Origin: an uncultured Flavobacteriales bacterium
GTDB taxonomy: Bacteria; Bacteroidota; Bacteroidia; Flavobacteriales_G; Salibacteraceae
DNA: 64,000 bases
NCBI GenBank assembly: GCA_937899835.1
Contig: CALCCE010000291.1
Span: 1 to 64,000, forward strand
Reading direction: 5' to 3'
The notes beneath the pieces are model-generated. The model was not told the DNA's origin. It was given only the letters and a program-made list of their open reading frames with translations, and did no database searches. Positions 1 through 64,000 of the stretch are shown one piece after another. The translations under genes and the position numbers were made by a program. Position 1 is the stretch's first letter; each line of letters begins with the position of its first letter.

Positions 1-605
1 GCAGGAAGCGAAGCCGAAGCACTCACACTCACGTTGTCGAAACCAGCGAAATCGCTACTTCCATTTTGAAGCGCTTGCAAACGCAGGCGAACGTAAGGAC
101 TGTTCATGGGCACCTGAATTGACACCGTAGTCCAAGCCTGCGTATTTTTATTCAGCGCAATTCCGTTGACCGCCCAAACGTTGCTGCTGTCGTAAGCAAT
201 TTGGTACTCGATAGAGTCGGTACCATCGAAACCATCACTAAAGTAATCAAAGCTTACGGTCACCGATTGGCCCATATAAGCGGAGAGGTTGACAACATCG
301 AAATCGAGGGTGTGGTAGAAGTTACCACCACCGTTACCGTTGTTTATATCTTGCATTCCCCAGAAGTAGAGGCCTTGCGAAGAAGTATCGATATCGCCGG
401 TAAATTCTTGAATTACTGCCCAAACGTCGTCACTACCGTCGACAATGGAGTCGCCCTCGGTATTGTAAGTAGCGGGAGTAGGTGTAAAGTTCCAAGTGTC
501 GCTCGAGGTCCCTTCGAAGCCTTGGAAATTAATCAGTGTTTGGGCAGAAGCTTGCAGCCCTAACAGCACTGATAATAAGATAATTAAAGTAGATGTTTTG
601 CGCAT
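1..605 (-). CDS. Secreted protein, N-terminal part (runs off left edge)
   Basis: An open frame starts at ATG 605 and stays open to base 1, so only the first ~201 residues are visible. Residues 1-22 form a signal peptide (MRKTSTLIILL, then a LQASAQ cleavage region). The mature part is rich in Asp, Gly, Asn and aromatic residues in beta-sandwich style, with a conserved-looking AGFDNVSVS segment near the visible end, as in jelly-roll modules of Bacteroidota surface proteins. A carbohydrate-binding or adhesin role is inference. It follows the large lamin-tail gene on the same strand after a 118-bp gap and has its own promoter match. Its C-terminus, where a T9SS tail would lie, is outside the window. 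Confidence 0.75.
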   Translation of the reverse strand, partial: MRKTSTLIILLSVLLGLQASAQTLINFQGFEGTSSDTWNFTPTPATYNTEGDSIVDGSDDVWAVIQEFTGDIDTSSQGLYFWGMQDINNGNGGGNFYHTLDFDVVNLSAYMGQSVTVSFDYFSDGFDGTDSIEYQIAYDSSNVWAVNGIALNKNTQAWTTVSIQVPMNSPYVRLRLQALQNGSSDFAGFDNVSVSASASLP

Positions 606-625
606 AGCATGTTGATTTTGCTGGC

Positions 626-653
626 GCAAAGGTACTGCCACCCTCTGGTTCAA
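626..653 (-). promoter_or_regulatory. Bacteroidota-type promoter for the truncated secreted protein
   Basis: On the minus strand TACCTTTGC (626-634) matches the Bacteroidota -7 consensus TAnnTTTG. A TTG lies 16 bases upstream (651-653), as in the -33 element. The -7 box is about 20 bases before the ATG, giving a short leader. Confidence 0.5.
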
Positions 654-723
654 CTATTAACCCAATGTTAAGTTGAGCCATGTAAGAAATGGAACAAATT
701 GTTGGTTTTGTGGGGTGGTTCCC

Positions 724-3700
724 TCAGAGTCGGGTAGCCACCACACACGGCTTTTTAAACACTTCCCGGTTGCCGTCCAGGTCAAACACCTCAATCAACA
801 CCACGTGAATGCCCGTCAGGGCTTTTTCCCGTTCATCGGTAATGCCGTCCCAGGAAAGCGTACCCTCTCGGGCAAGCAATTCGTTTTCCACCAGTCGCCT
901 GACCAACCGGCCGCGGGCATCGTAGATGCTGATGTTGGCCACAAATCCGGCTGCAGCCATCTGGTAGCGGATGTTGAGCACATCGTCCTGGCCATCGTTG
1001 TCGGGCGAAAATACCTCGGGTTCTAAAGCAAGGGTAGCCGAAGTTTCGCCGGCATCAAATTGCGAGTTTTCGAACCCAGGTGTAGCCATTCCCGCACTTT
1101 CCGCGGCCGAATGCCAGTTGGAAGGATCACCGGTAGGGCGCTCATAATCCAGCCGCTCCAACGAAAAACCTTCAGCACTTTGCAGCAGCGCAAAATGCAA
1201 ATCATTGGTGTAAGCAAAACTGTCGATGGTGATGCCCAGGTTGTCCACCAGGATCACCGTGCCCTCCGAATTTGGATAGCTGGGCAAATCCACTTCTTGT
1301 AAGGTGCTTACTACGGTTTGTGGATATTCTGCCTGCACGTTCAGGTTATCTTCATTGAGCAGCAAAAACGACCCGGGAGCGAGAACCAGACTGGTATCAG
1401 CAATGGGAGCAATCACCTTTTCTCCGGCACTGTTGAACACCGCCATGCCCCAGCCGTTGAGGTTTTGGTCCACCGCACTGCGGTTGTAGAGTTCTACAAA
1501 ATCAGTTCCCGACCCGAAAGGATCGAAAAGCACCTCGTTGATAACGACATCCAAAGGAGTAGCCAGGGCAAATTGCAAGCTGTTGTTGGGGCCAATTGGG
1601 CCGCCAATGCAATCGAACACGTTGTCCACCGTCAACTCGTAGGTCGTGCCGGAAACCAGGTTTCCACCCAGTTCCAACACTACCCGCGAAGGAATTAAAG
1701 GATCGGGTATAATGCTGTCGATTGGCAGGCTTGGAGTAAGGCTCCACGTGCCAGACGCCAACGTGGAAGGAAACATGTTTTGATCGAAGCTTACCACGAT
1801 CTGGTTGGTCGACTCAATGACGATGCCCTCCAAACCAACCGGGTCTAACCCGAAGTTGGGATTGAAAATGGAATTCACCGCTCCCGGCGTGCCTCCGGAA
1901 AAATCGTTGGAAGCCCGCCAGTTTCGAAATCCGCCACAACTGTTGATGGGATTGATGCGTTCCAAGGTCCAACCGCCAGTAGCTTTTTCACTGTCGCCAT
2001 ACCAGGCAACACTATAGGTCAAAGCATCAATGGCCGCTCCACCAGAAGGCTCGCGCAGCAGCAGAAAATCCAGCGTGCTGTTGAGGGAGGGAAAATTACT
2101 CACCGGCACCACCGTGCCAAAAGGCGACCACAGTGCCGTATCCGAAGTGGGACATAAAATAAGGCGATCATTGGGCAGCAGCAGGGCGTTACCCAATGTG
2201 CCAAAGCCGGTGAGATCGGCAATTTCGTACCCGTCCAGCCGTAAGAGCTTGTTGGTAGTGTTGATAATCTCGATGAACTCACCATCGGGCAAGCTGTTGA
2301 CGCTGGGGTCAGGATCGGGATACAATTCATTGAAGACCACTTCCAAAGGCAAGGGAGCCGCTCCAATACCAAAGGTGGTAACGTTGCCTGTTAAGGTGTT
2401 TCCGCCACAATCACTGGCCCCTGTGATGGTCAACTCATAGAGCAGGTTGGGGTCCAGAGCAGCCGCCATGTTCAAGGTCACCGACTGAAAACCCGGACTG
2501 TTCGCCGTAGCGTTGCTCACCATGCCACCTTGGTCTAAGCTATAGGTGGCATTGGCCAAACTGAGGCTGTCCATGCCTTCGGTAAACACCACTTCGATTT
2601 GAAAAGTGCTGATCACCAACACTTCTGCAATCATGGGAGCAATCGTGTCAGGCAAAGTATCGAAAACCGAATTGATCACACCAGGAGTTCCGCCATCGAA
2701 ACTGGAAGCGCCCAGCCAATTCGCCGAGCCGCCACAATCGTTGAACGGGTTGATGCGCTCCAGGCTAAACCCACCCCCTTCTTTGCTCACATCTCCATAC
2801 CAGGAGAGGTCATAATTGGCCCGGTCTACAAGGTTGCCGCTGTTGTCCCTTAGCGAAAGGTTGTCGCCACTGTTGTTGAGCGCAGGCCACGAAGACAATC
2901 CGATTACGGTGCCAAAAGGAGCAAAAAGCGCAGTATCGGCATTGGAACAGAGAATTACGTATTCGCCGGGGAGCAACAAATGCGCTCCGAGGGCGACAGT
3001 CGAGCTGGCATCGCTGTACTCCCAGCCGGCAAGGTCAAAGGTGGTGTTGGAAGCATTGAACAGTTCGATGAATTCTTCCTCAGGCAGTGCAACGGGAGGA
3101 CTTGGGTCGGGAAAAAGTTCGTTGAACACCACGTCCTGAAAATTGGCCGGCGGGCTTTGGAACCAAAAGAAAGTGCTGTTGGTAGCCGTCATGGCATTGC
3201 CAGCCAGGTCTTCTACCGCGTTGGCAGTGAGTTGGAGGGTGGCACCATTGGTGAACGGAGTGCCAAACACCAAATGCACCAAAGAAGGATCGTTGCCATC
3301 CAGCTGTGCGCTATTGGGAGCCCCAACGCCCAGGTTGACCGAATAGTTGGCCGTGTTTTGAGCAGTAGCAGGGTCGAGCGCCTCCGAAAATTGCACGTCC
3401 AGTTCGGTTGCCGATAGCGGAGTTGAGGCTTGCAAAGCGGGGGCTGTCGTGTCTACGAAAGTGGTGCCACTCACCACAAAATCGTCGAAACTGAAGTTTT
3501 GACTGTTGGAAGAAGTGTATTTGCACCAGACACCAAAAGAGGTGGAAGTGGTAAAGGTAGCATCGGAGATGCTGCCCTCTTGAACGAAGGAGGTGCCACC
3601 AGTAGGATCGGACCAAATCGTCCACAAGCCGGTAGGGTCACGTTGTACCCGCACCCTTAGGGTAGGACTGGTGCCATACGTATTGGCCATTCCGGTAAGG

Positions 3701-4119
3701 AGCAAACTGGTAGTGTTGCCGCTTTGGCGGTAGAGCTTGATCGCATCCGAAGTGCCTGATTCGCCAATGCGGAGGTAATAGCCGTTCAGCGCCTGCGTGA
3801 GGTCGGTTTGGTCTGCCGTTAGGTACACTTGCACCCGGTTGTTGTCGGAAGGGTTGAAGCCCAGGTCGATCCAAAATTCCCAGGTGATGGTATCGGAGAA
3901 AAGCAGGTTAATGCCCGTGCGCAGGTAAGCCGTATCGGATTGCGCTGGACCATTGGTTTGCAATTGGTTGTTTCCATTGATGAGAAATAAGGTGCTTTCA
4001 CCGGTCCAGGTGGGGGCATTGGTAAAGTCTCCATCGGAGAAATCATCGGTGAATTGAGCGGTTACAGGAAGCGTGAATCCCACGACCAACCAAACAAGTA
4101 GAAAACGCAAATACATCAT
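724..4119 (-). CDS. Large secreted protein with three lamin-tail domains and Ig-like modules
   Basis: A 1131-residue exported protein. Start chosen at the double ATG 4119/4116 because a signal peptide follows at once (MYLRFLLVWLVV to VTAQ); a longer frame would run into the divergent asd gene. Domains: signal peptide 1-22; LamG-like sandwich ~23-220; SbsA/Big_5-like Ig ~225-320; lamin-tail domain (LTD) 1 ~328-480 (VVFNELFPDPSPP); Ig ~490-590; LTD2 ~595-750 (VVFNELYPDPDPS); Ig ~762-855; LTD3 ~857-1020 (VVINEVLFDPFGSG); FlgD-like C-terminal Ig ~1035-1131 (VFSPDNDGQDD, LSWDG). LTD1 and LTD2 each end in a near-repeat LERINP-N-CGG-W-F-GGTPG-NS-F; LTD3 keeps a looser form. LTDs are known in secreted bacterial nucleases and surface proteins, but no nuclease domain is visible. 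Role: cell-surface or secreted structural protein (inference). Confidence 0.85.
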   Translation of the reverse strand: MMYLRFLLVWLVVGFTLPVTAQFTDDFSDGDFTNAPTWTGESTLFLINGNNQLQTNGPAQSDTAYLRTGINLLFSDTITWEFWIDLGFNPSDNNRVQVYLTADQTDLTQALNGYYLRIGESGTSDAIKLYRQSGNTTSLLLTGMANTYGTSPTLRVRVQRDPTGLWTIWSDPTGGTSFVQEGSISDATFTTSTSFGVWCKYTSSNSQNFSFDDFVVSGTTFVDTTAPALQASTPLSATELDVQFSEALDPATAQNTANYSVNLGVGAPNSAQLDGNDPSLVHLVFGTPFTNGATLQLTANAVEDLAGNAMTATNSTFFWFQSPPANFQDVVFNELFPDPSPPVALPEEEFIELFNASNTTFDLAGWEYSDASSTVALGAHLLLPGEYVILCSNADTALFAPFGTVIGLSSWPALNNSGDNLSLRDNSGNLVDRANYDLSWYGDVSKEGGGFSLERINPFNDCGGSANWLGASSFDGGTPGVINSVFDTLPDTIAPMIAEVLVISTFQIEVVFTEGMDSLSLANATYSLDQGGMVSNATANSPGFQSVTLNMAAALDPNLLYELTITGASDCGGNTLTGNVTTFGIGAAPLPLEVVFNELYPDPDPSVNSLPDGEFIEIINTTNKLLRLDGYEIADLTGFGTLGNALLLPNDRLILCPTSDTALWSPFGTVVPVSNFPSLNSTLDFLLLREPSGGAAIDALTYSVAWYGDSEKATGGWTLERINPINSCGGFRNWRASNDFSGGTPGAVNSIFNPNFGLDPVGLEGIVIESTNQIVVSFDQNMFPSTLASGTWSLTPSLPIDSIIPDPLIPSRVVLELGGNLVSGTTYELTVDNVFDCIGGPIGPNNSLQFALATPLDVVINEVLFDPFGSGTDFVELYNRSAVDQNLNGWGMAVFNSAGEKVIAPIADTSLVLAPGSFLLLNEDNLNVQAEYPQTVVSTLQEVDLPSYPNSEGTVILVDNLGITIDSFAYTNDLHFALLQSAEGFSLERLDYERPTGDPSNWHSAAESAGMATPGFENSQFDAGETSATLALEPEVFSPDNDGQDDVLNIRYQMAAAGFVANISIYDARGRLVRRLVENELLAREGTLSWDGITDEREKALTGIHVVLIEVFDLDGNREVFKKPCVVATRL

Positions 4120-4167
4120 TCGAGCATCCAACCCGGGATTACCGGAAGGAGATAAAAGTACAAATAG

Positions 4168-4175
4168 TAATTTTG
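4168..4175 (+). promoter_or_regulatory. Candidate -7 box for asd
   Basis: TAATTTTG matches TAnnTTTG, 34 bases before the asd ATG, in the short divergent spacer between asd and the lamin-tail gene. I see no good TTG -33 element at the expected distance, so this is tentative. Confidence 0.35.
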
Positions 4176-4209
4176 GGGGCTTAATTACCATGATAAATAC
4201 CCTTAAGCG

Positions 4210-5202
4210 ATGAAAGTTGCCGTTGTTGGCGCTACCGGAATGGTAGGCCAAACCATGCTCCAGGTGTTAGAGGAGCGAAATTTTCCAGTTGAAGTCTTGA
4301 TTCCGGTGGCCTCCGAAAAGTCCGTTGGAAAAAAGATGCGCTTCAAGGGTAAGGAAGTAACGGTAGTAGGCATGGAAGCCGCCATTGCGCTACAACCCGA
4401 CCTGGCTTTGTTTTCTGCCGGAGGAAGCACTTCCACCACCTGGGCACCTCGCTTTGCCGAAGTAGGCACTACCGTGATCGACAACAGTTCCGCCTGGCGG
4501 ATGGACCCGGCTTGCCCCTTGGTTGTGCCGGAAGTCAATGCCCAGGCCATTGCCGAAGAACACCGCATTATTGCCAACCCCAATTGCTCTACCATTCAGT
4601 TGGTGATGGCCCTCTCGCCTTTGCAACGGGCTTATGGCTTGAAAAGGGTGGTTGTTTCCACCTACCAAAGTGTGACGGGAACCGGTGTAAAAGCGGTGGA
4701 GCAACTCGAAAATGAGCGCAAGGGCGTAGAGGGCGAAGCGGCCTATCCCCATCCCATTGATAAAAACTGCTTGCCGCACTGCGATGTGTTTTTCGAAAAC
4801 GGCTACACCCGCGAAGAACTTAAGTTGGTGAATGAATCCCGGAAAATTCTCGGCATTCCCGACCTAAGGTTAACCGCAACCGCAGTGCGCGTACCCGTAG
4901 TGGGAGGGCACTCCGAAGCGGTAAACCTCGAATTCGAAAAAGATTTTGATGTGGAGGAAGTGCGTCACTTGCTGGCCAAAACACCGGGAATACTCGTAGT
5001 TGATGATCCTGCCTCCAACACCTACCCCATGCCGCGCACCGCGCACGGTAGGGACGAAGTATTCGTGGGCCGCATTCGCCGGGACGAATCTCAGGCCAAT
5101 TCGCTCAACCTTTGGATTGTTTCGGACAACCTGCGCAAAGGAGCGGCCACCAATGCCGTTCAGATTGCTGAATTTCTCCTGGTGCAACAGCCCCAAGACT
5201 AA
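4210..5202 (+). CDS. asd: Aspartate-semialdehyde dehydrogenase
   Basis: Catalyses NADPH-dependent reduction of aspartyl phosphate to aspartate semialdehyde, the branch point to lysine/diaminopimelate, threonine and methionine. 330 residues, normal for the family. Visible motifs: N-terminal Rossmann GATGMVG (7-13), the SAGGS segment (69-73), the catalytic cysteine C126 in ANPNCSTIQ, and the conserved His H234 in GGHSEAV. Start is the first ATG and gives the canonical MKVAVVGATG N-terminus. It is a single gene, divergent from the lamin-tail gene and convergent with the kinase gene; only 21 bases separate the two stop codons at the 3' side. Confidence 0.97.
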   Translation: MKVAVVGATGMVGQTMLQVLEERNFPVEVLIPVASEKSVGKKMRFKGKEVTVVGMEAAIALQPDLALFSAGGSTSTTWAPRFAEVGTTVIDNSSAWRMDPACPLVVPEVNAQAIAEEHRIIANPNCSTIQLVMALSPLQRAYGLKRVVVSTYQSVTGTGVKAVEQLENERKGVEGEAAYPHPIDKNCLPHCDVFFENGYTREELKLVNESRKILGIPDLRLTATAVRVPVVGGHSEAVNLEFEKDFDVEEVRHLLAKTPGILVVDDPASNTYPMPRTAHGRDEVFVGRIRRDESQANSLNLWIVSDNLRKGAATNAVQIAEFLLVQQPQD

Positions 5203-5223
5203 TTCATTGCCAGTTCAAACCAA

Positions 5224-8190
5224 CTACTCAATTGGGAAAGCTGCCTCCTGAGGGGTGGCGATCAGTCGAAACGGCATTTGTAAGGTTACCCGGGTTCCGG
5301 GTAATCCCTCGTCGGTTGAGGATCGGTCCTCAATTTGAAAGGCAGACGTCGGATGTTCCGACTCTTCTTCCAGAGCCAGGCGTTTTTTCACCATGCTCAA
5401 GCCCAACGAAGGATGCTCGGAAGCGGGACGATTGGCCTTGGCCTGTTGGAGTCCAATTCCATTGTCGACCACCTCAATTTTCAAATGAGGCCCTTCTTTT
5501 TGGATAGAAATCAAAATTTCATTGGCCTGGGGTACCGACCGCTGAAAACCGTGAACAATCGCATTTTCGACCAAAGGTTGTAGCAGCATAATGGGGACCC
5601 GCACTTTTTCAGGATCGATGTCAGGTTGAACAGCCAGGGAGAGCTTCAAATTGTCGTTGAGGCGCATTTTTTCCAATCCGGCATAAAGTTCGAGTCGGGT
5701 AAGTTCCTGCGCGAGGCTGGCCCATCGTTCGCCAGAAGCAGCGAGGTTGAGCCGAATCAGCTTGCCGAAGTTGGCCAGGTAGTGGTACGCCAATTCCTTC
5801 TTGTCGTCCATCACCAAAAACTGCAGCGAATTCAGGCAGTTGAAAATGAAGTGGGGATGCATTTGAGCCGAAAGCGCCTTTACTTCCAGTCGGGCAATTT
5901 CTTCTTTCAATCGGGCCTTTTCATTGATGCGCTTACCTACTTTCCGCAAGCGGATGCGGTACCAAAGAAAGCCCATCAGCCCCACTGCCAGTGGAAGGCC
6001 CCACTGTACCCAAAAAGCTTGTGTCCAGTGCTTAGGAATCGAAAACCGATACTTCAGTTGGGGAGTAGGCCCAAGGGTATCCGAAGCCATGGCCGTTGCC
6101 TGAAATTCGTATTCACCAGGAGCAAGGTTGATGAATTGAAGCTCCGTGAGCGAGAGGGGTTGCCAGCTTTTATTGGGCAACAATCGGTAGTAGCCCTCCG
6201 GTTGAACGGGAGCAGGAAAAGCCAACTGAGAAAACTGAAATTCCAGGAGGCTGTTGCGGGGAAACTCGCTGGGCTTCTTTCTTGCATCCCATTTCCGGTG
6301 GCCACTGCGAATGCCTTGAAGCGAAAGCTGAGTTTCCGAAGTTGTTGGAATACCATTGGAGGGCAAAAGAAAAATACTGTTTCGATTGGCCAGCACCAGG
6401 CGGTTCGCTTCTGCTTGCACCCGATACATTTCTGCACCAAGCCCACGGGCCAGGGGAGGTAATGGGCATAGGTGTTGGTCGGATAACGACCATTGCCATG
6501 CCCCCGAGGCGGTGGCTATCCAGAGGTCATCGCCAACCTCCATGGCATTTACTTTCAAAGCCTTGGTTGCGGGAACAGCCAGCAAATGCTCGCCTGCTAA
6601 CTGATAAATTCCCTTACCCGGAATGCTGATGAATAACCGCCCACTTTCGTGCACACTCAAGTGCTGGATAGAGAGGCCCAGTTCAGGAAAAGCATGACCT
6701 AAAAATTGCAGCGAGTCTTCCTGCCACGAAAAAAGCCCATCAGAGGTACCTGCCCATACTACACCTTGTTGATCCTTCGCGAGTGAGGTACACCGGTGCG
6801 GCATTATTTTTTCAAAAGATGCATTGGCAGCCAGCCGATAGAGCCCGGCAGAAGTACCTACCCAACATGTCCCATCCTCTTCGGGCAGCAAGCACTTGGG
6901 GTAGCGAAAGCGGTCGAAAAAACCTTCGAACAGTGTCCATTGCCATTGATCGGGCGGCAGGTGAACATCTTTTGCCAGCAACACATACCGGTTGGTGCGC
7001 AGCCACAAAGTGTTCTTGAAACGTTTGAATTCGAGAATGCTCAGGTTGCCCGGATGGCTGGAACTTTCGATCACCTCGTTGAGGTGTATCCGAAGCTGGG
7101 TATCGGGCCAGCACACCAACGATTCGTCGGTGAGGGCCAGCCAAAGTTGTTGGTTGGGCAAGGTGGCCATGGCGGTGATGCTGGCTTCCGACGGGCCACG
7201 ACTGAACTGTACTTTCTGAATGTCCAGGCTGTATTTGGGGATAAGGATCAGTCCTTGATTGCGGGAGCCCAGCCAAAGGTTTCCCTCCCGGTCCTCAAAA
7301 TGCGAAATGATCCCCAGGTGGTTCATGCCGTTCAGTAGCGGCACCCGTTCAAAATCAGGTGTAAAGAGCGTACAGCTGCCCTCGTTGCGCAGCATCAGGT
7401 AGTTTTCCGATGCACTCACACCCAGGTTTCCCAAATCAGGTTGGGACGACTGCAATAAATCGTGGTAAGCGGCAAACGACCAGCGATGAGTGCGGTAGTT
7501 GAAACTGTGCAACCCTTCTGAACTCCGAATAATGATCAACTCTTCTTTTGAAAAGATCCATGCAGCGCCAAGATTGCCTATCGCAACGGAGGGGCACTCG
7601 AAAGTGGCCTGCGAATCGGGCCCTTCGATGAGCAATTGCTTTTCGTTTTCTGAAACTTCAATTAAGGAAAAACGGTTGCCGCTTGGTTGATCGAACCCTA
7701 AAAACCGCACATGCTCTTGCGAACTAAGGTTGAAGTTCCACTGGCCGTCGGGCGCAATCCGGTATTGTGGCTGGTGCAAATGAGCCAGGTTCAGGTAGGT
7801 AGTGTCGCCCTCGGTGCGCACAAAAGTGGTAGGCAATTGATGCACCGGCAGGTTCAATTCTACCGGGTAAATGCTGTCGCGGTAGAGGTATTGCATGCGC
7901 TTTGCGAATGAGAGAATCCAGATTCTTCCGCTTTCGGTGCGTTTTACTCCCCACACATCCTCTTTTTCCAGCCCTTGTTCAATGCCCCACACCCTGAATT
8001 GCCTGCCGTCGAAACGCACCAGACCGCGGCTGGTACCCAACCAAATAAAACCGTCATGATCCTGGGTGATGCCGTATACCGTAGAGGAAGGCAAACCATC
8101 TTCCATGGTGTATTGAAAGTAGCAACGATCTTGTGCTAATCCCTGGCCACAAATGGCCCAAAAGCATAAAAGGCAGAGCCAGCGCATCAT
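5224..8190 (-). CDS. Propeller-type LytS-family sensor histidine kinase
   Basis: 988 residues. Signal peptide 1-20, then two-component-regulator propeller repeats over ~20-640 (for example GFIWLGTSRGLVRFDG and GNLWLGSRNQGL), a Y_Y_Y-like beta domain ~660-720, one membrane helix ~722-742, a coiled linker, and a His_kinase (PF06580) domain with the phospho-acceptor in QMHPHFIFNCLNSL (H780). The N box (LVENAIVHG, ~874-882) and G box (DNGIG, ~909-913) of the ATPase domain are intact. A periplasmic sensor passing the signal to a LytTR regulator is the established arrangement. The upstream regulator gene overlaps it by one base (TGATG), so the two are co-transcribed and probably a cognate pair. The ligand is unknown. 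Confidence 0.93.
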   Translation of the reverse strand: MMRWLCLLCFWAICGQGLAQDRCYFQYTMEDGLPSSTVYGITQDHDGFIWLGTSRGLVRFDGRQFRVWGIEQGLEKEDVWGVKRTESGRIWILSFAKRMQYLYRDSIYPVELNLPVHQLPTTFVRTEGDTTYLNLAHLHQPQYRIAPDGQWNFNLSSQEHVRFLGFDQPSGNRFSLIEVSENEKQLLIEGPDSQATFECPSVAIGNLGAAWIFSKEELIIIRSSEGLHSFNYRTHRWSFAAYHDLLQSSQPDLGNLGVSASENYLMLRNEGSCTLFTPDFERVPLLNGMNHLGIISHFEDREGNLWLGSRNQGLILIPKYSLDIQKVQFSRGPSEASITAMATLPNQQLWLALTDESLVCWPDTQLRIHLNEVIESSSHPGNLSILEFKRFKNTLWLRTNRYVLLAKDVHLPPDQWQWTLFEGFFDRFRYPKCLLPEEDGTCWVGTSAGLYRLAANASFEKIMPHRCTSLAKDQQGVVWAGTSDGLFSWQEDSLQFLGHAFPELGLSIQHLSVHESGRLFISIPGKGIYQLAGEHLLAVPATKALKVNAMEVGDDLWIATASGAWQWSLSDQHLCPLPPLARGLGAEMYRVQAEANRLVLANRNSIFLLPSNGIPTTSETQLSLQGIRSGHRKWDARKKPSEFPRNSLLEFQFSQLAFPAPVQPEGYYRLLPNKSWQPLSLTELQFINLAPGEYEFQATAMASDTLGPTPQLKYRFSIPKHWTQAFWVQWGLPLAVGLMGFLWYRIRLRKVGKRINEKARLKEEIARLEVKALSAQMHPHFIFNCLNSLQFLVMDDKKELAYHYLANFGKLIRLNLAASGERWASLAQELTRLELYAGLEKMRLNDNLKLSLAVQPDIDPEKVRVPIMLLQPLVENAIVHGFQRSVPQANEILISIQKEGPHLKIEVVDNGIGLQQAKANRPASEHPSLGLSMVKKRLALEEESEHPTSAFQIEDRSSTDEGLPGTRVTLQMPFRLIATPQEAAFPIE

Positions 8191-8930
8191 CAGCTTATGG
8201 AAGCGGCATAAGATTCGAGGTGCTTCAAAAACTGTGATAGTTTTCGTTTAGAAATGGGCAAACTGGTTTGGTCGATGAGGATGGCAAGGCCGCCATCGGC
8301 AAAGGTGTAGCGCTTGAGGTGGCGCAGGTTAATCAAGTGGGATTTGTGAATGCGAAAAAAACCTTTCCCACGAAGGGTCGTTTCCAGGTCTTTCATGGTT
8401 TTGGCAATGGTAAGCGAAGTGCCATCAACATAATAAAGCGTCACGTAGTTGTTGTCCGCCTCTATGCGCAGAATGGTTTCGGGCTTCACCAGCGAAATGC
8501 CTTTGGAGTGAGGAATGCGCAAAGGCCGGTTGGCATCAACCCGCTGATCTTGTTGGTGGGCAATGCGTTGTTGCACCTTTCGCACCGCATTTTGCACTTC
8601 GGCGATGTCCAGCGGTTTCACCAAATAATCAATGGCACCGGCTTTTAAGGCCCGCAAGCCATATTCACTGTAAGCCGTTACCAGTACTACCTCGTAACTG
8701 CGTTCGGTGTTCGATTCTAAAAATTCGATGCCGTTGGTACCCGGCAATCGAATATCCAGAAATACCAATTGAGGTTGCTGCACTTGCAACAACTCCTGAA
8801 GTTTGACTACTGAAGGCGCTTCCCCCACAACGGTAACATCTGGAGTGAAGCGGTGCAACACCATTTTGAGGTTGCTGCGGCCGAAATCTTCATCGTCAAC
8901 AACAATGGCTTTTAAAGGAGAAGTGGACAT
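8190..8930 (-). CDS. LytTR-family response regulator
   Basis: 246 residues. Receiver domain ~7-125 with acidic pocket VDDED (11-15), phospho-acceptor D59 in LVFLDIRLPG, the conserved Thr/Ala in LVTAYSEYG, and Lys in YLVKPLD. LytTR DNA-binding domain ~145-243 (RIEADNNYVTLYYVDG, FFRIHKSHLINLRHL). Translationally coupled to the propeller kinase gene (one-base overlap) and first in the pair. A weak promoter-like sequence (TAATTTTA at 8935-8942, TTG at 8963-8965) lies directly before the ATG and would give a nearly leaderless mRNA. Targets are not deducible here. Confidence 0.94.
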   Translation of the reverse strand: MSTSPLKAIVVDDEDFGRSNLKMVLHRFTPDVTVVGEAPSVVKLQELLQVQQPQLVFLDIRLPGTNGIEFLESNTERSYEVVLVTAYSEYGLRALKAGAIDYLVKPLDIAEVQNAVRKVQQRIAHQQDQRVDANRPLRIPHSKGISLVKPETILRIEADNNYVTLYYVDGTSLTIAKTMKDLETTLRGKGFFRIHKSHLINLRHLKRYTFADGGLAILIDQTSLPISKRKLSQFLKHLESYAASIS

Positions 8931-9038
8931 GATCTAAAATTAGGGAACCGGAGCCATAGCATCAAGCCAGACCCCGGTTTCTCAGTCAGTAGCTGCGTTG
9001 GCTCAAGGAACACTCCCGGAAACCAGCAGTGGCAAGGT

Positions 9039-9434
9039 TTACAAGTCGCCGAAGGTCACCAGCTGTACGCCGGGGTCCAGGTCAACGAAATTGTCACCAC
9101 AAAGTGTACCGGAAATAGTAGCATAGGTATTTCCACCACACGCCGGAATCTTTACCGAAACATTGGGCCGCGGCACGGGCTCGTTGATCAAAACCACAAA
9201 TGCTCCGGCAATGATCGCATTGGGAAAGGGAGGCGTAAGCGCTAATGCCATGCCGTTGGTTACGATGTGCTTGGTTACGGTAACCACAGTACATCCTGGA
9301 ACAGTAGCATCTTTCCAGTGGATTGAAACACCCACATCGCAATTGGGATGAATGTTGCGAATGGCTTGAGCATTGGCCGAAAAAGAAACGAAAGTGGCCA
9401 GAAGGAATAGCATTCCCGAAAAAAATGATTTCAT
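9039..9434 (-). CDS. Small secreted cysteine-containing protein
   Basis: 131 residues from ATG 9434, chosen because a clear signal peptide follows (MKSFFSGMLFLLATFVSF, cleavage after SANAQ). The ~108-residue mature part has four Cys (HPNCDV, PGCTV, PACGG, TLCGD), which could form disulphides in the periplasm or outside the cell, and otherwise short hydrophobic beta-like strands. I recognise no family. It stands alone, 108 bases upstream of the LytTR gene on the same strand; it could be a regulated surface or secreted factor, but nothing in the sequence shows that. Confidence 0.6.
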   Translation of the reverse strand: MKSFFSGMLFLLATFVSFSANAQAIRNIHPNCDVGVSIHWKDATVPGCTVVTVTKHIVTNGMALALTPPFPNAIIAGAFVVLINEPVPRPNVSVKIPACGGNTYATISGTLCGDNFVDLDPGVQLVTFGDL

Positions 9435-9751
9435 AATTGTCGAATTTTCAGTGAATAAATGTGTGGAACACCCAATTGAATGAGGCCTCAGTGGATGCAT
9501 TTGCAAGTAGGCCCAAAAAAGAAGGTGGAGCAAGAGGCACTGTGTTTTCGACGGAGCGCATTGAGAAACCGGCAGGCGGCAATGTGAAAAAGGAAAAGAC
9601 CTGATAGCTCAGCTGAGCATCCTATTGCTCGCTTTGTGCGGGCCGTGGTGGAAGCGATTGGGGTATAGACTGGAAAGCACCGCCAAAAGACGACAGAAAA
9701 AAGGCAAACGGTGAAGGGGAGAAAGGAGGTTAAAAGGAAAATAAAAGGCAT

Positions 9752-9775
9752 AAAAAAAGGGGACAAGGTCCCCTT
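9752..9775 (-). terminator. Intrinsic terminator, minus strand
   Basis: Read on the minus strand: an 8-bp perfect stem AAGGGGAC / GTCCCCTT with a 3-base loop, followed by a T run (complement of the A tract 9752-9758). No intact gene ends just before it, which is the main reason to suspect the remnant at 9797-9995. Confidence 0.65.
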
Positions 9776-9796
9776 AAATGATGAGATCGGTGAGAC

Positions 9797-9995
9797 TCAT
9801 CGTTTTTCCAACCACTCTAACGGAAAAACATTTAAGACAGGATGGCCAGCGATTGGTTGCGTACAATCGACTGGCCGAAATATTGTGAATTTGAGAATGG
9901 AAATGTTTCCTGACACAGATGTTTCCGTGACTACCTCAAAAGGAATGACGGTAGTTGAGACGAAAACTGGCTAAAAGCGTTCTGAGAAATTTCAT
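9797..9995 (-). pseudogene. Possible frameshifted remnant of a small secreted protein
   Basis: On the minus strand an ATG at 9995 begins a signal-peptide-like MKFLRTLLASF and then quickly meets a stop. In the neighbouring frame the sequence stays open from that point to TGA 9797-9799, reading VSTTVIPFEVVTE onward and ending FPLEWLEKR. Loss of one base near 9963 would join the two frames into ~65 codons. A terminator begins 22 bases after the stop. All this is seen directly; that it was ever a gene is inference from the terminator position and the N-terminal character. Confidence 0.2.
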
Positions 9996-10177
9996 AACAA
10001 TTCGTTTTGTGTTCTCAGGGTAGATACCTGCCTTTATGCCGAGGTTGCACAATAATTAAAAAAATATTGTAAATAGCTTATTTTCAGCAGAATAAAATTT
10101 AATTATTCGCTAAATAAGCCAATTTGATACGCCATCAAAGAGAGAGGGAAAGAAAAAAGGGAAGTAGGGGATTGTGT

Positions 10178-10291
10178 TTAGTGCAAGCAGCCGAAACTGG
10201 AGATCAGGAAAAGAACGAGCAGTATGCCGGCGATGTAGAGGACTTTTTGAATGTATTGTTTGGTTTCAAGAATTTCGATCAGTTTTTTCAT
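10178..10291 (-). CDS. 37-residue single-pass membrane protein downstream of lspA
   Basis: ATG 10291 opens a 37-codon frame ending TAA at 10178. The product has a charged amphipathic N-terminus (MKKLIEILETKQYIQ), one hydrophobic helix of ~18 residues (VLYIAGILLVLFLISSF) and a short tail GCLH containing a cysteine. It starts 52 bases after the lspA stop, same strand, no terminator between, so it is probably the last gene of the ileS-dksA-lspA operon. The layout (basic start, one clean helix, immediate stop) argues for a real small membrane protein. I recognise no family. The cysteine beyond the helix is not a lipobox. Confidence 0.55.
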   Translation of the reverse strand: MKKLIEILETKQYIQKVLYIAGILLVLFLISSFGCLH

Positions 10292-10343
10292 ACGGGGCAG
10301 CTTAGTTAGGCAGAAGAACGGAGAGTAGATACCAATTGTAGGA

Positions 10344-11156
10344 TTAAGGTTGCTTACTCTCCTCGGGAGGAGACGGATTTTCAGGCGGCTCGGATGGTTT
10401 CAACTCGGATTCATCCGTGTTGACAACCGCTTCAGCATCCGTGTTATCAGCAGTAGATTCGGTGTGTTTTGAGTTTTCTGAGGGCATCGGCAGTTTGTCG
10501 GCTTGGGCAAAATACCTGCGTTGAAAAAGTACAATCATGGCCACGCCAATGGTGATGGCGGAGTCGGCAATATTAAAAACTGGCCTGAAAAACAGGAATT
10601 TTTCACCGCCCCAAATGGGTAACCATTCCGGGAAACGGGTATCAATCACCGGAAAATAGAGCATGTCCACTACCCGTCCGTAAAGCAGCGTGTCGTACCC
10701 ACCGCCACTCGGAAAAAGTTGTGCGTGCGGGGCGCCATAGTAGCTTAGGCTTTCGCTAAAGATCACCCCATAAAAAGCACTGTCAATGATGTTGCCTAAG
10801 GCTCCGGCCAAAATCAGTGCGATGCTGACGATGAGCCCTCGGTTGGCCTTTTTCTGCACCAGGGTCCACATGTACCATGTGATGCCAAAGACTGCTAAAA
10901 TGCGGAACAGACTTAAGAGCAATTTTCCATATTCGCCGGCAAATTCAATTCCGAAGGCCATGCCGGGATTTTCGGTAAAGTGGAGAATAAACCATTCTCC
11001 CCATACGCCCGATGCATCACTGGGTCCAAACAGCCATGCGTGTAGCTTGTCAGTTACATTGATTTCCTCCCCCAGGTTCATATTTAGCTTGATCCAGAAC
11101 TTGACGAACTGGTCAAACAACACCACCAGAAACACGATGATAAGTGGCCGTTTCAA
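10344..11156 (-). CDS. lspA: Lipoprotein signal peptidase (signal peptidase II)
   Basis: Membrane aspartic protease that cleaves prolipoprotein signal peptides after lipidation. 270 residues. Catalytic aspartates sit in GNIIDSAFYG (D125) and FNIADSAI (D198); the conserved ENPGMAFG is at 62-69 and four membrane helices are visible. Start: the frame has no ATG before residue 26, and only TTG at 11156 keeps the first helix with D15, so TTG is chosen. The protein is longer than typical (~160-170): there is a ~50-residue insert between the catalytic aspartates, common in Bacteroidota, and an acidic, Pro/Glu-rich C-terminal tail of about 50 residues (~220-270). It lies downstream of the dksA-like gene in the ileS operon. 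Confidence 0.95.
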   Translation of the reverse strand: MKRPLIIVFLVVLFDQFVKFWIKLNMNLGEEINVTDKLHAWLFGPSDASGVWGEWFILHFTENPGMAFGIEFAGEYGKLLLSLFRILAVFGITWYMWTLVQKKANRGLIVSIALILAGALGNIIDSAFYGVIFSESLSYYGAPHAQLFPSGGGYDTLLYGRVVDMLYFPVIDTRFPEWLPIWGGEKFLFFRPVFNIADSAITIGVAMIVLFQRRYFAQADKLPMPSENSKHTESTADNTDAEAVVNTDESELKPSEPPENPSPPEESKQP

Positions 11157-11207
11157 AGAAAACCGGGTTTGGAGTTAGATTTGATGAATAAGAAAGGGAG
11201 GCTGGCC

Positions 11208-11585
11208 TTATTGTTGCCGTTTAGCTTCAATGCTCAGCGTAGCATGCGGAACGATGCGCAAGCGCTCTTTGGAAATCAGCTTTCCGGTTACCCGACAAAT
11301 GCCATAGGTCTTATTCTCAATTCGAATAAGTGCGTCTTTCAGGTGCTTGATAAACTTTTGTTGGCGTGCCGCCAACTGAGCGGTTTCTTCACGCGACAGC
11401 ACATCTGAGCCGTCCTCCATCAATTTGAAAGTAGGGGAAGTGTCGTTGGTGCCGTGGTCGTCCTTCAACGACATGCTCGACATCAACAAATCCAAGTCTT
11501 TATGTGCCTCTTCCAGTTTGTTGTGAATGATCTCCTTAAACTCCTGGAGTTCGGCATCTGAGTATCTTGATTTTTCCTGCTCCAT
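11208..11585 (-). CDS. TraR/DksA-family protein with degenerate zinc finger
   Basis: 125 residues. A helical coiled-coil N-terminal half (~8-90) is followed by the C-terminal finger region YGICRVTGKLISKERL. Only one cysteine remains of the classical C4 zinc finger; the others are replaced, a form seen in many Bacteroidota homologues. DksA proteins bind the RNA polymerase secondary channel and modulate initiation with ppGpp; the acidic coiled-coil tip cannot be assigned safely here. It lies 11 bases after the ileS stop and 51 bases before lspA on the same strand, so it is co-transcribed with both. Confidence 0.85.
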   Translation of the reverse strand: MEQEKSRYSDAELQEFKEIIHNKLEEAHKDLDLLMSSMSLKDDHGTNDTSPTFKLMEDGSDVLSREETAQLAARQQKFIKHLKDALIRIENKTYGICRVTGKLISKERLRIVPHATLSIEAKRQQ

Positions 11586-11596
11586 ATCACACCTGA

Positions 11597-14500
11597 TTAG
11601 TCGACTTTTTCAATGGCAATTTTCGTCTGAACGCCGTCTTCGATTTCGACAGATAAGGGCTCTGAAAGGTCGATTTTGTCTACCAAATCCAGAGTTGCTG
11701 CCAGCGTTTCCGAACAAATATAGCTTAAATTATGATTTATGGCCGGTACCAAAAATTCCTGTTTTTCGATCTCGATTTTGATCCTGTCGGTTACTTCAAA
11801 ATCGCGGTCTTTTCGCAGGTTTTGGATCCGGTTAACGAATTCGCGTGCAATGCCTTCTTCCCGCAAGGCTTCAGAGAGCGTGATGTCCAGGGCCACAGTG
11901 AGGCCATTGTCGGTGGCCACCAACCAACCCGGAATGTCTTGGGAAGCAATGTCTACATCGCCTGTTTCTAACTGAATGGAGGCGCCCTCCAATGCTAAAG
12001 TAACACCACCGTTAGCCTCAAAGGCGGCAATGTCTTCCTGCCCAAACTGCCCGATGGCTTTGGCGATGTTTTTCATGTGCTTGCCGTAGCGGGGCCCAAG
12101 TGCCTTAAAATTGGGTTTGATGGTTTTCACCAATACCCCAGCCGTATCTTCGAGGTATTCGAGCTCCTTCACGTTGGTTTCGCTCAAAATCAGTCCTTCT
12201 ACAGCAGCCAGTTGTTTGCGGAATACTTCGTTGAGCACTGGAACCATGATCTTTTGCAAAGGTTGCCGCACCCGAAGGTTCTCCTTTTTGCGCAGGCTCA
12301 GCACCATAGAAGAAAAGCGTTGCGCAAGCTCCATGCGTTGCTCCAGGTCTTCGTCGATCAGATTGTCGTTGGCAGTGGAAAATTCTGCCAGGTGCACCGA
12401 GTCGCTCTTACTGCGTCCCGAAACATCATTCAGATCCCTGAAGAGCCGATCAGAATAGAAAGGCGCAATGGGTGCTGAAAGGCGTGCCAGCGTTTCCAAA
12501 CAGGTGTACAAGGTTTGGTAGGCCACGATTTTTTCTTCGCTGTAGTCGCCTTTCCAAAACCGCCTGCGCGACAACCGCACAAACCAGTTCGACAAGTTTT
12601 CTACCACAAACTCTTGGATCGCCCGCCCGGCACGGGTAGGCTCATAGCTCTCGTAGCTTTCGGTGACCTCTTTAATGAGAGAGTTCAGTTTCGAGATGAT
12701 CCAGCGGTCCAGCTCCGGTCGTTTCTCCATTGGGATTTCCGCTTCCTTAAAGCTGAAGCCATCGATGTTGGCGTAGAGTGCAAAAAAGGAATAGGTGTTC
12801 GACAACGCCCGGAAAAATTTCCGTTGCACTTCCGTGATGCCTTCATGGTCAAACTTCAGGTTGTCCCAAGGCTGGGCATTGGTAATCATGTACCAGCGAA
12901 CTGCATCGGCTCCGTATTGGTCAACCGTTTCAAACGGGTCTACCGCATTGCCCAGCCGCTTCGACATTTTCTGCCCTTTGGCGTCCAGCACCAGGCCGTT
13001 GGAGACCACGTTCTTATACGCCACCGAATCAAAAGCCATGGTGGCAATGGCATGCAGGGTGAAGAACCAACCACGGGTTTGGTCTACTCCTTCGGCAATG
13101 AAGTCGGCCGGGTAGTTTTTCTCAAAAATTTCTTTGTTTTCAAAGGGGTAGTGCCATTGTGCGTAAGGCATCGAACCCGAATCGAACCACACGTCGATGA
13201 GGTCCAACTCGCGTTTCATGGGCTTGCCCGATGCTGATACCAGCACAATGTCGTCCACATAAGGGCGGTGCAGGTCGAAGGTATTGTAATTCGTTTCAGA
13301 GAAATCGCCCAGCACAAATTTGGCCAGTGGATTCGTGTCCATCACTCCGGCAGCCACTGCTTTCTCGCAAGCCGCTTTCAGTTCTTCCATCGAGCCAACG
13401 CACAGTTGCTCTGAGCCGTCTTCAGTCGTCCAGATCGGAATGGGAATTCCCCAATAGCGCGAACGGCTCAAGTTCCAATCCTGCAGGTTTTCAAGCCAGT
13501 TACCAAAACGTTTGGTGCCGGTAGAAGCCGGTTTCCAATTGATGGTTTGGTTGAGTTCAATCAGTCGGTCTTTGGCCGCCGTTGAGCGCACAAACCAGGA
13601 ATCCAAGGGATAATAGAGTACCGGTTTGTCCGTCCGCCAACAGTGGGGGTAGCTGTGCTCGTATTTTTTGACTTGAAAGGCGCGGTTGCTCTGTTTTAAT
13701 TTGACCGCAATCCGCAAGTCCACCGATTCGTAACCCTCGGGTTTTTCCGAAACATCGAGGTATTGCTCTTTGACGTATTCGCCAGCCATGTCGGTCACCT
13801 CTTCGGTGAACCGGCCTTGAAAATCCACCAACGTAAGGGAGCCTATGCCATATTTCTGCGCGGTCTTGAAGTCATCGCCTCCAAAGCTAGGAGCAAGGTG
13901 AACAATACCGGTTCCGTCTTCGGTCGTTACAAAATCTCCGAGCAGCACTTTGAAGGCATCACCATTAGTGGGTTGCGCATAAGGCAACAGCTGTTCATAA
14001 CGCAGCCCTTCCAGTTGAGCACCCGTAAAAGCGCTCACCACTTCGAAAGGAATCTGTTTTTGGCCCGGCTGATAGTCCGCCAAAGCGAGATCAGCATTTT
14101 TTTCCGGGAAATATTTACCCAGCAGTGCCTTGGCCACTACAACGCTTATCGGTTGGTGCGTGTAGGGGTTGAAGGTGCGCACCTTGTGGTACTCAATTTT
14201 AGCGCCTACGCCCAAGGCTGTATTCGAAGGCAGGGTCCAGGGAGTAGTGGTCCAGGCGAGGAAAAACAGGTCATGGTTTTCCCCTTCAAAAAGCCACTCC
14301 GAGTCAGCATTCTGCACCACTTTAAATTGTGCCGTAACCGTGGTGTCCTTCACATCTTTGTAAGTACCCGGTTGGTTCAGTTCATGCGAGCTGAGGCCCG
14401 TTCCGGCCGCAGGCGAATAGGGCTGAATGGTATAGCCTTTATAGAGCAAGTCTTTGTCGTACAAGCGCTTGAGCAAGTACCACACCGACTCGATGTATTT

Positions 14501-14962
14501 GTTTTCGTAAGTGATGTAGGGGTCGCCCAGGTCTACCCAGTACCCGATTTTTCGGGTAAGATCGTTCCATACATCGGTATACTTCATCACATTTTCGCGG
14601 CACTTCTTGTTATAATCCGCAATAGAGATGGTTTTGCCAATGTCTTCTTTGGTAATGCCCAATTCTTTCTCCACCGAAAGCTCCACCGGCAAGCCGTGGG
14701 TATCCCACCCCGCTTTTCGTTTTACCTGATAGCCTTGTTGCGTTTTGAAGCGGCAAAAAATATCCTTGATGGCACGGGCCATCACGTGGTGAATGCCCGG
14801 CATTCCGTTGGCCGAAGGGGGGCCTTCGTAAAACACAAAAGGTTCGGCACCTTCGCGTTCTTCCACGCTGCGCTCAAAAGTGCGTTCGGCTTCCCATGCC
14901 TGGCGAACGGTTTCGGCAAGGTTAGGGAGGTCCAGGTTCTTATACTCGGGAAAGCTTTTCAT
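11597..14962 (-). CDS. ileS: Isoleucyl-tRNA synthetase, long eukaryote-like type
   Basis: Charges tRNA-Ile with isoleucine. 1121 residues from ATG 14962 (MKSFPEYKN), preferred over an upstream non-ATG frame start because it gives the usual N-terminus. Class I signatures: HIGH-type GIHHVMAR (56-63, after PPSANGMP) and KMSKR in GQKMSKRLGN (~670). A CP1 editing domain lies between them and an anticodon-binding domain after. The length and PPSANG-PGIHH form match the eukaryote-like subgroup, which is often less mupirocin-sensitive; whether that holds here is untested. First gene of the operon ileS-dksA-lspA-small protein, with a promoter match ~80 bases upstream. Confidence 0.97.
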   Translation of the reverse strand: MKSFPEYKNLDLPNLAETVRQAWEAERTFERSVEEREGAEPFVFYEGPPSANGMPGIHHVMARAIKDIFCRFKTQQGYQVKRKAGWDTHGLPVELSVEKELGITKEDIGKTISIADYNKKCRENVMKYTDVWNDLTRKIGYWVDLGDPYITYENKYIESVWYLLKRLYDKDLLYKGYTIQPYSPAAGTGLSSHELNQPGTYKDVKDTTVTAQFKVVQNADSEWLFEGENHDLFFLAWTTTPWTLPSNTALGVGAKIEYHKVRTFNPYTHQPISVVVAKALLGKYFPEKNADLALADYQPGQKQIPFEVVSAFTGAQLEGLRYEQLLPYAQPTNGDAFKVLLGDFVTTEDGTGIVHLAPSFGGDDFKTAQKYGIGSLTLVDFQGRFTEEVTDMAGEYVKEQYLDVSEKPEGYESVDLRIAVKLKQSNRAFQVKKYEHSYPHCWRTDKPVLYYPLDSWFVRSTAAKDRLIELNQTINWKPASTGTKRFGNWLENLQDWNLSRSRYWGIPIPIWTTEDGSEQLCVGSMEELKAACEKAVAAGVMDTNPLAKFVLGDFSETNYNTFDLHRPYVDDIVLVSASGKPMKRELDLIDVWFDSGSMPYAQWHYPFENKEIFEKNYPADFIAEGVDQTRGWFFTLHAIATMAFDSVAYKNVVSNGLVLDAKGQKMSKRLGNAVDPFETVDQYGADAVRWYMITNAQPWDNLKFDHEGITEVQRKFFRALSNTYSFFALYANIDGFSFKEAEIPMEKRPELDRWIISKLNSLIKEVTESYESYEPTRAGRAIQEFVVENLSNWFVRLSRRRFWKGDYSEEKIVAYQTLYTCLETLARLSAPIAPFYSDRLFRDLNDVSGRSKSDSVHLAEFSTANDNLIDEDLEQRMELAQRFSSMVLSLRKKENLRVRQPLQKIMVPVLNEVFRKQLAAVEGLILSETNVKELEYLEDTAGVLVKTIKPNFKALGPRYGKHMKNIAKAIGQFGQEDIAAFEANGGVTLALEGASIQLETGDVDIASQDIPGWLVATDNGLTVALDITLSEALREEGIAREFVNRIQNLRKDRDFEVTDRIKIEIEKQEFLVPAINHNLSYICSETLAATLDLVDKIDLSEPLSVEIEDGVQTKIAIEKVD

Positions 14963-15042
14963 GATAACAGGTCGAAACTGCTGTGCACAGAACAGGTCGG
15001 ATAAACCTATTCCACCAGCATTCAAGGTCGTTTTAGGACCGG

Positions 15043-15050
15043 CAAAATTA
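15043..15050 (-). promoter_or_regulatory. Candidate -7 box for the ileS operon
   Basis: TAATTTTG on the minus strand matches TAnnTTTG and implies an untranslated leader of roughly 75 bases before the ileS ATG. No clear TTG -33 element is visible. I found no obvious T-box structure in the leader. Confidence 0.4.
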
Positions 15051-15100
15051 GTGAAAATTCAGAGGAAACCGGCCATAGCGGACAGCCCCCCAAAGGTGCA

Positions 15101-15520
15101 TTACTCCACGGTAGCCATACACTTCAGCTCAATGGCAATCGGCGTAGGCAAGCAATTGATTTCTACCGTGGTACGGCAAGGCTGGTTGTCTTTGAAATAT
15201 TCGGCGTAGATGCGGTTGTAGGTAGCGAAATCGTCTTTCATGTTGGTGAGAAAAACGGTAACGTCTACCAGTTTGTCCCAAGAGGAACCCGAAGCCTCTA
15301 AAACCAGCTTCACGTTGTTGAATACTGAGTGGCATTGCGCTTCTATATCGTAAGAGGCAATGTTGCCGTTTTCATCCAATTCTACTCCGGGAATTTTTTT
15401 GGTACCGCGTTCGCGAGGACCAACCCCGCTTAAAAACAACAAATTGCCCACTTTGCGGGCGTGAGGATATAAACCAACGGGTTCTGGAGCTTTTTCAGAG
15501 TGAATACGTTCTTCGGACAT
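15101..15520 (-). CDS. RidA/YjgF/UK114 family protein
   Basis: 139 residues, one Rid domain over nearly the whole length. Rid proteins hydrolyse reactive imines/enamines; relatives include 2-aminomuconate deaminase of the tryptophan-kynurenine pathway. Visible family features: LYPHARKVGNLLFLSGVGP in the N-terminal half, VFNNVKLVLEASG and VTVFLTNM in the middle, and the substrate-carboxylate-binding Arg in PCRTTVEINCLP near the C-terminus. No neighbouring kynurenine-pathway gene is in the window, so the exact substrate is open. It is a separate unit from the ileS operon, ending ~50 bases before the ileS promoter box. Confidence 0.88.
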   Translation of the reverse strand: MSEERIHSEKAPEPVGLYPHARKVGNLLFLSGVGPRERGTKKIPGVELDENGNIASYDIEAQCHSVFNNVKLVLEASGSSWDKLVDVTVFLTNMKDDFATYNRIYAEYFKDNQPCRTTVEINCLPTPIAIELKCMATVE

Positions 15521-15605
15521 AGCATGAAATTTGGAGGGCTAAAATGGGATTTTTTACTTGTTTATCGGGCATCCCGGCAGTCCAAATTCCGATTCTTTTT
15601 TTAAG

Positions 15606-16154
15606 CTACTCCGGTTCGGTAGTTGCTATCCGAAAACACTGATTCAACTGTGCAAACTGACAGGTATCCGGAACCAATTTCCACGAAAGGGTGCCTATCC
15701 AATACACGCCATCGACCTCAAACCGCACGCCAATGGTATAGGGGCCTTCTATTGCATGGTGCACAGGATCCCAGCCGCTTGCCGCACTGCCATAGCCGCA
15801 GGCCGCCACTTCAGCGATCACCGCTTTCTCCCACAGGTACAGTCCTTTTTGAAATTCGGGTAAGTTGCCTTTGAGCCAGATCAATTCTTGGTAGGAGCTT
15901 GAATTGGGGTGGTAGGTGAGAAAACTACAATGCTTCTCAGGCTTTAGGTAGAACGTATGTGTGCCACTGGAAGAAGGCACATCATCGGTGCCAATGGTCA
16001 TCACTCCAGATCGAATTTCGGGAATGCCGTCACCGTTAAAGTCCAGAACGACCTCCGGCACTTCCACGTTGGGAGAACCGTAAAGTTGTTCGTCAAAATC
16101 CTGCGCGGTTACCAACGAGGGCAACAAGAAAAATAACATTCGAATCCATCGCAT
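15606..16154 (-). CDS. Secreted protein of unknown function
   Basis: 182 residues from ATG 16154, chosen because a signal peptide follows (MRWIRMLFFLLPSLVTAQ). The mature part contains VLDFNGDGIPEIRSG, an Asp-rich loop like calcium-binding FG-GAP/EF-hand-type loops, then a beta-rich region with Cys residues at CSFLTY, ACGYG, DTCQF and QCFRI that may form disulphides. The frame lies 43 bases after the kinase-like gene and is probably the last gene of that operon. No family recognised; a periplasmic or surface location is the only inference. Confidence 0.65.
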   Translation of the reverse strand: MRWIRMLFFLLPSLVTAQDFDEQLYGSPNVEVPEVVLDFNGDGIPEIRSGVMTIGTDDVPSSSGTHTFYLKPEKHCSFLTYHPNSSSYQELIWLKGNLPEFQKGLYLWEKAVIAEVAACGYGSAASGWDPVHHAIEGPYTIGVRFEVDGVYWIGTLSWKLVPDTCQFAQLNQCFRIATTEPE

Positions 16155-16197
16155 AATGGTGAGGGGAAAACTGATTACGAATTCCACAATTGCTCTT

Positions 16198-17073
16198 TTA
16201 AGCAAACCGGCGAAGTACCGCTTCCACCTGTCCCAGGTAGCTGGTGCCGAACAGGTTGAGGTGCACCATCAAAGGGTAGAGTTGGGTGAGCGGGGTTCTT
16301 TCGCGCCAATCCTTTTCCAGGGAAGATGCCGCCTGGTAACCTTCATAAAATCCCTGGTCGAATCCTCCAAAAAGTAAAGTCATGCCCAAGTCCATTTCGC
16401 GGTGACCAAAGTAGACCGCCGGGTCGATAAGCCATGCTTTCCCATTTGCATCACTGAGGTAGTTGCCGCCCCATAAATCACCGTGCTGCAACGCTGGTGC
16501 TTCTACCGGGAAAAGGTGGTCCAACTTCGAAAACAACCGCTCGAAAGCAGCAGCCAACGAACGATCCGCCAAACCTTCGTCAAACGCCATTTGAAGCTGT
16601 GGCTCCAACCGTTCCCGTACAAAAAACTCCACCCAGTCAGCATGCGCACGGTTGTTTTGTGGCAAAGACCCGATGTAGTTGGGGTGATCGAGCCCAAATT
16701 GCGCTTGGGTGGTTTGGTGCAATTGTGCCAACTGCGTTCCAAACTCCCGGCCTTTATCGGGCAATTTCCCACCCCGTTCGATCCATTCCAGGGCCAGCCA
16801 TGCTTCTTGTTCTACCTCGCCCGTCCCGAGCACTTTTGGAACGGCGATACATTCTGCGCCCCGAAGCAGCTCCAGGCCTTTTGCCTCTGCTTCGAACATA
16901 CCCGGAAATCGGGTAGCTGAATTTCGCTTAATGAAGTAGGTAGACCCATTGGTGGCTACACGAAATGCCTGGTTGATATCGCCACCGGAAACCGGGAAAA
17001 CGTTAGCAATCGTTAGCTCCAATTCCAGTTGAGCCGAAAGCTGTTTTTCAAGGCCCTTGAAAAAGGCTTCCAT
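16198..17073 (-). CDS. Fructosamine/ketosamine kinase family protein
   Basis: 291 residues, the usual size. Family role: ATP-dependent phosphorylation of sugar adducts on protein or small-molecule amines, which destabilises them and reverses glycation. Motifs: nucleotide-loop-like VSGGDINQAFRV (28-39), ion-pair Lys in YFIKRNSATRFPGMFEAEAKGL, catalytic loop HGDLWGGN (197-204, D199), metal-binding Asp in LIDPAVYFGHREMDLGM (D217). Its start overlaps the stop of the glycosyltransferase gene by one base (TAATG), so it is translationally coupled. The link to a membrane glycosyltransferase and an oxidoreductase hints at a small-molecule pathway rather than general repair (inference). Confidence 0.9.
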   Translation of the reverse strand: MEAFFKGLEKQLSAQLELELTIANVFPVSGGDINQAFRVATNGSTYFIKRNSATRFPGMFEAEAKGLELLRGAECIAVPKVLGTGEVEQEAWLALEWIERGGKLPDKGREFGTQLAQLHQTTQAQFGLDHPNYIGSLPQNNRAHADWVEFFVRERLEPQLQMAFDEGLADRSLAAAFERLFSKLDHLFPVEAPALQHGDLWGGNYLSDANGKAWLIDPAVYFGHREMDLGMTLLFGGFDQGFYEGYQAASSLEKDWRERTPLTQLYPLMVHLNLFGTSYLGQVEAVLRRFA

Positions 17074-18047
17074 TAGTGCTCGGTAGGTTGAGATTCGGAG
17101 GGAGGATCGTGGCTAACGATCTCTTCGATGATGAAAAAGGGTCTTCTTTTTACTTCCAGGTACATTCGGCCGATGTATTCCCCGATCACTCCTAAGAAAA
17201 TTAAAATCACTCCGCTCAGGAAAAAGATACCTACGGCCAGGGTGGCTAAACCAGGAGTATCGGTAGGCGAGTAGCCTAAAATTTTAAAATTGAAAATCCG
17301 GTGGAAGATGAAGAAAATACCTACCAAAAAAGAGGTGAACGAAACAAACAAACCAATGTAAATGGCCAGCTTCAAAGGGAAAGTTGAAAAGTCGAACAGG
17401 CCGTCGAGTGCCAGGTTCAGTAACTTTCTAAAGGTGTATTTGGCCTCTCCACCAGCCCGTTCTTCGCGTTCGTAGGCCACGCCCACCTGATTGAATCCGG
17501 CAAATGCCCGCAAGCCACGAACAAAACGGTTTTGTTCGGGCATTTCCTGCAACATCACTTCCACCACCCGGCGGTCCATCACACAAAAATCGCCCGAGTC
17601 AAGGGGAATGTCGATGTCACTGATCCAGGCCAGCAGGCGGTAAAAAACCTTGTAAGCCAGCTTTTTGAAAAAACCTTCTTTGCGTTTGGTCCGAATGGCG
17701 TAGACGACATCGAATCCTTCCCGCCACTTTTCCAAAAAGATGGGCAGTTGTTCGGGCGGATCTTGTAAATCTCCATCCATGATCACCACCGCTTCCCCAC
17801 GGGTTACTTTGAGCCCGGCAGAGATGGCGGCCTGATGGCCAAAGTTGCGCGACAGTTTAACGATCTTGAAATGAGGGTCTTTTTCAGCAAACGCTTTCAT
17901 GATGCCCAGTGAAGCATCGTAGGACCCGTCGTCTACCAGAATGATCTCATAGTCTTCTTTCCAACTGGGGCTGGCTGCCGTCAACCGGTCATAAAGCTTG
18001 TGGAGGATGGCCGCTTCGTTGTAAATGGGTATTACGATGGAAAGCAT
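17073..18047 (-). CDS. Membrane-anchored GT2 glycosyltransferase (DPM1/GtrB-like)
   Basis: 324 residues from ATG 18047; the longer frame is rejected because it would overlap the upstream gene and this start gives the canonical MLSIVIPIYNEA. GT-A fold with VDDGSYD (38-44), the substrate/metal motif DGDLQDPPE (91-99), the acceptor-side SGDFCVMDRRVV, and two C-terminal membrane helices (~230-255, ~270-290). Family members move a sugar from a nucleotide donor to polyprenyl phosphate on the cytoplasmic face. One base separates it from the upstream oxidoreductase stop. The product sugar lipid is unknown. Confidence 0.9.
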   Translation of the reverse strand: MLSIVIPIYNEAAILHKLYDRLTAASPSWKEDYEIILVDDGSYDASLGIMKAFAEKDPHFKIVKLSRNFGHQAAISAGLKVTRGEAVVIMDGDLQDPPEQLPIFLEKWREGFDVVYAIRTKRKEGFFKKLAYKVFYRLLAWISDIDIPLDSGDFCVMDRRVVEVMLQEMPEQNRFVRGLRAFAGFNQVGVAYEREERAGGEAKYTFRKLLNLALDGLFDFSTFPLKLAIYIGLFVSFTSFLVGIFFIFHRIFNFKILGYSPTDTPGLATLAVGIFFLSGVILIFLGVIGEYIGRMYLEVKRRPFFIIEEIVSHDPPSESQPTEH

Positions 18048-18048
18048 A

Positions 18049-19425
18049 TCAAAAACCGATTTGACCCGACAAAGAAAGGTTTTTCGGCACGAATGGCGCA
18101 TCGATTTTCATGACGCGGCACGCTTCGGCCGCAATTCGAATAGAATTGTTGACGCTGCGTTCGTCCGGGTAGATGTGGGTCATGTCAATATGATAACAAT
18201 TGTCGAAAAACGCATGGCAGGGCAAAACCTTGTCCGAAAAGTTTAAATCACATACCGGGGCAGCGGTTTCCGTTCGAAAAAGGTACGTTTTCTCAATTTG
18301 AGCCGGATTGAAATCCGGGTAGATCTCGGGCAGTTTTGCGATGAATTGTTTTTCAATTTCTGCGGTCGTCCAATGGGCAAAATCTTCCTCCAAATCGAAG
18401 TATCTGGACAAATAAGCCAGATGCTTACCCCCGTATTCTTTGGGAGACACAAAGTTGGTATGCTCGATAACTCCACCGAACGGAAAACCGGGATCGGCTA
18501 CATTGAGCCAATAAGTTTCGCTCAAAGGGCGATCCATTTCAAGAATGAGGCAGGCGGCTCCAAAATAGGCCTGCGACTGCAGTTGGCCGTTTGCCCGTGG
18601 AAAATCTATAAAGAGCTTGGCCAACCCAGTGGTAGGAATGGTAAAAAGGTATTTTTGGGCTTGCAGGGTGCGCTTTTCGGTTTGGATGGAGGTGATGGTG
18701 GTGTCCTTCGCATTCACCTGAATAACCGGTTCACCCAGAGCCAATTCTACTCCTTCTTTTTCCAGAGTCTTTAATAGTGCATTGAGCAAGGTTTTCATGC
18801 TCCCGCGGAGGTAGCCCAGCTTTTCCTCTCCTTGTTTGCGGGAGTTGACCCGCTGCCGCAGCCGCCCAATCATCCAGGCCAAAGGCACCTTATCGGCAAA
18901 AGGGCCGAACTTGATGTCGAGCATTGGTTTCCAGAGAGCGGCTGTGCTGCTTTTTCCAGCCCACCGTTGAAACCAATTCAGGCAAGAAACGTGTTCGTAT
19001 TTTTCCCATTTGGCCCATCGGGCCAAAAACAGGCTGCTCACACCAAACTTGAACTTGTCCAACCAATGAATAGGTCGGAAACGAAACAAGTCTGCGGGGC
19101 TGTTGAAAGCATACATTCTCCCCTCTCGAAATACACCCATGGTGGTTTTTCGAAAGAATAACTGTTGCTCGATCCCAAGCTCTTGAATGAGCCAATTGAT
19201 TTCGGCATCGTGGGTAAAAAAGTGATGGTAGAAGGCCTCCAGCGGTTCGCCCGATTGGGTGGTGAAGGTGTGGAGCAGTCCCCCGAAATTCTCCCCTGCT
19301 TCTAAGAGAGTTACTTTTTTGCCTGCCCTAGCTGCAAGATAAGCTGCCGATAAGCCGGTAATTCCTCCACCAATAACCACCAGGTCTGCTTCTTGAGGTG
19401 CTTTCATTTCTTGGTCAGCCGTCAT
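18049..19425 (-). CDS. FAD-dependent oxidoreductase (protoporphyrinogen oxidase / amine oxidase-like)
   Basis: 458 residues. An N-terminal FAD-binding Rossmann motif DLVVIGGGITGLSAAYLA is followed by the glycine-rich LLEAGENFGGLLHTF loop. The overall layout resembles the NAD(P)-binding protoporphyrinogen-oxidase-like proteins often found beside polyprenyl-phosphate glycosyltransferases, with a C-terminal region NCYHIDMTHIYPDERSVNNSI. It is the first gene of the oxidoreductase-GT2-fructosamine-kinase unit. True haem biosynthesis is unlikely from the context, since no hem gene is near; the substrate is probably sugar- or lipid-linked (inference). It is divergent from the glutathione peroxidase gene. 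Confidence 0.85.
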   Translation of the reverse strand: MTADQEMKAPQEADLVVIGGGITGLSAAYLAARAGKKVTLLEAGENFGGLLHTFTTQSGEPLEAFYHHFFTHDAEINWLIQELGIEQQLFFRKTTMGVFREGRMYAFNSPADLFRFRPIHWLDKFKFGVSSLFLARWAKWEKYEHVSCLNWFQRWAGKSSTAALWKPMLDIKFGPFADKVPLAWMIGRLRQRVNSRKQGEEKLGYLRGSMKTLLNALLKTLEKEGVELALGEPVIQVNAKDTTITSIQTEKRTLQAQKYLFTIPTTGLAKLFIDFPRANGQLQSQAYFGAACLILEMDRPLSETYWLNVADPGFPFGGVIEHTNFVSPKEYGGKHLAYLSRYFDLEEDFAHWTTAEIEKQFIAKLPEIYPDFNPAQIEKTYLFRTETAAPVCDLNFSDKVLPCHAFFDNCYHIDMTHIYPDERSVNNSIRIAAEACRVMKIDAPFVPKNLSLSGQIGF

Positions 19426-19432
19426 TGCGTGT

Positions 19433-19440
19433 CAAAGGTA
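19433..19440 (-). promoter_or_regulatory. Candidate -7 box for the oxidoreductase operon
   Basis: TACCTTTG on the minus strand matches TAnnTTTG and sits only 7 bases before the ATG at 19425, predicting a leaderless or nearly leaderless mRNA. Confidence 0.45.
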
Positions 19441-19532
19441 AGCCACTGTGAAAAAGTGCGCGCCATGTTTTGTGCCACGGAGCAGGCCGATCATTTCCAT
19501 AGTATTAATAAGGCTCCTTTGGGTTTATCCGG

Positions 19533-19540
19533 TAGTTTTG
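19533..19540 (+). promoter_or_regulatory. Candidate -7 box for glutathione peroxidase
   Basis: TAGTTTTG matches TAnnTTTG, 18 bases before the ATG at 19559. No clean TTG at the -33 distance. Confidence 0.4.
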
Positions 19541-19558
19541 AAGTCCAACACTGCAAAA

Positions 19559-20101
19559 ATGAAAACACTTATAATAGCCTTTATTTTGGCCTTCATCGCC
19601 GTTCCAGGTTCGAAATCCGTTTACGACTTCACCATGAACGACATTGACGGAGAGCCGGTAAAACTGCAGCAATTTGAGGGGCGGGTCTTGCTCATTGTCA
19701 ATGTGGCCAGCGAGTGCGGCCTAACACCACAATATGCTGATATTGAGCCTTTTTATCAAGCGTACAAAGAGAAAGGATTGACAGTTTTGGGTTTTCCTGC
19801 TAACAATTTTGGACAGCAAGAGCCCGGTAATGATGAAGAAATCAAAGCTTTTTGTTCGGCTGAATACAGTGTTACTTTTCCCATGTTCTCGAAAATATCT
19901 GTGAAAGGCGAGGACATTCATCCGCTCTATGCTTACCTCACCAGCGGTAAGTTCGACGGTGCTATGAACGGTCCGGTAAAGTGGAACTTTCAAAAATACC
20001 TTGTGGACAAGCAAGGCCGCGTTCGAATGGCTTTTCATCCCAAAACCTCGGTGAAAGACGAGGCGTTTGTGGCTGGGGTTGAAAAGTTGTTGTCAGAATA
20101 A
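19559..20101 (+). CDS. Glutathione peroxidase family protein, exported
   Basis: 180 residues from ATG 19559; the start is set by the signal-peptide-like MKTLIIAFILAFIAVPGSKS. A thiol peroxidase that reduces peroxides, in bacteria usually with thioredoxin rather than glutathione. Catalytic tetrad visible: Cys C53 in NVASECGLTPQY (Cys, not Sec), Gln Q87 in FPANNFGQQEPG, Trp W142 and Asn N143 in KWNFQKYLVDKQG. C99 in IKAFCSAEY lies where the resolving cysteine of thioredoxin-dependent members sits. The hydrophobic N-terminus suggests a periplasmic location. It is divergent from the FAD oxidoreductase and ends 28 bases before the tRNA. Confidence 0.93.
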   Translation: MKTLIIAFILAFIAVPGSKSVYDFTMNDIDGEPVKLQQFEGRVLLIVNVASECGLTPQYADIEPFYQAYKEKGLTVLGFPANNFGQQEPGNDEEIKAFCSAEYSVTFPMFSKISVKGEDIHPLYAYLTSGKFDGAMNGPVKWNFQKYLVDKQGRVRMAFHPKTSVKDEAFVAGVEKLLSE

Positions 20102-20117
20102 TTTTTTCCTATTTTTG
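20090..20117 (+). promoter_or_regulatory. Promoter of the tRNA-Ala gene
   Basis: TTG (20090-20092), 17-base spacer, TATTTTTG (20110-20117): a full match to the Bacteroidota TTG/TAnnTTTG arrangement, 12 bases before the mature tRNA 5' end. It overlaps the last codons of the glutathione peroxidase gene. Confidence 0.7.
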
Positions 20118-20129
20118 CCGACCACTTTT

Positions 20130-20203
20130 GGGGATGTAGCTCAGTTGGCTAGAGCACTTGACTGGCAGTCAAGAGGTCGTGGGTTCGACTCCCATCGTCT
20201 CCA
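20130..20203 (+). tRNA. tRNA-Ala (anticodon GGC)
   Basis: 74 bases fold into a full cloverleaf: acceptor GGGGATG/CGTCTCC, D arm GCTC-AGTTGGCTA-GAGC, anticodon arm CTTGA-CTGGCAG-TCAAG, T arm GTGGG-TTCGACT-CCCAT, discriminator A. The loop CTGGCAG gives anticodon GGC, reading GCC (Ala). The acceptor stem has G3 paired with T70, the classic G3:U70 identity element for alanyl-tRNA synthetase. CCA is not encoded. Confidence 0.97.
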
Positions 20204-20210
20204 CTCTTCG

Positions 20211-20245
20211 AAACCCGCTGATTTCCAGCGGGTTTCTTTGTTTTT
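20211..20245 (+). terminator. Intrinsic terminator after tRNA-Ala
   Basis: A 10-bp perfect stem AAACCCGCTG / CAGCGGGTTT with a 5-base loop, followed by CTTTGTTTTT. Starts 8 bases after the tRNA discriminator base. Confidence 0.85.
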
Positions 20246-20809
20246 AGACTTTGCGAAGGCGATCCGATTCTGCTGTATCCCTTTAGAAATGAGGCAGCAA
20301 ATTTTATCAGGCGTCTCAGTTGTCATTTCGTATTCCGGACTTTCCGACGGGTAATCCGAATCCACTGCCTTTATACTTTTCAAAAGGTGTGTTGTTGCAC
20401 ACCTAAAATGTAGCTTCTCACCACGCTATGTGCAGCTTTTACACTTTTTCTGATAGTCAGAAATCGCGTCTTTGAATACATCACTTTTTTTGTGATTAGG
20501 GTAGATTGATGCTGTATTCCATTTTGAGAAACGATCAAGGGTCGAATACCTTGTAGCATTCCTCTTAAGGAAGAGCTTTAATGTGTCCATCTTAGAGTCT
20601 GCTTCTAATAATTTAATCGAAGTCGGAAGAGGCCTTACTTTATTTGGACGCTATTGCTGCGCTCCTTCATTTACCTACCGTAAATACTACTCACTTTTTG
20701 ATGCGGCTCCGCTGCTTTCCTTTGTTTTCTGAGCTTCCATTTGGCGCGATCACACTGCTGTGAATGGGGTGATTTTTACCTTTTTTTCGCTTATTTATGT
20801 AGCCAATAA
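20246..20809. other. Gene-free stretch with a hairpin
   Basis: About 560 bases with no convincing frame on either strand. A perfect 7-bp hairpin AGGTGTG / CACACCT with a 6-base loop lies at 20385-20404; neither side has a strong T run, so it is a weak terminator at best. Another short inverted repeat (ATTTAC/GTAAAT) sits near 20669-20685. I see no transposase remnant. Confidence 0.5.
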
Positions 20810-20846
20810 CATTGCAAATTTAACATTAGATGTTAAATTTGCAATG
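20810..20846. promoter_or_regulatory. 37-bp perfect palindrome containing a symmetrical promoter
   Basis: Two perfect 17-base arms (CATTGCAAATTTAACAT and its complement) surround a 3-base centre TAG. The right arm contains TAAATTTG (20834-20841, TAnnTTTG), and TTG in the left arm (20812-20814) lies exactly 19 bases upstream, so the palindrome forms a full Bacteroidota promoter reading toward the ATPase gene. By symmetry the same promoter exists on the minus strand. Its last three bases are the first possible ATG of the ATPase gene. Either an operator for a dimeric repressor or an mRNA hairpin covering the start is possible. Confidence 0.7.
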
Positions 20847-22025
20847 ATGTTTGATCGTTTGATTGCTCAAGAAATTCGAGAAGAACTGGCTGAAATGCCC
20901 TCTGTAGCTATCTTAGGGCCACGTCAGGTGGGTAAAACTACTTTGGCCATTGAGATCGCACATGGCCAACCTTCACTCTACCTCGATCTTGAAAACCCAG
21001 AAGACTTTCAAAAGCTCTCTGACCCGGTGAGTTACCTCAGGGTACATGCTGATAAATTGGTAGTGCTCGATGAAGTGCAACGCTATCCGGGCTTGTTTCG
21101 AACCCTACGTGGAATTATTGATGAAGGCCGAAGGAAAGGTCGGGGAAATGGGCGCTTCTTACTGTTGGGCTCGGCTTCGAATGATTTGCTTCAGCAAAGT
21201 GCGGAAAGCCTTGCCGGGCGCATCAGTTATCTGCAGCTTACCGGCTTTACACCACAGGAGGTGGAAGCAGAAACGGGTGATGCTTTGAAGGCACTCTGGG
21301 CGCGTGGAGGGTTTCCCGGAAGCTTCGGTGCTTCCAGCCAAAAAGCGAGTACCCGGTGGCGCAACAGCTTCATCTCCACTTATCTTGAGCGTGATATTCC
21401 ACAACTGGGCCCACGCATTCCGGCGGCAACTTTAAGGCGGTTTTGGACCATGCTGGCACATACGCAGGGCGAATTGTTCAACGCTTCAAAGTTAGCGAGT
21501 GCGTTGGGTGTTCAAAGTGTAACGATTAGCCGATACCTGGACTTGATGGTAGACCTGATGTTGGTGAGGCGACTGGAGCCCTGGCACGGAAACGTGAAAA
21601 AGCGCCTGGTGAAGTCGCCAAGAACTTATGTGCGCGATAGCGGTTTGCTGCACACATTGTTACAGATACCCGACTACGACCGCCTGCTTGGGCATCCGGT
21701 TTTTGGCAAAAGCTGGGAGGGCTTTGTGATCGAAAATATTCTGGGTTATTTGCCCGCTACGGTTCGGCCAAGTTTTTACCGCACTGCCGTAGGTGCTGAA
21801 ATCGATTTGGTGCTGGAATTTGAAATGAGAGAGTACTGGGCCATTGAAATCAAAGCCACGCCTACCCCCAAGCTTCAAAAAGGGTTTCATATTGCTTGCG
21901 AAGACCTGAAGGTGAAGCGCAAATGGGTCATTTATACCGGTGAAGAAACCTTTCCAATGGGCAACGATATTACCGCACTGTCATTGCAGTCTTTTACGGA
22001 AGAACTCAAGAACTATTTAAGTTGA
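20847..22025 (+). CDS. AAA_14 / DUF4143 family ATPase
   Basis: 392 residues from ATG 20847 (MFDRLIAQEI); ATG 20844 inside the palindrome is an equal alternative, and any longer frame would cross the palindrome. N-terminal AAA domain with Walker A GPRQVGKT (~24-31), Walker B-like KLVVLDEVQRYP, and sensor segment FLLLGSAS. A winged-helix-like middle follows (TISRYLDLMVDLML), then the C-terminal DUF4143 domain with the nuclease-like signature GKSWEGFVIENIL, EIDLVLEF and EIKAT, whose residues E-D-E-K resemble a restriction-like fold. The family is widespread, biochemically poorly defined and frequently mobile. Isolated position behind a palindromic promoter. Confidence 0.88.
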   Translation: MFDRLIAQEIREELAEMPSVAILGPRQVGKTTLAIEIAHGQPSLYLDLENPEDFQKLSDPVSYLRVHADKLVVLDEVQRYPGLFRTLRGIIDEGRRKGRGNGRFLLLGSASNDLLQQSAESLAGRISYLQLTGFTPQEVEAETGDALKALWARGGFPGSFGASSQKASTRWRNSFISTYLERDIPQLGPRIPAATLRRFWTMLAHTQGELFNASKLASALGVQSVTISRYLDLMVDLMLVRRLEPWHGNVKKRLVKSPRTYVRDSGLLHTLLQIPDYDRLLGHPVFGKSWEGFVIENILGYLPATVRPSFYRTAVGAEIDLVLEFEMREYWAIEIKATPTPKLQKGFHIACEDLKVKRKWVIYTGEETFPMGNDITALSLQSFTEELKNYLS

Positions 22026-22053
22026 ATTTCGCAACATTAACCCTGGGGGTAGC

Positions 22054-22599
22054 ATGAAGGTGGCACAACTGATCGTTACTGTTCAACCCTACCTTATATT
22101 GGTTGGCAACCTTGTCCTGGTAGTATTTTTCTCTGCCTTAATTCTTGATGATTTGCAGAGAAGCAGCAAAAGAACTTCGGTGGAGTGGGAGCTGCTTTTC
22201 ATGATATTCCTGCTGTTTCTTCATCTTTTTTCTTCCCTTTTCTACCTCTGGAAAACCCGCAGAAAACGGTTGCCAGAGGATTTGGGTCAGGTATTGGATG
22301 GTGAAACAATGGGCAGCCGCCCCAAAAAGAGACTTCAACCTTTCCGAGGAAAGTGGATTTATGGAGGGATCAACATCCTTTTTGGATTGTTTTTCTTAGT
22401 AGTTGGTTCAAATCTGGTTATTGTCTTAATTGATAGTGTACAGCATTTGTCGAAGGAGCCTTCGGGAGGTCCACCAATTTACCTTTGGATGCTCCGCTTT
22501 TTGATTGTGATTACTGTATTGCTTTTTGGAGGTGGACAAGTGGCTTATGTAGGCATTACTTGGCGCCAATACTGGAAGCAAAGGCGTGAAGTACATTGA
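22054..22599 (+). CDS. Integral membrane protein of unknown function
   Basis: 181 residues with four predicted membrane helices (~10-30, ~48-67, ~105-128, ~143-165). Basic stretches (KTRRKRL, RPKKRLQPFRGK) lie between helices 2 and 3, so that loop is probably cytoplasmic. It starts 28 bases after the ATPase stop with a GGGGGT tract just before the ATG, and may be co-transcribed with it. No family recognised. Confidence 0.6.
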   Translation: MKVAQLIVTVQPYLILVGNLVLVVFFSALILDDLQRSSKRTSVEWELLFMIFLLFLHLFSSLFYLWKTRRKRLPEDLGQVLDGETMGSRPKKRLQPFRGKWIYGGINILFGLFFLVVGSNLVIVLIDSVQHLSKEPSGGPPIYLWMLRFLIVITVLLFGGGQVAYVGITWRQYWKQRREVH

Positions 22600-22727
22600 A
22601 GTGCAGACGGGTTTGCGCTGATTCTTGTTTTCATTGAGGTGTAGACAATTCGGCAATCAATCATTCAAAGCCGGAACTGACTCATTGCTGTTCTTAGATG
22701 GCGGGGAAAGGTTGTAACTTTCCTTCG

Positions 22728-25700
22728 ATGAATTGGCGCATCCTTTTAATAGTCGTTGGCACATGGCTTATGCTCATGACCAACACGATTTGGGCGCAAT
22801 CCCTACCGGAAGTGGAAACGGTATGGTCGGGAGGGATTGTCCATACGATCGCGGAGGACGGTGCTGGTTTTCTATGGCTATCTACCAACCGAGGGCTGTT
22901 TCGCTATGACGGCTACACTTTTCATCCTTATGAATTGCCCGACACGTTGCTGTTGGGCCTAAATGAAAAACAAAACGGAGTTTTTGCCGATACTGGCGGT
23001 TGGATGTGGCTCAGTGCACGGGAAGCCGGATTGGTGCATTTTCACCCGGCTACGGGCCAATGGCGGCATTTTCTTCACAACCCTGATGATCCCTCAAGCC
23101 CGGCTGACAACCGGATTAACATGCAATGGCAAGATGCTGAAGGGCGTTGGTGGTTTGGGATGCATACGCAAAGTCTCGACCGTTTCGATCCTCAAAACCA
23201 GGCTTTTGTGCACACCCGACTCCACAAAGACGAATTTTCTGTTCAAGAGAATTCCCGACTCAATATCATCAATCAAATGCTTCCCGATCCGGCTTCTCCC
23301 GATCACTTTTGGGTAGCAACCGGCTTAGGGGTCGTTTATTTCAATCATAAGACAGGGCACCATAAGGTCTTTCCGGTGCGCGACAATCCCGACTTGGAAT
23401 TGGAAAACAGCATTCAAACGATTTACCTGAGAGCCGATGATTATCGAATTTGGTGCGGTACCTGGGGTGGTGGTATCATGGCTCTGGATACGGCCAATCG
23501 ATCTTGGGAACAATGGATGTATCGCGAACTTCCTGAAATTCATGGAGGATACAATGCTGTGTTTTCCATGAAGCATTTTAGCGAAGAAGCGGCTTGGATT
23601 TGTACCATCGATAGTGGTTTGGGGTTGTTTTACTTTGAAGAGCAACGGTTTCAATTCTTAGAAAAACAGGTGTTGCACAAGGCATCGGGTTCTCCGTCTA
23701 ACAGTCACCTGCTTTTGGAAGGGCCAGGCAATGGCCTTTGGGTGATGACGAATGATGGCCTTGGCAAGGTAGCGGCTCAAAACCAAAAATTCTCGTGGCA
23801 ATCAGTCCCCAATCGTCTCAATCGCGGATCGCGCTATTTTACCATTTCCGGAGGATATCTTAAAAATGACTCTTTATGGCTCACATCGGTAACCGGAGAT
23901 GGGGTTTATCTCCGCGAGCCAAGGGGTAAGATGCGTTCTTTTTCTTTTCAGGAAGGAGGAAAAAAGCAGCCGTTCAACTCGGGCAAGTTGTATGAAATTG
24001 ATGGTGGTCTTTGGGCGATTTGGGGGGTAGGACCCACTATTTTTCGAGTGAACCCCGAGGTAGGTGCCGTGGAAAAAATACCACATCAGCTTCCAGCCAT
24101 GACCGTTAATACGACCCTTTTTGATGGGAAACGCTCACTTTATTTAGGTACCCGATGGAAAGGCTTAGTGAAGTTGGATGTGCAAACACTACAAATTACT
24201 TACCGCTCTGATGCAGGCGCCATTCCGGTTGACTCGAATGCACACATCGCCTATTTCGCCTTGCAGAGAGATGGTCACGGTAATTATTGGGCGGGTACCG
24301 ACCGCGGAATATTGGTCTTTGATTCGACCATGACCTTCCAATACAGCTTTCCCCTACGGATTGATGAAGTAGATAATGTGCGGTACCGCCATGTATCCGG
24401 ACTTCATCGCGATGTGAACGGGCGCATGTGGATTAGTTCCTGGGATGGCGGTTTTGGATACATACATGAAGATAGCCTGGGAAAAGTGCAATTGCACGAA
24501 CGCATGGAGTTGACTGGTTGGCCCAAAAAAGCGATCAAAAACTTCTTGATTGATGAAGACCGCTGGATGTGGATTTTACAAGAGGAAGGGCTAAGTGCAG
24601 TGCCTCCTGAACACGACACGGTGTATGTGTTTACACAAGAAGACGGCCTACCGTTGGACCGTTCGCCCTACTCGTTGTTTTCATTAGGAAATGGGCGTGT
24701 AGGAGTCGGCTGTTCCTACGGATATGTAGAAGGGAACAAGGCCAACCTGCTACAACCCGATACCAGCCATACCCGAGTAGGAATTAACCAACTTCGGATA
24801 ATGGGAAAGGCATGTTTTAATGGACGTGCTTTCGCGCAACAATTTCCCTTACAACTCGAACTTCCTTACAACGAAAATTTTCTGAGTTGTGATCTGGTTC
24901 CACTTCATTTTAGTGGTGGGCGCAATGTCATTTCCTGGCGGTTAGATGGAGTGGACCAACAATGGAACGATACGGTTGGGCCGGTGAGCCTCAACTATGC
25001 GGCTTTGGCCCCAGGGCAGTATACATTGCTGGTAAAAGCAAACACTCGAAACGGGGTGGAGCCTGCACCAGAAACCATTTTAACGCTCACCATACACCAG
25101 CCCTTTTGGGCAACATGGTGGTTTCGTATGGTTATAGTTTTGATGGTGTTGTCCGCTTTTGGTGCCATTTACTGGATACGCATCCGCCAGGTGAAACAAC
25201 GGCAACGCCTGCGTTCTGTATTTGAGCGGCAGCTCACCGAAATGGAAATCAGGGCCCTGCGGGCGCAACTCAACCCCCATTTTATTTTCAATTCTTTAAA
25301 TGCATTGAAGCATTTCCTCATCTCAGGCAATGCACATCAGGGCGTACGCTTCTTAAACAAATTTGCGGGCCTCTTGCGGATGATCCTCAACCAAAGCCAA
25401 CAAACCGAAACCACCCTTGAATCAGAACTCGAGTTTGTGGAGTTGTACCTCAACCTGGAACAAATGCGTTTTGATGGCTCTTTCGATTGGAACCTTGACC
25501 TGGAGGCAGGTTTATTCCCGGAGCAATTGTTGGTGCCTCCCCTGTTGATTCAACCTTTTGCGGAGAATGCCGTGTGGCATGGCTTGATGCACAAAGAAGA
25601 CCACCGAAAGTTGCAGTTGAGGGTATATGAGCAAGAAGGCTTTTTGCACATAGAAGTAGAAGACAACGGCATCGGGCGCTCCAAAGCGATGGAGTTTAAA

Positions 25701-25901
25701 TCCCGGCAGAGTCACCGGCAGGCTTCTTACGGAACCGAAATTAGTCGCCAACGGTTGCACCACCTCATACCCGAAGGGGCCGATTATGAGCCACTACAAA
25801 TTCACGATTTAAAAACCGAAGAGGGCCGTGCACTGGGCACTCGGGTTCTTTTGGTTTTACCCATTCAACGATTGCAACATGCTAACCGCCGTACTGGTTG
25901 A
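22728..25901 (+). CDS. Propeller-type LytS-family sensor histidine kinase
   Basis: 1057 residues from ATG 22728 (MNWRILLIVVGTW, signal peptide to IWAQ). Periplasmic propeller repeats span ~25-690 (GFLWLSTNRGLFRYDGYTF; GNYWAGTDRGILVFD; GRMWISSWDGGFGYI), followed by a Y_Y_Y-like domain ~700-785 (INQLRIMGK, VISWRLDGVDQQWND), one membrane helix ~800-822, and a His_kinase domain with QLNPHFIFNSLNALKHF (H851), N box FAENAVWHG and G box DNGIG. The downstream LytTR gene overlaps by 23 bases. Same architecture as the kinase at 5.2-8.2 kb but clearly diverged, and the gene order is reversed. Signal unknown. Confidence 0.93.
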   Translation: MNWRILLIVVGTWLMLMTNTIWAQSLPEVETVWSGGIVHTIAEDGAGFLWLSTNRGLFRYDGYTFHPYELPDTLLLGLNEKQNGVFADTGGWMWLSAREAGLVHFHPATGQWRHFLHNPDDPSSPADNRINMQWQDAEGRWWFGMHTQSLDRFDPQNQAFVHTRLHKDEFSVQENSRLNIINQMLPDPASPDHFWVATGLGVVYFNHKTGHHKVFPVRDNPDLELENSIQTIYLRADDYRIWCGTWGGGIMALDTANRSWEQWMYRELPEIHGGYNAVFSMKHFSEEAAWICTIDSGLGLFYFEEQRFQFLEKQVLHKASGSPSNSHLLLEGPGNGLWVMTNDGLGKVAAQNQKFSWQSVPNRLNRGSRYFTISGGYLKNDSLWLTSVTGDGVYLREPRGKMRSFSFQEGGKKQPFNSGKLYEIDGGLWAIWGVGPTIFRVNPEVGAVEKIPHQLPAMTVNTTLFDGKRSLYLGTRWKGLVKLDVQTLQITYRSDAGAIPVDSNAHIAYFALQRDGHGNYWAGTDRGILVFDSTMTFQYSFPLRIDEVDNVRYRHVSGLHRDVNGRMWISSWDGGFGYIHEDSLGKVQLHERMELTGWPKKAIKNFLIDEDRWMWILQEEGLSAVPPEHDTVYVFTQEDGLPLDRSPYSLFSLGNGRVGVGCSYGYVEGNKANLLQPDTSHTRVGINQLRIMGKACFNGRAFAQQFPLQLELPYNENFLSCDLVPLHFSGGRNVISWRLDGVDQQWNDTVGPVSLNYAALAPGQYTLLVKANTRNGVEPAPETILTLTIHQPFWATWWFRMVIVLMVLSAFGAIYWIRIRQVKQRQRLRSVFERQLTEMEIRALRAQLNPHFIFNSLNALKHFLISGNAHQGVRFLNKFAGLLRMILNQSQQTETTLESELEFVELYLNLEQMRFDGSFDWNLDLEAGLFPEQLLVPPLLIQPFAENAVWHGLMHKEDHRKLQLRVYEQEGFLHIEVEDNGIGRSKAMEFKSRQSHRQASYGTEISRQRLHHLIPEGADYEPLQIHDLKTEEGRALGTRVLLVLPIQRLQHANRRTG

Positions 25902-26631
25902 CGATGAAAAACATGCCTTAGAAGCCCTCAAATGGGAGCTGGAACAACATTGTCCCGGCATAACCATTGCGGCTACTTTTGACGATCCAATGAAGGCATT
26001 GGCCTACCTGGGAGGACATTCTCCCGACATCCTCTTTCTCGACATCGAAATGCCACGCCTGAGTGGTTTTGATTTGTTAGAGGCCCTGGAAGCCCACCCT
26101 TTTTTCGTAGTGTTTACCACGGCTTACGATGAATTTGCCATCAAGGCCTTTAAAGTCAGTGCTTTCGATTACTTGTTGAAACCCATTGATTCGGAAGAGT
26201 TGCAGCGGACCACTGCTAAGCTGATCGAATTGAATGGGAAAGAAATTGGCAAAGATCACCGATACCCGGTGAAAAAGGTGGTGAGCCAGCTGGACCGGAT
26301 GGTGTTGCAAAACGAAAAAATCGCCCTTCCGTTTCAGGGTTTAACGGAGTACTTGCGGGTAGGTGAAATTTTGTATTGCGAATCCTCTGGCAATTACACC
26401 CGCATAGTGTTGGATGGCGAAGAGCGCCTGGTAAGTAAGACGCTGAAATTTATTGAAGATCGGCTTCCGCCTCAACTATTCTTGCGCATACACCATTCTT
26501 TCCTTGTGAATGTAGACCATGTAACCGGCTACATCCGCGGTGAAGGAGGAGAAGTGGTAATGGCCAACAAAAAACACCTGCCGGTGGCAAGAACCCGCAA
26601 AGAGGGTTTGCTCGAACGGCTCAATTCCTGA
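25879..26631 (+). CDS. LytTR-family response regulator
   Basis: 250 residues from ATG 25879 (MLTAVLVDDEKHAL), which removes a non-homologous N-terminal extension. Receiver domain with D8/D9, phospho-acceptor D55 in ILFLDIEMPRLSG, T in FVVFTTAYDEFA, K in YLLKPID; LytTR DNA-binding domain ~150-248 (ILYCESSGNYTRIVLDG, FLRIHHSFLVNVDHV). It overlaps the kinase gene end by 23 bases, so the two are coupled and almost certainly cognate. Confidence 0.94.
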   Translation: MLTAVLVDDEKHALEALKWELEQHCPGITIAATFDDPMKALAYLGGHSPDILFLDIEMPRLSGFDLLEALEAHPFFVVFTTAYDEFAIKAFKVSAFDYLLKPIDSEELQRTTAKLIELNGKEIGKDHRYPVKKVVSQLDRMVLQNEKIALPFQGLTEYLRVGEILYCESSGNYTRIVLDGEERLVSKTLKFIEDRLPPQLFLRIHHSFLVNVDHVTGYIRGEGGEVVMANKKHLPVARTRKEGLLERLNS

Positions 26632-26830
26632 TTTCCCGCCAACGACTCATCGAAGTCCGTCAGTTGCTCATTGGGGCATTAAAAACGGCTTTTGCCAAGC
26701 TACTTTCGGTGGAAACTTTTAGTGATGCAACCGAACCCTATCCTACCTATTGCTTGGCCAATCCGAAAGTGATTCTTCGGAGGTAAGGTTGCGAGGCAAT
26801 CCATTTTGAACAACTTAAAATCATTCGATC

Positions 26831-28027
26831 ATGTACAATGCTAAATTGTGGCTTGGAATAGCCCTGTTGGCCTTTTGTTTCGTTAGCTGTGAAGAAGACG
26901 AAGAGCCAGAACCCGAACCAGGAACTACATCCGGAGGAACGGTTACCCTGGACTGTGATTATTTTACTACTGCCCGAGTTCTCGCCGATAACCCTGATGT
27001 TGCGGTAGATTATTTGGTACCCTGTAGGGCTGAGGTAACTGCTTCTTTGGTCATTGAGCCTGGGGTGGTCATTGCTTTTGCTACCGATGCCGGCTTACGC
27101 ATCAGGGGCCAAGGGTCAATTTCCGCCATAGGACAACTCCAAGAGCCGATTGTTTTTCAAGGGGAAACCGAAACCAAAGGTTCCTGGACAGGGATTTTAG
27201 TTGAAACCAACAATGTGTCCAATCAGCTTTCACAGGTAGAAGTGAAACATGCTGGTGGTGCGGCTTTCACTTCCATTTATCGAGCGGGTAGTGTTACCCT
27301 TGGATCTAATTCCCGGCTCAGCCTTACTAATTCATTGATAACTGAAGGAGAAACATATGGACTGTCTGCCAATTGTGGAGATTGCAAGTTAGAGTTCATG
27401 GGAAATGTCATTAACGACACTGAAACGCCAGTAGTTATTGCTAGCCTAATGGCTCACAGTTTAGGTGGCAACGGTGATATGGCAGGCAATACCAATGACT
27501 TTGTGGAAGTCTTGATCGGATCAAGCGGCATTACCGATGAAGTGGCGTGGCAAATGTTGTCCATTCCTTATCGTGTAGTTCAACCAGGTTTGTTTAGCAA
27601 CCTTGTGGTTGGGGCCAGTGGTGGTTTGACTATCGAAGAAGGTGTAACCGTTGAATTTGGTCCTAATGTTGGAATCGGTACTGCTGATAATGGATACTTA
27701 AACATTGCCGGTACGATGCAAAACCCAGTCATTCTCACCGGAGCAACAGAAGCTCCTGGCGCGTGGAAGGGAATCGGATACTTAAGCGACAACATCAACA
27801 ACCGCATTACCCACGCAGAGATTTCCTACGCAGGAAGTGGAGATTGGGGATCGTTTGTTTCCGTTGAAGGCACCATTATGATGTGGAGTTCCAGCCGACT
27901 CGACATTAGCAATTCCATTCTTCGGGATGGTGGTGCTCCCTGCGGCATTGAAGCAACTAACTTCGGCATTAACCTCACCAATACCAACAACACATTCACC
28001 AATATCACTACGGATGTGTGTATGTGA
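26831..28027 (+). CDS. Surface lipoprotein with parallel beta-helix
   Basis: 398 residues. Lipobox FVSC at 17-20; the mature N-terminus is Cys followed by EEDEEPEPEPG, an acidic stretch like the lipoprotein export signal that sends Bacteroidota lipoproteins to the cell surface. Then a right-handed beta-helix-like body made of two similar halves (~45-215 and ~225-398), each with a VIEPGVVIAF/TIEEGVTVEF start, a GTMQNPVILTG-type rung (IGQLQEPIVFQG in the first half) and a GSWTGI/GAWKGI-type turn. Such folds occur in adhesins and polysaccharide-active proteins; no catalytic residues stand out. It may be regulated by the adjacent LytTR system (position only). Confidence 0.82.
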   Translation: MYNAKLWLGIALLAFCFVSCEEDEEPEPEPGTTSGGTVTLDCDYFTTARVLADNPDVAVDYLVPCRAEVTASLVIEPGVVIAFATDAGLRIRGQGSISAIGQLQEPIVFQGETETKGSWTGILVETNNVSNQLSQVEVKHAGGAAFTSIYRAGSVTLGSNSRLSLTNSLITEGETYGLSANCGDCKLEFMGNVINDTETPVVIASLMAHSLGGNGDMAGNTNDFVEVLIGSSGITDEVAWQMLSIPYRVVQPGLFSNLVVGASGGLTIEEGVTVEFGPNVGIGTADNGYLNIAGTMQNPVILTGATEAPGAWKGIGYLSDNINNRITHAEISYAGSGDWGSFVSVEGTIMMWSSSRLDISNSILRDGGAPCGIEATNFGINLTNTNNTFTNITTDVCM

Positions 28028-28129
28028 GCACGCTTGGAGACAGCGTTGGAAATAGGTGTTCAGATTATACTCTAATCCCAGAGTTAGAAGTAAGACTACT
28101 TCTTCTCCCGTCTTGAACGACCTATTGCA

Positions 28130-28168
28130 CAAAGAGCCGGGCGCATCACCCCGGCTCTTTGCTATTTT
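28130..28168 (+). terminator. Strong intrinsic terminator of the beta-helix lipoprotein gene
   Basis: A 12-bp perfect stem CAAAGAGCCGGG / CCCGGCTCTTTG with an 8-base loop, followed by CTATTTTA. Lies ~100 bases after the lipoprotein stop. Confidence 0.85.
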
Positions 28169-28307
28169 ATAAAGTGATGATTGAACCGTTGCCATTGCTC
28201 ATTTGAACCTCTATGATCCATAGGTGTACTTAATGAAACGCATCTTAAACACTAGGCTGAAAAGGTGTATGGTGCGGTTCTATTAGGTTTAGTTTAGCGA
28301 TTCAGCC
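28169..28307 (+). other. Interval between two forward terminators
   Basis: About 140 bases between two forward-facing terminators. It has one short forward frame (17 codons from ATG at 28233, MKRILNTRLKRCMVRFY) and a near-match -7 box TAGGTTTA close to 28284-28291. It may encode a small RNA or peptide, or the second terminator may simply be a backup. Confidence 0.25.
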
Positions 28308-28341
28308 AACGGCCGTTTTCCCAAGAGAGCGGCCGTTTTTT
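28308..28341 (+). terminator. Second intrinsic terminator
   Basis: An 8-bp stem AACGGCCG / CGGCCGTT with a 14-base loop and a T tract directly after the stem. On the opposite strand there is no T run behind it, so it acts forward only. Confidence 0.65.
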
Positions 28342-28431
28342 AATGAACCAACGACTCAAAGGTTGGCGCTTTGGCTAAGCAGTAAGGAACAGTGTTTGAA
28401 AGAACCCAATAGGGGAAAGAAAAATCTCGAT

Positions 28432-29814
28432 TTAGTAAGCGTTGCGCTCTCCGCGTATCATGTTGAAGACCGTCATCAGGGTCAACCGTAAATCAAAGAA
28501 GAACGACCAGTTTTCGAGGTAGAAGATGTCCATCTTCACTCGGTTCCGCATTTCTTCAGGGTCTTTGGTTTCTCCCCGGTATCCTTTTACCTGAGAGAGC
28601 CCCGAAATTCCTGGTTTTACAGACAACCGGTAGCGGTACTTGTGAATGAGCTCCATGTATTGCCCATCAGTTTCCATAGCGTGTGGTCGCGGCCCGATAA
28701 TGGACATGTTACCCAGCAGAACGTTGATGAATTGAGGCAATTCATCGATGTTGGTTTTGCGTAAAAATTTGCCAATGCGTGTTACGCGGGGATCGTTTCG
28801 GGTGGCCTGTTGAAATTCCGCATTCCGCCGGTGATACATGGTGCGAAACTTCCAGCACCAGAATTTTTTACCATTGAAGCCCGATCGGCGTTGGAAGAAG
28901 AATACCGGTCCGCGAGAATCCAATTTGATCAAAAGCGCAATGAGAGGAAATAACCAAGAAAGTACCAAGGCGAATACACCGAGACTAAACACCACATCAA
29001 AAGCGCGTTTCAACAATTGGTTGGTGGCATCGTCTAAGGGTGAAGATTTGATCACCATCACCGGGCAATTCCGATAATAGTCGATTTTAAATTTCTTGAA
29101 ATGGTGGACCCGTTTGGCGTGAGGTAAGAATTTGATTCGGATGAGGTGGTTTTCTGCGAAATCGATCAATTCATCAATTTGCTCGTTGGCCACACTCGAC
29201 ATCGAACAGTAAATTTCGTCGATTGGGTTTTCGGCTACGTACTGTTTCAATTCTTTGATTGAACCCAAAGCGTAACGACCACTTGGATTTTGATCATCAA
29301 AAAATCCCTGGAAACGAAATCCATATTCGGGATGCAATTCAAGCATTTCCTGAAACTCGCGTGCGGCTTCTCCCGAACCTACAATCACCACTTTGCGTGT
29401 GAAGTGGCCCACCTGACGGCTAATGCGAAGCAGTAACACTGATACTCCCCGCCAAATCGGCATTAGCGCAAAAAGTGCGATGTAAATCTGAGCCAATTCC
29501 ATTTGGGCATTGGGAAACATCCCGGTAATGCCTAAAATGGATTCCATCAGTAAAAAATGGAGCAACAGATAATTGACCACTTTGCTGAAAATCTTCAAAC
29601 CGGTGGTGACCCTATAGATGGAGTAAAGCTTTGTGACTGTGGCAGAAATAATGGCCGATCCGTTGGCGGCTAGCACAAGCCAAATCAATGAATTAGAGGG
29701 ACCAGTCTCGCCAGGGGAATATCCTATGAATCCAATTCCGAAAACCAGGTTGAGCAAGATGGCATCGCCAATCAAACTAATTGTTCTGGAAAATCGAAGA
29801 AATTGGAGTTTCAT
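28432..29814 (-). CDS. Polyprenyl-phosphate phosphosugar transferase (initiating enzyme, WbaP/WcaJ type)
   Basis: 460 residues. Transfers a sugar-1-phosphate to undecaprenyl phosphate, the first committed step of exopolysaccharide or O-antigen repeat-unit assembly. N-terminal membrane helices (~10-130), a Rossmann-like CoA-binding_3 domain (~140-245, KVVIVGSGEAAREF), one more membrane segment (~280-300) and the catalytic bacterial sugar transferase domain: KRAFDVVFSL, DSRGPVFFFQRRSG, WKFRTM, FLRKTNIDELPQF, MSIIGPRPHAMETD, VKPGISGLSQVKGYRGET. It is separated by a 378-base gap from the rest of the polysaccharide operon on the same strand, so it is probably transcribed separately. Confidence 0.93.
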   Translation of the reverse strand: MKLQFLRFSRTISLIGDAILLNLVFGIGFIGYSPGETGPSNSLIWLVLAANGSAIISATVTKLYSIYRVTTGLKIFSKVVNYLLLHFLLMESILGITGMFPNAQMELAQIYIALFALMPIWRGVSVLLLRISRQVGHFTRKVVIVGSGEAAREFQEMLELHPEYGFRFQGFFDDQNPSGRYALGSIKELKQYVAENPIDEIYCSMSSVANEQIDELIDFAENHLIRIKFLPHAKRVHHFKKFKIDYYRNCPVMVIKSSPLDDATNQLLKRAFDVVFSLGVFALVLSWLFPLIALLIKLDSRGPVFFFQRRSGFNGKKFWCWKFRTMYHRRNAEFQQATRNDPRVTRIGKFLRKTNIDELPQFINVLLGNMSIIGPRPHAMETDGQYMELIHKYRYRLSVKPGISGLSQVKGYRGETKDPEEMRNRVKMDIFYLENWSFFFDLRLTLMTVFNMIRGERNAY

Positions 29815-30192
29815 AATGCATTAAATCGTATCGAAACTTTGTTCGCACAAAATTCTAAAATCTATAATTCTTAGACGTAGGTTTTTCGCTTATGGTTGGC
29901 AGATTTCTTAGTTTTTTTGGTAGAAATCAATTTACATCGGAGTTTGGATAACTTTTTGAAAAGAAATGTAAACCGATTAAAGCTTTTAATATTGGAAACC
30001 TAATTTGTGTTTGCGGTAGGTGTGCGCAGTTGCTTTGTCGGATTAGCAACAGACTTTGCCCGATAAATGTTTGGTTTGATCCGTTAAATAGAATTTTAGA
30101 CCGAAAATAGATTTGGCAAAATCAGGGAATGGCACTTGGATGGAAGTGCGGCCCATTCTGTACCATTCAGTTCTTAATCTTGGATACACATT
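29815..30192. other. AT-rich intergenic region before the phosphosugar transferase gene
   Basis: 378 bases, AT-rich, no frame longer than ~20 codons of interest. Probably holds the regulatory region of the downstream gene. Two near-matches to the -7 consensus on the minus strand (TAGATTTT and TAGGTTTC) but no perfect TAnnTTTG. A 6-bp inverted repeat GCACTT/AAGTGC lies near 30130-30155. Confidence 0.45.
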
Positions 30193-31476
30193 TTAATTCT
30201 TGGAAGGAAGGGAATCCGATATTTTCGGAGTGACCAATAGCAAGCTTCCCCAAAACGCCACCAACAATGTTCCGTGGTGGGTTTCCAAAGTTGATTCGCT
30301 CAAGCTAAAGCTAGCAATAGTTGCCAAGAACAGGAAGGCTATCCATTTTCGTTGTTTCCAAGCCCAAAAAAATAGGGCTCCCCACCAAATTAGTAGTACC
30401 AAAAGACCAACAATGCCAATACTTGCAAGCGTTTCGAGGTATTGATTGTGTAGGTTGTAGCCCAAATATCCATGATCTCCTATATCGGGATTGCCTACAT
30501 ACAGTCCACTTTCACGATAGGTACTGTCCATCGTAGCTTGCACGTCTCCCGGGCCGAGCCCCCCCAGCCAGGCTTTCTCTTCGTGCATAGCTTCCAAACC
30601 CAGGCGCCAAATAACCAGCCGCAAGGTGAGGCCATTGAAAGGAGTACTGTAGACGTAATGATCCATGGTCACCACTTCAAACTGTCCGTCCCAAACGGAT
30701 TGAAAGCGTTTGCGTGTTTCGGGTAGCGCCAATATGATGGTAATGGCAAGTAACAGCATCCCCAGCGTAACGGCAATGCCTTTTCGAGCGCTTCCCCGGC
30801 GGCTAAAACCAACCAAGGCAGCGATGCTACCCAGTACCAGCAGGTTGATAATCATGATTTTGGAGGCCAGAAGTAAAAGGCAGAAGATGAGAAAAGCGGC
30901 CCAGGTTATCAGAAGGCCGGTCTGTATCTTGGTTTTATTGGCTTCCAGCATCCATTGTCCTATCCCCAGCAGGCTCAAAAGCACAAAAGCCGAAAGGTAG
31001 ATGGCGTGCATGCCAATGAAATTGGACAAGTTGTGGTGAAAAAAGAGTTGTGTATTTCCAGCGAAGTCCCACTCTACCCCGGCTCGAATGAGGCAGTATA
31101 TCAATCCCAGGGTGACCGCTCCTGCGAAGGCGCGGAGCAATTGTTTTAGCTGAAGTGGTGATACCACCGGACCGGATGAAATAAGCATGGGAAGCAACCA
31201 AAGCCCGGTCTTTTTTTCCAGGATGAAACCGCCTAAGGCCAAATTTTCAGTGTAGGCTAAAGCAACTGTGTGCAATAGGTAATATGCCAGTGCACCCCAC
31301 CACCAGGAATGGCTTTTCAGCCGTTGCCACTTTTCTCGAAACCGTCCTTCAGCCAGCCAACCCGCGATAACTACCCCCACCATCCAGCTGTTGTAATGCT
31401 TGGCAAAAGGCAAGGTGATTACCACCAGGAGCAATCCGGCAAAATAGAGTTTTTCGTACCAGGCGCTTTTTTTCAT
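30193..31476 (-). CDS. O-antigen ligase family protein (WaaL/Wzy_C type)
   Basis: 427 residues from ATG 31476; a slightly longer frame begins with a TTG two codons earlier and is not needed. About ten membrane helices and a large periplasmic loop (~250-340), with the family signature around YNLHNQYLETLASIGIVGLLVL. Such proteins either ligate the finished polymer to lipid A core or another acceptor, or polymerise repeat units. It is the last gene of the seven-gene minus-strand operon; only two bases separate it from the preceding glycosyltransferase stop. A second, different polymerase-like gene lies three genes upstream, so this one is more likely the ligase (inference). Confidence 0.82.
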   Translation of the reverse strand: MKKSAWYEKLYFAGLLLVVITLPFAKHYNSWMVGVVIAGWLAEGRFREKWQRLKSHSWWWGALAYYLLHTVALAYTENLALGGFILEKKTGLWLLPMLISSGPVVSPLQLKQLLRAFAGAVTLGLIYCLIRAGVEWDFAGNTQLFFHHNLSNFIGMHAIYLSAFVLLSLLGIGQWMLEANKTKIQTGLLITWAAFLIFCLLLLASKIMIINLLVLGSIAALVGFSRRGSARKGIAVTLGMLLLAITIILALPETRKRFQSVWDGQFEVVTMDHYVYSTPFNGLTLRLVIWRLGLEAMHEEKAWLGGLGPGDVQATMDSTYRESGLYVGNPDIGDHGYLGYNLHNQYLETLASIGIVGLLVLLIWWGALFFWAWKQRKWIAFLFLATIASFSLSESTLETHHGTLLVAFWGSLLLVTPKISDSLPSKN

Positions 31477-31478
31477 TT

Positions 31479-32573
31479 TCAAGAGTGCACCAACTGATGC
31501 ATCATGGCTTCGTATTGATCAACGATGCCTGGCCAATTGAATTTTTCGGTGATTTTGGTCCTGTTGGCTTCAATCCTTGGCGCTTCAGCTTCTCCTTTAA
31601 CGACTGTATTAAGCACTTCACTCACCTCATCTTCGTCGGAAAAATAATAGGCATCGGTACCCAGCACTGAAGCATTGAAAGGATTTTGGTGGGCACAGAT
31701 CAAAGCATTAGAGGCCATGGCCTCTAGCAAGGAAGGATTTGTGCCTCCCACCGAATGACCATGAAAATAAAGATTGCTGAAGTGTCGCAGGTGATCCAAT
31801 TTATTCAAATCGTAAATGGCTCCCAGGAACCGAATGCTCTCGGAGGCATATTCTGCGTACCATTGTTTTCCATGGGTTGTTTTTTCATGTCCCCCAATCA
31901 CGATGAGTGGCCGGTGAATATCGGCCATCCTACGACCCTTTAGAATGGTTTCAACGTTGTTTTCCGGTTCCATCCTGGCGATCAGCAAATCATATTCGCC
32001 CGGCTTAAGGTTCCACTCTTCTAGCAAGGAGGGATCTTGAGGGTTGGCCAGGTCGGCACCGTAGGCGATGTAGGTAGAGTCGACAAAGTATTTTCTTTTC
32101 AGGTAATCTTTAATGCCAATGGAATCAGAGATTAACCCGTGGCTGGTCCTTACTGCCAACCATTCTGCCATTTGCAAGAAAAGTTGAACCGAAGGTCTGT
32201 ATTTGCTCCGCAACCACTCCAGGCCATCCATGTTGGTGGCAATTTTCGTGCCTTTGGGAAACAGAAAATACCAAATGGAACTGCTGGTATACCCCAATTG
32301 GAGAATCAAGTCGAATTTCCGCTTCCGGCTGTCCCGGATGCAATTTAGATCATACAAGAACTGTCCTGCAGTTCCATAGCGGTGTTCGGGATCGTTTTGA
32401 TGGAGCAGGTGTACCCCGTTCCAGGTGTCTTTTTGGTATGGGTGATTGTGTGAATTGTATACATACACCTCATGTCCTTTCTCCACCAATCCTACGGAGA
32501 GGTATTCGGCCAATTGCTCAAATCCTCCATAATGGTTGGGAATACCTCGAGTTCCTAAAATGGCAATTTTCAT
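31479..32573 (-). CDS. DUF1972-type glycosyltransferase (GT4/GT1, rhamnosyltransferase-like)
   Basis: 364 residues from ATG 32573 (MKIAILGTRGIPNHYGGFEQ), which overlaps the upstream stop by four bases (ATGA), as do most junctions in this operon; the longer frame starts with GTG and is rejected. The N-terminal GTRGIPNHYGGFE motif is the DUF1972 signature found in WchF-type rhamnosyltransferases. GT-B fold with C-terminal nucleotide-sugar domain (LLIARMEPENNVETIL, GTNPSLLEAMAS with the catalytic-side Glu). Cytoplasmic; adds a sugar to the lipid-linked repeat unit. Confidence 0.9.
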   Translation of the reverse strand: MKIAILGTRGIPNHYGGFEQLAEYLSVGLVEKGHEVYVYNSHNHPYQKDTWNGVHLLHQNDPEHRYGTAGQFLYDLNCIRDSRKRKFDLILQLGYTSSSIWYFLFPKGTKIATNMDGLEWLRSKYRPSVQLFLQMAEWLAVRTSHGLISDSIGIKDYLKRKYFVDSTYIAYGADLANPQDPSLLEEWNLKPGEYDLLIARMEPENNVETILKGRRMADIHRPLIVIGGHEKTTHGKQWYAEYASESIRFLGAIYDLNKLDHLRHFSNLYFHGHSVGGTNPSLLEAMASNALICAHQNPFNASVLGTDAYYFSDEDEVSEVLNTVVKGEAEAPRIEANRTKITEKFNWPGIVDQYEAMMHQLVHS

Positions 32574-33664
32574 GGGGCTTTTATATGATTGAGGGTCCAC
32601 TCGTAAGCCTCTTTGGTTTTAGAGGCTGCACGATCCCAGGTATATTCGTTGAGAATGCGCTCCCGCAAATTTTCGGAAAAAGGAGCACGATAGGCCTGAT
32701 CAATGGCCGCACGAATGGAGGCAACGGAGTCTGGCTCACAATAGAAAGCATCCTCCTGAAAATATTCTGTAGTGTCTCCGCGGTCGGTAATCACCAACTG
32801 GCAGCCCAACACTCCGGCTTCAAGGTTCGACAAACCTGTTGTTTCAAACCAACTGGGTACCACGTGTACCCTGGCTTTTAAATACCAGGCTACTAACTCT
32901 TCTTGTGGTAGGTGGGGAACAAACGCCACATTTTCGCCGGCGGCTCTTTGGCATTCCTCGTAATAGTCGAGGTGATTAGCAGCGGGTTTGCCCACAATGG
33001 TAAGGGAGTAATCGCTATTTCGAATGGCTTGGATGAGCGCCAACTGGTTTTTATACTGTTCGATGCGGCCAACGGCAAGCAACCCCTTACGATCGCTTGG
33101 AGTAGGAATCGCCGTTTGGCCAAACCGGTCGGTATCTATGGCATTGGGAATAACCCGGTAGGGGCGTTCAACTCCGTAATCTCGTACCAGCCGTTGGTAT
33201 TCGCTGTGGGAGTTGGGCAATAGACAAGCCGATCGGTTCAATAAGTAGCGAATGCTGTTTCGATGGCCTCGCCACAAATAACTGCGGCTGTTGATGGGTT
33301 CGCCATTTTTTATCCTTCGGGCGATGGCCTTCACAAATTCGACCGTATCCCGGTTGGTAGTTCGGCTGAGCCAACCCACCATTCCTTTGCGGTAATTTTT
33401 ATCATACTCGCTGTAGTCTACAAAAATGGTAGATAGTACTATGGGGCAACTGGCTTTGCGGGCATGCCGAAGCAAATCGGCCGGGCGAATGATATTGAAA
33501 AAATGAATCAGGTCATATGCTGCATATTGAAGCTGCTCATGCGCCAACCGAATGTCTACAGAAACACCGATTTTTCGAAGGCTGGCAGCGGTTTGCTCCA
33601 ACTGAATGGTATCTCCCCCAGGACTTGAAAATAGAGTTGATCGAGACAAAAAAGCCACCTTCAT
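32570..33664 (-). CDS. GT4-family glycosyltransferase
   Basis: 364 residues, GT-B fold. N-terminal acceptor domain with SSPGGDTIQLEQTAASLRK; C-terminal donor domain with LLAVGRIEQYKNQLALIQAI, and the E-x7-E-type region in VVPSWFETTGLSNLEAGVLGCQLVITDRG. Overlaps both neighbours by four bases (ATGA). Sugar specificity cannot be read from sequence. Confidence 0.88.
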   Translation of the reverse strand: MKVAFLSRSTLFSSPGGDTIQLEQTAASLRKIGVSVDIRLAHEQLQYAAYDLIHFFNIIRPADLLRHARKASCPIVLSTIFVDYSEYDKNYRKGMVGWLSRTTNRDTVEFVKAIARRIKNGEPINSRSYLWRGHRNSIRYLLNRSACLLPNSHSEYQRLVRDYGVERPYRVIPNAIDTDRFGQTAIPTPSDRKGLLAVGRIEQYKNQLALIQAIRNSDYSLTIVGKPAANHLDYYEECQRAAGENVAFVPHLPQEELVAWYLKARVHVVPSWFETTGLSNLEAGVLGCQLVITDRGDTTEYFQEDAFYCEPDSVASIRAAIDQAYRAPFSENLRERILNEYTWDRAASKTKEAYEWTLNHIKAP

Positions 33665-34902
33665 GATACTTGAGGTGTTTTTTGAGTCTCGCTACGTTCC
33701 AACTCAATCGCCTCGCGATCGAAATAAATACAGCAAGGGGTAAAAGCAATGATCCACAATACATACTCGGCCATGTTGGTGAGGAAGCTTCCGGTGAGCT
33801 GGTAGAGAAAGATGTAGATGAAAATCAGGGTGCGGTAATAGTTGCGAAACACCCTTGTTTTGAAAAAGAGGTATACCTGAATGCCCAAACGAAGCACCAA
33901 ACCCAGAAGGCCAAATGTACCCAGGGTTTCGCCCACGGCAGAAGGAATTCGGGTGATGCGAATGTCGTCTCCGGCATAGTGGTAATACTCTCGAATAACC
34001 GTTTCTCCCAAGATTTTGATCTGGCCTAAGCCAGCTCCAAACCACAAGCTTTTCTCTTTAGCAATGAGGTAAGCCAGCATCATAGCATCGGTTGTTCTGC
34101 CCTGTCCTGAAGAGTCTTTTCCAGTGAACAAGTTGCTAATCCGTTTGAAAAGCGGGTTGTCGGGATAGGCAATGAGCAGCGCAAAAAGCCCAATAACACC
34201 GACAACCACTAAGGTCGAAAGCCCAACAAAAATGCGCTGTTTGTGAATCAATCGCTTAAAATGAAAAATAAAAAAGAGCAGAAGAGTGATGGCGAGCGTA
34301 GCGATTACGCCCAGCGAAAAAGACAGCAGTAGTGGAACCAACAACAAAACCGAATAGCTGACAATAACCCTTATTGGATAGGGTTTGAAAAGCATTTTGG
34401 TAATAAAGTACAGAATGATCGGTACCAGCAACGAACTGTAATAAGAGGGTTCGTAGGTGAGCAGTTCGAGGCGGGGAAAGTTTTGAATCTCCCGGGTGAG
34501 GTGTCTAACCGTCCACAAGCTCTCCTTGGCGGGGGTAAAATAAACGCCAATGGCGATGAGCACAAATACAAAGTTGAAGAGGAGCAGGCGCGAAAACAGC
34601 CACTCCAGGCGCTGGTATTTCTTGAAAAAATGATAGACCGCATACCCAAACAGGTAGACAGATACCAGCAGTACCAGCGATTTTAGGTAGTAGACCAGCA
34701 CCACCCCCTGAAACAAGTGGACCACTAAGAATGGAAGTAGAAACACCAGAAACTTGAGTTCAATCTGGCGGCCACCGTTCTTGTAGATGTACCAGTAAAA
34801 CAGTGGGGTCATGAAAAAGGTGTAGGTAAACCCCTCGGGCAACGCAAAGGAGTTGAAGAAAAAGTAGATCAACGCCACCAACAGGTACTTGTCTACTTTC
34901 AT
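33661..34902 (-). CDS. O-antigen polymerase-like membrane protein (Wzy)
   Basis: 413 residues with ~11 membrane helices. The loop LLTYEPSYYSSLLVP (~147-161) and the large periplasmic loop with GAGLGQIKILGETVIREYYHYAGDD (~290-315), with GQGRTTDAMM just before it, are typical of Wzy-type polymerases, where conserved Arg residues act. Predicted to join lipid-linked repeat units in the periplasm. Overlaps both neighbours by four bases. Assignment rests on topology and context; primary similarity in this family is always low. Confidence 0.78.
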   Translation of the reverse strand: MKVDKYLLVALIYFFFNSFALPEGFTYTFFMTPLFYWYIYKNGGRQIELKFLVFLLPFLVVHLFQGVVLVYYLKSLVLLVSVYLFGYAVYHFFKKYQRLEWLFSRLLLFNFVFVLIAIGVYFTPAKESLWTVRHLTREIQNFPRLELLTYEPSYYSSLLVPIILYFITKMLFKPYPIRVIVSYSVLLLVPLLLSFSLGVIATLAITLLLFFIFHFKRLIHKQRIFVGLSTLVVVGVIGLFALLIAYPDNPLFKRISNLFTGKDSSGQGRTTDAMMLAYLIAKEKSLWFGAGLGQIKILGETVIREYYHYAGDDIRITRIPSAVGETLGTFGLLGLVLRLGIQVYLFFKTRVFRNYYRTLIFIYIFLYQLTGSFLTNMAEYVLWIIAFTPCCIYFDREAIELERSETQKTPQVS

Positions 34903-35726
34903 CGAGCCTTGGTTTTAGAAACCGGTGCCAGGCGGCTGCGGTAAAATTGTAAGAGCTTGGACAAGCCGGATTGCTCCAGACTACGAACGAGGCGAATGCT
35001 GGCGGTCTGTTTCCAAAACCACAGTTGGTGGTTCAGGCGTTTCCCCAGATGCAGGTCTTTCGCTTTGCGCACTTCCTGACAGCCCAGGCGCCAGTTTTGA
35101 TCGCTGATTCCGGCATCTTGCATGTTGGCCAATACTCGGTCAAGGTAGACAAAACGGGCACCACCTTGTCGAAAACGGAGCAACAATTCGAAGTCCATCG
35201 CACACCGAAAGTCCTCGTTGAAAAATCCCAACCGTTGGTACAAATCGTTTCTCACAAACGTAGCAGGGTGATTCAGGGTCATTTCAAGGTGCAGGCGCTC
35301 GTGCGATGCACCGTATGCGTAACCTGCCTCATCACCTTTCCAAAATTGGAGTTTGCCATACACCACATCTGCTGCCTGGCTGGCTTCTATCACCGATCGA
35401 AGGGCACCTTCCGTATACCAATCGTCGGCATTGATGAATCCGATCCACTCGCCTTTGCATTGGGCCAGGCCCTTGTTGAAAGCGTTGCTAATCCCACTGT
35501 CGGGTTCACTGGTGAAGTAGGCCAATTGGGAAGCATATTTTTCAATGATATTCACCGATCCGTCGGTAGAACCGCCATCAATCACAATGTACTCCACGTT
35601 GGGGTAATCCTGTTGAAGTACCGAATGCATCGCTCGCTCGAGGTATTGACGCCCATTGTAAACAATCGTCACAATGCTAACCAAAGGGTGCTCGGCGGAG
35701 GGTGGTATGGTAGCGTTGGGGCACAT
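34899..35726 (-). CDS. GT2-family glycosyltransferase
   Basis: 275 residues. GT-A fold: VSIVTIVYNGRQYLERAMHS at 16-35, IDGGSTDGS, DSGISNAFNKGL, and the metal-binding NADDW (the D-x-D position). Resembles WcaA/colanic-type glycosyltransferases. The catalytic-base region is CAMDFELLLRF. Cytoplasmic, no membrane helix. Overlaps the polymerase gene by four bases; two bases separate it from the FkbM gene. Confidence 0.9.
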   Translation of the reverse strand: MCPNATIPPSAEHPLVSIVTIVYNGRQYLERAMHSVLQQDYPNVEYIVIDGGSTDGSVNIIEKYASQLAYFTSEPDSGISNAFNKGLAQCKGEWIGFINADDWYTEGALRSVIEASQAADVVYGKLQFWKGDEAGYAYGASHERLHLEMTLNHPATFVRNDLYQRLGFFNEDFRCAMDFELLLRFRQGGARFVYLDRVLANMQDAGISDQNWRLGCQEVRKAKDLHLGKRLNHQLWFWKQTASIRLVRSLEQSGLSKLLQFYRSRLAPVSKTKAR

Positions 35727-35728
35727 GC

Positions 35729-36466
35729 CTATGGGGCCGACGGATCTTTGCTGCGGTTGAGAAACAGGCCGTTCATTTGTAGAATGCGGTAGTCTTTGGG
35801 ATCTCTGAATTCTGAGGCCATGTTGAACAGCGAAAAGTTCAGCTCGTCCATGCGGTTGATCAATTCCTGATACAGCGGGCCATTTTCATACAAAGGAACC
35901 ATTGAAAGCTCCAACTCTACTAGCGTGATGTCTGGTAGCTCTTGCAAAGCTCCTTCGATCACTTCGCGTTCAAAGCCTTGTACATCTACTTTTAAAAATA
36001 CAGATCGGTGCTTTTGACGCAACTCGGGGGGCAAAACTTCACGGAGTGGTACTACTTTAATCGTTTCCTGATCGATGTACCGGGACGTTTCTGCGGCACT
36101 TTGATGGGTGGTGTGCATGCCCAACAACGAGCTGCTGTAGGTGTTTTCTGAGATGTTGATGGTCGATTCACCGGGTTCTCGTCCGATGGCGACATGGTGC
36201 ACCTCCCAAAGTGGATCCGCCTGCGCATTGGCTTTCAATTGGGCAAACACTTTGCTTAAAGGCTCGCAGGAAATGATCTTGCCACGGTAGCCCATTTTGC
36301 GGAGGTGAGTAGCAAACTGACCGGAGTTCCCTCCGATGTCCAACACCAAATCGATGTTTAGCCGGTTCAACTGAAAAGCCAATAGTGCCTCATCCGAATT
36401 TTGAGGCGAATAGCGTTTCACCATAATGCCTTGCTGCTGCAAGAATTTGATCAGTGTCTTTTTCAT
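35729..36466 (-). CDS. FkbM-family methyltransferase
   Basis: 245 residues from ATG 36466 (MKKTLIKFLQQQG); two upstream codons begin with TTG and are discarded. SAM-binding LVLDIGGNSGQFATHLRK, acidic post-strand-2 residue in IISCEPLSKVF, and the FkbM-typical KVDVQGFEREVIEGA. Probably O-methylates a sugar of the polysaccharide repeat unit; this follows from its place within the operon. Methyl capping could also end chain growth. Confidence 0.9.
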   Translation of the reverse strand: MKKTLIKFLQQQGIMVKRYSPQNSDEALLAFQLNRLNIDLVLDIGGNSGQFATHLRKMGYRGKIISCEPLSKVFAQLKANAQADPLWEVHHVAIGREPGESTINISENTYSSSLLGMHTTHQSAAETSRYIDQETIKVVPLREVLPPELRQKHRSVFLKVDVQGFEREVIEGALQELPDITLVELELSMVPLYENGPLYQELINRMDELNFSLFNMASEFRDPKDYRILQMNGLFLNRSKDPSAP

Positions 36467-36478
36467 GTTCAATAACGT

Positions 36479-37954
36479 CTAACCCTTTGGGTTTTCCAAT
36501 TCTGTGCTTTTCCGTTGTGGTTGAAAATAAATCCACTTTACCAAAATGGCCAATGGGAGCAGGCTGAGGTATTTGAGGGCGCTTCCCTCAACCAGAATTA
36601 CGGTTATTAGGATTGCTGAAGGAAGTAAGGCCCCAAAAGCTCGCCAATCTGGTGGGCGGCCGAAAAGGGTTTTGGCCACCACGATAGTTTGAATGGGCAG
36701 AAAAAGCAACATCGAGGCCATTAATCCATAAATAAGGCCCAAAACTCCCCAAAAGTAGGAACAAAGTACCATGCTTATGATGTTAAGCGATTTTATGGCA
36801 ATCTCAAAATAGGCGTTCAATCGGGCCTTCCCGGCACCATTAAGAAAAAAGTAAGGCACAATGGTTTGAGCAATCAAAGCCTCATAGGCAATGAAACCCA
36901 ACAGAAAGGGCGCAGCCTTGGCATAGCGCGGTTCGCCAAGCCACAGCGTGAATACCCAATCGCTGAGTAGAAACAAAACTAAGAGCACTCCCAGCGAAAC
37001 ACTGATGAGGGTTCCCCGAGCACGTTGGTACAACGACCGGATGTCAGCGTTTTTCTCTAGTTGCCCCGAAATGTAGGGAAACAGCCAGCTGGAACCGGCC
37101 GCCAAAACGGTGTGCAATTGGGTGTAGACCATATAACCGAGGGCATAGTAGGCCAGGGTGACGGTGCCTCCCAGGTAGGCCACCAAAGGTTTGTCAATCT
37201 GAGCAGCAATCAGGACAAATACCGATTGAACCCAAGACCAAACGCCAAAGCCGAAAACTTCGCGAAAAGTATCCCGGTGGAAACCGGGTTTTAACCAAGA
37301 GAAGGAAAAGATGCGGCCGATCATAAACGCCTCAGCCAACAGCGCCACAAAGGAGACGATAGCTGTAGCTGCGAAAATCCGGAGCAGTCCGCCCCCGAAA
37401 CTCACTACTGCTACTTGTGCCATAAGTACGGCCATTTTAGAGAAGATGGCGAACCTTGCTGCCCGGTCGAAGCGTTCATAGCCTCGAAAAATGGAGAGAA
37501 AAATTTGTTCCAGAAAACGAAAGCCAAGGGTGGTTGCTCCGATCGGAATCAGTAGACTCACCCATGTGGTCAGGCCTTCTTTTTCGCTCAACCAGGGAAG
37601 CAAAGGCACCAGCCAGGCCACCAGAAATCCGGCCGAAATGACCAATAGGGCCAGACCCAGGTAAATGGTGTAGTTGGTTTGAACCACCAGTTTGATTTTC
37701 GCTGGTTGGTTTTGTGCGCGGTATTTGGAAACGAACTTGATCGTAGCATCCCCAAGGCCGATATTCAGCACTCCGATACTGGCGATGATGCTGTTGGCCA
37801 AAATCCAAATGCCATACTCCGATTCTCCGAGTTGATCGAGGAAAAAAGGGGTAGCCAGTAGCAAACTGGCGGGGTAAACCACCACTTCTACTACACTCCA
37901 CAAGGAGTTGCGCGCATGCCCCGAACGGAGCAATTTGTTGATTTTAGGTTTCAC
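36479..37954 (-). CDS. Oligosaccharide flippase (Wzx / MATE-MOP superfamily)
   Basis: 491 residues if started at GTG 37954, which gives a normal basic N-terminus (KPKINKLLRSGHARNSLW) and normal length. ATG 38026 is an alternative, but would add 24 residues without family character and cross the promoter of the divergent gene. About 12-14 membrane helices. Predicted to move lipid-linked repeat units across the inner membrane. First gene of the operon flippase-FkbM-GT2-Wzy-GT4-GT-ligase, all on the minus strand and mostly overlapping. Confidence 0.85.
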   Translation of the reverse strand: MKPKINKLLRSGHARNSLWSVVEVVVYPASLLLATPFFLDQLGESEYGIWILANSIIASIGVLNIGLGDATIKFVSKYRAQNQPAKIKLVVQTNYTIYLGLALLVISAGFLVAWLVPLLPWLSEKEGLTTWVSLLIPIGATTLGFRFLEQIFLSIFRGYERFDRAARFAIFSKMAVLMAQVAVVSFGGGLLRIFAATAIVSFVALLAEAFMIGRIFSFSWLKPGFHRDTFREVFGFGVWSWVQSVFVLIAAQIDKPLVAYLGGTVTLAYYALGYMVYTQLHTVLAAGSSWLFPYISGQLEKNADIRSLYQRARGTLISVSLGVLLVLFLLSDWVFTLWLGEPRYAKAAPFLLGFIAYEALIAQTIVPYFFLNGAGKARLNAYFEIAIKSLNIISMVLCSYFWGVLGLIYGLMASMLLFLPIQTIVVAKTLFGRPPDWRAFGALLPSAILITVILVEGSALKYLSLLPLAILVKWIYFQPQRKSTELENPKG

Positions 37955-38004
37955 GCAAAATAGTTCGGGTGCAGGGGTGGCCGCGAAATTAGAACAAATT
38001 TGAA

Positions 38005-38012
38005 TACTTTTG
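38005..38012 (+). promoter_or_regulatory. Candidate -7 box for the Wzz-like gene
   Basis: TACTTTTG followed by C matches TAnnTTTG, 20 bases before the ATG at 38033. Lies in the divergent spacer between the flippase operon and the chain-length gene. Confidence 0.5.
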
Positions 38013-38032
38013 CGGCTCGAAATCATCGTTAA

Positions 38033-38962
38033 ATGACTGAAAAAGAAGACCATCCTTCCTCGAAAAATCCGATCCCTGTAGACCAGATTGATTTTGGTCC
38101 CTTTTTTAGCGGATTGCGCTGGTTCTTTGCCCAAATCTGGAGTGGGACCGTTTTTGCTTTTCGGGCTTCTCTCAAGCGTTGGTGGCTCATTGGTTTATGG
38201 TCGGCCATCGGAGTGGGTCTTTCGGTATTGGTTTACCTCATGTTGCCTAAACAATACGAAACCGATACCCTCATGACTTCTGGGGAAATGGGCAATGAGT
38301 ACTGTTATGAGCGGATCAACAACATCCGTAGGATGGTCAACAATGAATCTTTCGACCTGGTAGCCGAAGAGTTAAACCTGGAGTTAGAAGAGGCAGAAAC
38401 GATCAACGACTTGGTTTACCTCAACTTTCATCGACGGATTAACCCACTGGATTCAATTGAAGATGTTGATCTTTTTAGGGTGGCCATTAGCGTTTTTGAT
38501 GTATCGGTACTTGAGAAAATCAACTTACAGCTGAAAGCGTACCTGGAAAACAACGAATTTGCGTTGACCCGAAAAGGCCTGGCCCGTAACCGGATGCAAA
38601 TCATGATTGCCAAGCTCAACCAGGACATTGAGGAAATGGACAGCCTGAAGGTACTCGTGGCCCAAAGCCTAACCCCTCGAGGTACCGAAGGAGGGTTTGT
38701 TTTTGGAGAACCGGCCGATCCGATCGCCGTATATGAAAAGCAGAATTTGCTGCTTGAGAGTCGTATCCAGTTCGAAGATCAGCTCAGGGTGATGGACAAC
38801 ATCGAGATCGTCACCTATTTCACACCTTTCCAAAAACACACCAGTCCAAAGTTGTTTTTATTGGCTCGGTTTGGGGGAATTGTTGGTTTTACTATTGGCT
38901 TTATTTGGGCTTTATTAGCCTTCTATCGGAAAAACCGAAAAGGTACTTTAGTCCAAGCTTAA
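38033..38962 (+). CDS. Wzz-like polysaccharide chain-length / co-polymerase protein
   Basis: 309 residues. Membrane helix 1 ~49-71 (WWLIGLWSAIGVGLSVLVYL), periplasmic helical domain ~72-272, membrane helix 2 ~275-298. This is the Wzz/PCP layout that sets polymer length together with Wzy. The classic Pro-rich motif before helix 2 is reduced (YFTPFQKHTSPKLF). There is no C-terminal BY-kinase domain. Divergent from the flippase operon; its stop codon shares TTAA with the convergent DUF6745 gene. Confidence 0.75.
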   Translation: MTEKEDHPSSKNPIPVDQIDFGPFFSGLRWFFAQIWSGTVFAFRASLKRWWLIGLWSAIGVGLSVLVYLMLPKQYETDTLMTSGEMGNEYCYERINNIRRMVNNESFDLVAEELNLELEEAETINDLVYLNFHRRINPLDSIEDVDLFRVAISVFDVSVLEKINLQLKAYLENNEFALTRKGLARNRMQIMIAKLNQDIEEMDSLKVLVAQSLTPRGTEGGFVFGEPADPIAVYEKQNLLLESRIQFEDQLRVMDNIEIVTYFTPFQKHTSPKLFLLARFGGIVGFTIGFIWALLAFYRKNRKGTLVQA

Positions 38963-40101
38963 GTTTCAATCTGAGGGCGGTAGGTATCCGCTGTTTTACC
39001 AAAAGTCCAGGCTACTGCATCCCAAACGTTGTTCAGTCCTGGCGGAACACACAAGAAATAGACCCTTTCGGTAGAAGGGCAGCTTACCCTGGCAAAGTAG
39101 AGGTAATCTTCGGCCAACTCATCCACTTCTCTGGTGCGGTATAGCACCTGAGGAGCTCCACGCAGGTCTTTGTCTGCATCCAACTCGATTAAGTCCAGCA
39201 AACTTCCGAAGCGTTCACTTCCCAATGCCTCTTGCATACAACGCCTCACTTCAGCATTGTCTACCTGCATGATGTCTTTTCGAGTAATCGTTTCCGGGCG
39301 TTCAATCAACTGCTCCGATACCCGAATTCCATTCCAATAATACAGCTGGTATCCATCAGCCCAGCGCATTGCTGGTCCATCTTCTGACCAAAGTTGATTT
39401 TGTGAATTATAAGCGGCTATTTGTGGGTTGAGGCATACGACCACCAATTTTTCGTAAGCAATCAATTGATAGCATCCTGCTTGCAACATTTCTATCCAGG
39501 ATTGAAACAGGTCGTGTCGAATGAGCCCATTTCGCAAGTAATAGTCGCCAAAAGCCGCCCAACCGATATCGTCCCAACTACCGTGTAGGGCGGGTGTGAA
39601 ATACCGAAGCTTACGGCGTTCCATTTCTGCTTTGACCTGAAGTTCGATCAAGGCCGAGCCGTTGTCGCGGTAGCGCAGTTGAAGGGGTTTCCAAAGTGCC
39701 TGCCGTACGGTATTGGTAGGCTGATTGGTTAATTTTTCGGTGAGTTCCCGAGCCAGCCGATCACCGATAAACTCCCAAAGTTGATTGTTGATGGGTTGCG
39801 GTGGCGAGGTTGCTTCAAACCCTTCTAAGGCGATGATCCGTTGATAGAGTACCTGCTCAACGGGGTTTTGAATATCAATCGGTGTGTTGTAAAACAAGTG
39901 ATTGATCGCCAATTGAGCAGCCAAGGGGCTGTCTACTACGAGTACGTTAGGTTGAGGTAACTCCAGGTCATTATAAAAAGACTGGAGTTTTGCTGACCAA
40001 AATTCTGTAGAAACATTTTTCCTTTGCGTGCAATTCTGTTTCCAGTCTTTTGCAATCAAAGCGGATAAATCCGGATCAAAGTCAGACCGGGAAGAGGGCA
40101 T
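38959..40101 (-). CDS. DUF6745-family protein
   Basis: 380 residues from ATG 40101, which overlaps the upstream stop by one base (TGATG). Recognised as DUF6745 from the C-terminal half: AMRWADGYQLYYWNGIRV, ERPETITRKDIMQVDNAEVRR, MQEALGSERF, and the tail DAVAWTFGKTADTYRPQIET. The N-terminal half (~1-210) is helical with VLVVDSPLAAQLAI. No catalytic motif, signal peptide or membrane helix; it is cytoplasmic. Members of the family are found in very diverse bacteria and have no established function. The neighbouring small gene is a frequent partner as far as I recall, so the pair is best read as one module. Stops within TTAA shared with the Wzz-like gene. Confidence 0.8.
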   Translation of the reverse strand: MPSSRSDFDPDLSALIAKDWKQNCTQRKNVSTEFWSAKLQSFYNDLELPQPNVLVVDSPLAAQLAINHLFYNTPIDIQNPVEQVLYQRIIALEGFEATSPPQPINNQLWEFIGDRLARELTEKLTNQPTNTVRQALWKPLQLRYRDNGSALIELQVKAEMERRKLRYFTPALHGSWDDIGWAAFGDYYLRNGLIRHDLFQSWIEMLQAGCYQLIAYEKLVVVCLNPQIAAYNSQNQLWSEDGPAMRWADGYQLYYWNGIRVSEQLIERPETITRKDIMQVDNAEVRRCMQEALGSERFGSLLDLIELDADKDLRGAPQVLYRTREVDELAEDYLYFARVSCPSTERVYFLCVPPGLNNVWDAVAWTFGKTADTYRPQIET

Positions 40102-40472
40102 CAGTCCTTGATAAGGCGAATGGCGCGGGCGTAAGGATTGTATTCTCGTTGACGAATCACCCGGTAGCGACCCGGAGGAACCGCAATTTTGTGGTGTTCT
40201 TCTGTCCAAATTCCAGAATCAATCAGCAAGTGCTCTAATGCCGCTTCGGCATCTACTTCCAAGAAGTGGGTAACAAAACCACCATTTTCGGTGCTACTGC
40301 CTTCTTCAGCTACCAACACTTTCACGTCTCCTTGGATAAAATGACCGTGGTTGCTCGCTTCACCTTCTGCCAGCAGGCGCTCTGTAGTAGGAGTTCCCTC
40401 TGGTAAATCGTCTATTCTTTCCAACAGAATGTCACCCTGCCGGTATTGCACAATAGAATTCAAATCGCTCAT
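40101..40472 (-). CDS. Small partner protein of the DUF6745 gene (RQGD family)
   Basis: 123 residues from ATG 40472; the frame continues five codons further to a TTG but the ATG gives the typical start. Features: YRQGDILLERIDDLP at the N-terminus, RLLAEGEASNHGHFIQG, and a C-terminal HHKIAVPPGRYRVIRQREYN. This matches small proteins I recall beside DUF6745 genes in actinobacteria and cyanobacteria; they have no formal name. The GEASNHGH histidines suggest a metal-binding or small beta-barrel fold (inference). Translationally coupled to the DUF6745 gene. Confidence 0.72.
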   Translation of the reverse strand: MSDLNSIVQYRQGDILLERIDDLPEGTPTTERLLAEGEASNHGHFIQGDVKVLVAEEGSSTENGGFVTHFLEVDAEAALEHLLIDSGIWTEEHHKIAVPPGRYRVIRQREYNPYARAIRLIKD

Positions 40473-40538
40473 ATCACTTGCTTTCAATCACATTAACGAT
40501 TAGGGCTCAGAAAAGTTTGCCTAAATACAAGCCTAAAA

Positions 40539-40922
40539 TTAAGAAACCTTTGCCGGAAATCCTTGAATAAGGTTTTTCTCTTGTCCGAAAAAACTGAACA
40601 AGACCCCACCAACGGAATATGCAATGAGGTCAAAAGGGTCGGCGTGATGCACAGTGCTCCACTTGGGCAAAAGCCATTCAAACACCAATCCAAAATAAAT
40701 TACGGTAAAAGCGATGTGCTTCCAATTGAGCACGTAGCCGGGATTTCGAAACACCCAGGTGCGTTGCACCCACAGCGCAATGGTTAAGGTAATGGGCAGT
40801 GCAACAATATCGTCGAGGTAGGCATGCACGTAGGGCAGGAAAATCCCCAGCTTTTCCAATCCCTGGTTGGCCCAAAACAAAGTAGCCGAAACAACAAATA
40901 GCGGGTTTAAAAACAGGCGCAT
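40539..40922 (-). CDS. Small four-helix membrane protein
   Basis: 127 residues, four hydrophobic helices (~5-22, ~33-52, ~66-86, ~95-112). The sequence resembles small Bacteroidota membrane proteins often labelled magnesium citrate secondary transporter (FWANQGLEKLGIFLPYVHAYLDDIVALP), a label I consider weak; a VanZ-like fold is an alternative. Two bases separate it from the upstream zinc-ribbon gene stop, so they form an operon. Confidence 0.65.
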   Translation of the reverse strand: MRLFLNPLFVVSATLFWANQGLEKLGIFLPYVHAYLDDIVALPITLTIALWVQRTWVFRNPGYVLNWKHIAFTVIYFGLVFEWLLPKWSTVHHADPFDLIAYSVGGVLFSFFGQEKNLIQGFPAKVS

Positions 40923-40924
40923 AG

Positions 40925-41194
40925 TCAGTGGACAAAAATGGAGGAGAGGTAAACAATGACGGAGACCACCGCAAAAAAGATGAGTTGCGCGATGTAGAGG
41001 AAGGACTTTCCCGACTTAAGCCACCACGGATCAATGGCATAAATTTTTACAAAGCGGAATTCAAAAGGATTGATTTTATTGCGTTTCGACACTTCCTGCT
41101 TGTAGCGCTCATCAGTCACTTCCCCGCAGTAATTACAGGTTTGACGGTCTCCATGGGTCCAGAGGCCACAGTGTTCGCATTTGATTTTCCGCAT
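40925..41194 (-). CDS. Small zinc-ribbon membrane protein
   Basis: 89 residues. An N-terminal zinc ribbon with C6-x2-C9 and C20-x2-C23 (KCEHCGLW, TCNYCGEV) and one C-terminal membrane helix ~66-87. The ribbon faces the cytoplasm if the helix is a simple C-tail anchor. Such proteins may be adaptors; no function is known. First gene of a two-gene operon with the four-helix protein, and has a good promoter match directly upstream. Confidence 0.72.
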   Translation of the reverse strand: MRKIKCEHCGLWTHGDRQTCNYCGEVTDERYKQEVSKRNKINPFEFRFVKIYAIDPWWLKSGKSFLYIAQLIFFAVVSVIVYLSSIFVH

Positions 41195-41217
41195 GTTATG
41201 CTAAATGCCTTGGGCCA

Positions 41218-41244
41218 CAAAAGTACAACAGAGCTTACATGCAA
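41218..41244 (-). promoter_or_regulatory. Promoter of the zinc-ribbon gene
   Basis: On the minus strand: TTG (41242-41244), 16-base spacer, TACTTTTG (41218-41225), 23 bases before the ATG. Full Bacteroidota-type match. Confidence 0.6.
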
Positions 41245-41388
41245 CCCTATGAATTGAATTGAAATCGAGGAGATAGGGTGAATTAAACCTACTTTAAAGC
41301 AATGGCACAATACGCATATTACCTATCCAATTTCCGGGTTTTATGCTCAATTTTGCACTCCCTCCCCTTCACGTCAATATTTACGATT

Positions 41389-41823
41389 ATGCAAGAAGTC
41401 TATCGAAGTGTAGACAACACCCAGGTAACCTGGTTCGACACCGAAAACCAGTATTACCTGATGTTCACAAAAGGGGACGTTTCGCACAAAATTTATCAGG
41501 AGAGCAACCATGCGCTCTACGATGCCATGCTGACTTACAAAAGCATGAAATTTTGCTATGATCTGAGCGAGATGAAGCGCACCGATATGGTGTCGAGGGC
41601 ATGGTATACCACCAGTTTTTTGCCCAAATTTTTTCGGCGGTATGGAGGGCACTTTGTGGCTGCCATTGTACGGTCTCAAAACCGGTTCGAAAACATGTCA
41701 ACCGAATTTTTAGCCAAAGCGGCCTCTAAATTGGGCATGCAAGGCAAAGTAGAATTCTTTGACGACCTGGAATCGGCCAAAAGCTGGATTGTGCAACAAC
41801 ACACTGCCCCGCCTAACCCTTAA
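41389..41823 (+). CDS. STAS/SpoIIAA-like protein
   Basis: 144 residues from ATG 41389 ([17 protein letters not shown]); an in-frame ATG 29 codons further upstream would add a hydrophobic non-family segment. Layout of a SpoIIAA-like alpha/beta protein: [14 protein letters not shown] in the central strand, a C-terminal [12 protein letters not shown]. The same closing pattern (YFDNVDEAASWL) occurs in the protein at 63472-63867. Possible signalling adaptor; no partner is adjacent. It overlaps the convergent VOC gene in TTAA. Confidence 0.6.
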
Positions 41824-42245
41824 GTGGCAAACAGCTGTTCGTCTTGTTTAAACGACTTGAATTCCAGGGCATTGCCGCTTGGATCAAGGAAAAACATGGT
41901 GGCTTGCTCTCCCGGTAAACCTTCAAACCGTAGGTAAGGCTCGATCACAAACTCCATGTTTTGGGCTTTTAGACGTGCTGCGAGTTGATGCCATACCTCC
42001 CATTGCAACACTACCCCAAAATGGGGAACAGGCACCGAATGGCGGTCCACTTCGTTGTGGATGACTGGTTTGGAAGTGGTTTCTGACAGGTGCGCTGATA
42101 ACTGGTGCCCAAAAAGATCGAAATCTACCCATCGTTCGGCACTTCGACCGATGGAGCAGCCTATTAAATCCCGGTAAAATCGAATGGTTTCCGGGAGGTT
42201 GTTCACTGGAAAGGCCAGGTGAAAAGGTCGAATGGGTCTATCCAT
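41820..42245 (-). CDS. VOC-family (glyoxalase/bleomycin-resistance fold) protein
   Basis: 141 residues, two beta-alpha-beta-beta-beta modules. Metal-ligand positions are recognisable: His in RPFHLAFPV, His in [10 protein letters not shown], Glu in GNALEFKSF, with the [12 protein letters not shown] signature of this superfamily. Reaction unknown. Overlaps the SDR gene by eight bases and ends in TTAA shared with the STAS-like gene. Confidence 0.88.
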
Positions 42246-42972
42246 TTTTTAAGATGTTATCTGCCCAATTTGGGGCAATTCGATGGAGCAGCCGCAGCTT
42301 GCCCGTTTTGCCAATGTTGATTTCAGTGCGGTTGCGTTGAAAGGCTTTGATGAACTGATCGGTAAGGCTTTCAGGAGTTTCTTCGCCGGTATGCCTGCCT
42401 TCCGTCATGGGAGTATCGATCAAAGGCGGCAATACCTCCATGACCTGGATGCCGGCTTTCTCCAATTGGTAACGCAGGGCCTTGCTAAAAATGTGCAGCC
42501 CTGCCTTGCTGGCGCAGTACACCGGTGCCGACTGCTTTGGAACAATGGCCAAGGCTGAACTGATATTGACCACCACCGGATCAGGGTTACTTTTTAATAC
42601 GGGAACCAGGGCAGCGGTTAGTTTCAAGGGAGCAACCAGGTTCACGTTGAGCTCTTCATCAATTTTTTCCCAGGCTTCGGCGGCATCTAACCAAGAGTAT
42701 TGGTGCTGAATGCCGGCATTGTTGATCAATATATTGATCCCGGCATGCTGTTGCTGGACGGTTTCTACCAATTGCTGTAGCGATACAGGAGACCTCAGGT
42801 CGGCCGCGATACCTGTAAAATGAGCGTGCTCCTCTTGCATTTGGGCCAATACCGAGTGGTTTCTTCCAGTACCGATCACCCGATTGCCCATGGCTAAGAA
42901 TCGTTTTGCAATGGCCTTGCCAATGCCAGAGGTGGCGCCAGTGATCAAAAGCGTATTGCCCTGTAGTTTCAT
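42238..42972 (-). CDS. Short-chain dehydrogenase/reductase (DltE-like)
   Basis: 244 residues from ATG 42972, chosen because the family N-terminus [12 protein letters not shown] follows. TGATSGIG cofactor motif (11-18), NNAG (84-87), catalytic Ser S139 (NISSALA), Tyr Y152 and Lys K156 (YCASK). Classical SDR; resembles the DltE subgroup, though no dlt operon is present. Coupled to the VOC gene by overlap, so the pair may act on one small-molecule substrate. Confidence 0.9.
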
Positions 42973-43215
42973 GCAGATAAATGTATCCCATCTTCTTTGG
43001 ATGAGCAGCCTTTTGATTGAGAATGGCCAGGAAATACTTTCATCGTTTGAATTCCGTTTATATGGCGGTTCAATTTTCCAATTCTTCGATAAGTACCTCA
43101 ACCCGGCAATGCATGCTAAGCATCGGGTACAGCAGTCAGTTTGTAACCAAAATGGCTTTGTGTCTTATAGAAGAACCTTCAATTGGTAGTTGACTTCCAA
43201 ATTAAAATTTGCTTC

Positions 43216-44058
43216 ATGCACCCATCCTCCTCCTCTTGTCGTGCTTTTGCTATTGCCTTATCGGTTTTGACTTCGTTTGTGTTGCTTCCGGTGGTAATTT
43301 TTGGTCAAACTGCTGAATCGTCACGAGCGACCGTCTTCAAAAAAAAGCCAAATATCCCTCATTTTAGAGTGGGCTACACCAACGATCAGGGATTTACCCG
43401 TTCTTCCTGGAGCGATGAGTCTGAGGTCCATTTGGGCGACATCACCCGCGAAAACGAGTCTATGGGAGGTTTGGAACTGACACTAGCCTATCAGTCGGTT
43501 AGCCGATGGGGAATACAAAGCGGAATTCGGTATGCGAACCACCGTTTTCGAATGCAATTCAGTGAAGTGGGAAAGAACAACACTGCCTTTTTGAATTATA
43601 GAGTAAGGCGTTTATCCATTCCTCTTTTGGTCAGTTATGAACTAAAGCCGATCCCGCTTACCGGCTGGCGCTTTCGAATGGCAGCGGGGCCAAGTTTTGA
43701 TTGGGCACGACCGATTTACTACAGCGGATATGAAGTCCTGCATTCAGACCTAATCACTACTTCCAATACCTTATGGAGTGAGGTAGGTTCGGTGACTTCC
43801 CTCACCACCGCTTTGCGCTTGGAATCTAGCATCGGCTATCAAACCGATCGCGTTGGAACTTTTGAATTTGGCTACCTCTATCAGCAAGGTTTCTCACCGG
43901 TGCTGGAAGGAAAACTCTACCTAAGGGACAATGAAAACCAATCTGTAGCACAAGGAAGGGATGCGAATGCCAACTTAGACAGTTACAACATTCAGTCCAA
44001 CGGATCTTCGATATCCTTGTTTTTTCGCTATTGGTTGCCCATTTCCCGTAAAAATTAA
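43216..44058 (+). CDS. Outer-membrane beta-barrel protein 1 of the tandem cluster
   Basis: 280 residues from ATG 43216; signal peptide ~1-31 ending VIFGQ. The rest shows alternating hydrophobic strands (WGIQSGIRYANHRFRM, IPLLVSYELKPIP, FRMAAGPSFDW) and a final strand ending in SSISLFFRYWLPISRKN, characteristic of porin-type barrels. Member of a four-gene tandem family with the closing (Y/W)(W)LP pattern; the most diverged of the four. Function unknown. Confidence 0.75.
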   Translation: MHPSSSSCRAFAIALSVLTSFVLLPVVIFGQTAESSRATVFKKKPNIPHFRVGYTNDQGFTRSSWSDESEVHLGDITRENESMGGLELTLAYQSVSRWGIQSGIRYANHRFRMQFSEVGKNNTAFLNYRVRRLSIPLLVSYELKPIPLTGWRFRMAAGPSFDWARPIYYSGYEVLHSDLITTSNTLWSEVGSVTSLTTALRLESSIGYQTDRVGTFEFGYLYQQGFSPVLEGKLYLRDNENQSVAQGRDANANLDSYNIQSNGSSISLFFRYWLPISRKN

Positions 44059-44062
44059 CCCT

Positions 44063-44884
44063 ATGCGTATGTTTCGTTTTGTTTTATGTTTCGTTTGCCT
44101 TTTGCCGTCATTAGCGTTTGCTCAAGCTCCCTTGCGTATTGGTTTTATAGCAGCTGTAGGACCTTCTGTTCCGGCAAGTTCTGAAGGGAGCGATCTTTCT
44201 TATGGTTTCACTGCTTCTAATCCACCGATTACCTATGGCTCAGGAATACGATTGGCATGGGTACCAGATCGAGGCTTGGGCTGGGCTACGGGTTTGGATT
44301 TTAATGTTCATTCCATGGACTTTCTGGCTGTAGAAGGCAATGAAACGGAGAAAGTGCTCCTTGGTAATGCCGATCGGTATGCCCTTCCATTGATGCTTCA
44401 CTACCGAGTAGGTGGGGCCAATGGTAGATACTCCCTGCAATTAGGAAGTGGTTTCACCGCTGAATACAATCGAATCTCAGAATCGACCTACATTGGAGGA
44501 TTTAGATACGCTGATGATCGGCAGGGAAACTTATTGTCTATTACGGCTCCGGAAGCTTACCGGATCTCAGCGGTCAATCCTATCAACAGTTCCTTCCGGG
44601 CAACGACCTCCTTATCGATTGACCTCAATCGAGGAGGGCGTATAGATTTAGGAGCGCTGCTCAATCTGGGTTTGTTTCGACTGCACAAGGCCGAATACTA
44701 CGACTTGGAGGCAGATGAAACGGCCACCATCGATTCAAACACCGATTTTGATACTTTTCTTGCGGTTCGTCAGATTAATCAACAATATGAAATCGTTTCG
44801 AGAGGCAACTACCTGCAATTTTTCATCAGGGCCTGGGTACCACAAAACTTCTACTCCAAAAAGAGAGGCGACAAATCTGAGTGA
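44063..44884 (+). CDS. Outer-membrane beta-barrel protein 2 of the tandem cluster
   Basis: 273 residues. Signal peptide ~1-21 (FVLCFVCLLPSLAFAQ); barrel strands with IRLAWVPDRGLGWATGLDF, RYALPLMLHYRV, RGGRIDLGALLNLGLF and a terminal YLQFFIRAWVP. The RGGR-(I/A/L)-(D/E)-LG-LL segment and RYA(I)PLM(L)HYR are shared with proteins 3 and 4. Four bases separate it from gene 1, so both are likely co-transcribed. Confidence 0.78.
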   Translation: MRMFRFVLCFVCLLPSLAFAQAPLRIGFIAAVGPSVPASSEGSDLSYGFTASNPPITYGSGIRLAWVPDRGLGWATGLDFNVHSMDFLAVEGNETEKVLLGNADRYALPLMLHYRVGGANGRYSLQLGSGFTAEYNRISESTYIGGFRYADDRQGNLLSITAPEAYRISAVNPINSSFRATTSLSIDLNRGGRIDLGALLNLGLFRLHKAEYYDLEADETATIDSNTDFDTFLAVRQINQQYEIVSRGNYLQFFIRAWVPQNFYSKKRGDKSE

Positions 44885-44968
44885 GCAAGCCAAAATGGCA
44901 ATCGTTTTTCAGTTAAAAAAGCAAGCTTTTCCACCTTCTTTTCCTTCAATACTGCTTTTTAAATCAAG

Positions 44969-45832
44969 ATGACCTCTATCTCTTTTGGTTTAAACCGATG
45001 GATATTTTTAGTCTCGTTGGGGCTTCTGCCATTTGGAAATTCTGCTACGGCTCAAGCTGATTTCAGGTTGGGCCTGTCGTTAGGCTTTGGTTCTACCAAT
45101 CAAAAAGTAGAGGAAGTGGTAGGAAACAGTGGGGGCGATTTTAGCAAACAATTTTCTAATACGTTTTCCTTTAGCGCCTTGGCTTCCATGATTCCCGATA
45201 CGGGTTTCGGTTGGTCTTCCGGCTTTGAATTGACCCACCAGGAAATGAAGTCTGGATACGGTGATGTTGATCCTAATGCAGAAGCATCCCTTTTTCCTCG
45301 CAATGCAATTGTTCAAGTTACACGGTATGCTATTCCGCTTATGATGCATTACCGTAAGCCCATTGGGCAAAAAGTCCCCGTTTCGATGCAAATAGGAACT
45401 GGCATGTCCCTTGATTTCTACGAACCTTATTCAGGCTATTTTGCCTACACTAGCCCCTATGAAACCGGAGCTTCACGGCTTGATGCTGTTATTTATCAAG
45501 AATACCGGGTTCCCAACGCTGTTTCGGGCTCTGCCCGTCTGGAAGCCAGCTTGGGATATGAATTCTCTCGTGGCGGAAGAGCAGAGCTAGGTGGCCTTCT
45601 CTCATTGGGCTTGCGCAAGATTTACGAAGGTGAATTTTATCTTTTTGAAGATGCAGAGGCGGCATATTTCCCTTTAAAACGAGGGGTTGATTTCAATGAA
45701 ATCGTGACCAATGAAGCACCAGTAGATCATTATAAATACCGCTCCAAAGGCTCTTTCGGAGTAGTATACCTCAGGTATTGGTTGCCGAATATCGTTTTTC
45801 CCTTTGGTGCCAAACAACAAATAAAGGATTGA
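44969..45832 (+). CDS. Outer-membrane beta-barrel protein 3 of the tandem cluster
   Basis: 287 residues, signal peptide ~1-29 (ending NSATAQ). Near-identical architecture to protein 4: LGLSLGFGSTNQKVEEVV, GWSSGFELTHQEMKSGYGD, RYAIPLMMHYRKPIGQ, RGGRAELGGLLSLGLRKIYEGEFY, PVDHYKYRSKGSFGVVYLRY, and the end WLPNIVFPFGAKQ. Clearly a recent paralogue of protein 4; 84-base gap to gene 2. Confidence 0.8.
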   Translation: MTSISFGLNRWIFLVSLGLLPFGNSATAQADFRLGLSLGFGSTNQKVEEVVGNSGGDFSKQFSNTFSFSALASMIPDTGFGWSSGFELTHQEMKSGYGDVDPNAEASLFPRNAIVQVTRYAIPLMMHYRKPIGQKVPVSMQIGTGMSLDFYEPYSGYFAYTSPYETGASRLDAVIYQEYRVPNAVSGSARLEASLGYEFSRGGRAELGGLLSLGLRKIYEGEFYLFEDAEAAYFPLKRGVDFNEIVTNEAPVDHYKYRSKGSFGVVYLRYWLPNIVFPFGAKQQIKD

Positions 45833-46088
45833 ATCAGCAAATGTTTTCCTGTTGGGATGGTTGCATGGTTTCATGGCAACCGGACCGCCTCTCTCAGTTT
45901 TACAAGGTGATGAATACATTCGACCGTGCTCGTTTTGGAAATAACTATTGGTAAGGGTAAACTCGAAAGAGTTTCGGTCTTATAAACAATTGGATAACTT
46001 CCTATAAAGCAGGCAACACTTGCCTGACTTTCCTGTCTATAACTATAGAAGGTTTTCTACTATCTTTAATTTGAAATCTCCAGGCACT

Positions 46089-46967
46089 ATGAATCTCCCG
46101 CGCATCTCCATTCGGCTTCTAACGTTAGTCACTGCTTTCGCCTTGTGCCTGTTTCCATTTGATGCTACCGTATTGGCACAAAGCAACCTCCAATTCGGAC
46201 TGTCGGCAGGATTTGGCTCTACCCGCCAATCGATTAATGAAGTGGTGGCAACCAGTGGGGATAATTTTGGGAACCGTTTTTCATCTACCCTCCCTTTGGG
46301 CATATATGCCTCCATGATCCCTTATAAAGGACTGGGTTGGTCTTCCGGGTTCGAATTGACTTATCAGGAAATGCGGGCGGGATACGGTGACCGTATCAAC
46401 AACAATCCTGATGGAGGTGTACTGTTGACGCCCCGTAATGCGGTGGAGAGCATTACGCGTTATTCCATTCCGCTGATGTTGCATTATCGAAAGCCTGTTT
46501 CCCAATTGGCACCTATCTCAGCACAAATTGGCGCTGGCTTTGCTCTTGACTTCTATGATTCTTATTCCGGTTATTCGGCCACAGGCCAATCCATCGATTC
46601 CGGAACGGTGCAACTGGATGAAGCAGTATACAACAACTACAACATTCCTCACACCGTATCGGGTTCTTTTCGTGTGGAAGCCAATCTTGGGTATGATTTT
46701 ACCCGTGGCGGTAGGTTAGAGCTGGGAGCTTTATTTTCCTTCGGACTTCGGAATATCTACGAGGGAGACTTCTATTATTTTGAAAATGTGGAGGCTCCTG
46801 CTGATCCGCAAGGTTTGCTAATCGATTTTGAAGAATTGGTGAACCGTGAACAGCCGGTAGACCATTACTCTTACACTTCGCGCGGTTCTTACGGCGTATT
46901 GTATATGCGGTATTGGTTACCTCACCTGATTTTTCCCTTTACCAAAAAAGGCAGGAAAACGGAATAA
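46089..46967 (+). CDS. Outer-membrane beta-barrel protein 4 of the tandem cluster
   Basis: 292 residues from ATG 46089, giving a signal peptide ~1-31 ending ATVLAQ; the upstream extension lacks such features. Matches protein 3 almost domain for domain (FGLSAGFGSTRQSINEVV, GWSSGFELTYQEMRAGYGD, RYSIPLMLHYRKPVSQ, RGGRLELGALFSFGLRNIYEGDFY, PVDHYSYTSRGSYGVLYMRYWLPHLIFPF). A 256-base spacer with the hairpin AAACTC-GAAA-GAGTTT (45959-45974) precedes it. Confidence 0.8.
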   Translation: MNLPRISIRLLTLVTAFALCLFPFDATVLAQSNLQFGLSAGFGSTRQSINEVVATSGDNFGNRFSSTLPLGIYASMIPYKGLGWSSGFELTYQEMRAGYGDRINNNPDGGVLLTPRNAVESITRYSIPLMLHYRKPVSQLAPISAQIGAGFALDFYDSYSGYSATGQSIDSGTVQLDEAVYNNYNIPHTVSGSFRVEANLGYDFTRGGRLELGALFSFGLRNIYEGDFYYFENVEAPADPQGLLIDFEELVNREQPVDHYSYTSRGSYGVLYMRYWLPHLIFPFTKKGRKTE

Positions 46968-47073
46968 GTAGAAAAAATCCATTTTTCTTTATGGAAAAGG
47001 TGGTTTTGGGGACCTAAGAAATAATAAACGACCGGTTTAAAACCCAACTTCCCGGTTCCCCAATTTCTGCCAC

Positions 47074-47391
47074 ATGTACCAACCCTTGTATCGCCCTGCG
47101 AGCGAACAATCGCAGCGTTCCGACATCTTTGTGACCCAACGCCCCAAGCAATTGCTTTTCGATCTTTGGATTTATTGTCCCCAAAAGCAAGCCGTAAGTG
47201 TTAAGGTAGTGAGCCGCAAAGGTGATGTTTATTTTGGCTTACAGCTCGATGCTTTTCAAGGAAGCTTAGAGCGGATGCTGGACCTCACTTCACTGCCGGA
47301 AGGCATCTACATGATACAGGTTATTTTCAAGGGCAAGACCTTTTATAAACGCCTTGCGGTTCCTGCTAAAAGCAGCCTTAGAGCTTTGTAA
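47074..47391 (+). CDS. Stand-alone T9SS tail-like small protein
   Basis: 105 residues without a signal peptide. The second half looks like a Por_Secre_tail (T9SS type A) domain: VSVKVVSRKGDVYF, then ERMLDLTSLPEGIYMIQVIFKGKTFYKRLAV, matching the LPxGIYxLxV-x-G-xxxxxKxxV pattern. Such a domain normally sits at the C-terminus of a large exported protein. Here it is a gene of its own, lacks an export signal, and overlaps the 3' end of the convergent adhesin gene by 14 bases. It may be a cytoplasmic relic or a regulator. Confidence 0.62.
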   Translation: MYQPLYRPASEQSQRSDIFVTQRPKQLLFDLWIYCPQKQAVSVKVVSRKGDVYFGLQLDAFQGSLERMLDLTSLPEGIYMIQVIFKGKTFYKRLAVPAKSSLRAL

Positions 47392-49957
47392 GAGGAAGAA
47401 TAGCCCTTCGGGACCCTGCAGTTAGTTCTATCCAGTAACTCCCAGAAGATAAGTACTCTATCGAAAGGCCTTCATTTTCGGGTAAAAGCATCCCACGGCC
47501 TACTTCAACGCCCCGCAGGTCAACGATTCTCCAATGCAGGTTTTGCGCTTGATCTGATACTATTGCTACTTTTCCATAACTGGGATTGGGGAATACCCGA
47601 ATGCCTGGAATTGTTTTCCAGGAAGCAATGCCTACTGAGCTACCCACTGTATCACTAAAAGCCATTTCACAACCGTTTTGATCGGTTGCTACTCCGCTAT
47701 AGTTGCCCGGAGTTAGCAGGTTGAAAGTGGAATTAGATTGTGTACCAATGCCACTCACGGTATACGAAAAGGGGGGAGTGCCTCCACTGGCTTGTACAGT
47801 AAGGGAGCCATTGCCAGTTCCATTATCGGGAGTGGTGTTGGTTGTTACCTGAATGAGGGGTGGCTCAGGCAGCACAAAATCAAGTGTGTCGTTACAGCCT
47901 TGGGTATCTGCTACAATCACTTGGTAGTTTCCTCCCGATAAATTGAGGAAAAAATCATTGGCTTGAAAAGGACTGCCGTTCAAGCTATAACTGAATGGAC
48001 CATTGCTACCGGAAGCCTGTATGGCAATGGCTCCGGTACTGTCTCCGTGGCAATCGATGGCTTGTTGGGTGATGTTGTCAATTTCAGGACTTCCCAGGTT
48101 GGGCAATTGAAGCAAAGAGTCGTAGGTACAGCCCAAAGCATCTTCCACCAAAATAAACTGACTACCCGAATTGAGACCGGTAAAAGTATTGTTGGTACTA
48201 AGGCTGACCCCCGTTGCACCGTACAGATAGGGCGGCACTCCTCCCGCGGCTTGTACGACTACATCGTGTAGATCGCTGCACGCGGTGCTGGTAATGTTTG
48301 CAGTAGTGGACATTGACGGAAAAACCCACAATTCGAAGCTTTCGATTTTCACACATCCACTACCGTTGGAGATGGTAACGCTCACTTCTTGGGTTCCCGA
48401 TTGATTGAAAAAAGCACCGGTGGCGAATCCAAAAGGCGAGTTCACCTGCGACATGGGCTCCCACAAAATACTGTAGGTGCCGGGAGAGGTAGGTACTGCC
48501 GATAGCTGCGCAGTGTCTCCTAAACACAGGGAATCGATGTCTTGGCTGGTCATGTAAGTGAAGTTACCGCCCACATTGATGGTAACTGTATCCAGGTTGT
48601 CAGTTGGAAGATTACTACTAACCAGGTACGTGGTAGTGGTGGCAGGAGTAGCGATGGGGTTGGCGCAAGGGTTGCAACTGAAATTCGTACCGATCAAGAT
48701 CGGATCGCCAGAAATTACCGACCAATTGAAAACGGTACCTCCTTGCGTGGCTAAAATGACGGTATCGCCAGTGCACACCGTGGGATCGGCAATAGTGTAA
48801 GTGCCATCGTTTACTTTGATACGAACCACTTTGTTGATTCTACTGATCACCGGGCATGGATTGTCTTCTAACTGAAAATTCAAATAGTACCATCCAGCGG
48901 GCAACGTAGAGGCCCACCAGTTGACGGAAACGGTAAGTGGATTTTGGCCACTCACGGTAAAACTGGCTCCCGGCAAAATGGAGTTGAGGTTGGTAGTGAG
49001 TGCCAATACATCGCCCGAATTGGCATCGTCGAACGTTAGGTCGAACGCCAAAGTATCGCCAGTGAGCAATTCTATCGACATGGAATCCAAGAGGGTATTT
49101 CCTGGACCTACATTGGTGACTCCACCGTTGATCAGTTGGGGAGATTGATTGCCACAAAAGTTTAAAGTGATGGGGAAATCACGTTTTACCTGGCCCAACC
49201 AAACCCCGTTGCGGTATTCGTCTACCGTAATCACGATTACAAAACTACCTCCTTGAGTAGTGTTGAAATCGAGTTGGCCCGTGTTGGGATTGATGGTGAG
49301 GGTAGGCATCGGTGCCGGGCCAGTAAAACCTGTGTTGTAGGGGGCAAGGCCGTTGATGCTTCCCAAAGCAGTATCCAGAGAAAACACCAGACTATCACCG
49401 TCGGGGTCACTGGCTGCCACATTGAAGGATTGAGGCTGGCTGGAACATAAATTGGGAATGGGATTGCCGTGGAACACCGGGCTTTGATTGCAAACACCGG
49501 CTCCGGTATTGATTTGTGCATCGAAAACCAAGGCTGGAGTACCTGATAGGTTGAGGGTAGTTGCCCGGCAACATTCTAAGAAAGCCACCCGCCATTGACT
49601 GCAAATCGGGGTAAGCACTGCAATGCCAGTGTAGGTATGCACCGTAAACGCGGGAAAAGTCATGCAATCTACAGGAATCGTAGAACAGAGCTGTGCGATA
49701 GTATCTCCGTTGACATTGGCAGTGCTAACGGTTTGGGTGAAAGCGGCTCCACAGGAGCTGGTCCATTCCAAGGTTCGGGTAGTGGCAGGAAGGGGAGCGC
49801 TACAATCCCTTGTGAACTGCAGGGTGATCAAAAAAGAATCCTGTCCAACGCATTCGTAAGCAATGTTGCCCCCAGGTATGTGAACGGCTTTCACTGGTGC
49901 GAAGCTGAACAGGCCTATCAGCAAGGTCAACAGCAACAGTAAAGGATAAATTTTCAT
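47378..49957 (-). CDS. Large T9SS-exported adhesin with SprB-like repeats
   Basis: 859 residues from ATG 49957 (MKIYPLLLLLTLLIGLF, signal peptide to VKA). N-terminal beta-rich region with several Cys (GQDSFLITLQFTRDCSAP; VAFLECCRA), a cadherin-like part (AASDPDGDSLVFSLD), PKD-like segments (CTGDTVILATQGGTVFNWS; DSLCLGDTAQLSA), then three SprB-like repeats ~600-770 (QAAGGVPPYLYG, QASGSNGPFSYSLNG, QASGGTPPFSYTVSG). The C-terminal T9SS type A tail (~785-859) starts IRVFPNPSYGKVAI and ends RRAILPLTKL. Role: surface-anchored or secreted adhesin (family knowledge plus inference). Convergent, 14-base overlap with the small tail-like gene. Confidence 0.9.
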   Translation of the reverse strand: MKIYPLLLLLTLLIGLFSFAPVKAVHIPGGNIAYECVGQDSFLITLQFTRDCSAPLPATTRTLEWTSSCGAAFTQTVSTANVNGDTIAQLCSTIPVDCMTFPAFTVHTYTGIAVLTPICSQWRVAFLECCRATTLNLSGTPALVFDAQINTGAGVCNQSPVFHGNPIPNLCSSQPQSFNVAASDPDGDSLVFSLDTALGSINGLAPYNTGFTGPAPMPTLTINPNTGQLDFNTTQGGSFVIVITVDEYRNGVWLGQVKRDFPITLNFCGNQSPQLINGGVTNVGPGNTLLDSMSIELLTGDTLAFDLTFDDANSGDVLALTTNLNSILPGASFTVSGQNPLTVSVNWWASTLPAGWYYLNFQLEDNPCPVISRINKVVRIKVNDGTYTIADPTVCTGDTVILATQGGTVFNWSVISGDPILIGTNFSCNPCANPIATPATTTTYLVSSNLPTDNLDTVTINVGGNFTYMTSQDIDSLCLGDTAQLSAVPTSPGTYSILWEPMSQVNSPFGFATGAFFNQSGTQEVSVTISNGSGCVKIESFELWVFPSMSTTANITSTACSDLHDVVVQAAGGVPPYLYGATGVSLSTNNTFTGLNSGSQFILVEDALGCTYDSLLQLPNLGSPEIDNITQQAIDCHGDSTGAIAIQASGSNGPFSYSLNGSPFQANDFFLNLSGGNYQVIVADTQGCNDTLDFVLPEPPLIQVTTNTTPDNGTGNGSLTVQASGGTPPFSYTVSGIGTQSNSTFNLLTPGNYSGVATDQNGCEMAFSDTVGSSVGIASWKTIPGIRVFPNPSYGKVAIVSDQAQNLHWRIVDLRGVEVGRGMLLPENEGLSIEYLSSGSYWIELTAGSRRAILPLTKL

Positions 49958-50109
49958 AGAAAAAGCGTTAGAACTCCGAAGTGATCTTTTAACAGAAACG
50001 GACAGGCAATAGTTGTACAAATGGTTAAGGTATTGAAAATGAAAATTTTGAACCTCAATTTGCAGGAAAATCCTTCTTTGGTTCGGTTAAACCCAATGAT
50101 CTTTTCTGT

Positions 50110-50117
50110 TACTTTTG
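50110..50117 (+). promoter_or_regulatory. Candidate -7 box for the SGNH-hydrolase-like gene
   Basis: TACTTTTG matches TAnnTTTG, ~51 bases before the ATG at 50169 in the divergent spacer. No clear -33 TTG. Confidence 0.4.
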
Positions 50118-50168
50118 ATTTGAATTCAGTTGAATCTTGTTCATTTACCACCCATTTTTCGCCAGGTC

Positions 50169-51377
50169 ATGAGTCGTAATCCAAGGAAATCTAAAGCCAA
50201 GAAGCCCAAACGCAAAGGGCTGAACATTGTGTTGTACATTCTCGGCTTATTGGTGTTTCAGGAGCTTATTTTTAGGTGGCTTTTTCCTTTGCCCGATTTG
50301 GCCAACTTCAACCGGGTAGAATTTCAGGCTACGGGTAACATGCAGCCTACTTCGGCTAACTACGTGCGAAAAGTAGACATGCACTGGCGGTCTACGCCAG
50401 ATACGAATGCTACCTTTCATTACCTCATGAACGCTTATGGATTTCGCGATAAGGATTGGGATTTGGAGAAATCGTCCGGCACCGATCGAATCATGTTTAT
50501 CGGCGATAGTTTTGTGGAAGGCATGATGGTAGAAGAGGAGAAAAACATTCCCAGCACCTTTGAGGCTTTGGCTACCGCCGATGGGCGTTCGGTTGAAACC
50601 ATGAACCTGGGCATGATGGGTGTAGGCGTACCGCACTACAAAAGTTTGATGTACAATGCACTGCCTAAGTTCAACCCCGATGAGGTGATCTTAGTATTGT
50701 ACGCCAATGATGTAGCGATTGATAACGAAACTGGTATTCGGGGCATCAAATTTACCAGCTATTCCTCCACCCGGCCCCGACTTTTGGAATTGTTCGATAT
50801 GGCGGGCAGAAAAGAGCCCCTGCCATTTCGGTGGCACATCCGGGAAGATAGTTTTTACAAGCCGGTGCCAAGCCCACAAAATCCCTGGACAACCAACGAG
50901 CAAGAATACCGGCAATATGTGACCCCTCAAATCGCAGAGGCCATGAAAGCGGCTGACTTCAACTATTTTCGAATCAATTGGGTACAGCAAGAGCAAAACT
51001 ACCTCCGAGCCAAAGTAGATTTGGGCAAAGACCTTGGTATCTTTAAAAAGCTGGCCGACCAAAACAACACTCCACTTCGCATCGTCTACATTCCTTCACG
51101 GCATCAGGTCACCAATTATTACTACCAGTTTGAACGCAAGTGTTGCTTAACATGTCCTGGTATGATCGACATGACCGGCCCTGAATATCAGGTACATGCC
51201 GCTATGTTGGCGCAGCGTTGTCAACAGCTGGGATTGCCTTTTCTGGACCTTACTCCACTGGTAAAATCTGCTGAAGATACAGAAAACCACCTCTATTGGG
51301 ATTATGACGATCACATGCGCGGAAAAGGTTACCAAATGATGGCCCGCGAGATCTATCGTTGGGCAGCAGAAAAATAA
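50169..51377 (+). CDS. Membrane-anchored SGNH/GDSL-hydrolase-like protein
   Basis: 402 residues from ATG 50169 (MSRNPRKSKAKKPKRKG), a very basic start followed by one membrane anchor ~18-38. The body is SGNH-like: MFIGDSFVEGMM with nucleophile S114, oxyanion-type NLGMMGVGVPHYKSL, NDVAIDN, and a C-terminal DDHMRGKGY with H382. This is the layout of periplasmic O-acyl-transfer/esterase proteins acting on surface polysaccharides, which is plausible but not proven here. Single gene; its 3' side runs into a strong bidirectional terminator. Confidence 0.8.
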   Translation: MSRNPRKSKAKKPKRKGLNIVLYILGLLVFQELIFRWLFPLPDLANFNRVEFQATGNMQPTSANYVRKVDMHWRSTPDTNATFHYLMNAYGFRDKDWDLEKSSGTDRIMFIGDSFVEGMMVEEEKNIPSTFEALATADGRSVETMNLGMMGVGVPHYKSLMYNALPKFNPDEVILVLYANDVAIDNETGIRGIKFTSYSSTRPRLLELFDMAGRKEPLPFRWHIREDSFYKPVPSPQNPWTTNEQEYRQYVTPQIAEAMKAADFNYFRINWVQQEQNYLRAKVDLGKDLGIFKKLADQNNTPLRIVYIPSRHQVTNYYYQFERKCCLTCPGMIDMTGPEYQVHAAMLAQRCQQLGLPFLDLTPLVKSAEDTENHLYWDYDDHMRGKGYQMMAREIYRWAAEK

Positions 51378-51672
51378 TTTTTCACTTCAGGCAGCACTTT
51401 GTTCGAATGCGCGGTCTTACTAACGACAACGCATTTATAGGATGACTGCACCCGAAAAAAATTTACCAAGCTCTTTACAGGCACTTACCTCTTTTTTGCC
51501 TGTAAGTAGCACTCCAGATAATACACATGTGTCTGCTAACCGATTAAGAAGGATATTGTCCTTCCAAGGAACCCGACCCAATGTTCGGCAGCGAAAACGG
51601 CACATGTGGCAATTAGGTTGATCAGCAATCAGATTAAGGTTAAAGCAACATAGCAGATTTACCTAGACTACA
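51378..51672. other. Intergenic region with hairpin and a 59-codon frame
   Basis: About 295 bases. One forward frame of 59 codons (ATG 51442 to stop 51621) has no recognisable domain and no promoter match; I do not call it. A 9-bp perfect hairpin TTACAGGCA / TGCCTGTAA with a 13-base loop is at 51475-51505. No T run follows, so it is not a terminator. Confidence 0.45.
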
Positions 51673-51710
51673 AAAAAAGGCCGGTTTCCCACAGGAAACC
51701 GGCCTTTTTT
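51673..51710. terminator. Strong bidirectional intrinsic terminator
   Basis: A 17-bp perfect stem AAAAAAGGCCGGTTTCC / GGAAACCGGCCTTTTTT with a 4-base CACA loop. Both strands have a T run. It serves the forward SGNH gene and the minus-strand operon that ends at 51730. Confidence 0.93.
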
Positions 51711-51729
51711 GATAGATAACAAATAGGTA

Positions 51730-52203
51730 TCAGTTGTCGAGGTACAATTCGTACTCTGTTTTTTTGCGTTTGAAACCCAACACACATACTGCGCAGCCTT
51801 CTTTCCCGTCAAGAAAACTCACTTCCACATAATACTGCCCGGAGGCCTTACACGTGTAGTCCACTACGTCATATACTTTACCAGTAGATTGACTGTAGTT
51901 GGTCATGATCATCACGTTTTGCGTGTTGTAGATTTTAAAAACCAATTGACCATCAAATTCTTGTGCATTGGCAGAAATGAAACGGTATTTCATTCCCTTG
52001 TTCAAGATCACCGAATACTTGTGGCTGTAGGGTAATTTTCCTTTTTTCGATTTCTTCATCCGGACCTTAATGTCCTTGATGTAGGTGAAATCGTCCAGCA
52101 ACTCGGCAGACACACCGATAAGCTGATCGTTACATTGAGCTGCTGCATAGCGCGTTGGCAGCCAAAGTAACACTGCTATCAAGAGCAATAACCTAACTTT
52201 CAT
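51730..52203 (-). CDS. Small secreted protein at the end of the ABC-transporter operon
   Basis: 157 residues. Signal peptide ~1-22 (VRLLLLIAVLLWLP to YAAAQ), then a beta-rich mature domain with Cys at AQCNDQ, YTCKASG and CAVCVLGF, and a basic tail. The YTCKASGQYYVEVSFLDG segment looks like a C2- or PPC-like beta-sandwich edge. No family recognised; conserved small proteins of this type accompany lipoproteins in Bacteroidota (inference). Three bases separate it from the lipoprotein gene; a strong terminator follows. Confidence 0.68.
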   Translation of the reverse strand: MKVRLLLLIAVLLWLPTRYAAAQCNDQLIGVSAELLDDFTYIKDIKVRMKKSKKGKLPYSHKYSVILNKGMKYRFISANAQEFDGQLVFKIYNTQNVMIMTNYSQSTGKVYDVVDYTCKASGQYYVEVSFLDGKEGCAVCVLGFKRKKTEYELYLDN

Positions 52204-52206
52204 TCC

Positions 52207-53106
52207 TTAAATAATTTGCGACCGAATCTCATTCAAGAGATTGGTAATGTTGTTGAACGTTTCGTCTGTCATTTCAATGGTGCTGGTGGAATTGTCTTCC
52301 AATACCAGCACCCCGTCAATTTCAACGGGCTCTGGTTCTGCGTAGGTGTAGGTGATGGTCACTTGATCGAACTGCGCTTTGAGGTTGTTAAGCTTTGCGA
52401 TTAGTTTGGTCATGTTCTTGTCTTGCTCGTAAGCCGAAAGAATCAGAATCAGATTATCCAGCGTTACTTTCTGTTCACCGATTCGCTCTACGATGTCTTG
52501 ATTGCCACTTTGTTTGGCCACCTGCGATGCAATGTACACGCCTTCTAACCAGGTTCCGGTAAGAATTAGTGCGCTAATGTTGCCACGATTGTTTTGCCGC
52601 AGGTAATCGTCCATCTGGTTAAAACCAGTGGTAGTGATGTACAACAACGAATCGATATTTTGACTGGAAGAAGCCAGACGCTTTAAAATGTTGAAATCGA
52701 AGAATTGCCCTACTTTCAGGTCGTCGGCGAGTCCTTTTACAGCGCCTATGTAACTGATGCTGGAAACCGTTTTCTCATAGATGTTCATGTAGCCGAGATC
52801 TGCACCATAAACACCCAAATTCAACGCCTTTTTGTGGTTGTTGACATAGTTTTTAGAGTTTTCGGTGTTGTTGAGCATTTTGTCAGAAAACTCGGCTCCG
52901 GAGGATCGGATCATTTCAGTCATCTCCAGTGGAGAAGGGATAGAGTAAATCAAATCTTCAATACTCTCCTTAGAAACTTTGGGTTTTACCTCGGCTTCTT
53001 TCTTGAAGTCTTCGCCGAGTTCCTCGTCAATACTTTTCTGGTCGCCTGAAGAGCATGCATAGCCCATCATTATAATGGCCATCAGGTATAGTATGTGTCT
53101 TTTCAT
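52207..53106 (-). CDS. Lipoprotein of unknown function
   Basis: 299 residues from ATG 53106; ATG 53109 directly before it is an equal choice. Lipobox MGYAC followed by SSGDQKSIDEELGEDF. The body is almost wholly helical, with regularly spaced hydrophobic residues and NNHKKALNLGVYGADLGYMNIYEKT. No catalytic motif. It lies 102 bases downstream of the ABC transporter gene with no terminator between, so it is likely a component or partner of that system on the periplasmic side (inference). Confidence 0.72.
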   Translation of the reverse strand: MKRHILYLMAIIMMGYACSSGDQKSIDEELGEDFKKEAEVKPKVSKESIEDLIYSIPSPLEMTEMIRSSGAEFSDKMLNNTENSKNYVNNHKKALNLGVYGADLGYMNIYEKTVSSISYIGAVKGLADDLKVGQFFDFNILKRLASSSQNIDSLLYITTTGFNQMDDYLRQNNRGNISALILTGTWLEGVYIASQVAKQSGNQDIVERIGEQKVTLDNLILILSAYEQDKNMTKLIAKLNNLKAQFDQVTITYTYAEPEPVEIDGVLVLEDNSTSTIEMTDETFNNITNLLNEIRSQII

Positions 53107-53208
53107 CATTTTTTGGTGTTGTAGATTGATAATCTTCTTTTCCAAAAGGGGGTAGGGTCCCTCCTACGTGAATTGTCTCAATAGGTTCTCCTTTTTTTGG
53201 AAATCCGG

Positions 53209-56200
53209 TTATTTTCGAATTCCCGAAAATAGTCTTTCTCCGAAAGCTAAAGCCTTGCTCAACAGATCAAAATACACTGATACGAACAGCAAAAGGGTCA
53301 TTACCCAGATCACGGAAGCATTAAAATACAGCGTGCTGAACAACTGCCCGAAAAAGGGCTTGGTAGGGGCATAGAAATGCGCCCTGAAGTTGATCGGATT
53401 TCCCACCTCTGGATCGAGGTAAATGGGATCGATTTGTTGCACCAGACGTCCCTCGTATTCAAAAACCGGGTGCTTGGTGAAAGTCTTTTTTAACAGTTCT
53501 TCTAAGTATTCGTTGTAATGATCGTTGTAGAGCGAAAGGTAGTTGGCTTGTTTTTCAGGCGAATCCGTCATCCGGTTGATCATCTCGTCTTTCCGAAGGT
53601 TCACACTGTTAAACAAAATCGTGTAATACGTTTTCAACTCCATCAAAAAATCGCTGGTAGCCTCAATCACGTCAGCATCAATACTTTCTGGTGTGAGTTG
53701 ATCTGCCGCATCAAATTCTACCGAACTCACCCGCTCAAGGGTGATCTTGATTTCGGTGTACAACAGATTGAGATCATGCTCAAAATCGGGCTTTAGTGAG
53801 TCGACGGGTTGGTTAACGTAGGCTTCTACATTAGAAAGCAGGCTTTCTAATTCTGGGATATACACCACCTGTTTGTAATCGCAAAAGCTCTCTTTCTTTT
53901 TTAGCGAGTAGAACAACTGTTCGTAATCGTTGTGTACGAACTGGTGTACCACCAGGGCTTCATAGGCCCAGCGCGAAGGCATAAATTCTGCGATGTAAGG
54001 CACTTGGTTGCCAATACCACCACCGATGCTTCGGTTGAGCTTTTCGAAACTAAACATGGCTCCACCCAAAATCATTTGAGGAATGATAAGCAATGGAATC
54101 AGAATGTATATGGTGACCGCAGAGTTGAAGGAGGCCGAAATGTTGAGCCCCAATACGTTGGCAAAACAGGAAACACTAAACAAAATGAGCCAATAGGGAA
54201 ACAGCATGCCTTCTACGCCCAAAATGAGGTTGCCAATAAGCACGAATGTGAAGGACTGCAATGCCGAGAGGGAGAACAGAATGCCCAGCTTGGAGAACAG
54301 GTAAGACATTCGACTGAGGTTTAGAAATGCCTCCCGTTTCAAAATTTTTCGGTCGCGGTATATTTCTTCAGCACTTACGGTAAGGCCGATGAAAAGGGCC
54401 ACTACAATGCTTATGAAGATGTATGCAGGAATGTTTTCGTTGACCCGAAAGAGGTAGTCGCTCGAATTTGGATTTTCGATGTAGCGAATGATGAAACTGA
54501 GGAAAAAAGCCAGAGCCGGAGCCTCTAATAAATTAATCAGCAAATACTGCCGGTTGCTCAGTTTGGAAAGGATGTCGCGCGAGAAAAACAACCACATTTG
54601 CTTCAGGCGGTTGGGTATGCGCAGCGTAGAAGGAGGCGTTTCCTTCACCGTTTCCACGGTTTCTTCCTCAAAATGCTCGGTGTAAAAGTCGCGCCATTTC
54701 TTCGGAGCCACTTTCCGCTTGTCGGTTAGCTGCCCAAATTCATCCACTACCCGAGCCTCAACAATGTTGAACAATACCTCAGGGTTCACGTTTCCGCAGT
54801 GCGGACATTCCCCTTCCTGGCTGTTCACCTGATTGTCGATGGTTTTGAAATAAATCACCGCTTCTACCGGGTTACCATAATAAATCTGGTACCCTCCTGT
54901 ATCGAGCAACAACACCTTGTCAAACATCTTGTACAAGTCTGACGAAGGTTGGTGAATGACCACAAAAATGAGTTTCCCCTTGAGGGTCAACTCCCGAAGC
55001 AAATCGAGGACGTTTTCAGAATCGCGGGAGGAAAGCCCGGAGGTGGGTTCGTCCAAGAAAAGAATGGAAGGCTCCCGAATGAGTTCCAGACCAATGTTGA
55101 GACGTTTGCGTTGGCCCCCACTAATGGTTTTGTCGAGCGGGTTGCCCACCCGTAAATCTTTGGTAGCCGACAAGCCGAGGTTGTCGATTACCTTTATCAC
55201 CAGCCCGTCAATTTCCTCCTCACTGAGGTCTCTAAAACAAAGCTTGGCGTTGTAATAAACGTTTTGATAAACCGTAAGTTCCTCAATCAGCAGGTCGTCT
55301 TGCGGAACGTAACCGATTACCCCTTTCAGCTGATCGTTTTCCCGGTGCAGGTCAATACCATTAATGGTTACCGATCCATTGGATGGCTTGTCGATGCCCG
55401 AAAGCACATTCAGCAAAGTAGTTTTGCCTGCCCCACTGGCACCCATGATGCCAATGAGCGAACCCGGGCCTTCTGCGATGGTTACTCCCCGAACCCCCAA
55501 ATTGCCTTTGGCAAAACGGTATTCAATGTCTTTTGCTTCAAACGATAGTCGGGTAGTAGAACTATCCGTCAAATACCGCGAAGCAACATCACTGTAGTAA
55601 ATCGGTTTGTCGAGCGGAGGTTTTACGGTACTCCCGTTGGCAAACAGGTAGATGCGCTGCTTGTTGAGCACAAAACCGTTGAGCTTTACATCATGGCCAC
55701 CGGTGTAGCGCAAGAAGTAGAGGTTCACACTGGGAATCCGCAATACAAGAATATTTCCCGCCAGATGATCTGAAGAAATTACTTTAGGATGGTTCTCGTA
55801 TTTTTCGGGATGCCCGGTAATGAGCAGTACTTCGTTGATGTTGTTTTCCTGTGGCTGATCGAACCGAACGAACGTTTCCAGGAGGTCGTATTCCTCTTTG
55901 GTTACGTTGAAAACATTGGCCGCCGTATCGATGATGGCAATGCGCTGCTCCGAAAAATTGCGGTCGGCATTTACCAGCTCAAACAAGCGCATCAAAACAA
56001 CGACCTTTTGTTGCTTCGTGAGCGTTTTGTTGATCTTCTTGCAAATGCCTAAGATGCGAACCGAATCTTTTACCGAAGTCAGTTTCTTTTCCGGTTCGTC
56101 GGAAGCCGCGTCCGATTTACGCTTGCGCTTTTTCTCTTCCGCAAACTTTTCAAAAAGAGCCAGGTATTCCTCTACCAGGTCTTCGCTGATCTGCTGGCGC

Positions 56201-56304
56201 AGAAAAACCCGGACATATTCCCGCTTTGCATCCGTTACACCATCATCCTGTTTGGAAATGATGGCAAACAGCTGCATCAGGGCTTTAAGGATTTCTTCAC
56301 TCAT
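53209..56304 (-). CDS. ABCG-like half-transporter with N-terminal TerB-like and FHA-like regions
   Basis: 1031 residues. N-terminal helical TerB-like region ~1-150 split by a charged linker (KKRKRKSDAASDEPEKK), then an FHA-like beta domain ~175-245 (LAGNILVLRIPSVNLYFL, VKLNGFVLNKQRIYLF). ABC ATPase ~253-480: Walker A GASGAGKT (288-295), signature SGGQ (395-398), Walker B ILFLDEP (414-420), H-loop in VVIHQPSSD. A CPHCGNVNPE zinc-ribbon-like segment near 503. ABC2-type membrane domain ~570-790 with six helices, a large helical soluble insert ~800-990, and one more hydrophobic segment near the C-terminus. The domain set is unusual. It lies behind the Sia-like genes with its own promoter match and before a lipoprotein and a secreted protein. 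Confidence 0.9.
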   Translation of the reverse strand: MSEEILKALMQLFAIISKQDDGVTDAKREYVRVFLRQQISEDLVEEYLALFEKFAEEKKRKRKSDAASDEPEKKLTSVKDSVRILGICKKINKTLTKQQKVVVLMRLFELVNADRNFSEQRIAIIDTAANVFNVTKEEYDLLETFVRFDQPQENNINEVLLITGHPEKYENHPKVISSDHLAGNILVLRIPSVNLYFLRYTGGHDVKLNGFVLNKQRIYLFANGSTVKPPLDKPIYYSDVASRYLTDSSTTRLSFEAKDIEYRFAKGNLGVRGVTIAEGPGSLIGIMGASGAGKTTLLNVLSGIDKPSNGSVTINGIDLHRENDQLKGVIGYVPQDDLLIEELTVYQNVYYNAKLCFRDLSEEEIDGLVIKVIDNLGLSATKDLRVGNPLDKTISGGQRKRLNIGLELIREPSILFLDEPTSGLSSRDSENVLDLLRELTLKGKLIFVVIHQPSSDLYKMFDKVLLLDTGGYQIYYGNPVEAVIYFKTIDNQVNSQEGECPHCGNVNPEVLFNIVEARVVDEFGQLTDKRKVAPKKWRDFYTEHFEEETVETVKETPPSTLRIPNRLKQMWLFFSRDILSKLSNRQYLLINLLEAPALAFFLSFIIRYIENPNSSDYLFRVNENIPAYIFISIVVALFIGLTVSAEEIYRDRKILKREAFLNLSRMSYLFSKLGILFSLSALQSFTFVLIGNLILGVEGMLFPYWLILFSVSCFANVLGLNISASFNSAVTIYILIPLLIIPQMILGGAMFSFEKLNRSIGGGIGNQVPYIAEFMPSRWAYEALVVHQFVHNDYEQLFYSLKKKESFCDYKQVVYIPELESLLSNVEAYVNQPVDSLKPDFEHDLNLLYTEIKITLERVSSVEFDAADQLTPESIDADVIEATSDFLMELKTYYTILFNSVNLRKDEMINRMTDSPEKQANYLSLYNDHYNEYLEELLKKTFTKHPVFEYEGRLVQQIDPIYLDPEVGNPINFRAHFYAPTKPFFGQLFSTLYFNASVIWVMTLLLFVSVYFDLLSKALAFGERLFSGIRK

Positions 56305-56340
56305 TTTTTGCGGATCGGTGTATCAGCCAATTAAGTCGGC

Positions 56341-56348
56341 CAAATATA
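56341..56348 (-). promoter_or_regulatory. Candidate -7 box for the ABC-transporter operon
   Basis: TATATTTG on the minus strand matches TAnnTTTG, 36 bases before the ATG at 56304. Supports a separate transcript start downstream of the SiaC-like gene. Confidence 0.45.
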
Positions 56349-56444
56349 TGCAAAGCACCATAGTGCAGGTATGCATAAAACACCGGTAGTATAGTATGAA
56401 TTACAGGAATAGAGTAAGCGCTACTTTTTTGCATTCGAAGGCTC

Positions 56445-56471
56445 GACCGTGCCTTTTGTACAGGCGCGGTC
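56445..56471. repeat. 9-bp inverted repeat in the SiaC-ABC spacer
   Basis: GACCGTGCC / GGCGCGGTC, nine pairs including one G-T, with a 9-base loop. No T run on either side, so not a classical terminator. It lies between the SiaC-like stop and the promoter match of the ABC gene; it may stabilise the 3' end of the sia-like mRNA or act as an operator. Confidence 0.4.
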
Positions 56472-56509
56472 AAACCCTGTTCAGCATTTCAATATTCAGG
56501 TAAACCGAA

Positions 56510-56887
56510 TTAGTAAGGCATCATTTCAAACGGGATGTCAACAATGTCGGCGTATTCTTCTCCCGCCTCTTCCATGTCTTCATCGTCTTCCTGATAGTGC
56601 CAGTTGATGGTCACCGCAGAATTGCCTTCTTCGGAGATTTCTTCCAGTTTCATCAAAATGTCGAGAATACATTTAGAAGAAGCGGTGTTGAAGTAGGTAA
56701 GTTTAAAATCCACCACGGTGGTCTCATTCGGATTTAAGGAATAAGAGTCGAACCAATCCAAAATCGGATTGTAGAAGGTGGAAACATCTTCGGGGAGGGA
56801 TTTCCCTGAAAAGTCAAATGTGTTGGAGCTGGCGTCAAGCGTAACCGCTGGAGTTTCGTCCGTAGCCTCAATCGAAATAATTTCCAT
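56510..56887 (-). CDS. SiaC-family regulatory phosphoprotein (DUF1987)
   Basis: 125 residues. The SiaC signature KLTYFNTASSKCILDIL places Thr T68 exactly where P. aeruginosa SiaC is phosphorylated by SiaB. Acidic C-terminal region (EEISEEGNSA, EDDEDMEEAGEEYAD). In the known system unphosphorylated SiaC binds and activates the diguanylate cyclase SiaD; no such enzyme is in this window. Eleven bases separate it from the SiaB-type gene. Confidence 0.92.
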   Translation of the reverse strand: MEIISIEATDETPAVTLDASSNTFDFSGKSLPEDVSTFYNPILDWFDSYSLNPNETTVVDFKLTYFNTASSKCILDILMKLEEISEEGNSAVTINWHYQEDDEDMEEAGEEYADIVDIPFEMMPY

Positions 56888-56898
56888 TGTGCTGGGGT

Positions 56899-57480
56899 TT
56901 AGGATTTGGAGATTTTGGTTTTGAGGATAAAAAATGAAGATACGTCATTCACCGGTTCAAAGTGGTAAATGAGTTTATTGCCAGTCTTTTTGGCAATGTC
57001 GATGAAACCGAGCCCGGCTCCACCTTTGTCCGAAAGGCGGCTTTGTTTGATTTGTTCCTTGTAGAGCTTCTTCAATTCGTCTCTATCGAGGTGATTTACT
57101 CTTTCTAAGAGATGGGTGAGCCCTTCGATGCGTTCGTTGGATACAATGTTGCCCGTAGTTACGATGTATGCATTTTCGTTGTAGCCTACCACAAAAATAC
57201 CTGATCCTGGGATGTCGGGTTCGCCGGTAACCGGATCGTCGGCATGTTTGCAGATGTTTTGAAGGCATTCTACCATCACGTGGTAAACCCGTCGTTTGGT
57301 GGTGAGGCTTTCATTGGTTTCGTCGAGGTTTTTCTCCGCAAGCGAAACAAATGCTTTCGTAATGGATTGGTTGACCTCTCCGTTGTATACCAACTGCAAT
57401 TTCTGTTGCTCCATGGTCTCGTGGAACTTGTAGATAAACTGCATGTAGTTGGTACCAACCTTGATTTCTGTAGCTGACAT
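56899..57480 (-). CDS. SiaB-family protein kinase (DUF6272)
   Basis: 193 residues. GHKL-type ATPase features: N box-like ECLQNICKHADDP, and a glycine-rich GGAGLGFIDIAKKTGNKL near the C-terminus. Expected to phosphorylate the downstream SiaC-like protein at T68, opposing the PP2C phosphatase encoded just upstream. It starts 46 bases after the phosphatase stop. Confidence 0.9.
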   Translation of the reverse strand: MSATEIKVGTNYMQFIYKFHETMEQQKLQLVYNGEVNQSITKAFVSLAEKNLDETNESLTTKRRVYHVMVECLQNICKHADDPVTGEPDIPGSGIFVVGYNENAYIVTTGNIVSNERIEGLTHLLERVNHLDRDELKKLYKEQIKQSRLSDKGGAGLGFIDIAKKTGNKLIYHFEPVNDVSSFFILKTKISKS

Positions 57481-57526
57481 AGATTGATTTATTGGTCTGA
57501 ATAGAGGAGGTTTTATCTATTGATAG

Positions 57527-60148
57527 TTAAAATCGGATACCGATCATAAGTACGTCATCGAGTTGTTTTACATCGCCTTTCCAATCTTTAAACTCTTGTG
57601 CAAAAAGATCGTGCATGGCGCCCATAGGCATATCTTGGTGCTCTAAAAGCTTTTCACGAATCCGTTTTGGACCGTATTTCATCTTTTCGGGCCCACCGAA
57701 TTGATCGGGTAAACCATCGGAAAAGAAATAAATGCCATCGCCTTCTTGGTAAGTGAAAAGGTGGTTGGTAAAATTGCTACGTTTTTTATACTGAGTTCCA
57801 CCAATCGGGAATCGGTCGCCTTTGTATTGAATCAACTCACCACCAGTGATGTGGTAAAGCGGGCGGTGGGCTCCTGAAAAGCTCACTTCGCGCGTTTTTT
57901 TGTTGACCCGTACAATCGCTACGTCCATACCATCGGCCGTTTTCACGTTGTCTTCATGGTCTTGCTTCAGGGTTTTTACTACTCCCTGGTGCATGAGGTC
58001 GAGCGTTTCGCCCGCATTGTAGACCCGATCGTGGCCCAAGATTTCATTGAGCACCGAAAACCCAATCAGAGAAAGCATTGCACCGGGAACCCCGTGGCCA
58101 GTGCAGTCTACTGCGGCCAAATAAAGCAAGTCACCTTTCTCGTAATAATATGGGAAATCACCACTGACCACATCGCGTGGTTCGTAGAAGATAAACGATT
58201 TTGGAAATTCTTTTTGAATGTAATTCGTATCGGGCACAATCGCTTTTTGGAGGCGTTGTGCATAATTGATACTGTCGGTAATCTTCTTGTTGGTTTCCCG
58301 AATCAGTACTTCTTGTTTTTTCCTTTCCGTAATGTCGTGAGCAACTACCAATACGGTTTCCAAATTTTCGTCTGCACCAAATTCCGGAATCGCGGTGGTG
58401 AGCATCACCCGGTCGCCTTTACGACTCGGAAAATCCACTTCTTGTGCAACCAGCTTGCCCGTTTCCTGAGTTTTCTGCAAAATCGATTTCCAGGCATCTA
58501 CGATCTTGGGGTTGAGGTCCATTTGTTCGTAGGTCTTGCCGGTAAACAAGGTTTTGCGCAAGCCAGTGTATTCGTTGATCCTTGGGTTAACGTATAGAAA
58601 TTCTCCCCCGAGGTTAAAGCGCATGATGATATCCTGGCTATTTTCTGATAGCGCCTGCATCTTACCCCGCATGATTTGCTCTTGCTCCGCTTTCCTGCGT
58701 TCAGTGATGTCGCGAGAGTTGAGCACTACTCCATTAATGGCAGGATCACTCAACAGGTTTCGGGCACTGGCCTCTAACCAAAGGCGATCGCCAGTTTTAG
58801 TTTGATAGGAATACTGAATGGTTGGAATTTGAGTAGGATGATCCAATACATCAGCAAACATCTTTCTCAACCTCGACTGGCCCTTTTCATCGGCCTTGTG
58901 AAAATCGTTTTGTCCGACCAGTTCCTCCGGGTCGTAGCCCAAAATGTTTGAAATAGAAGGGCTTTCGTATTTCACCCGCGCATCCTCATCGTAAATGGCA
59001 ATGATTTCAGAAGCATTTTCCAGGAGGGCGTGTTGGCGCAGTTGGCTGTTGCGCACCTCCATAATCTGTTCTTCCAGCCGGTTGTTGCTCTGCTCGATCT
59101 CTTCCTGCTTGGCTTGCATTTCCACCGCATTTTGCTCCAACAGTGATTGCTGATCCTGCAGCTCCCGGGTCATCGTCTGCGATTCTTCCAGCAGCGTGGC
59201 AGTTCGTTCGGTGGTTTTCAAATTGTAAATAGTACGCGCAATGATGGTGGCCAGTTCTTCTACAAACTCTATTTCAAGATCGGTAAAGGCATCAAAACCA
59301 GCTAACTCGATGGCGCCTTGAAGCATTTCTTCCGAAACCAGAGGCACAATCAAAATTGCTCCTGGTTTTCGGTCACCCAGCAGGCCAGATGTAATACTTA
59401 CATAGCTTTCTGGCACTTCGGTTCGGTGAATGGTATTTTGCTCGATGGCCGCTTCTCCCACCAAGCCGTGTCCTAAGCGGAAAGATCCATTGAGGTATTT
59501 TTTACGATTGTAGGCATAGCTGGCTTTCATTTGCAGCCATGTGACACCCTGGTCGTCATCTTCTGTGAGGTAGATCGCACCTTGCACTGCTTTCACATAA
59601 TCCACCAATTGAATAATCACCAATTCGGCCAATTGGTCCACATTACTTTGCTCACGTAGCAATGTGGCTATCTGGTCACGACCTACCGCAATCCAGCTTT
59701 TGTTAGAATCTTGTTGCTTGTTGTAGAGCAGCTTTTCGCGCATGTCTAAAAGTGCCAATCCAAGACTATCGTTGCGATCGCTGGTTTGGTATTGTGCATC
59801 GAAATCTCCGTTTCCAATTTTTTCGGCAAATAGGGCCAGTTTTGAAACGTTTTCCGATTGGTGTTTCACCAAGGCTTCCATGTGGCGCTGATGCATGCGC
59901 ATTTGCATCGATACAAGGTAGGCAACAGAACCAAAAAGTAACGGTGCAAGGTCGATGAGGTAATGGATGGGTGCTTCGGTATGGATATATTTTACATTGG
60001 TGAAGGAGAAGGGGAAAAAGGTGAGCTCCTTCATGTAAAAGTCAATGCCCCAGGCAATGAGCACAAAAACAATCCCTGCAACAAGGCCCCAAAGGCCCAT
60101 TTTGTTGCTATTGGTCAGTACAGTATCAGTTTTCGCTTTTTCGTTCAT
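57527..60148 (-). CDS. Membrane GAF/PAS/PP2C (SpoIIE) phosphatase, SiaA-like
   Basis: 873 residues. Two membrane helices (~17-38, ~64-82), a HAMP-like linker (~88-140), a GAF domain ~160-315, a long coiled coil ~315-375, two PAS domains (~375-490 and ~500-615; ITERRKAEQEQ and ITERKKQEVLI linkers), and a SpoIIE-type PP2C domain ~621-873. Metal-binding Asp residues are in place: D664 (VSGDF), D681 (AAVDCTGHGVPGAM), D811 (FFSDGLPDQ), D865 (LDDVLMIGI). Predicted to dephosphorylate the SiaC-like protein in response to a sensed signal. More domains than SiaA of P. aeruginosa, so probably other input signals. Overlaps the GAF gene by four bases. Confidence 0.93.
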   Translation of the reverse strand: MNEKAKTDTVLTNSNKMGLWGLVAGIVFVLIAWGIDFYMKELTFFPFSFTNVKYIHTEAPIHYLIDLAPLLFGSVAYLVSMQMRMHQRHMEALVKHQSENVSKLALFAEKIGNGDFDAQYQTSDRNDSLGLALLDMREKLLYNKQQDSNKSWIAVGRDQIATLLREQSNVDQLAELVIIQLVDYVKAVQGAIYLTEDDDQGVTWLQMKASYAYNRKKYLNGSFRLGHGLVGEAAIEQNTIHRTEVPESYVSITSGLLGDRKPGAILIVPLVSEEMLQGAIELAGFDAFTDLEIEFVEELATIIARTIYNLKTTERTATLLEESQTMTRELQDQQSLLEQNAVEMQAKQEEIEQSNNRLEEQIMEVRNSQLRQHALLENASEIIAIYDEDARVKYESPSISNILGYDPEELVGQNDFHKADEKGQSRLRKMFADVLDHPTQIPTIQYSYQTKTGDRLWLEASARNLLSDPAINGVVLNSRDITERRKAEQEQIMRGKMQALSENSQDIIMRFNLGGEFLYVNPRINEYTGLRKTLFTGKTYEQMDLNPKIVDAWKSILQKTQETGKLVAQEVDFPSRKGDRVMLTTAIPEFGADENLETVLVVAHDITERKKQEVLIRETNKKITDSINYAQRLQKAIVPDTNYIQKEFPKSFIFYEPRDVVSGDFPYYYEKGDLLYLAAVDCTGHGVPGAMLSLIGFSVLNEILGHDRVYNAGETLDLMHQGVVKTLKQDHEDNVKTADGMDVAIVRVNKKTREVSFSGAHRPLYHITGGELIQYKGDRFPIGGTQYKKRSNFTNHLFTYQEGDGIYFFSDGLPDQFGGPEKMKYGPKRIREKLLEHQDMPMGAMHDLFAQEFKDWKGDVKQLDDVLMIGIRF

Positions 60149-61044
60149 GGTGCGGTGGTCGGGTTAGGCTCGCTCACCGGCGAAGCAATTGAAAAACGAT
60201 CTTTAACTTCTGGGTAAAGGCTTTTGCCTATGTGATCGGCCACCGTTTGCAGGGCCTCTAACTCAAAAGTGTTGAGCTCACCAAAAAGCGCCAACTCAAT
60301 CACACCACATACTTCCTGTTGATGAACGATTGGTTGAAAGACCAGGAAGTTGGGAACGGCTGATCCAAGCCCAGAAAAGATTTGAAGGTAATTTTCAGGT
60401 ATTTCTTCCAGCACAAGGCGTACTTGTTTGCGGGCTGTTTCACCTACAAAACCACTCCCATAGCTCACCTCCTGAGTTTGTCCATCTTCTACGATGTAGG
60501 CATAGGTGGCAGCAAGTGCCAATTGTTCTTTTTGGCTACGCAGGTAAAAAATTCCCTGTCCGGCATTGAAACCGTTTGCCAACTCCCGTAGCCAGCTTTC
60601 CGACCGCAAGGTCATGGTATTACCTTTGGGTTGAAACTGAAGCAACTTCTCCTTTTTTTGAGTGGCCTGCGCCTGTTGTTCTTTTTGTAACTTCTTTAAC
60701 CTTTCCTGCTCTTTGCGTTCTTGCTCAGTGGCTTCCTGATTGGCATCTTCAGCCGCTTTTTCAATTTTTTTGATGTCCGCTTCAGCCAGCTCTACAACGG
60801 GTACCTTAGCAAAATTGCGGAGGGTCATGGCAGCCAGCGCCAGGAAGAGCGCAGCCAAACAACCCGCCACCATCCAGGTAATGCCTTGGAGTTGATCGGA
60901 GAGCTTAGCATCCTGTGTGACGTATTCGTCGAAGTTGCTGGCGAGGTACTGGTTAAATCCAGCGAGGTTGCTGAATACCAACCACGCCAAAACCACCGTC
61001 AGCAACAGGAAAAAGACAGACAACCCGGTGTAAAACTGTTTCAT
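60145..61044 (-). CDS. Membrane GAF-domain protein with coiled coil
   Basis: 299 residues. Two membrane helices (~7-27, ~55-75), then a strongly charged coiled coil ~88-135 rich in Glu, Gln and Lys (KKIEKAAEDANQEATEQERK), and a GAF domain ~150-285. No kinase or phosphatase part. It overlaps the CheB gene before it and the PP2C gene after it by four bases each, so all three are translationally coupled. Likely a sensor or scaffold that pairs with the phosphatase, whose own N-terminus has the same two-helix/GAF layout (inference). Confidence 0.82.
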   Translation of the reverse strand: MKQFYTGLSVFFLLLTVVLAWLVFSNLAGFNQYLASNFDEYVTQDAKLSDQLQGITWMVAGCLAALFLALAAMTLRNFAKVPVVELAEADIKKIEKAAEDANQEATEQERKEQERLKKLQKEQQAQATQKKEKLLQFQPKGNTMTLRSESWLRELANGFNAGQGIFYLRSQKEQLALAATYAYIVEDGQTQEVSYGSGFVGETARKQVRLVLEEIPENYLQIFSGLGSAVPNFLVFQPIVHQQEVCGVIELALFGELNTFELEALQTVADHIGKSLYPEVKDRFSIASPVSEPNPTTAP

Positions 61045-61619
61045 CGGTTGATCAGGTTCAGAAAATCAATGATTTTTTGGGAGGAATAAATGTGATTGGG
61101 CTTATGCGACTCAATGGCTGCAGTAGGCATGGTAGCCACCTTGCTTTCCATAGGATCTTGCACTAAGGTGGTGCCGCCGTAAGCTTTTACTTTTCGAATG
61201 CCGTGCGCCCCATCTTTATTAGCTCCCGATAAAATGACCCCAAGTAATTTCTGCTTGTAAGCAAAACCACAAGATTCAAAGGTGATGTCAATCGAGGGAC
61301 GCGAATAAGAAACCATCTCCTCCGTCGACAAGGAGAAGTGATTGCCCAATTCTATAGACAGGTGGTAGTTGGCCGGAGCTAAATAAGCAAATCCGGGTTT
61401 AATAGTTTGTTTGTCAAAAGGTTCCACCACCTTGATGTTCGATTTTATAGACAATGCTTCTACGAATCCACTTCGAACATGTTTCAACCGATGAAGGCAC
61501 AAAATCAAGGGGATACGGTAGGGCGTTTTTAGTGACGATAAAACCTTGGTTATCACAGGGAAACTGCCTGCAGAGCCACCAATAACTATAGCTTTATATG
61601 GAGTAGGTCGGGAAATCAT
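61041..61619 (-). CDS. CheB-type methylesterase domain protein without receiver
   Basis: 192 residues, only the catalytic domain. Catalytic triad: S16 (GGSAGSF), H43 (LCLHRLKH), D136 (SGANKDGAHG). It lacks the N-terminal receiver domain that controls enteric CheB. CheB removes methyl esters from glutamates of chemoreceptors, but no receptor gene is visible. One base separates it from the upstream CheR; it overlaps the GAF gene by four bases. Confidence 0.93.
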   Translation of the reverse strand: MISRPTPYKAIVIGGSAGSFPVITKVLSSLKTPYRIPLILCLHRLKHVRSGFVEALSIKSNIKVVEPFDKQTIKPGFAYLAPANYHLSIELGNHFSLSTEEMVSYSRPSIDITFESCGFAYKQKLLGVILSGANKDGAHGIRKVKAYGGTTLVQDPMESKVATMPTAAIESHKPNHIYSSQKIIDFLNLINR

Positions 61620-61620
61620 G

Positions 61621-62487
61621 CTATACCCTTGCCTGGTAAATTTTGTTGTCGTTAGAAATGGTCTTGAACTTGTGCGATACCGAACACCAAATGAGTGATT
61701 CTTTTGAACCCACGGCTAAAAAACCATATTTGAAAAGGCTGGAATAAAACAGCTTGCTCACCTGGTCTTGCAACACTTTGTCGAAATAGATCATTACGTT
61801 GCGGCACAGTACCAGATCGAACTTTGAGAAAACTTCCCCGCCCACCAGGTTGAAATGCCTAAACTTGACATTGGCCAACAACTCAGGGTTCATTCGAATG
61901 CTGCCGTTCTCAATTTTGTAATAATCTGATAGTTCTTTTTTACCTCCGAAGATGCGGTAGTTATTGTCGTACAATTTGAATAACCGTTCGGGGTAATGGC
62001 CACGGGCTGCAGTTTTGATTACTGTTTCGTTGATGTCGGTAGCCGTAATCTTTACCCGGTCCAATAACCCGGCTTCTGCTAATGTAATGGCCATGGAGTA
62101 AACCTCTTCGCCTGTGGAGCAGCCGGCATGCCAGATGTGAATATTGCGATGTTGCGCCAGGCTGGGCAATACCGAGTCGCGGATTTCTTGCCAGAATTCC
62201 GGGTCGCGAAAGAGCTCGGTGGTATTCACCGTCACTTCCTCAATAAATTCAGCGGTAAACTGTGCATCCGTCCGAAGGCGGTTTACCAATTCCTGAACAC
62301 TCTTGAAAGGGTAAATTTCCAAAACACGGTAGACCCGTCGTTGGAAAGAGGAGGCAGCATAATGACTAAAGTCAAAATCGGCAACCTCTTTAATGATTTT
62401 GATGATATAGTTCAATTCATCAAAGCCGAGCCGGATATCCGGTCGGTTGCGTTGTGTATTCCAAACTCCCTGGTTTTGTTCGGGCAT
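61621..62487 (-). CDS. CheR-type methyltransferase, copy 2
   Basis: 288 residues. CheR N-terminal helical domain ~20-80 and SAM-dependent catalytic domain: ITVNTTE-like EEVTVNTTELFRDPEFW, SAM-binding WHAGCSTGEEVYSMAI, ITATDINETVI, LVLCRNVMIYFDK. No TPR extension. Methylates glutamate side chains in the known systems. Second of two tandem CheR genes, clearly diverged from the other; 60-base gap between them. Confidence 0.93.
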   Translation of the reverse strand: MPEQNQGVWNTQRNRPDIRLGFDELNYIIKIIKEVADFDFSHYAASSFQRRVYRVLEIYPFKSVQELVNRLRTDAQFTAEFIEEVTVNTTELFRDPEFWQEIRDSVLPSLAQHRNIHIWHAGCSTGEEVYSMAITLAEAGLLDRVKITATDINETVIKTAARGHYPERLFKLYDNNYRIFGGKKELSDYYKIENGSIRMNPELLANVKFRHFNLVGGEVFSKFDLVLCRNVMIYFDKVLQDQVSKLFYSSLFKYGFLAVGSKESLIWCSVSHKFKTISNDNKIYQARV

Positions 62488-62547
62488 GTGTGTCTCAGCA
62501 GTTGATTGGGAAATGTTTGGGTGCGGTTGAATTCACAAACCTGATAA

Positions 62548-63393
62548 TTATTGGCTGGTTTTACGATAAATATTTTCACGAAAGTTTCCTTTCGCAAATT
62601 GTGCTTTTACCAAGGTGCCGTCCAAAGACTCCATGGTGCCGATGGCCAGGTAGCTTCCCCGAGCCAAACTACTTGAAAAAGTGCTGAGGACCCGGTTTTG
62701 CAGGTCTTTGTTAAAATAGATCATCACATTGCGGCAAAGCACCAAATCAAATCCTCCAATACTACCTTCCCGGGCTAGATCGTGTTCTTGAAAGGTTACC
62801 GGGCGCAGAAGCCTGGGATCAATGCGCATCGTATTGTCTTCGCGTTTGAAGTAATGCGTAAGGGACGAATTGCCCAAAAAGCTGCTGTAGTTTTTTTGGT
62901 TAAGTTCCATTTTCTTGGCATCAATCAGGCCCGATTGGGCCACTTTCAATACGTCTGAATTGATGTCGGTTGCCGTGATGCGCACCTTGTCTAACATGCC
63001 TGCTTCGGACAGCATAATGAGCATGGTGTATACCTCCTCTCCGGAGGAACAGCCAGCGTGCCAAATTTTAATGCGGTAACGTTTGTTCAGCTCCGGCAAC
63101 AATTTGTCGCGCATTTCGCGCCAAAAAGAGCTGTCGCGAAACATCTCAGTGACATTAACCGTGATCTCTTTCAGAAAAAAGTTGAAGAATACCGGGTCTT
63201 TGATCATGCGCTCAATCAGGACGGAGACCGAGGTGATTTTTTGCAGGCGCATGAACCGCTCTAACCTTCTGCGGAAGGAGGAAAGAGCATAGTTGCTAAA
63301 GTCGAACCCGTAGGATTCCTGAACGGCTCGGCTGATTCTTCTGACTTCAGAAACACCGATTGTCAATTCGTTTGTTGACAAACTACCTTCCAT
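62548..63393 (-). CDS. CheR-type methyltransferase, copy 1
   Basis: 281 residues, same architecture as copy 2: FRRRLERFMRLQKI in the N-terminal domain, EITVNVTEMFRDSSFW, IWHAGCSSGEEVYTML, ITATDINSDVL, LVLCRNVMIYFNK, and a C-terminal YLAIGTMESLDGT. Preceded by a palindrome at 63417-63433 and a 78-base spacer. Two CheR copies beside one CheB are unusual and suggest two methylation substrates. Confidence 0.93.
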   Translation of the reverse strand: MEGSLSTNELTIGVSEVRRISRAVQESYGFDFSNYALSSFRRRLERFMRLQKITSVSVLIERMIKDPVFFNFFLKEITVNVTEMFRDSSFWREMRDKLLPELNKRYRIKIWHAGCSSGEEVYTMLIMLSEAGMLDKVRITATDINSDVLKVAQSGLIDAKKMELNQKNYSSFLGNSSLTHYFKREDNTMRIDPRLLRPVTFQEHDLAREGSIGGFDLVLCRNVMIYFNKDLQNRVLSTFSSSLARGSYLAIGTMESLDGTLVKAQFAKGNFRENIYRKTSQ

Positions 63394-63416
63394 ATTTGAA
63401 CTGGATTAAATGCTTT

Positions 63417-63433
63417 TCCAGGTAATACCTGGA
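63417..63433. promoter_or_regulatory. 17-base perfect palindrome upstream of the CheR genes
   Basis: TCCAGGTA-A-TACCTGGA, eight perfect pairs around one base, 24 bases before the ATG of CheR copy 1. Size and position fit an operator for a dimeric regulator. Confidence 0.4.
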
Positions 63434-63471
63434 GGAGAACAAGCGTAGGAGTAAGAAAAAGTAGTGTGTGC

Positions 63472-63867
63472 TTAACTTTTGGCCAACCAACTGGCTGCCT
63501 CGTCCACATTGTCGAAGTACTTGTCGTCTACGGGTGAAACCTCGTTGGCTTCTTCCATAATATCGTCTACTGCCAATTGGGAAAAAACATCTTTTGGAAC
63601 GATAAGCGCAATCTTGTTGTAGCCCAAGGCCAAAGCTTGTGGCAACCATTCTTCAATGACCCATTTTTGATCCTCTGGTGCTATTGGGCCTAAGTTGGAT
63701 GAATTGGAAAGAATCTTGGTGTATCCTTTTTCTTTCATCAGACCCATCGTTTGGTTCATTCCATTGCGAAACTCCTCACTAGTAGCAAAACGCTTCCATT
63801 CAACAACACTACAGCCAATAGTATCGTCTCCGCTAACTTGTAGGTATTCAGAATTAAAATAGGTCAT
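63472..63867 (-). CDS. STAS-like protein of the Che/Sia cluster
   Basis: 131 residues, alpha/beta like SpoIIAA/STAS proteins: TKILSNSSNLGPIAPED in the central strand-loop, NKIALIVPKDVF, and the closing segment KYFDNVDEAASWLAKS. The latter resembles the end of the protein at 41389-41823. No clear phospho-Ser can be fixed. Its place between a coiled-coil gene and the CheR genes suggests a role in the same signalling unit. Confidence 0.68.
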   Translation of the reverse strand: MTYFNSEYLQVSGDDTIGCSVVEWKRFATSEEFRNGMNQTMGLMKEKGYTKILSNSSNLGPIAPEDQKWVIEEWLPQALALGYNKIALIVPKDVFSQLAVDDIMEEANEVSPVDDKYFDNVDEAASWLAKS

Positions 63868-63887
63868 GGGAGGTAAGGTTTGTTGGT

Positions 63888-64000
63888 TTAGTTCTCAGAG
63901 AGCTGCTGGGCTTCCAACTCAGTAATTCTTGATTTCAGTTGCTTTTCTTTTTCCTTGCTTTTGGAAATGAACTGCTCCATGATTTTCTTCTGCGCATTGA
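63888..64000 (-). CDS. C-terminal end of a coiled-coil protein (runs off right edge)
   Basis: A minus-strand frame open to the window edge, ending TAA at 63888-63890. The visible 36 residues are a charged coiled coil (QKKIMEQFISKSKEKEKQL, then RITELEAQQLSEN). Twenty bases separate its stop from the STAS-like ATG, so both are probably in one operon. It could be the tail of a sensor kinase, hybrid protein or receptor; this end carries no domain that decides. Confidence 0.6.
   Translation of the reverse strand, partial: NAQKKIMEQFISKSKEKEKQLKSRITELEAQQLSEN

Follow-up and report, generated by a model that had tools for sequence, protein, structure and literature searches.

A SiaABC-type switch with CheR/CheB enzymes and an ABC exporter as its probable output in Bacteroidota

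We analysed a window of 64,000 nucleotides (the whole stretch of DNA considered here) of a contig of 89,963 bp from an uncultured Flavobacteriales bacterium. A cluster of 11 genes occupies positions 51730-63867 on the minus strand. The genes, their place, strand and order had been proposed in an earlier note from the sequence alone, and all were borne out by coordinates and family searches. That note missed the start of the operon, which lies beyond the window: the first gene encodes a sensor of which only the 3' end (C-terminus) is inside, at 63888..64000 on the minus strand. An aldehyde dehydrogenase gene stands upstream of this first gene. In the order of the operon, the features are:

63888-66074 (-), in window coordinates (L001:13889-16075): TM-GAF-PAS sensor, 728 aa, operon gene 1
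63472..63867 (-): STAS-like protein, 131 aa, with a SpoIIAA-like match below cut-off
62548..63393 (-): CheR methyltransferase 1, 281 aa, by family search
61621..62487 (-): CheR methyltransferase 2, 288 aa, by family search
61041..61619 (-): CheB methylesterase domain alone, lacking a receiver domain, 192 aa, by family search
60145..61044 (-): membrane-anchored GAF protein, 299 aa, by family search
57527..60148 (-): SiaA-like TM-GAF-PAS-PAS-SpoIIE/PP2C phosphatase, 873 aa, catalytic Asp residues intact
56899..57480 (-): SiaB-family protein kinase (DUF6272), 193 aa, by family search
56510..56887 (-): SiaC phosphoprotein (DUF1987), 125 aa, with T68 in YFNTASSK
53209..56304 (-): ABCG-type transporter, 1031 aa, by family search and predicted structure
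52207..53145 (-): lipoprotein, conserved alongside the transporter
51730..52203 (-): secreted protein of no known family, conserved alongside the transporter

Most of these genes are as tightly spaced as first described (gaps of -4 to 78 bp), the exception being the 205 bp between siaC and the transporter gene, which is larger than the earlier note implied. Scans of the operon for terminators and promoters gave results at chance level, so the operon limits are those set by gene spacing alone. We found no Rfam RNA in the region. Next to the operon, a gene on the same strand (window 47378-50020) encodes a secreted protein of repeat type, 880 aa long, whose C-terminus resembles a sorting tail.

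The active sites of the switch components and T68 of SiaC are intact. SiaC matches PF09345 at 143 bits (cut-off 24.5), and its residue 68 is a threonine that aligns with T68 of Pseudomonas aeruginosa SiaC (6kko) and is invariant across 27 homologues, confirming that the site is conserved as first proposed. SiaB matches the DUF6272/SiaB_fam_kinase model NF038262 at 172 bits (cut-off 85) and keeps its ATP-binding residues (E71, N75, H79 and GGAGLG, conserved in 88 sequences). Family searches identified in the phosphatase a SpoIIE/PP2C domain together with a GAF and two PAS domains, and its metal-binding aspartates (D659, D664, D681, D811 and D864/D865) are present in 100% of 81 sequences. By homology, SiaB would phosphorylate SiaC at T68 and the PP2C protein would dephosphorylate it (PMC7647112, PMC8457831). 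Variants of these components occur in related genomes: a SiaB-SiaC fusion protein of 308 aa in one genome (L103, ORF at 8039), an ORF of 380 aa that we read as a tandem double-SiaB kinase (L118 at 5348; L072 has an ORF of equal length at 7715), and expanded SiaC paralogues in two genomes (G044 and G041, 12-15 matches per genome), both of which lack GGDEF.

The co-occurrence of these genes across Bacteroidota, which the earlier note proposed to search for, was found in a sample of 60 genomes, in a search with CheB and in named genomes. The CheB search covered 395 genomes of the class and separated 27 close matches (at least 170 bits) from a remainder scoring at most 153; the loci inspected around the matches include L071 and L072. 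SiaB and/or SiaC adjoin 17 of the 27 close matches, and among 16 lower-scoring loci inspected they are neighbours only at L135 and L144. These two loci (family f45) carry a CheR-CheB-x-PP2C-SiaB-SiaC-SiaB-SiaC operon with a second CheB lineage and no transporter. When named genomes were searched with the N-terminus of the transporter, 520 relatives were retrieved. The best 80, a set biased toward operon-type members in which L116 and L222 are one locus, had SiaC directly upstream in 77 cases, SiaB in 76, PP2C in 70, CheB in 58, the lipoprotein in 70 and the secreted protein in 69. The order CheR-CheB-GAF-PP2C-SiaB-SiaC-ABC-lipoprotein-secreted recurs in named Bacteroidota isolates. Cultured carriers include Plebeiobacterium sediminum, Natronoflexus pectinivorans and Breznakibacter xylanolyticus, the last of which has 21 MCP-bearing matches. 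In Carboxylicivirga (L172, L190, L196, L211) the CheR/CheB/GAF/PP2C block is missing at the locus and SiaB-SiaC-ABC-lipoprotein-secreted is kept, which identifies these five genes as the core; the same five genes are kept at L188, another locus devoid of CheR/CheB.

The association between SiaC and the transporter extends beyond this operon. In the 60 sampled genomes we counted 12 pairs (11 genomes, 10 families) in which siaC and a transporter gene are at most about 220 bp apart, where 0.14 would be expected. The transporter is present in 51 of the 60 genomes, i.e., in 43 of the 44 that have SiaC versus eight of the 16 that do not (p=4e-5). The paired genes are encoded on the same strand in some cases and convergently in others, and the genome of the window has both arrangements (same strand on C291, convergent on C95). 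Since the two arrangements map to separate regions of the SiaC tree, siaC and the transporter gene probably became neighbours on more than one occasion. The convergent locus of this genome (L068, G000:C95:14000-33999) contains another SiaB-SiaC pair next to a second transporter gene and the lipoprotein gene that accompanies it, and a 277-aa lipoprotein-like gene precedes its siaB; a similar gene is found in L070.

In three genomes, two of one family (G081 and G153) and one of another (G254), a domain of the type found at the N-terminus of the transporter (TerB plus an FHA fold) is fused to a SiaC domain in a protein of 367-377 aa (L120:12025-13149, L122:6140-7273, L228:5859-6962). The SiaC domain retains the NT(T/S)SSK site, and in all three cases the fusion gene separates siaC from the transporter gene. 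In profile-profile comparisons against the N-termini of the transporter, the three proteins taken together scored E=2.5e-13 and the third by itself 5e-5. A class-wide search with the fusion protein matched mostly plain SiaC and added a single fusion, that of G254; two further candidates, in G088 and G111, turned out not to be fusions. Of all the sequence evidence, these proteins argue most strongly for SiaC acting together with the TerB-FHA domain, and they make the transporter the likely output of SiaC. The stand-alone TerB-FHA-SiaC proteins may themselves be subunits associating with the transporter.

Could the genes simply be co-regulated, with the target of SiaC elsewhere and the transporter, lipoprotein and secreted protein forming a co-transcribed second output of the same signal? 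The trio is indeed widespread without SiaC (many copies, L081-L087), and many SiaB-SiaC pairs are distant from any transporter gene (L088-L106). Together with the eight SiaC-negative genomes that encode a transporter, such copies indicate that the transporter family does not require SiaC. Yet, co-transcription does not account for siaBC and transporter genes that are convergent in several families, nor for SiaC being joined three times to the transporter's own type of N-terminal domain. We therefore regard co-regulation alone as unlikely, and retain the transporter as the probable output.

The domains of the transporter suggest how SiaC may act on it. The protein comprises a TerB domain (1-147), which the earlier note did not report beside the FHA-like domain, an FHA fold (150-245), an ATPase (279-422), an ABC-2 membrane domain (from 569), a long insert and a last TM segment. 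The succession of ABC_tran (2.3e-30) and ABC2_membrane (1e-18) in one chain makes it ABCG-type, its best NCBIfam match (TIGR00955) being below the cut-off of that model. We modelled the N-terminus (247 aa; 62 sequences) with AlphaFold2 (pLDDT 89). The model has a TerB-type helical domain (PG1108, 2h5n, Z 8.8; COG3793, 2ou3, Z 7.8), and residues 150-245 are predicted to adopt an FHA fold: their matches form a long list of FHA chains (VIA-align Z 6.3-7.6, rmsd mostly 2-4 A), and given these modest Z values the assignment relies on the list being almost entirely FHA. The lipoprotein is predicted to be largely helical, with a minor beta portion, and its model had no meaningful match in the PDB (E>=0.26). 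No report of TerB+FHA ABC transporters in Bacteroidetes was found in the open-licence literature.

An FHA fold raises the question of whether the transporter binds phospho-T68 of SiaC as a classical phosphothreonine reader, as the earlier note had supposed. Many FHA chains match the predicted fold with Z about 7, and there is a precedent, Rv1747/PknF (PMC3908365, PMC5549992), for an FHA-containing ABC transporter controlled by a Ser/Thr kinase. However, the Gly-Arg and Ser-x-x-His (N) motifs that bind phosphothreonine are absent from 25 full-length and 62 N-terminal homologues, in a register judged from sequence alignment and not from superposed coordinates, and Pfam FHA matches none of the 62 N-termini. 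A profile comparison with yeast Rad53 FHA1 aligned only NG...L..G.I, with low probability. Furthermore, phosphorylation of SiaC in P. aeruginosa abolishes its binding rather than creating it (PMC8457831). The FHA fold thus stands as a prediction; lacking the canonical motifs, it leaves the phosphothreonine reader unsupported, and we consider this mode of binding quite improbable.

The CheR and CheB enzymes of the operon keep their catalytic residues: S16, H43 and D136 of CheB are present in 100% of 81 sequences, and both CheR copies of the window keep the catalytic motifs. This CheB is the only match of the genome at E<=1e-20. We found neither the MCP signalling domain (PF00015) nor a CheW/CheA domain (PF01584) in the genome of the window, and MCP are absent in 18 of the 22 genomes carrying this type of CheB. 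In a genome devoid of MCP, CheR and CheB need another substrate. The 728-aa sensor has glutamate pairs at an exact spacing of seven residues, in the heptads EEMRAQEEEMRQNMEELQATQEE and EEMKAQEEEMRMNLEE, and its helix EEMRQNMEELQATQEE is a candidate methylation stretch. Seven residues is the spacing of the methylation sites in Escherichia coli Tsr and the register of MCP methylation helices. The residues flanking the pairs fit the MCP consensus only partly.

Such pairs are frequent near CheB. Among 2455 ORFs of 160 loci, 91 carry three pairs at this spacing and 77 of these are within three genes of CheB, shuffling yields an expectation of 0.28 among 60 carriers, and with a relaxed pattern 56 of 58 loci with CheB and PP2C have pairs in the sensor or the phosphatase, all these figures being inflated by common descent. 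Several of the other 14 carriers belong to the same type of operon or to a protein with a CheR match. The strict triple is absent at some CheB loci (L071, L108, L112) and from the homologous coil of the phosphatase of the window. We saw no significant reciprocal pattern in which pairs occupy the phosphatase where a separate sensor has none. In four loci (L148, L149, L166, L207) the operon is closely followed by a gene for a protein of 1123-1242 aa that matches CheR and contains a coil with heptads of the TNEELQSTNEEL type, again associating glutamate pairs with CheR.

CheR and CheB thus probably act upstream of the SiaC switch. The earlier note had proposed that the output of SiaC lies elsewhere than in a cyclase, perhaps in the transporter or in the methylation enzymes. 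The fusions favour the transporter, and the glutamate pairs run against an output to the methylation enzymes, in which phosphorylation would control methylation. SiaC and CheR/CheB do share an operon, but the candidates for methylation are sensor and phosphatase proteins, no fusion of SiaC with CheR or CheB was seen, and the five core genes persist at the Carboxylicivirga loci and at L188, which have no CheR/CheB. We find an output of SiaC to these enzymes very improbable.

The absence of a diguanylate cyclase, first noted within the window, holds for the whole genome. We detected the positive controls but no GGDEF domain, and a SiaD-type cyclase was looked for beside the window and elsewhere in the genome without success. 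GGDEF is present in only two of the 60 sampled genomes, SiaC in 44. Among the 22 genomes with the CheB of this operon, GGDEF was found in one. In the genomes that have both domains, no listed GGDEF match shares a contig with a listed SiaC match. A cyclase that is divergent or unassembled could have been missed in an assembly that is 98% complete and in 307 contigs, but the same gap would have to recur in 58 of 60 relatives and 21 of 22 operon genomes, which makes this explanation hardly credible.

We consider it fairly probable that the operon encodes a SiaABC partner switch driven by membrane sensors, with an ABC exporter and not a diguanylate cyclase as its output. The GAF/PAS sensor proteins of the inner membrane would determine how active the PP2C phosphatase is. 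CheR and CheB may add and remove methyl esters on the glutamate pairs in the coiled coil of the sensor (of the phosphatase in related operons), and the methylation would therefore provide adaptation or gain control in the absence of MCP. The phosphatase would oppose SiaB on Thr68 of SiaC, by homology with the reaction demonstrated in P. aeruginosa. As the gene adjacency and the fusions suggest, SiaC in one phosphorylation state would dock on the TerB and FHA-fold domain and switch the ATPase or the export activity of the transporter. By analogy with SiaD, this is expected to be the unphosphorylated form, the more natural expectation since phosphorylation of T68 breaks the contact between SiaC and SiaD (PMC8457831). 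The lipoprotein and the secreted protein may be periplasmic or outer-membrane partners of the transporter, or its cargo.

The closest known system is SiaA/SiaB/SiaC/SiaD of P. aeruginosa (PMC7647112, PMC8457831), with which the operon shares PP2C, SiaB and the T68 of SiaC, in contiguous genes with intact active sites. It differs from SiaABCD by the lack of SiaD/GGDEF, the link of SiaC to the N-terminal domain of an ABC exporter, the GAF/PAS sensing by the phosphatase, and the presence of CheR/CheB. The HptB-HsbR-HsbA-HsbD pathway of P. aeruginosa (PMC5085249, PMC6482189) also pairs a PP2C-type regulator with a STAS-fold phosphoprotein acting on an effector; its output is a cyclase or sigma-factor control, with no transporter known. 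Rv1747/PknF of Mycobacterium tuberculosis (PMC3908365, PMC5549992) is likewise an ABC exporter with cytoplasmic FHA under Ser/Thr phosphorylation control, but there the Ser/Thr kinase is a distinct protein (PknF), the operon has two genes, the FHA domains are canonical, and neither SiaC nor TerB is involved. Finally, MCP adaptation resembles this operon in its two enzymes, CheR and CheB, and in a coiled coil where glutamate pairs recur at seven-residue intervals. Here, in contrast, the MCP signalling domain, CheW and CheA are lacking, CheB has no receiver domain, and the candidate methyl acceptors are GAF/PAS sensors or the PP2C phosphatase.

The SiaC family is abundant in genomes that lack a c-di-GMP cyclase. 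A structural study of 2021 (PMC8457831) had already suggested, in general terms, that proteins of the DUF1987 family modulate those encoded next to them. In the open-licence literature, where we found one paper that names DUF1987/DUF6272, there was no report of the transporter as target of SiaC, or of CheR/CheB as input. Our results point to a concrete target in a domain of the transporter, and to a substrate that CheR/CheB might use in place of an MCP. They suggest that a switch tied to a transporter and run by chemotaxis-type methylation enzymes is an undescribed signalling route. We give about even chances to its fullest form, in which glutamate methylation of the chemotaxis type tunes a Ser/Thr switch without a chemoreceptor, SiaC directly gates the exporter through the TerB-FHA-fold domain, and the arrangement is widespread in Bacteroidota. 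If true, these bacteria would combine chemotactic adaptation with the SiaABC switch, and control export directly, with no second messenger.
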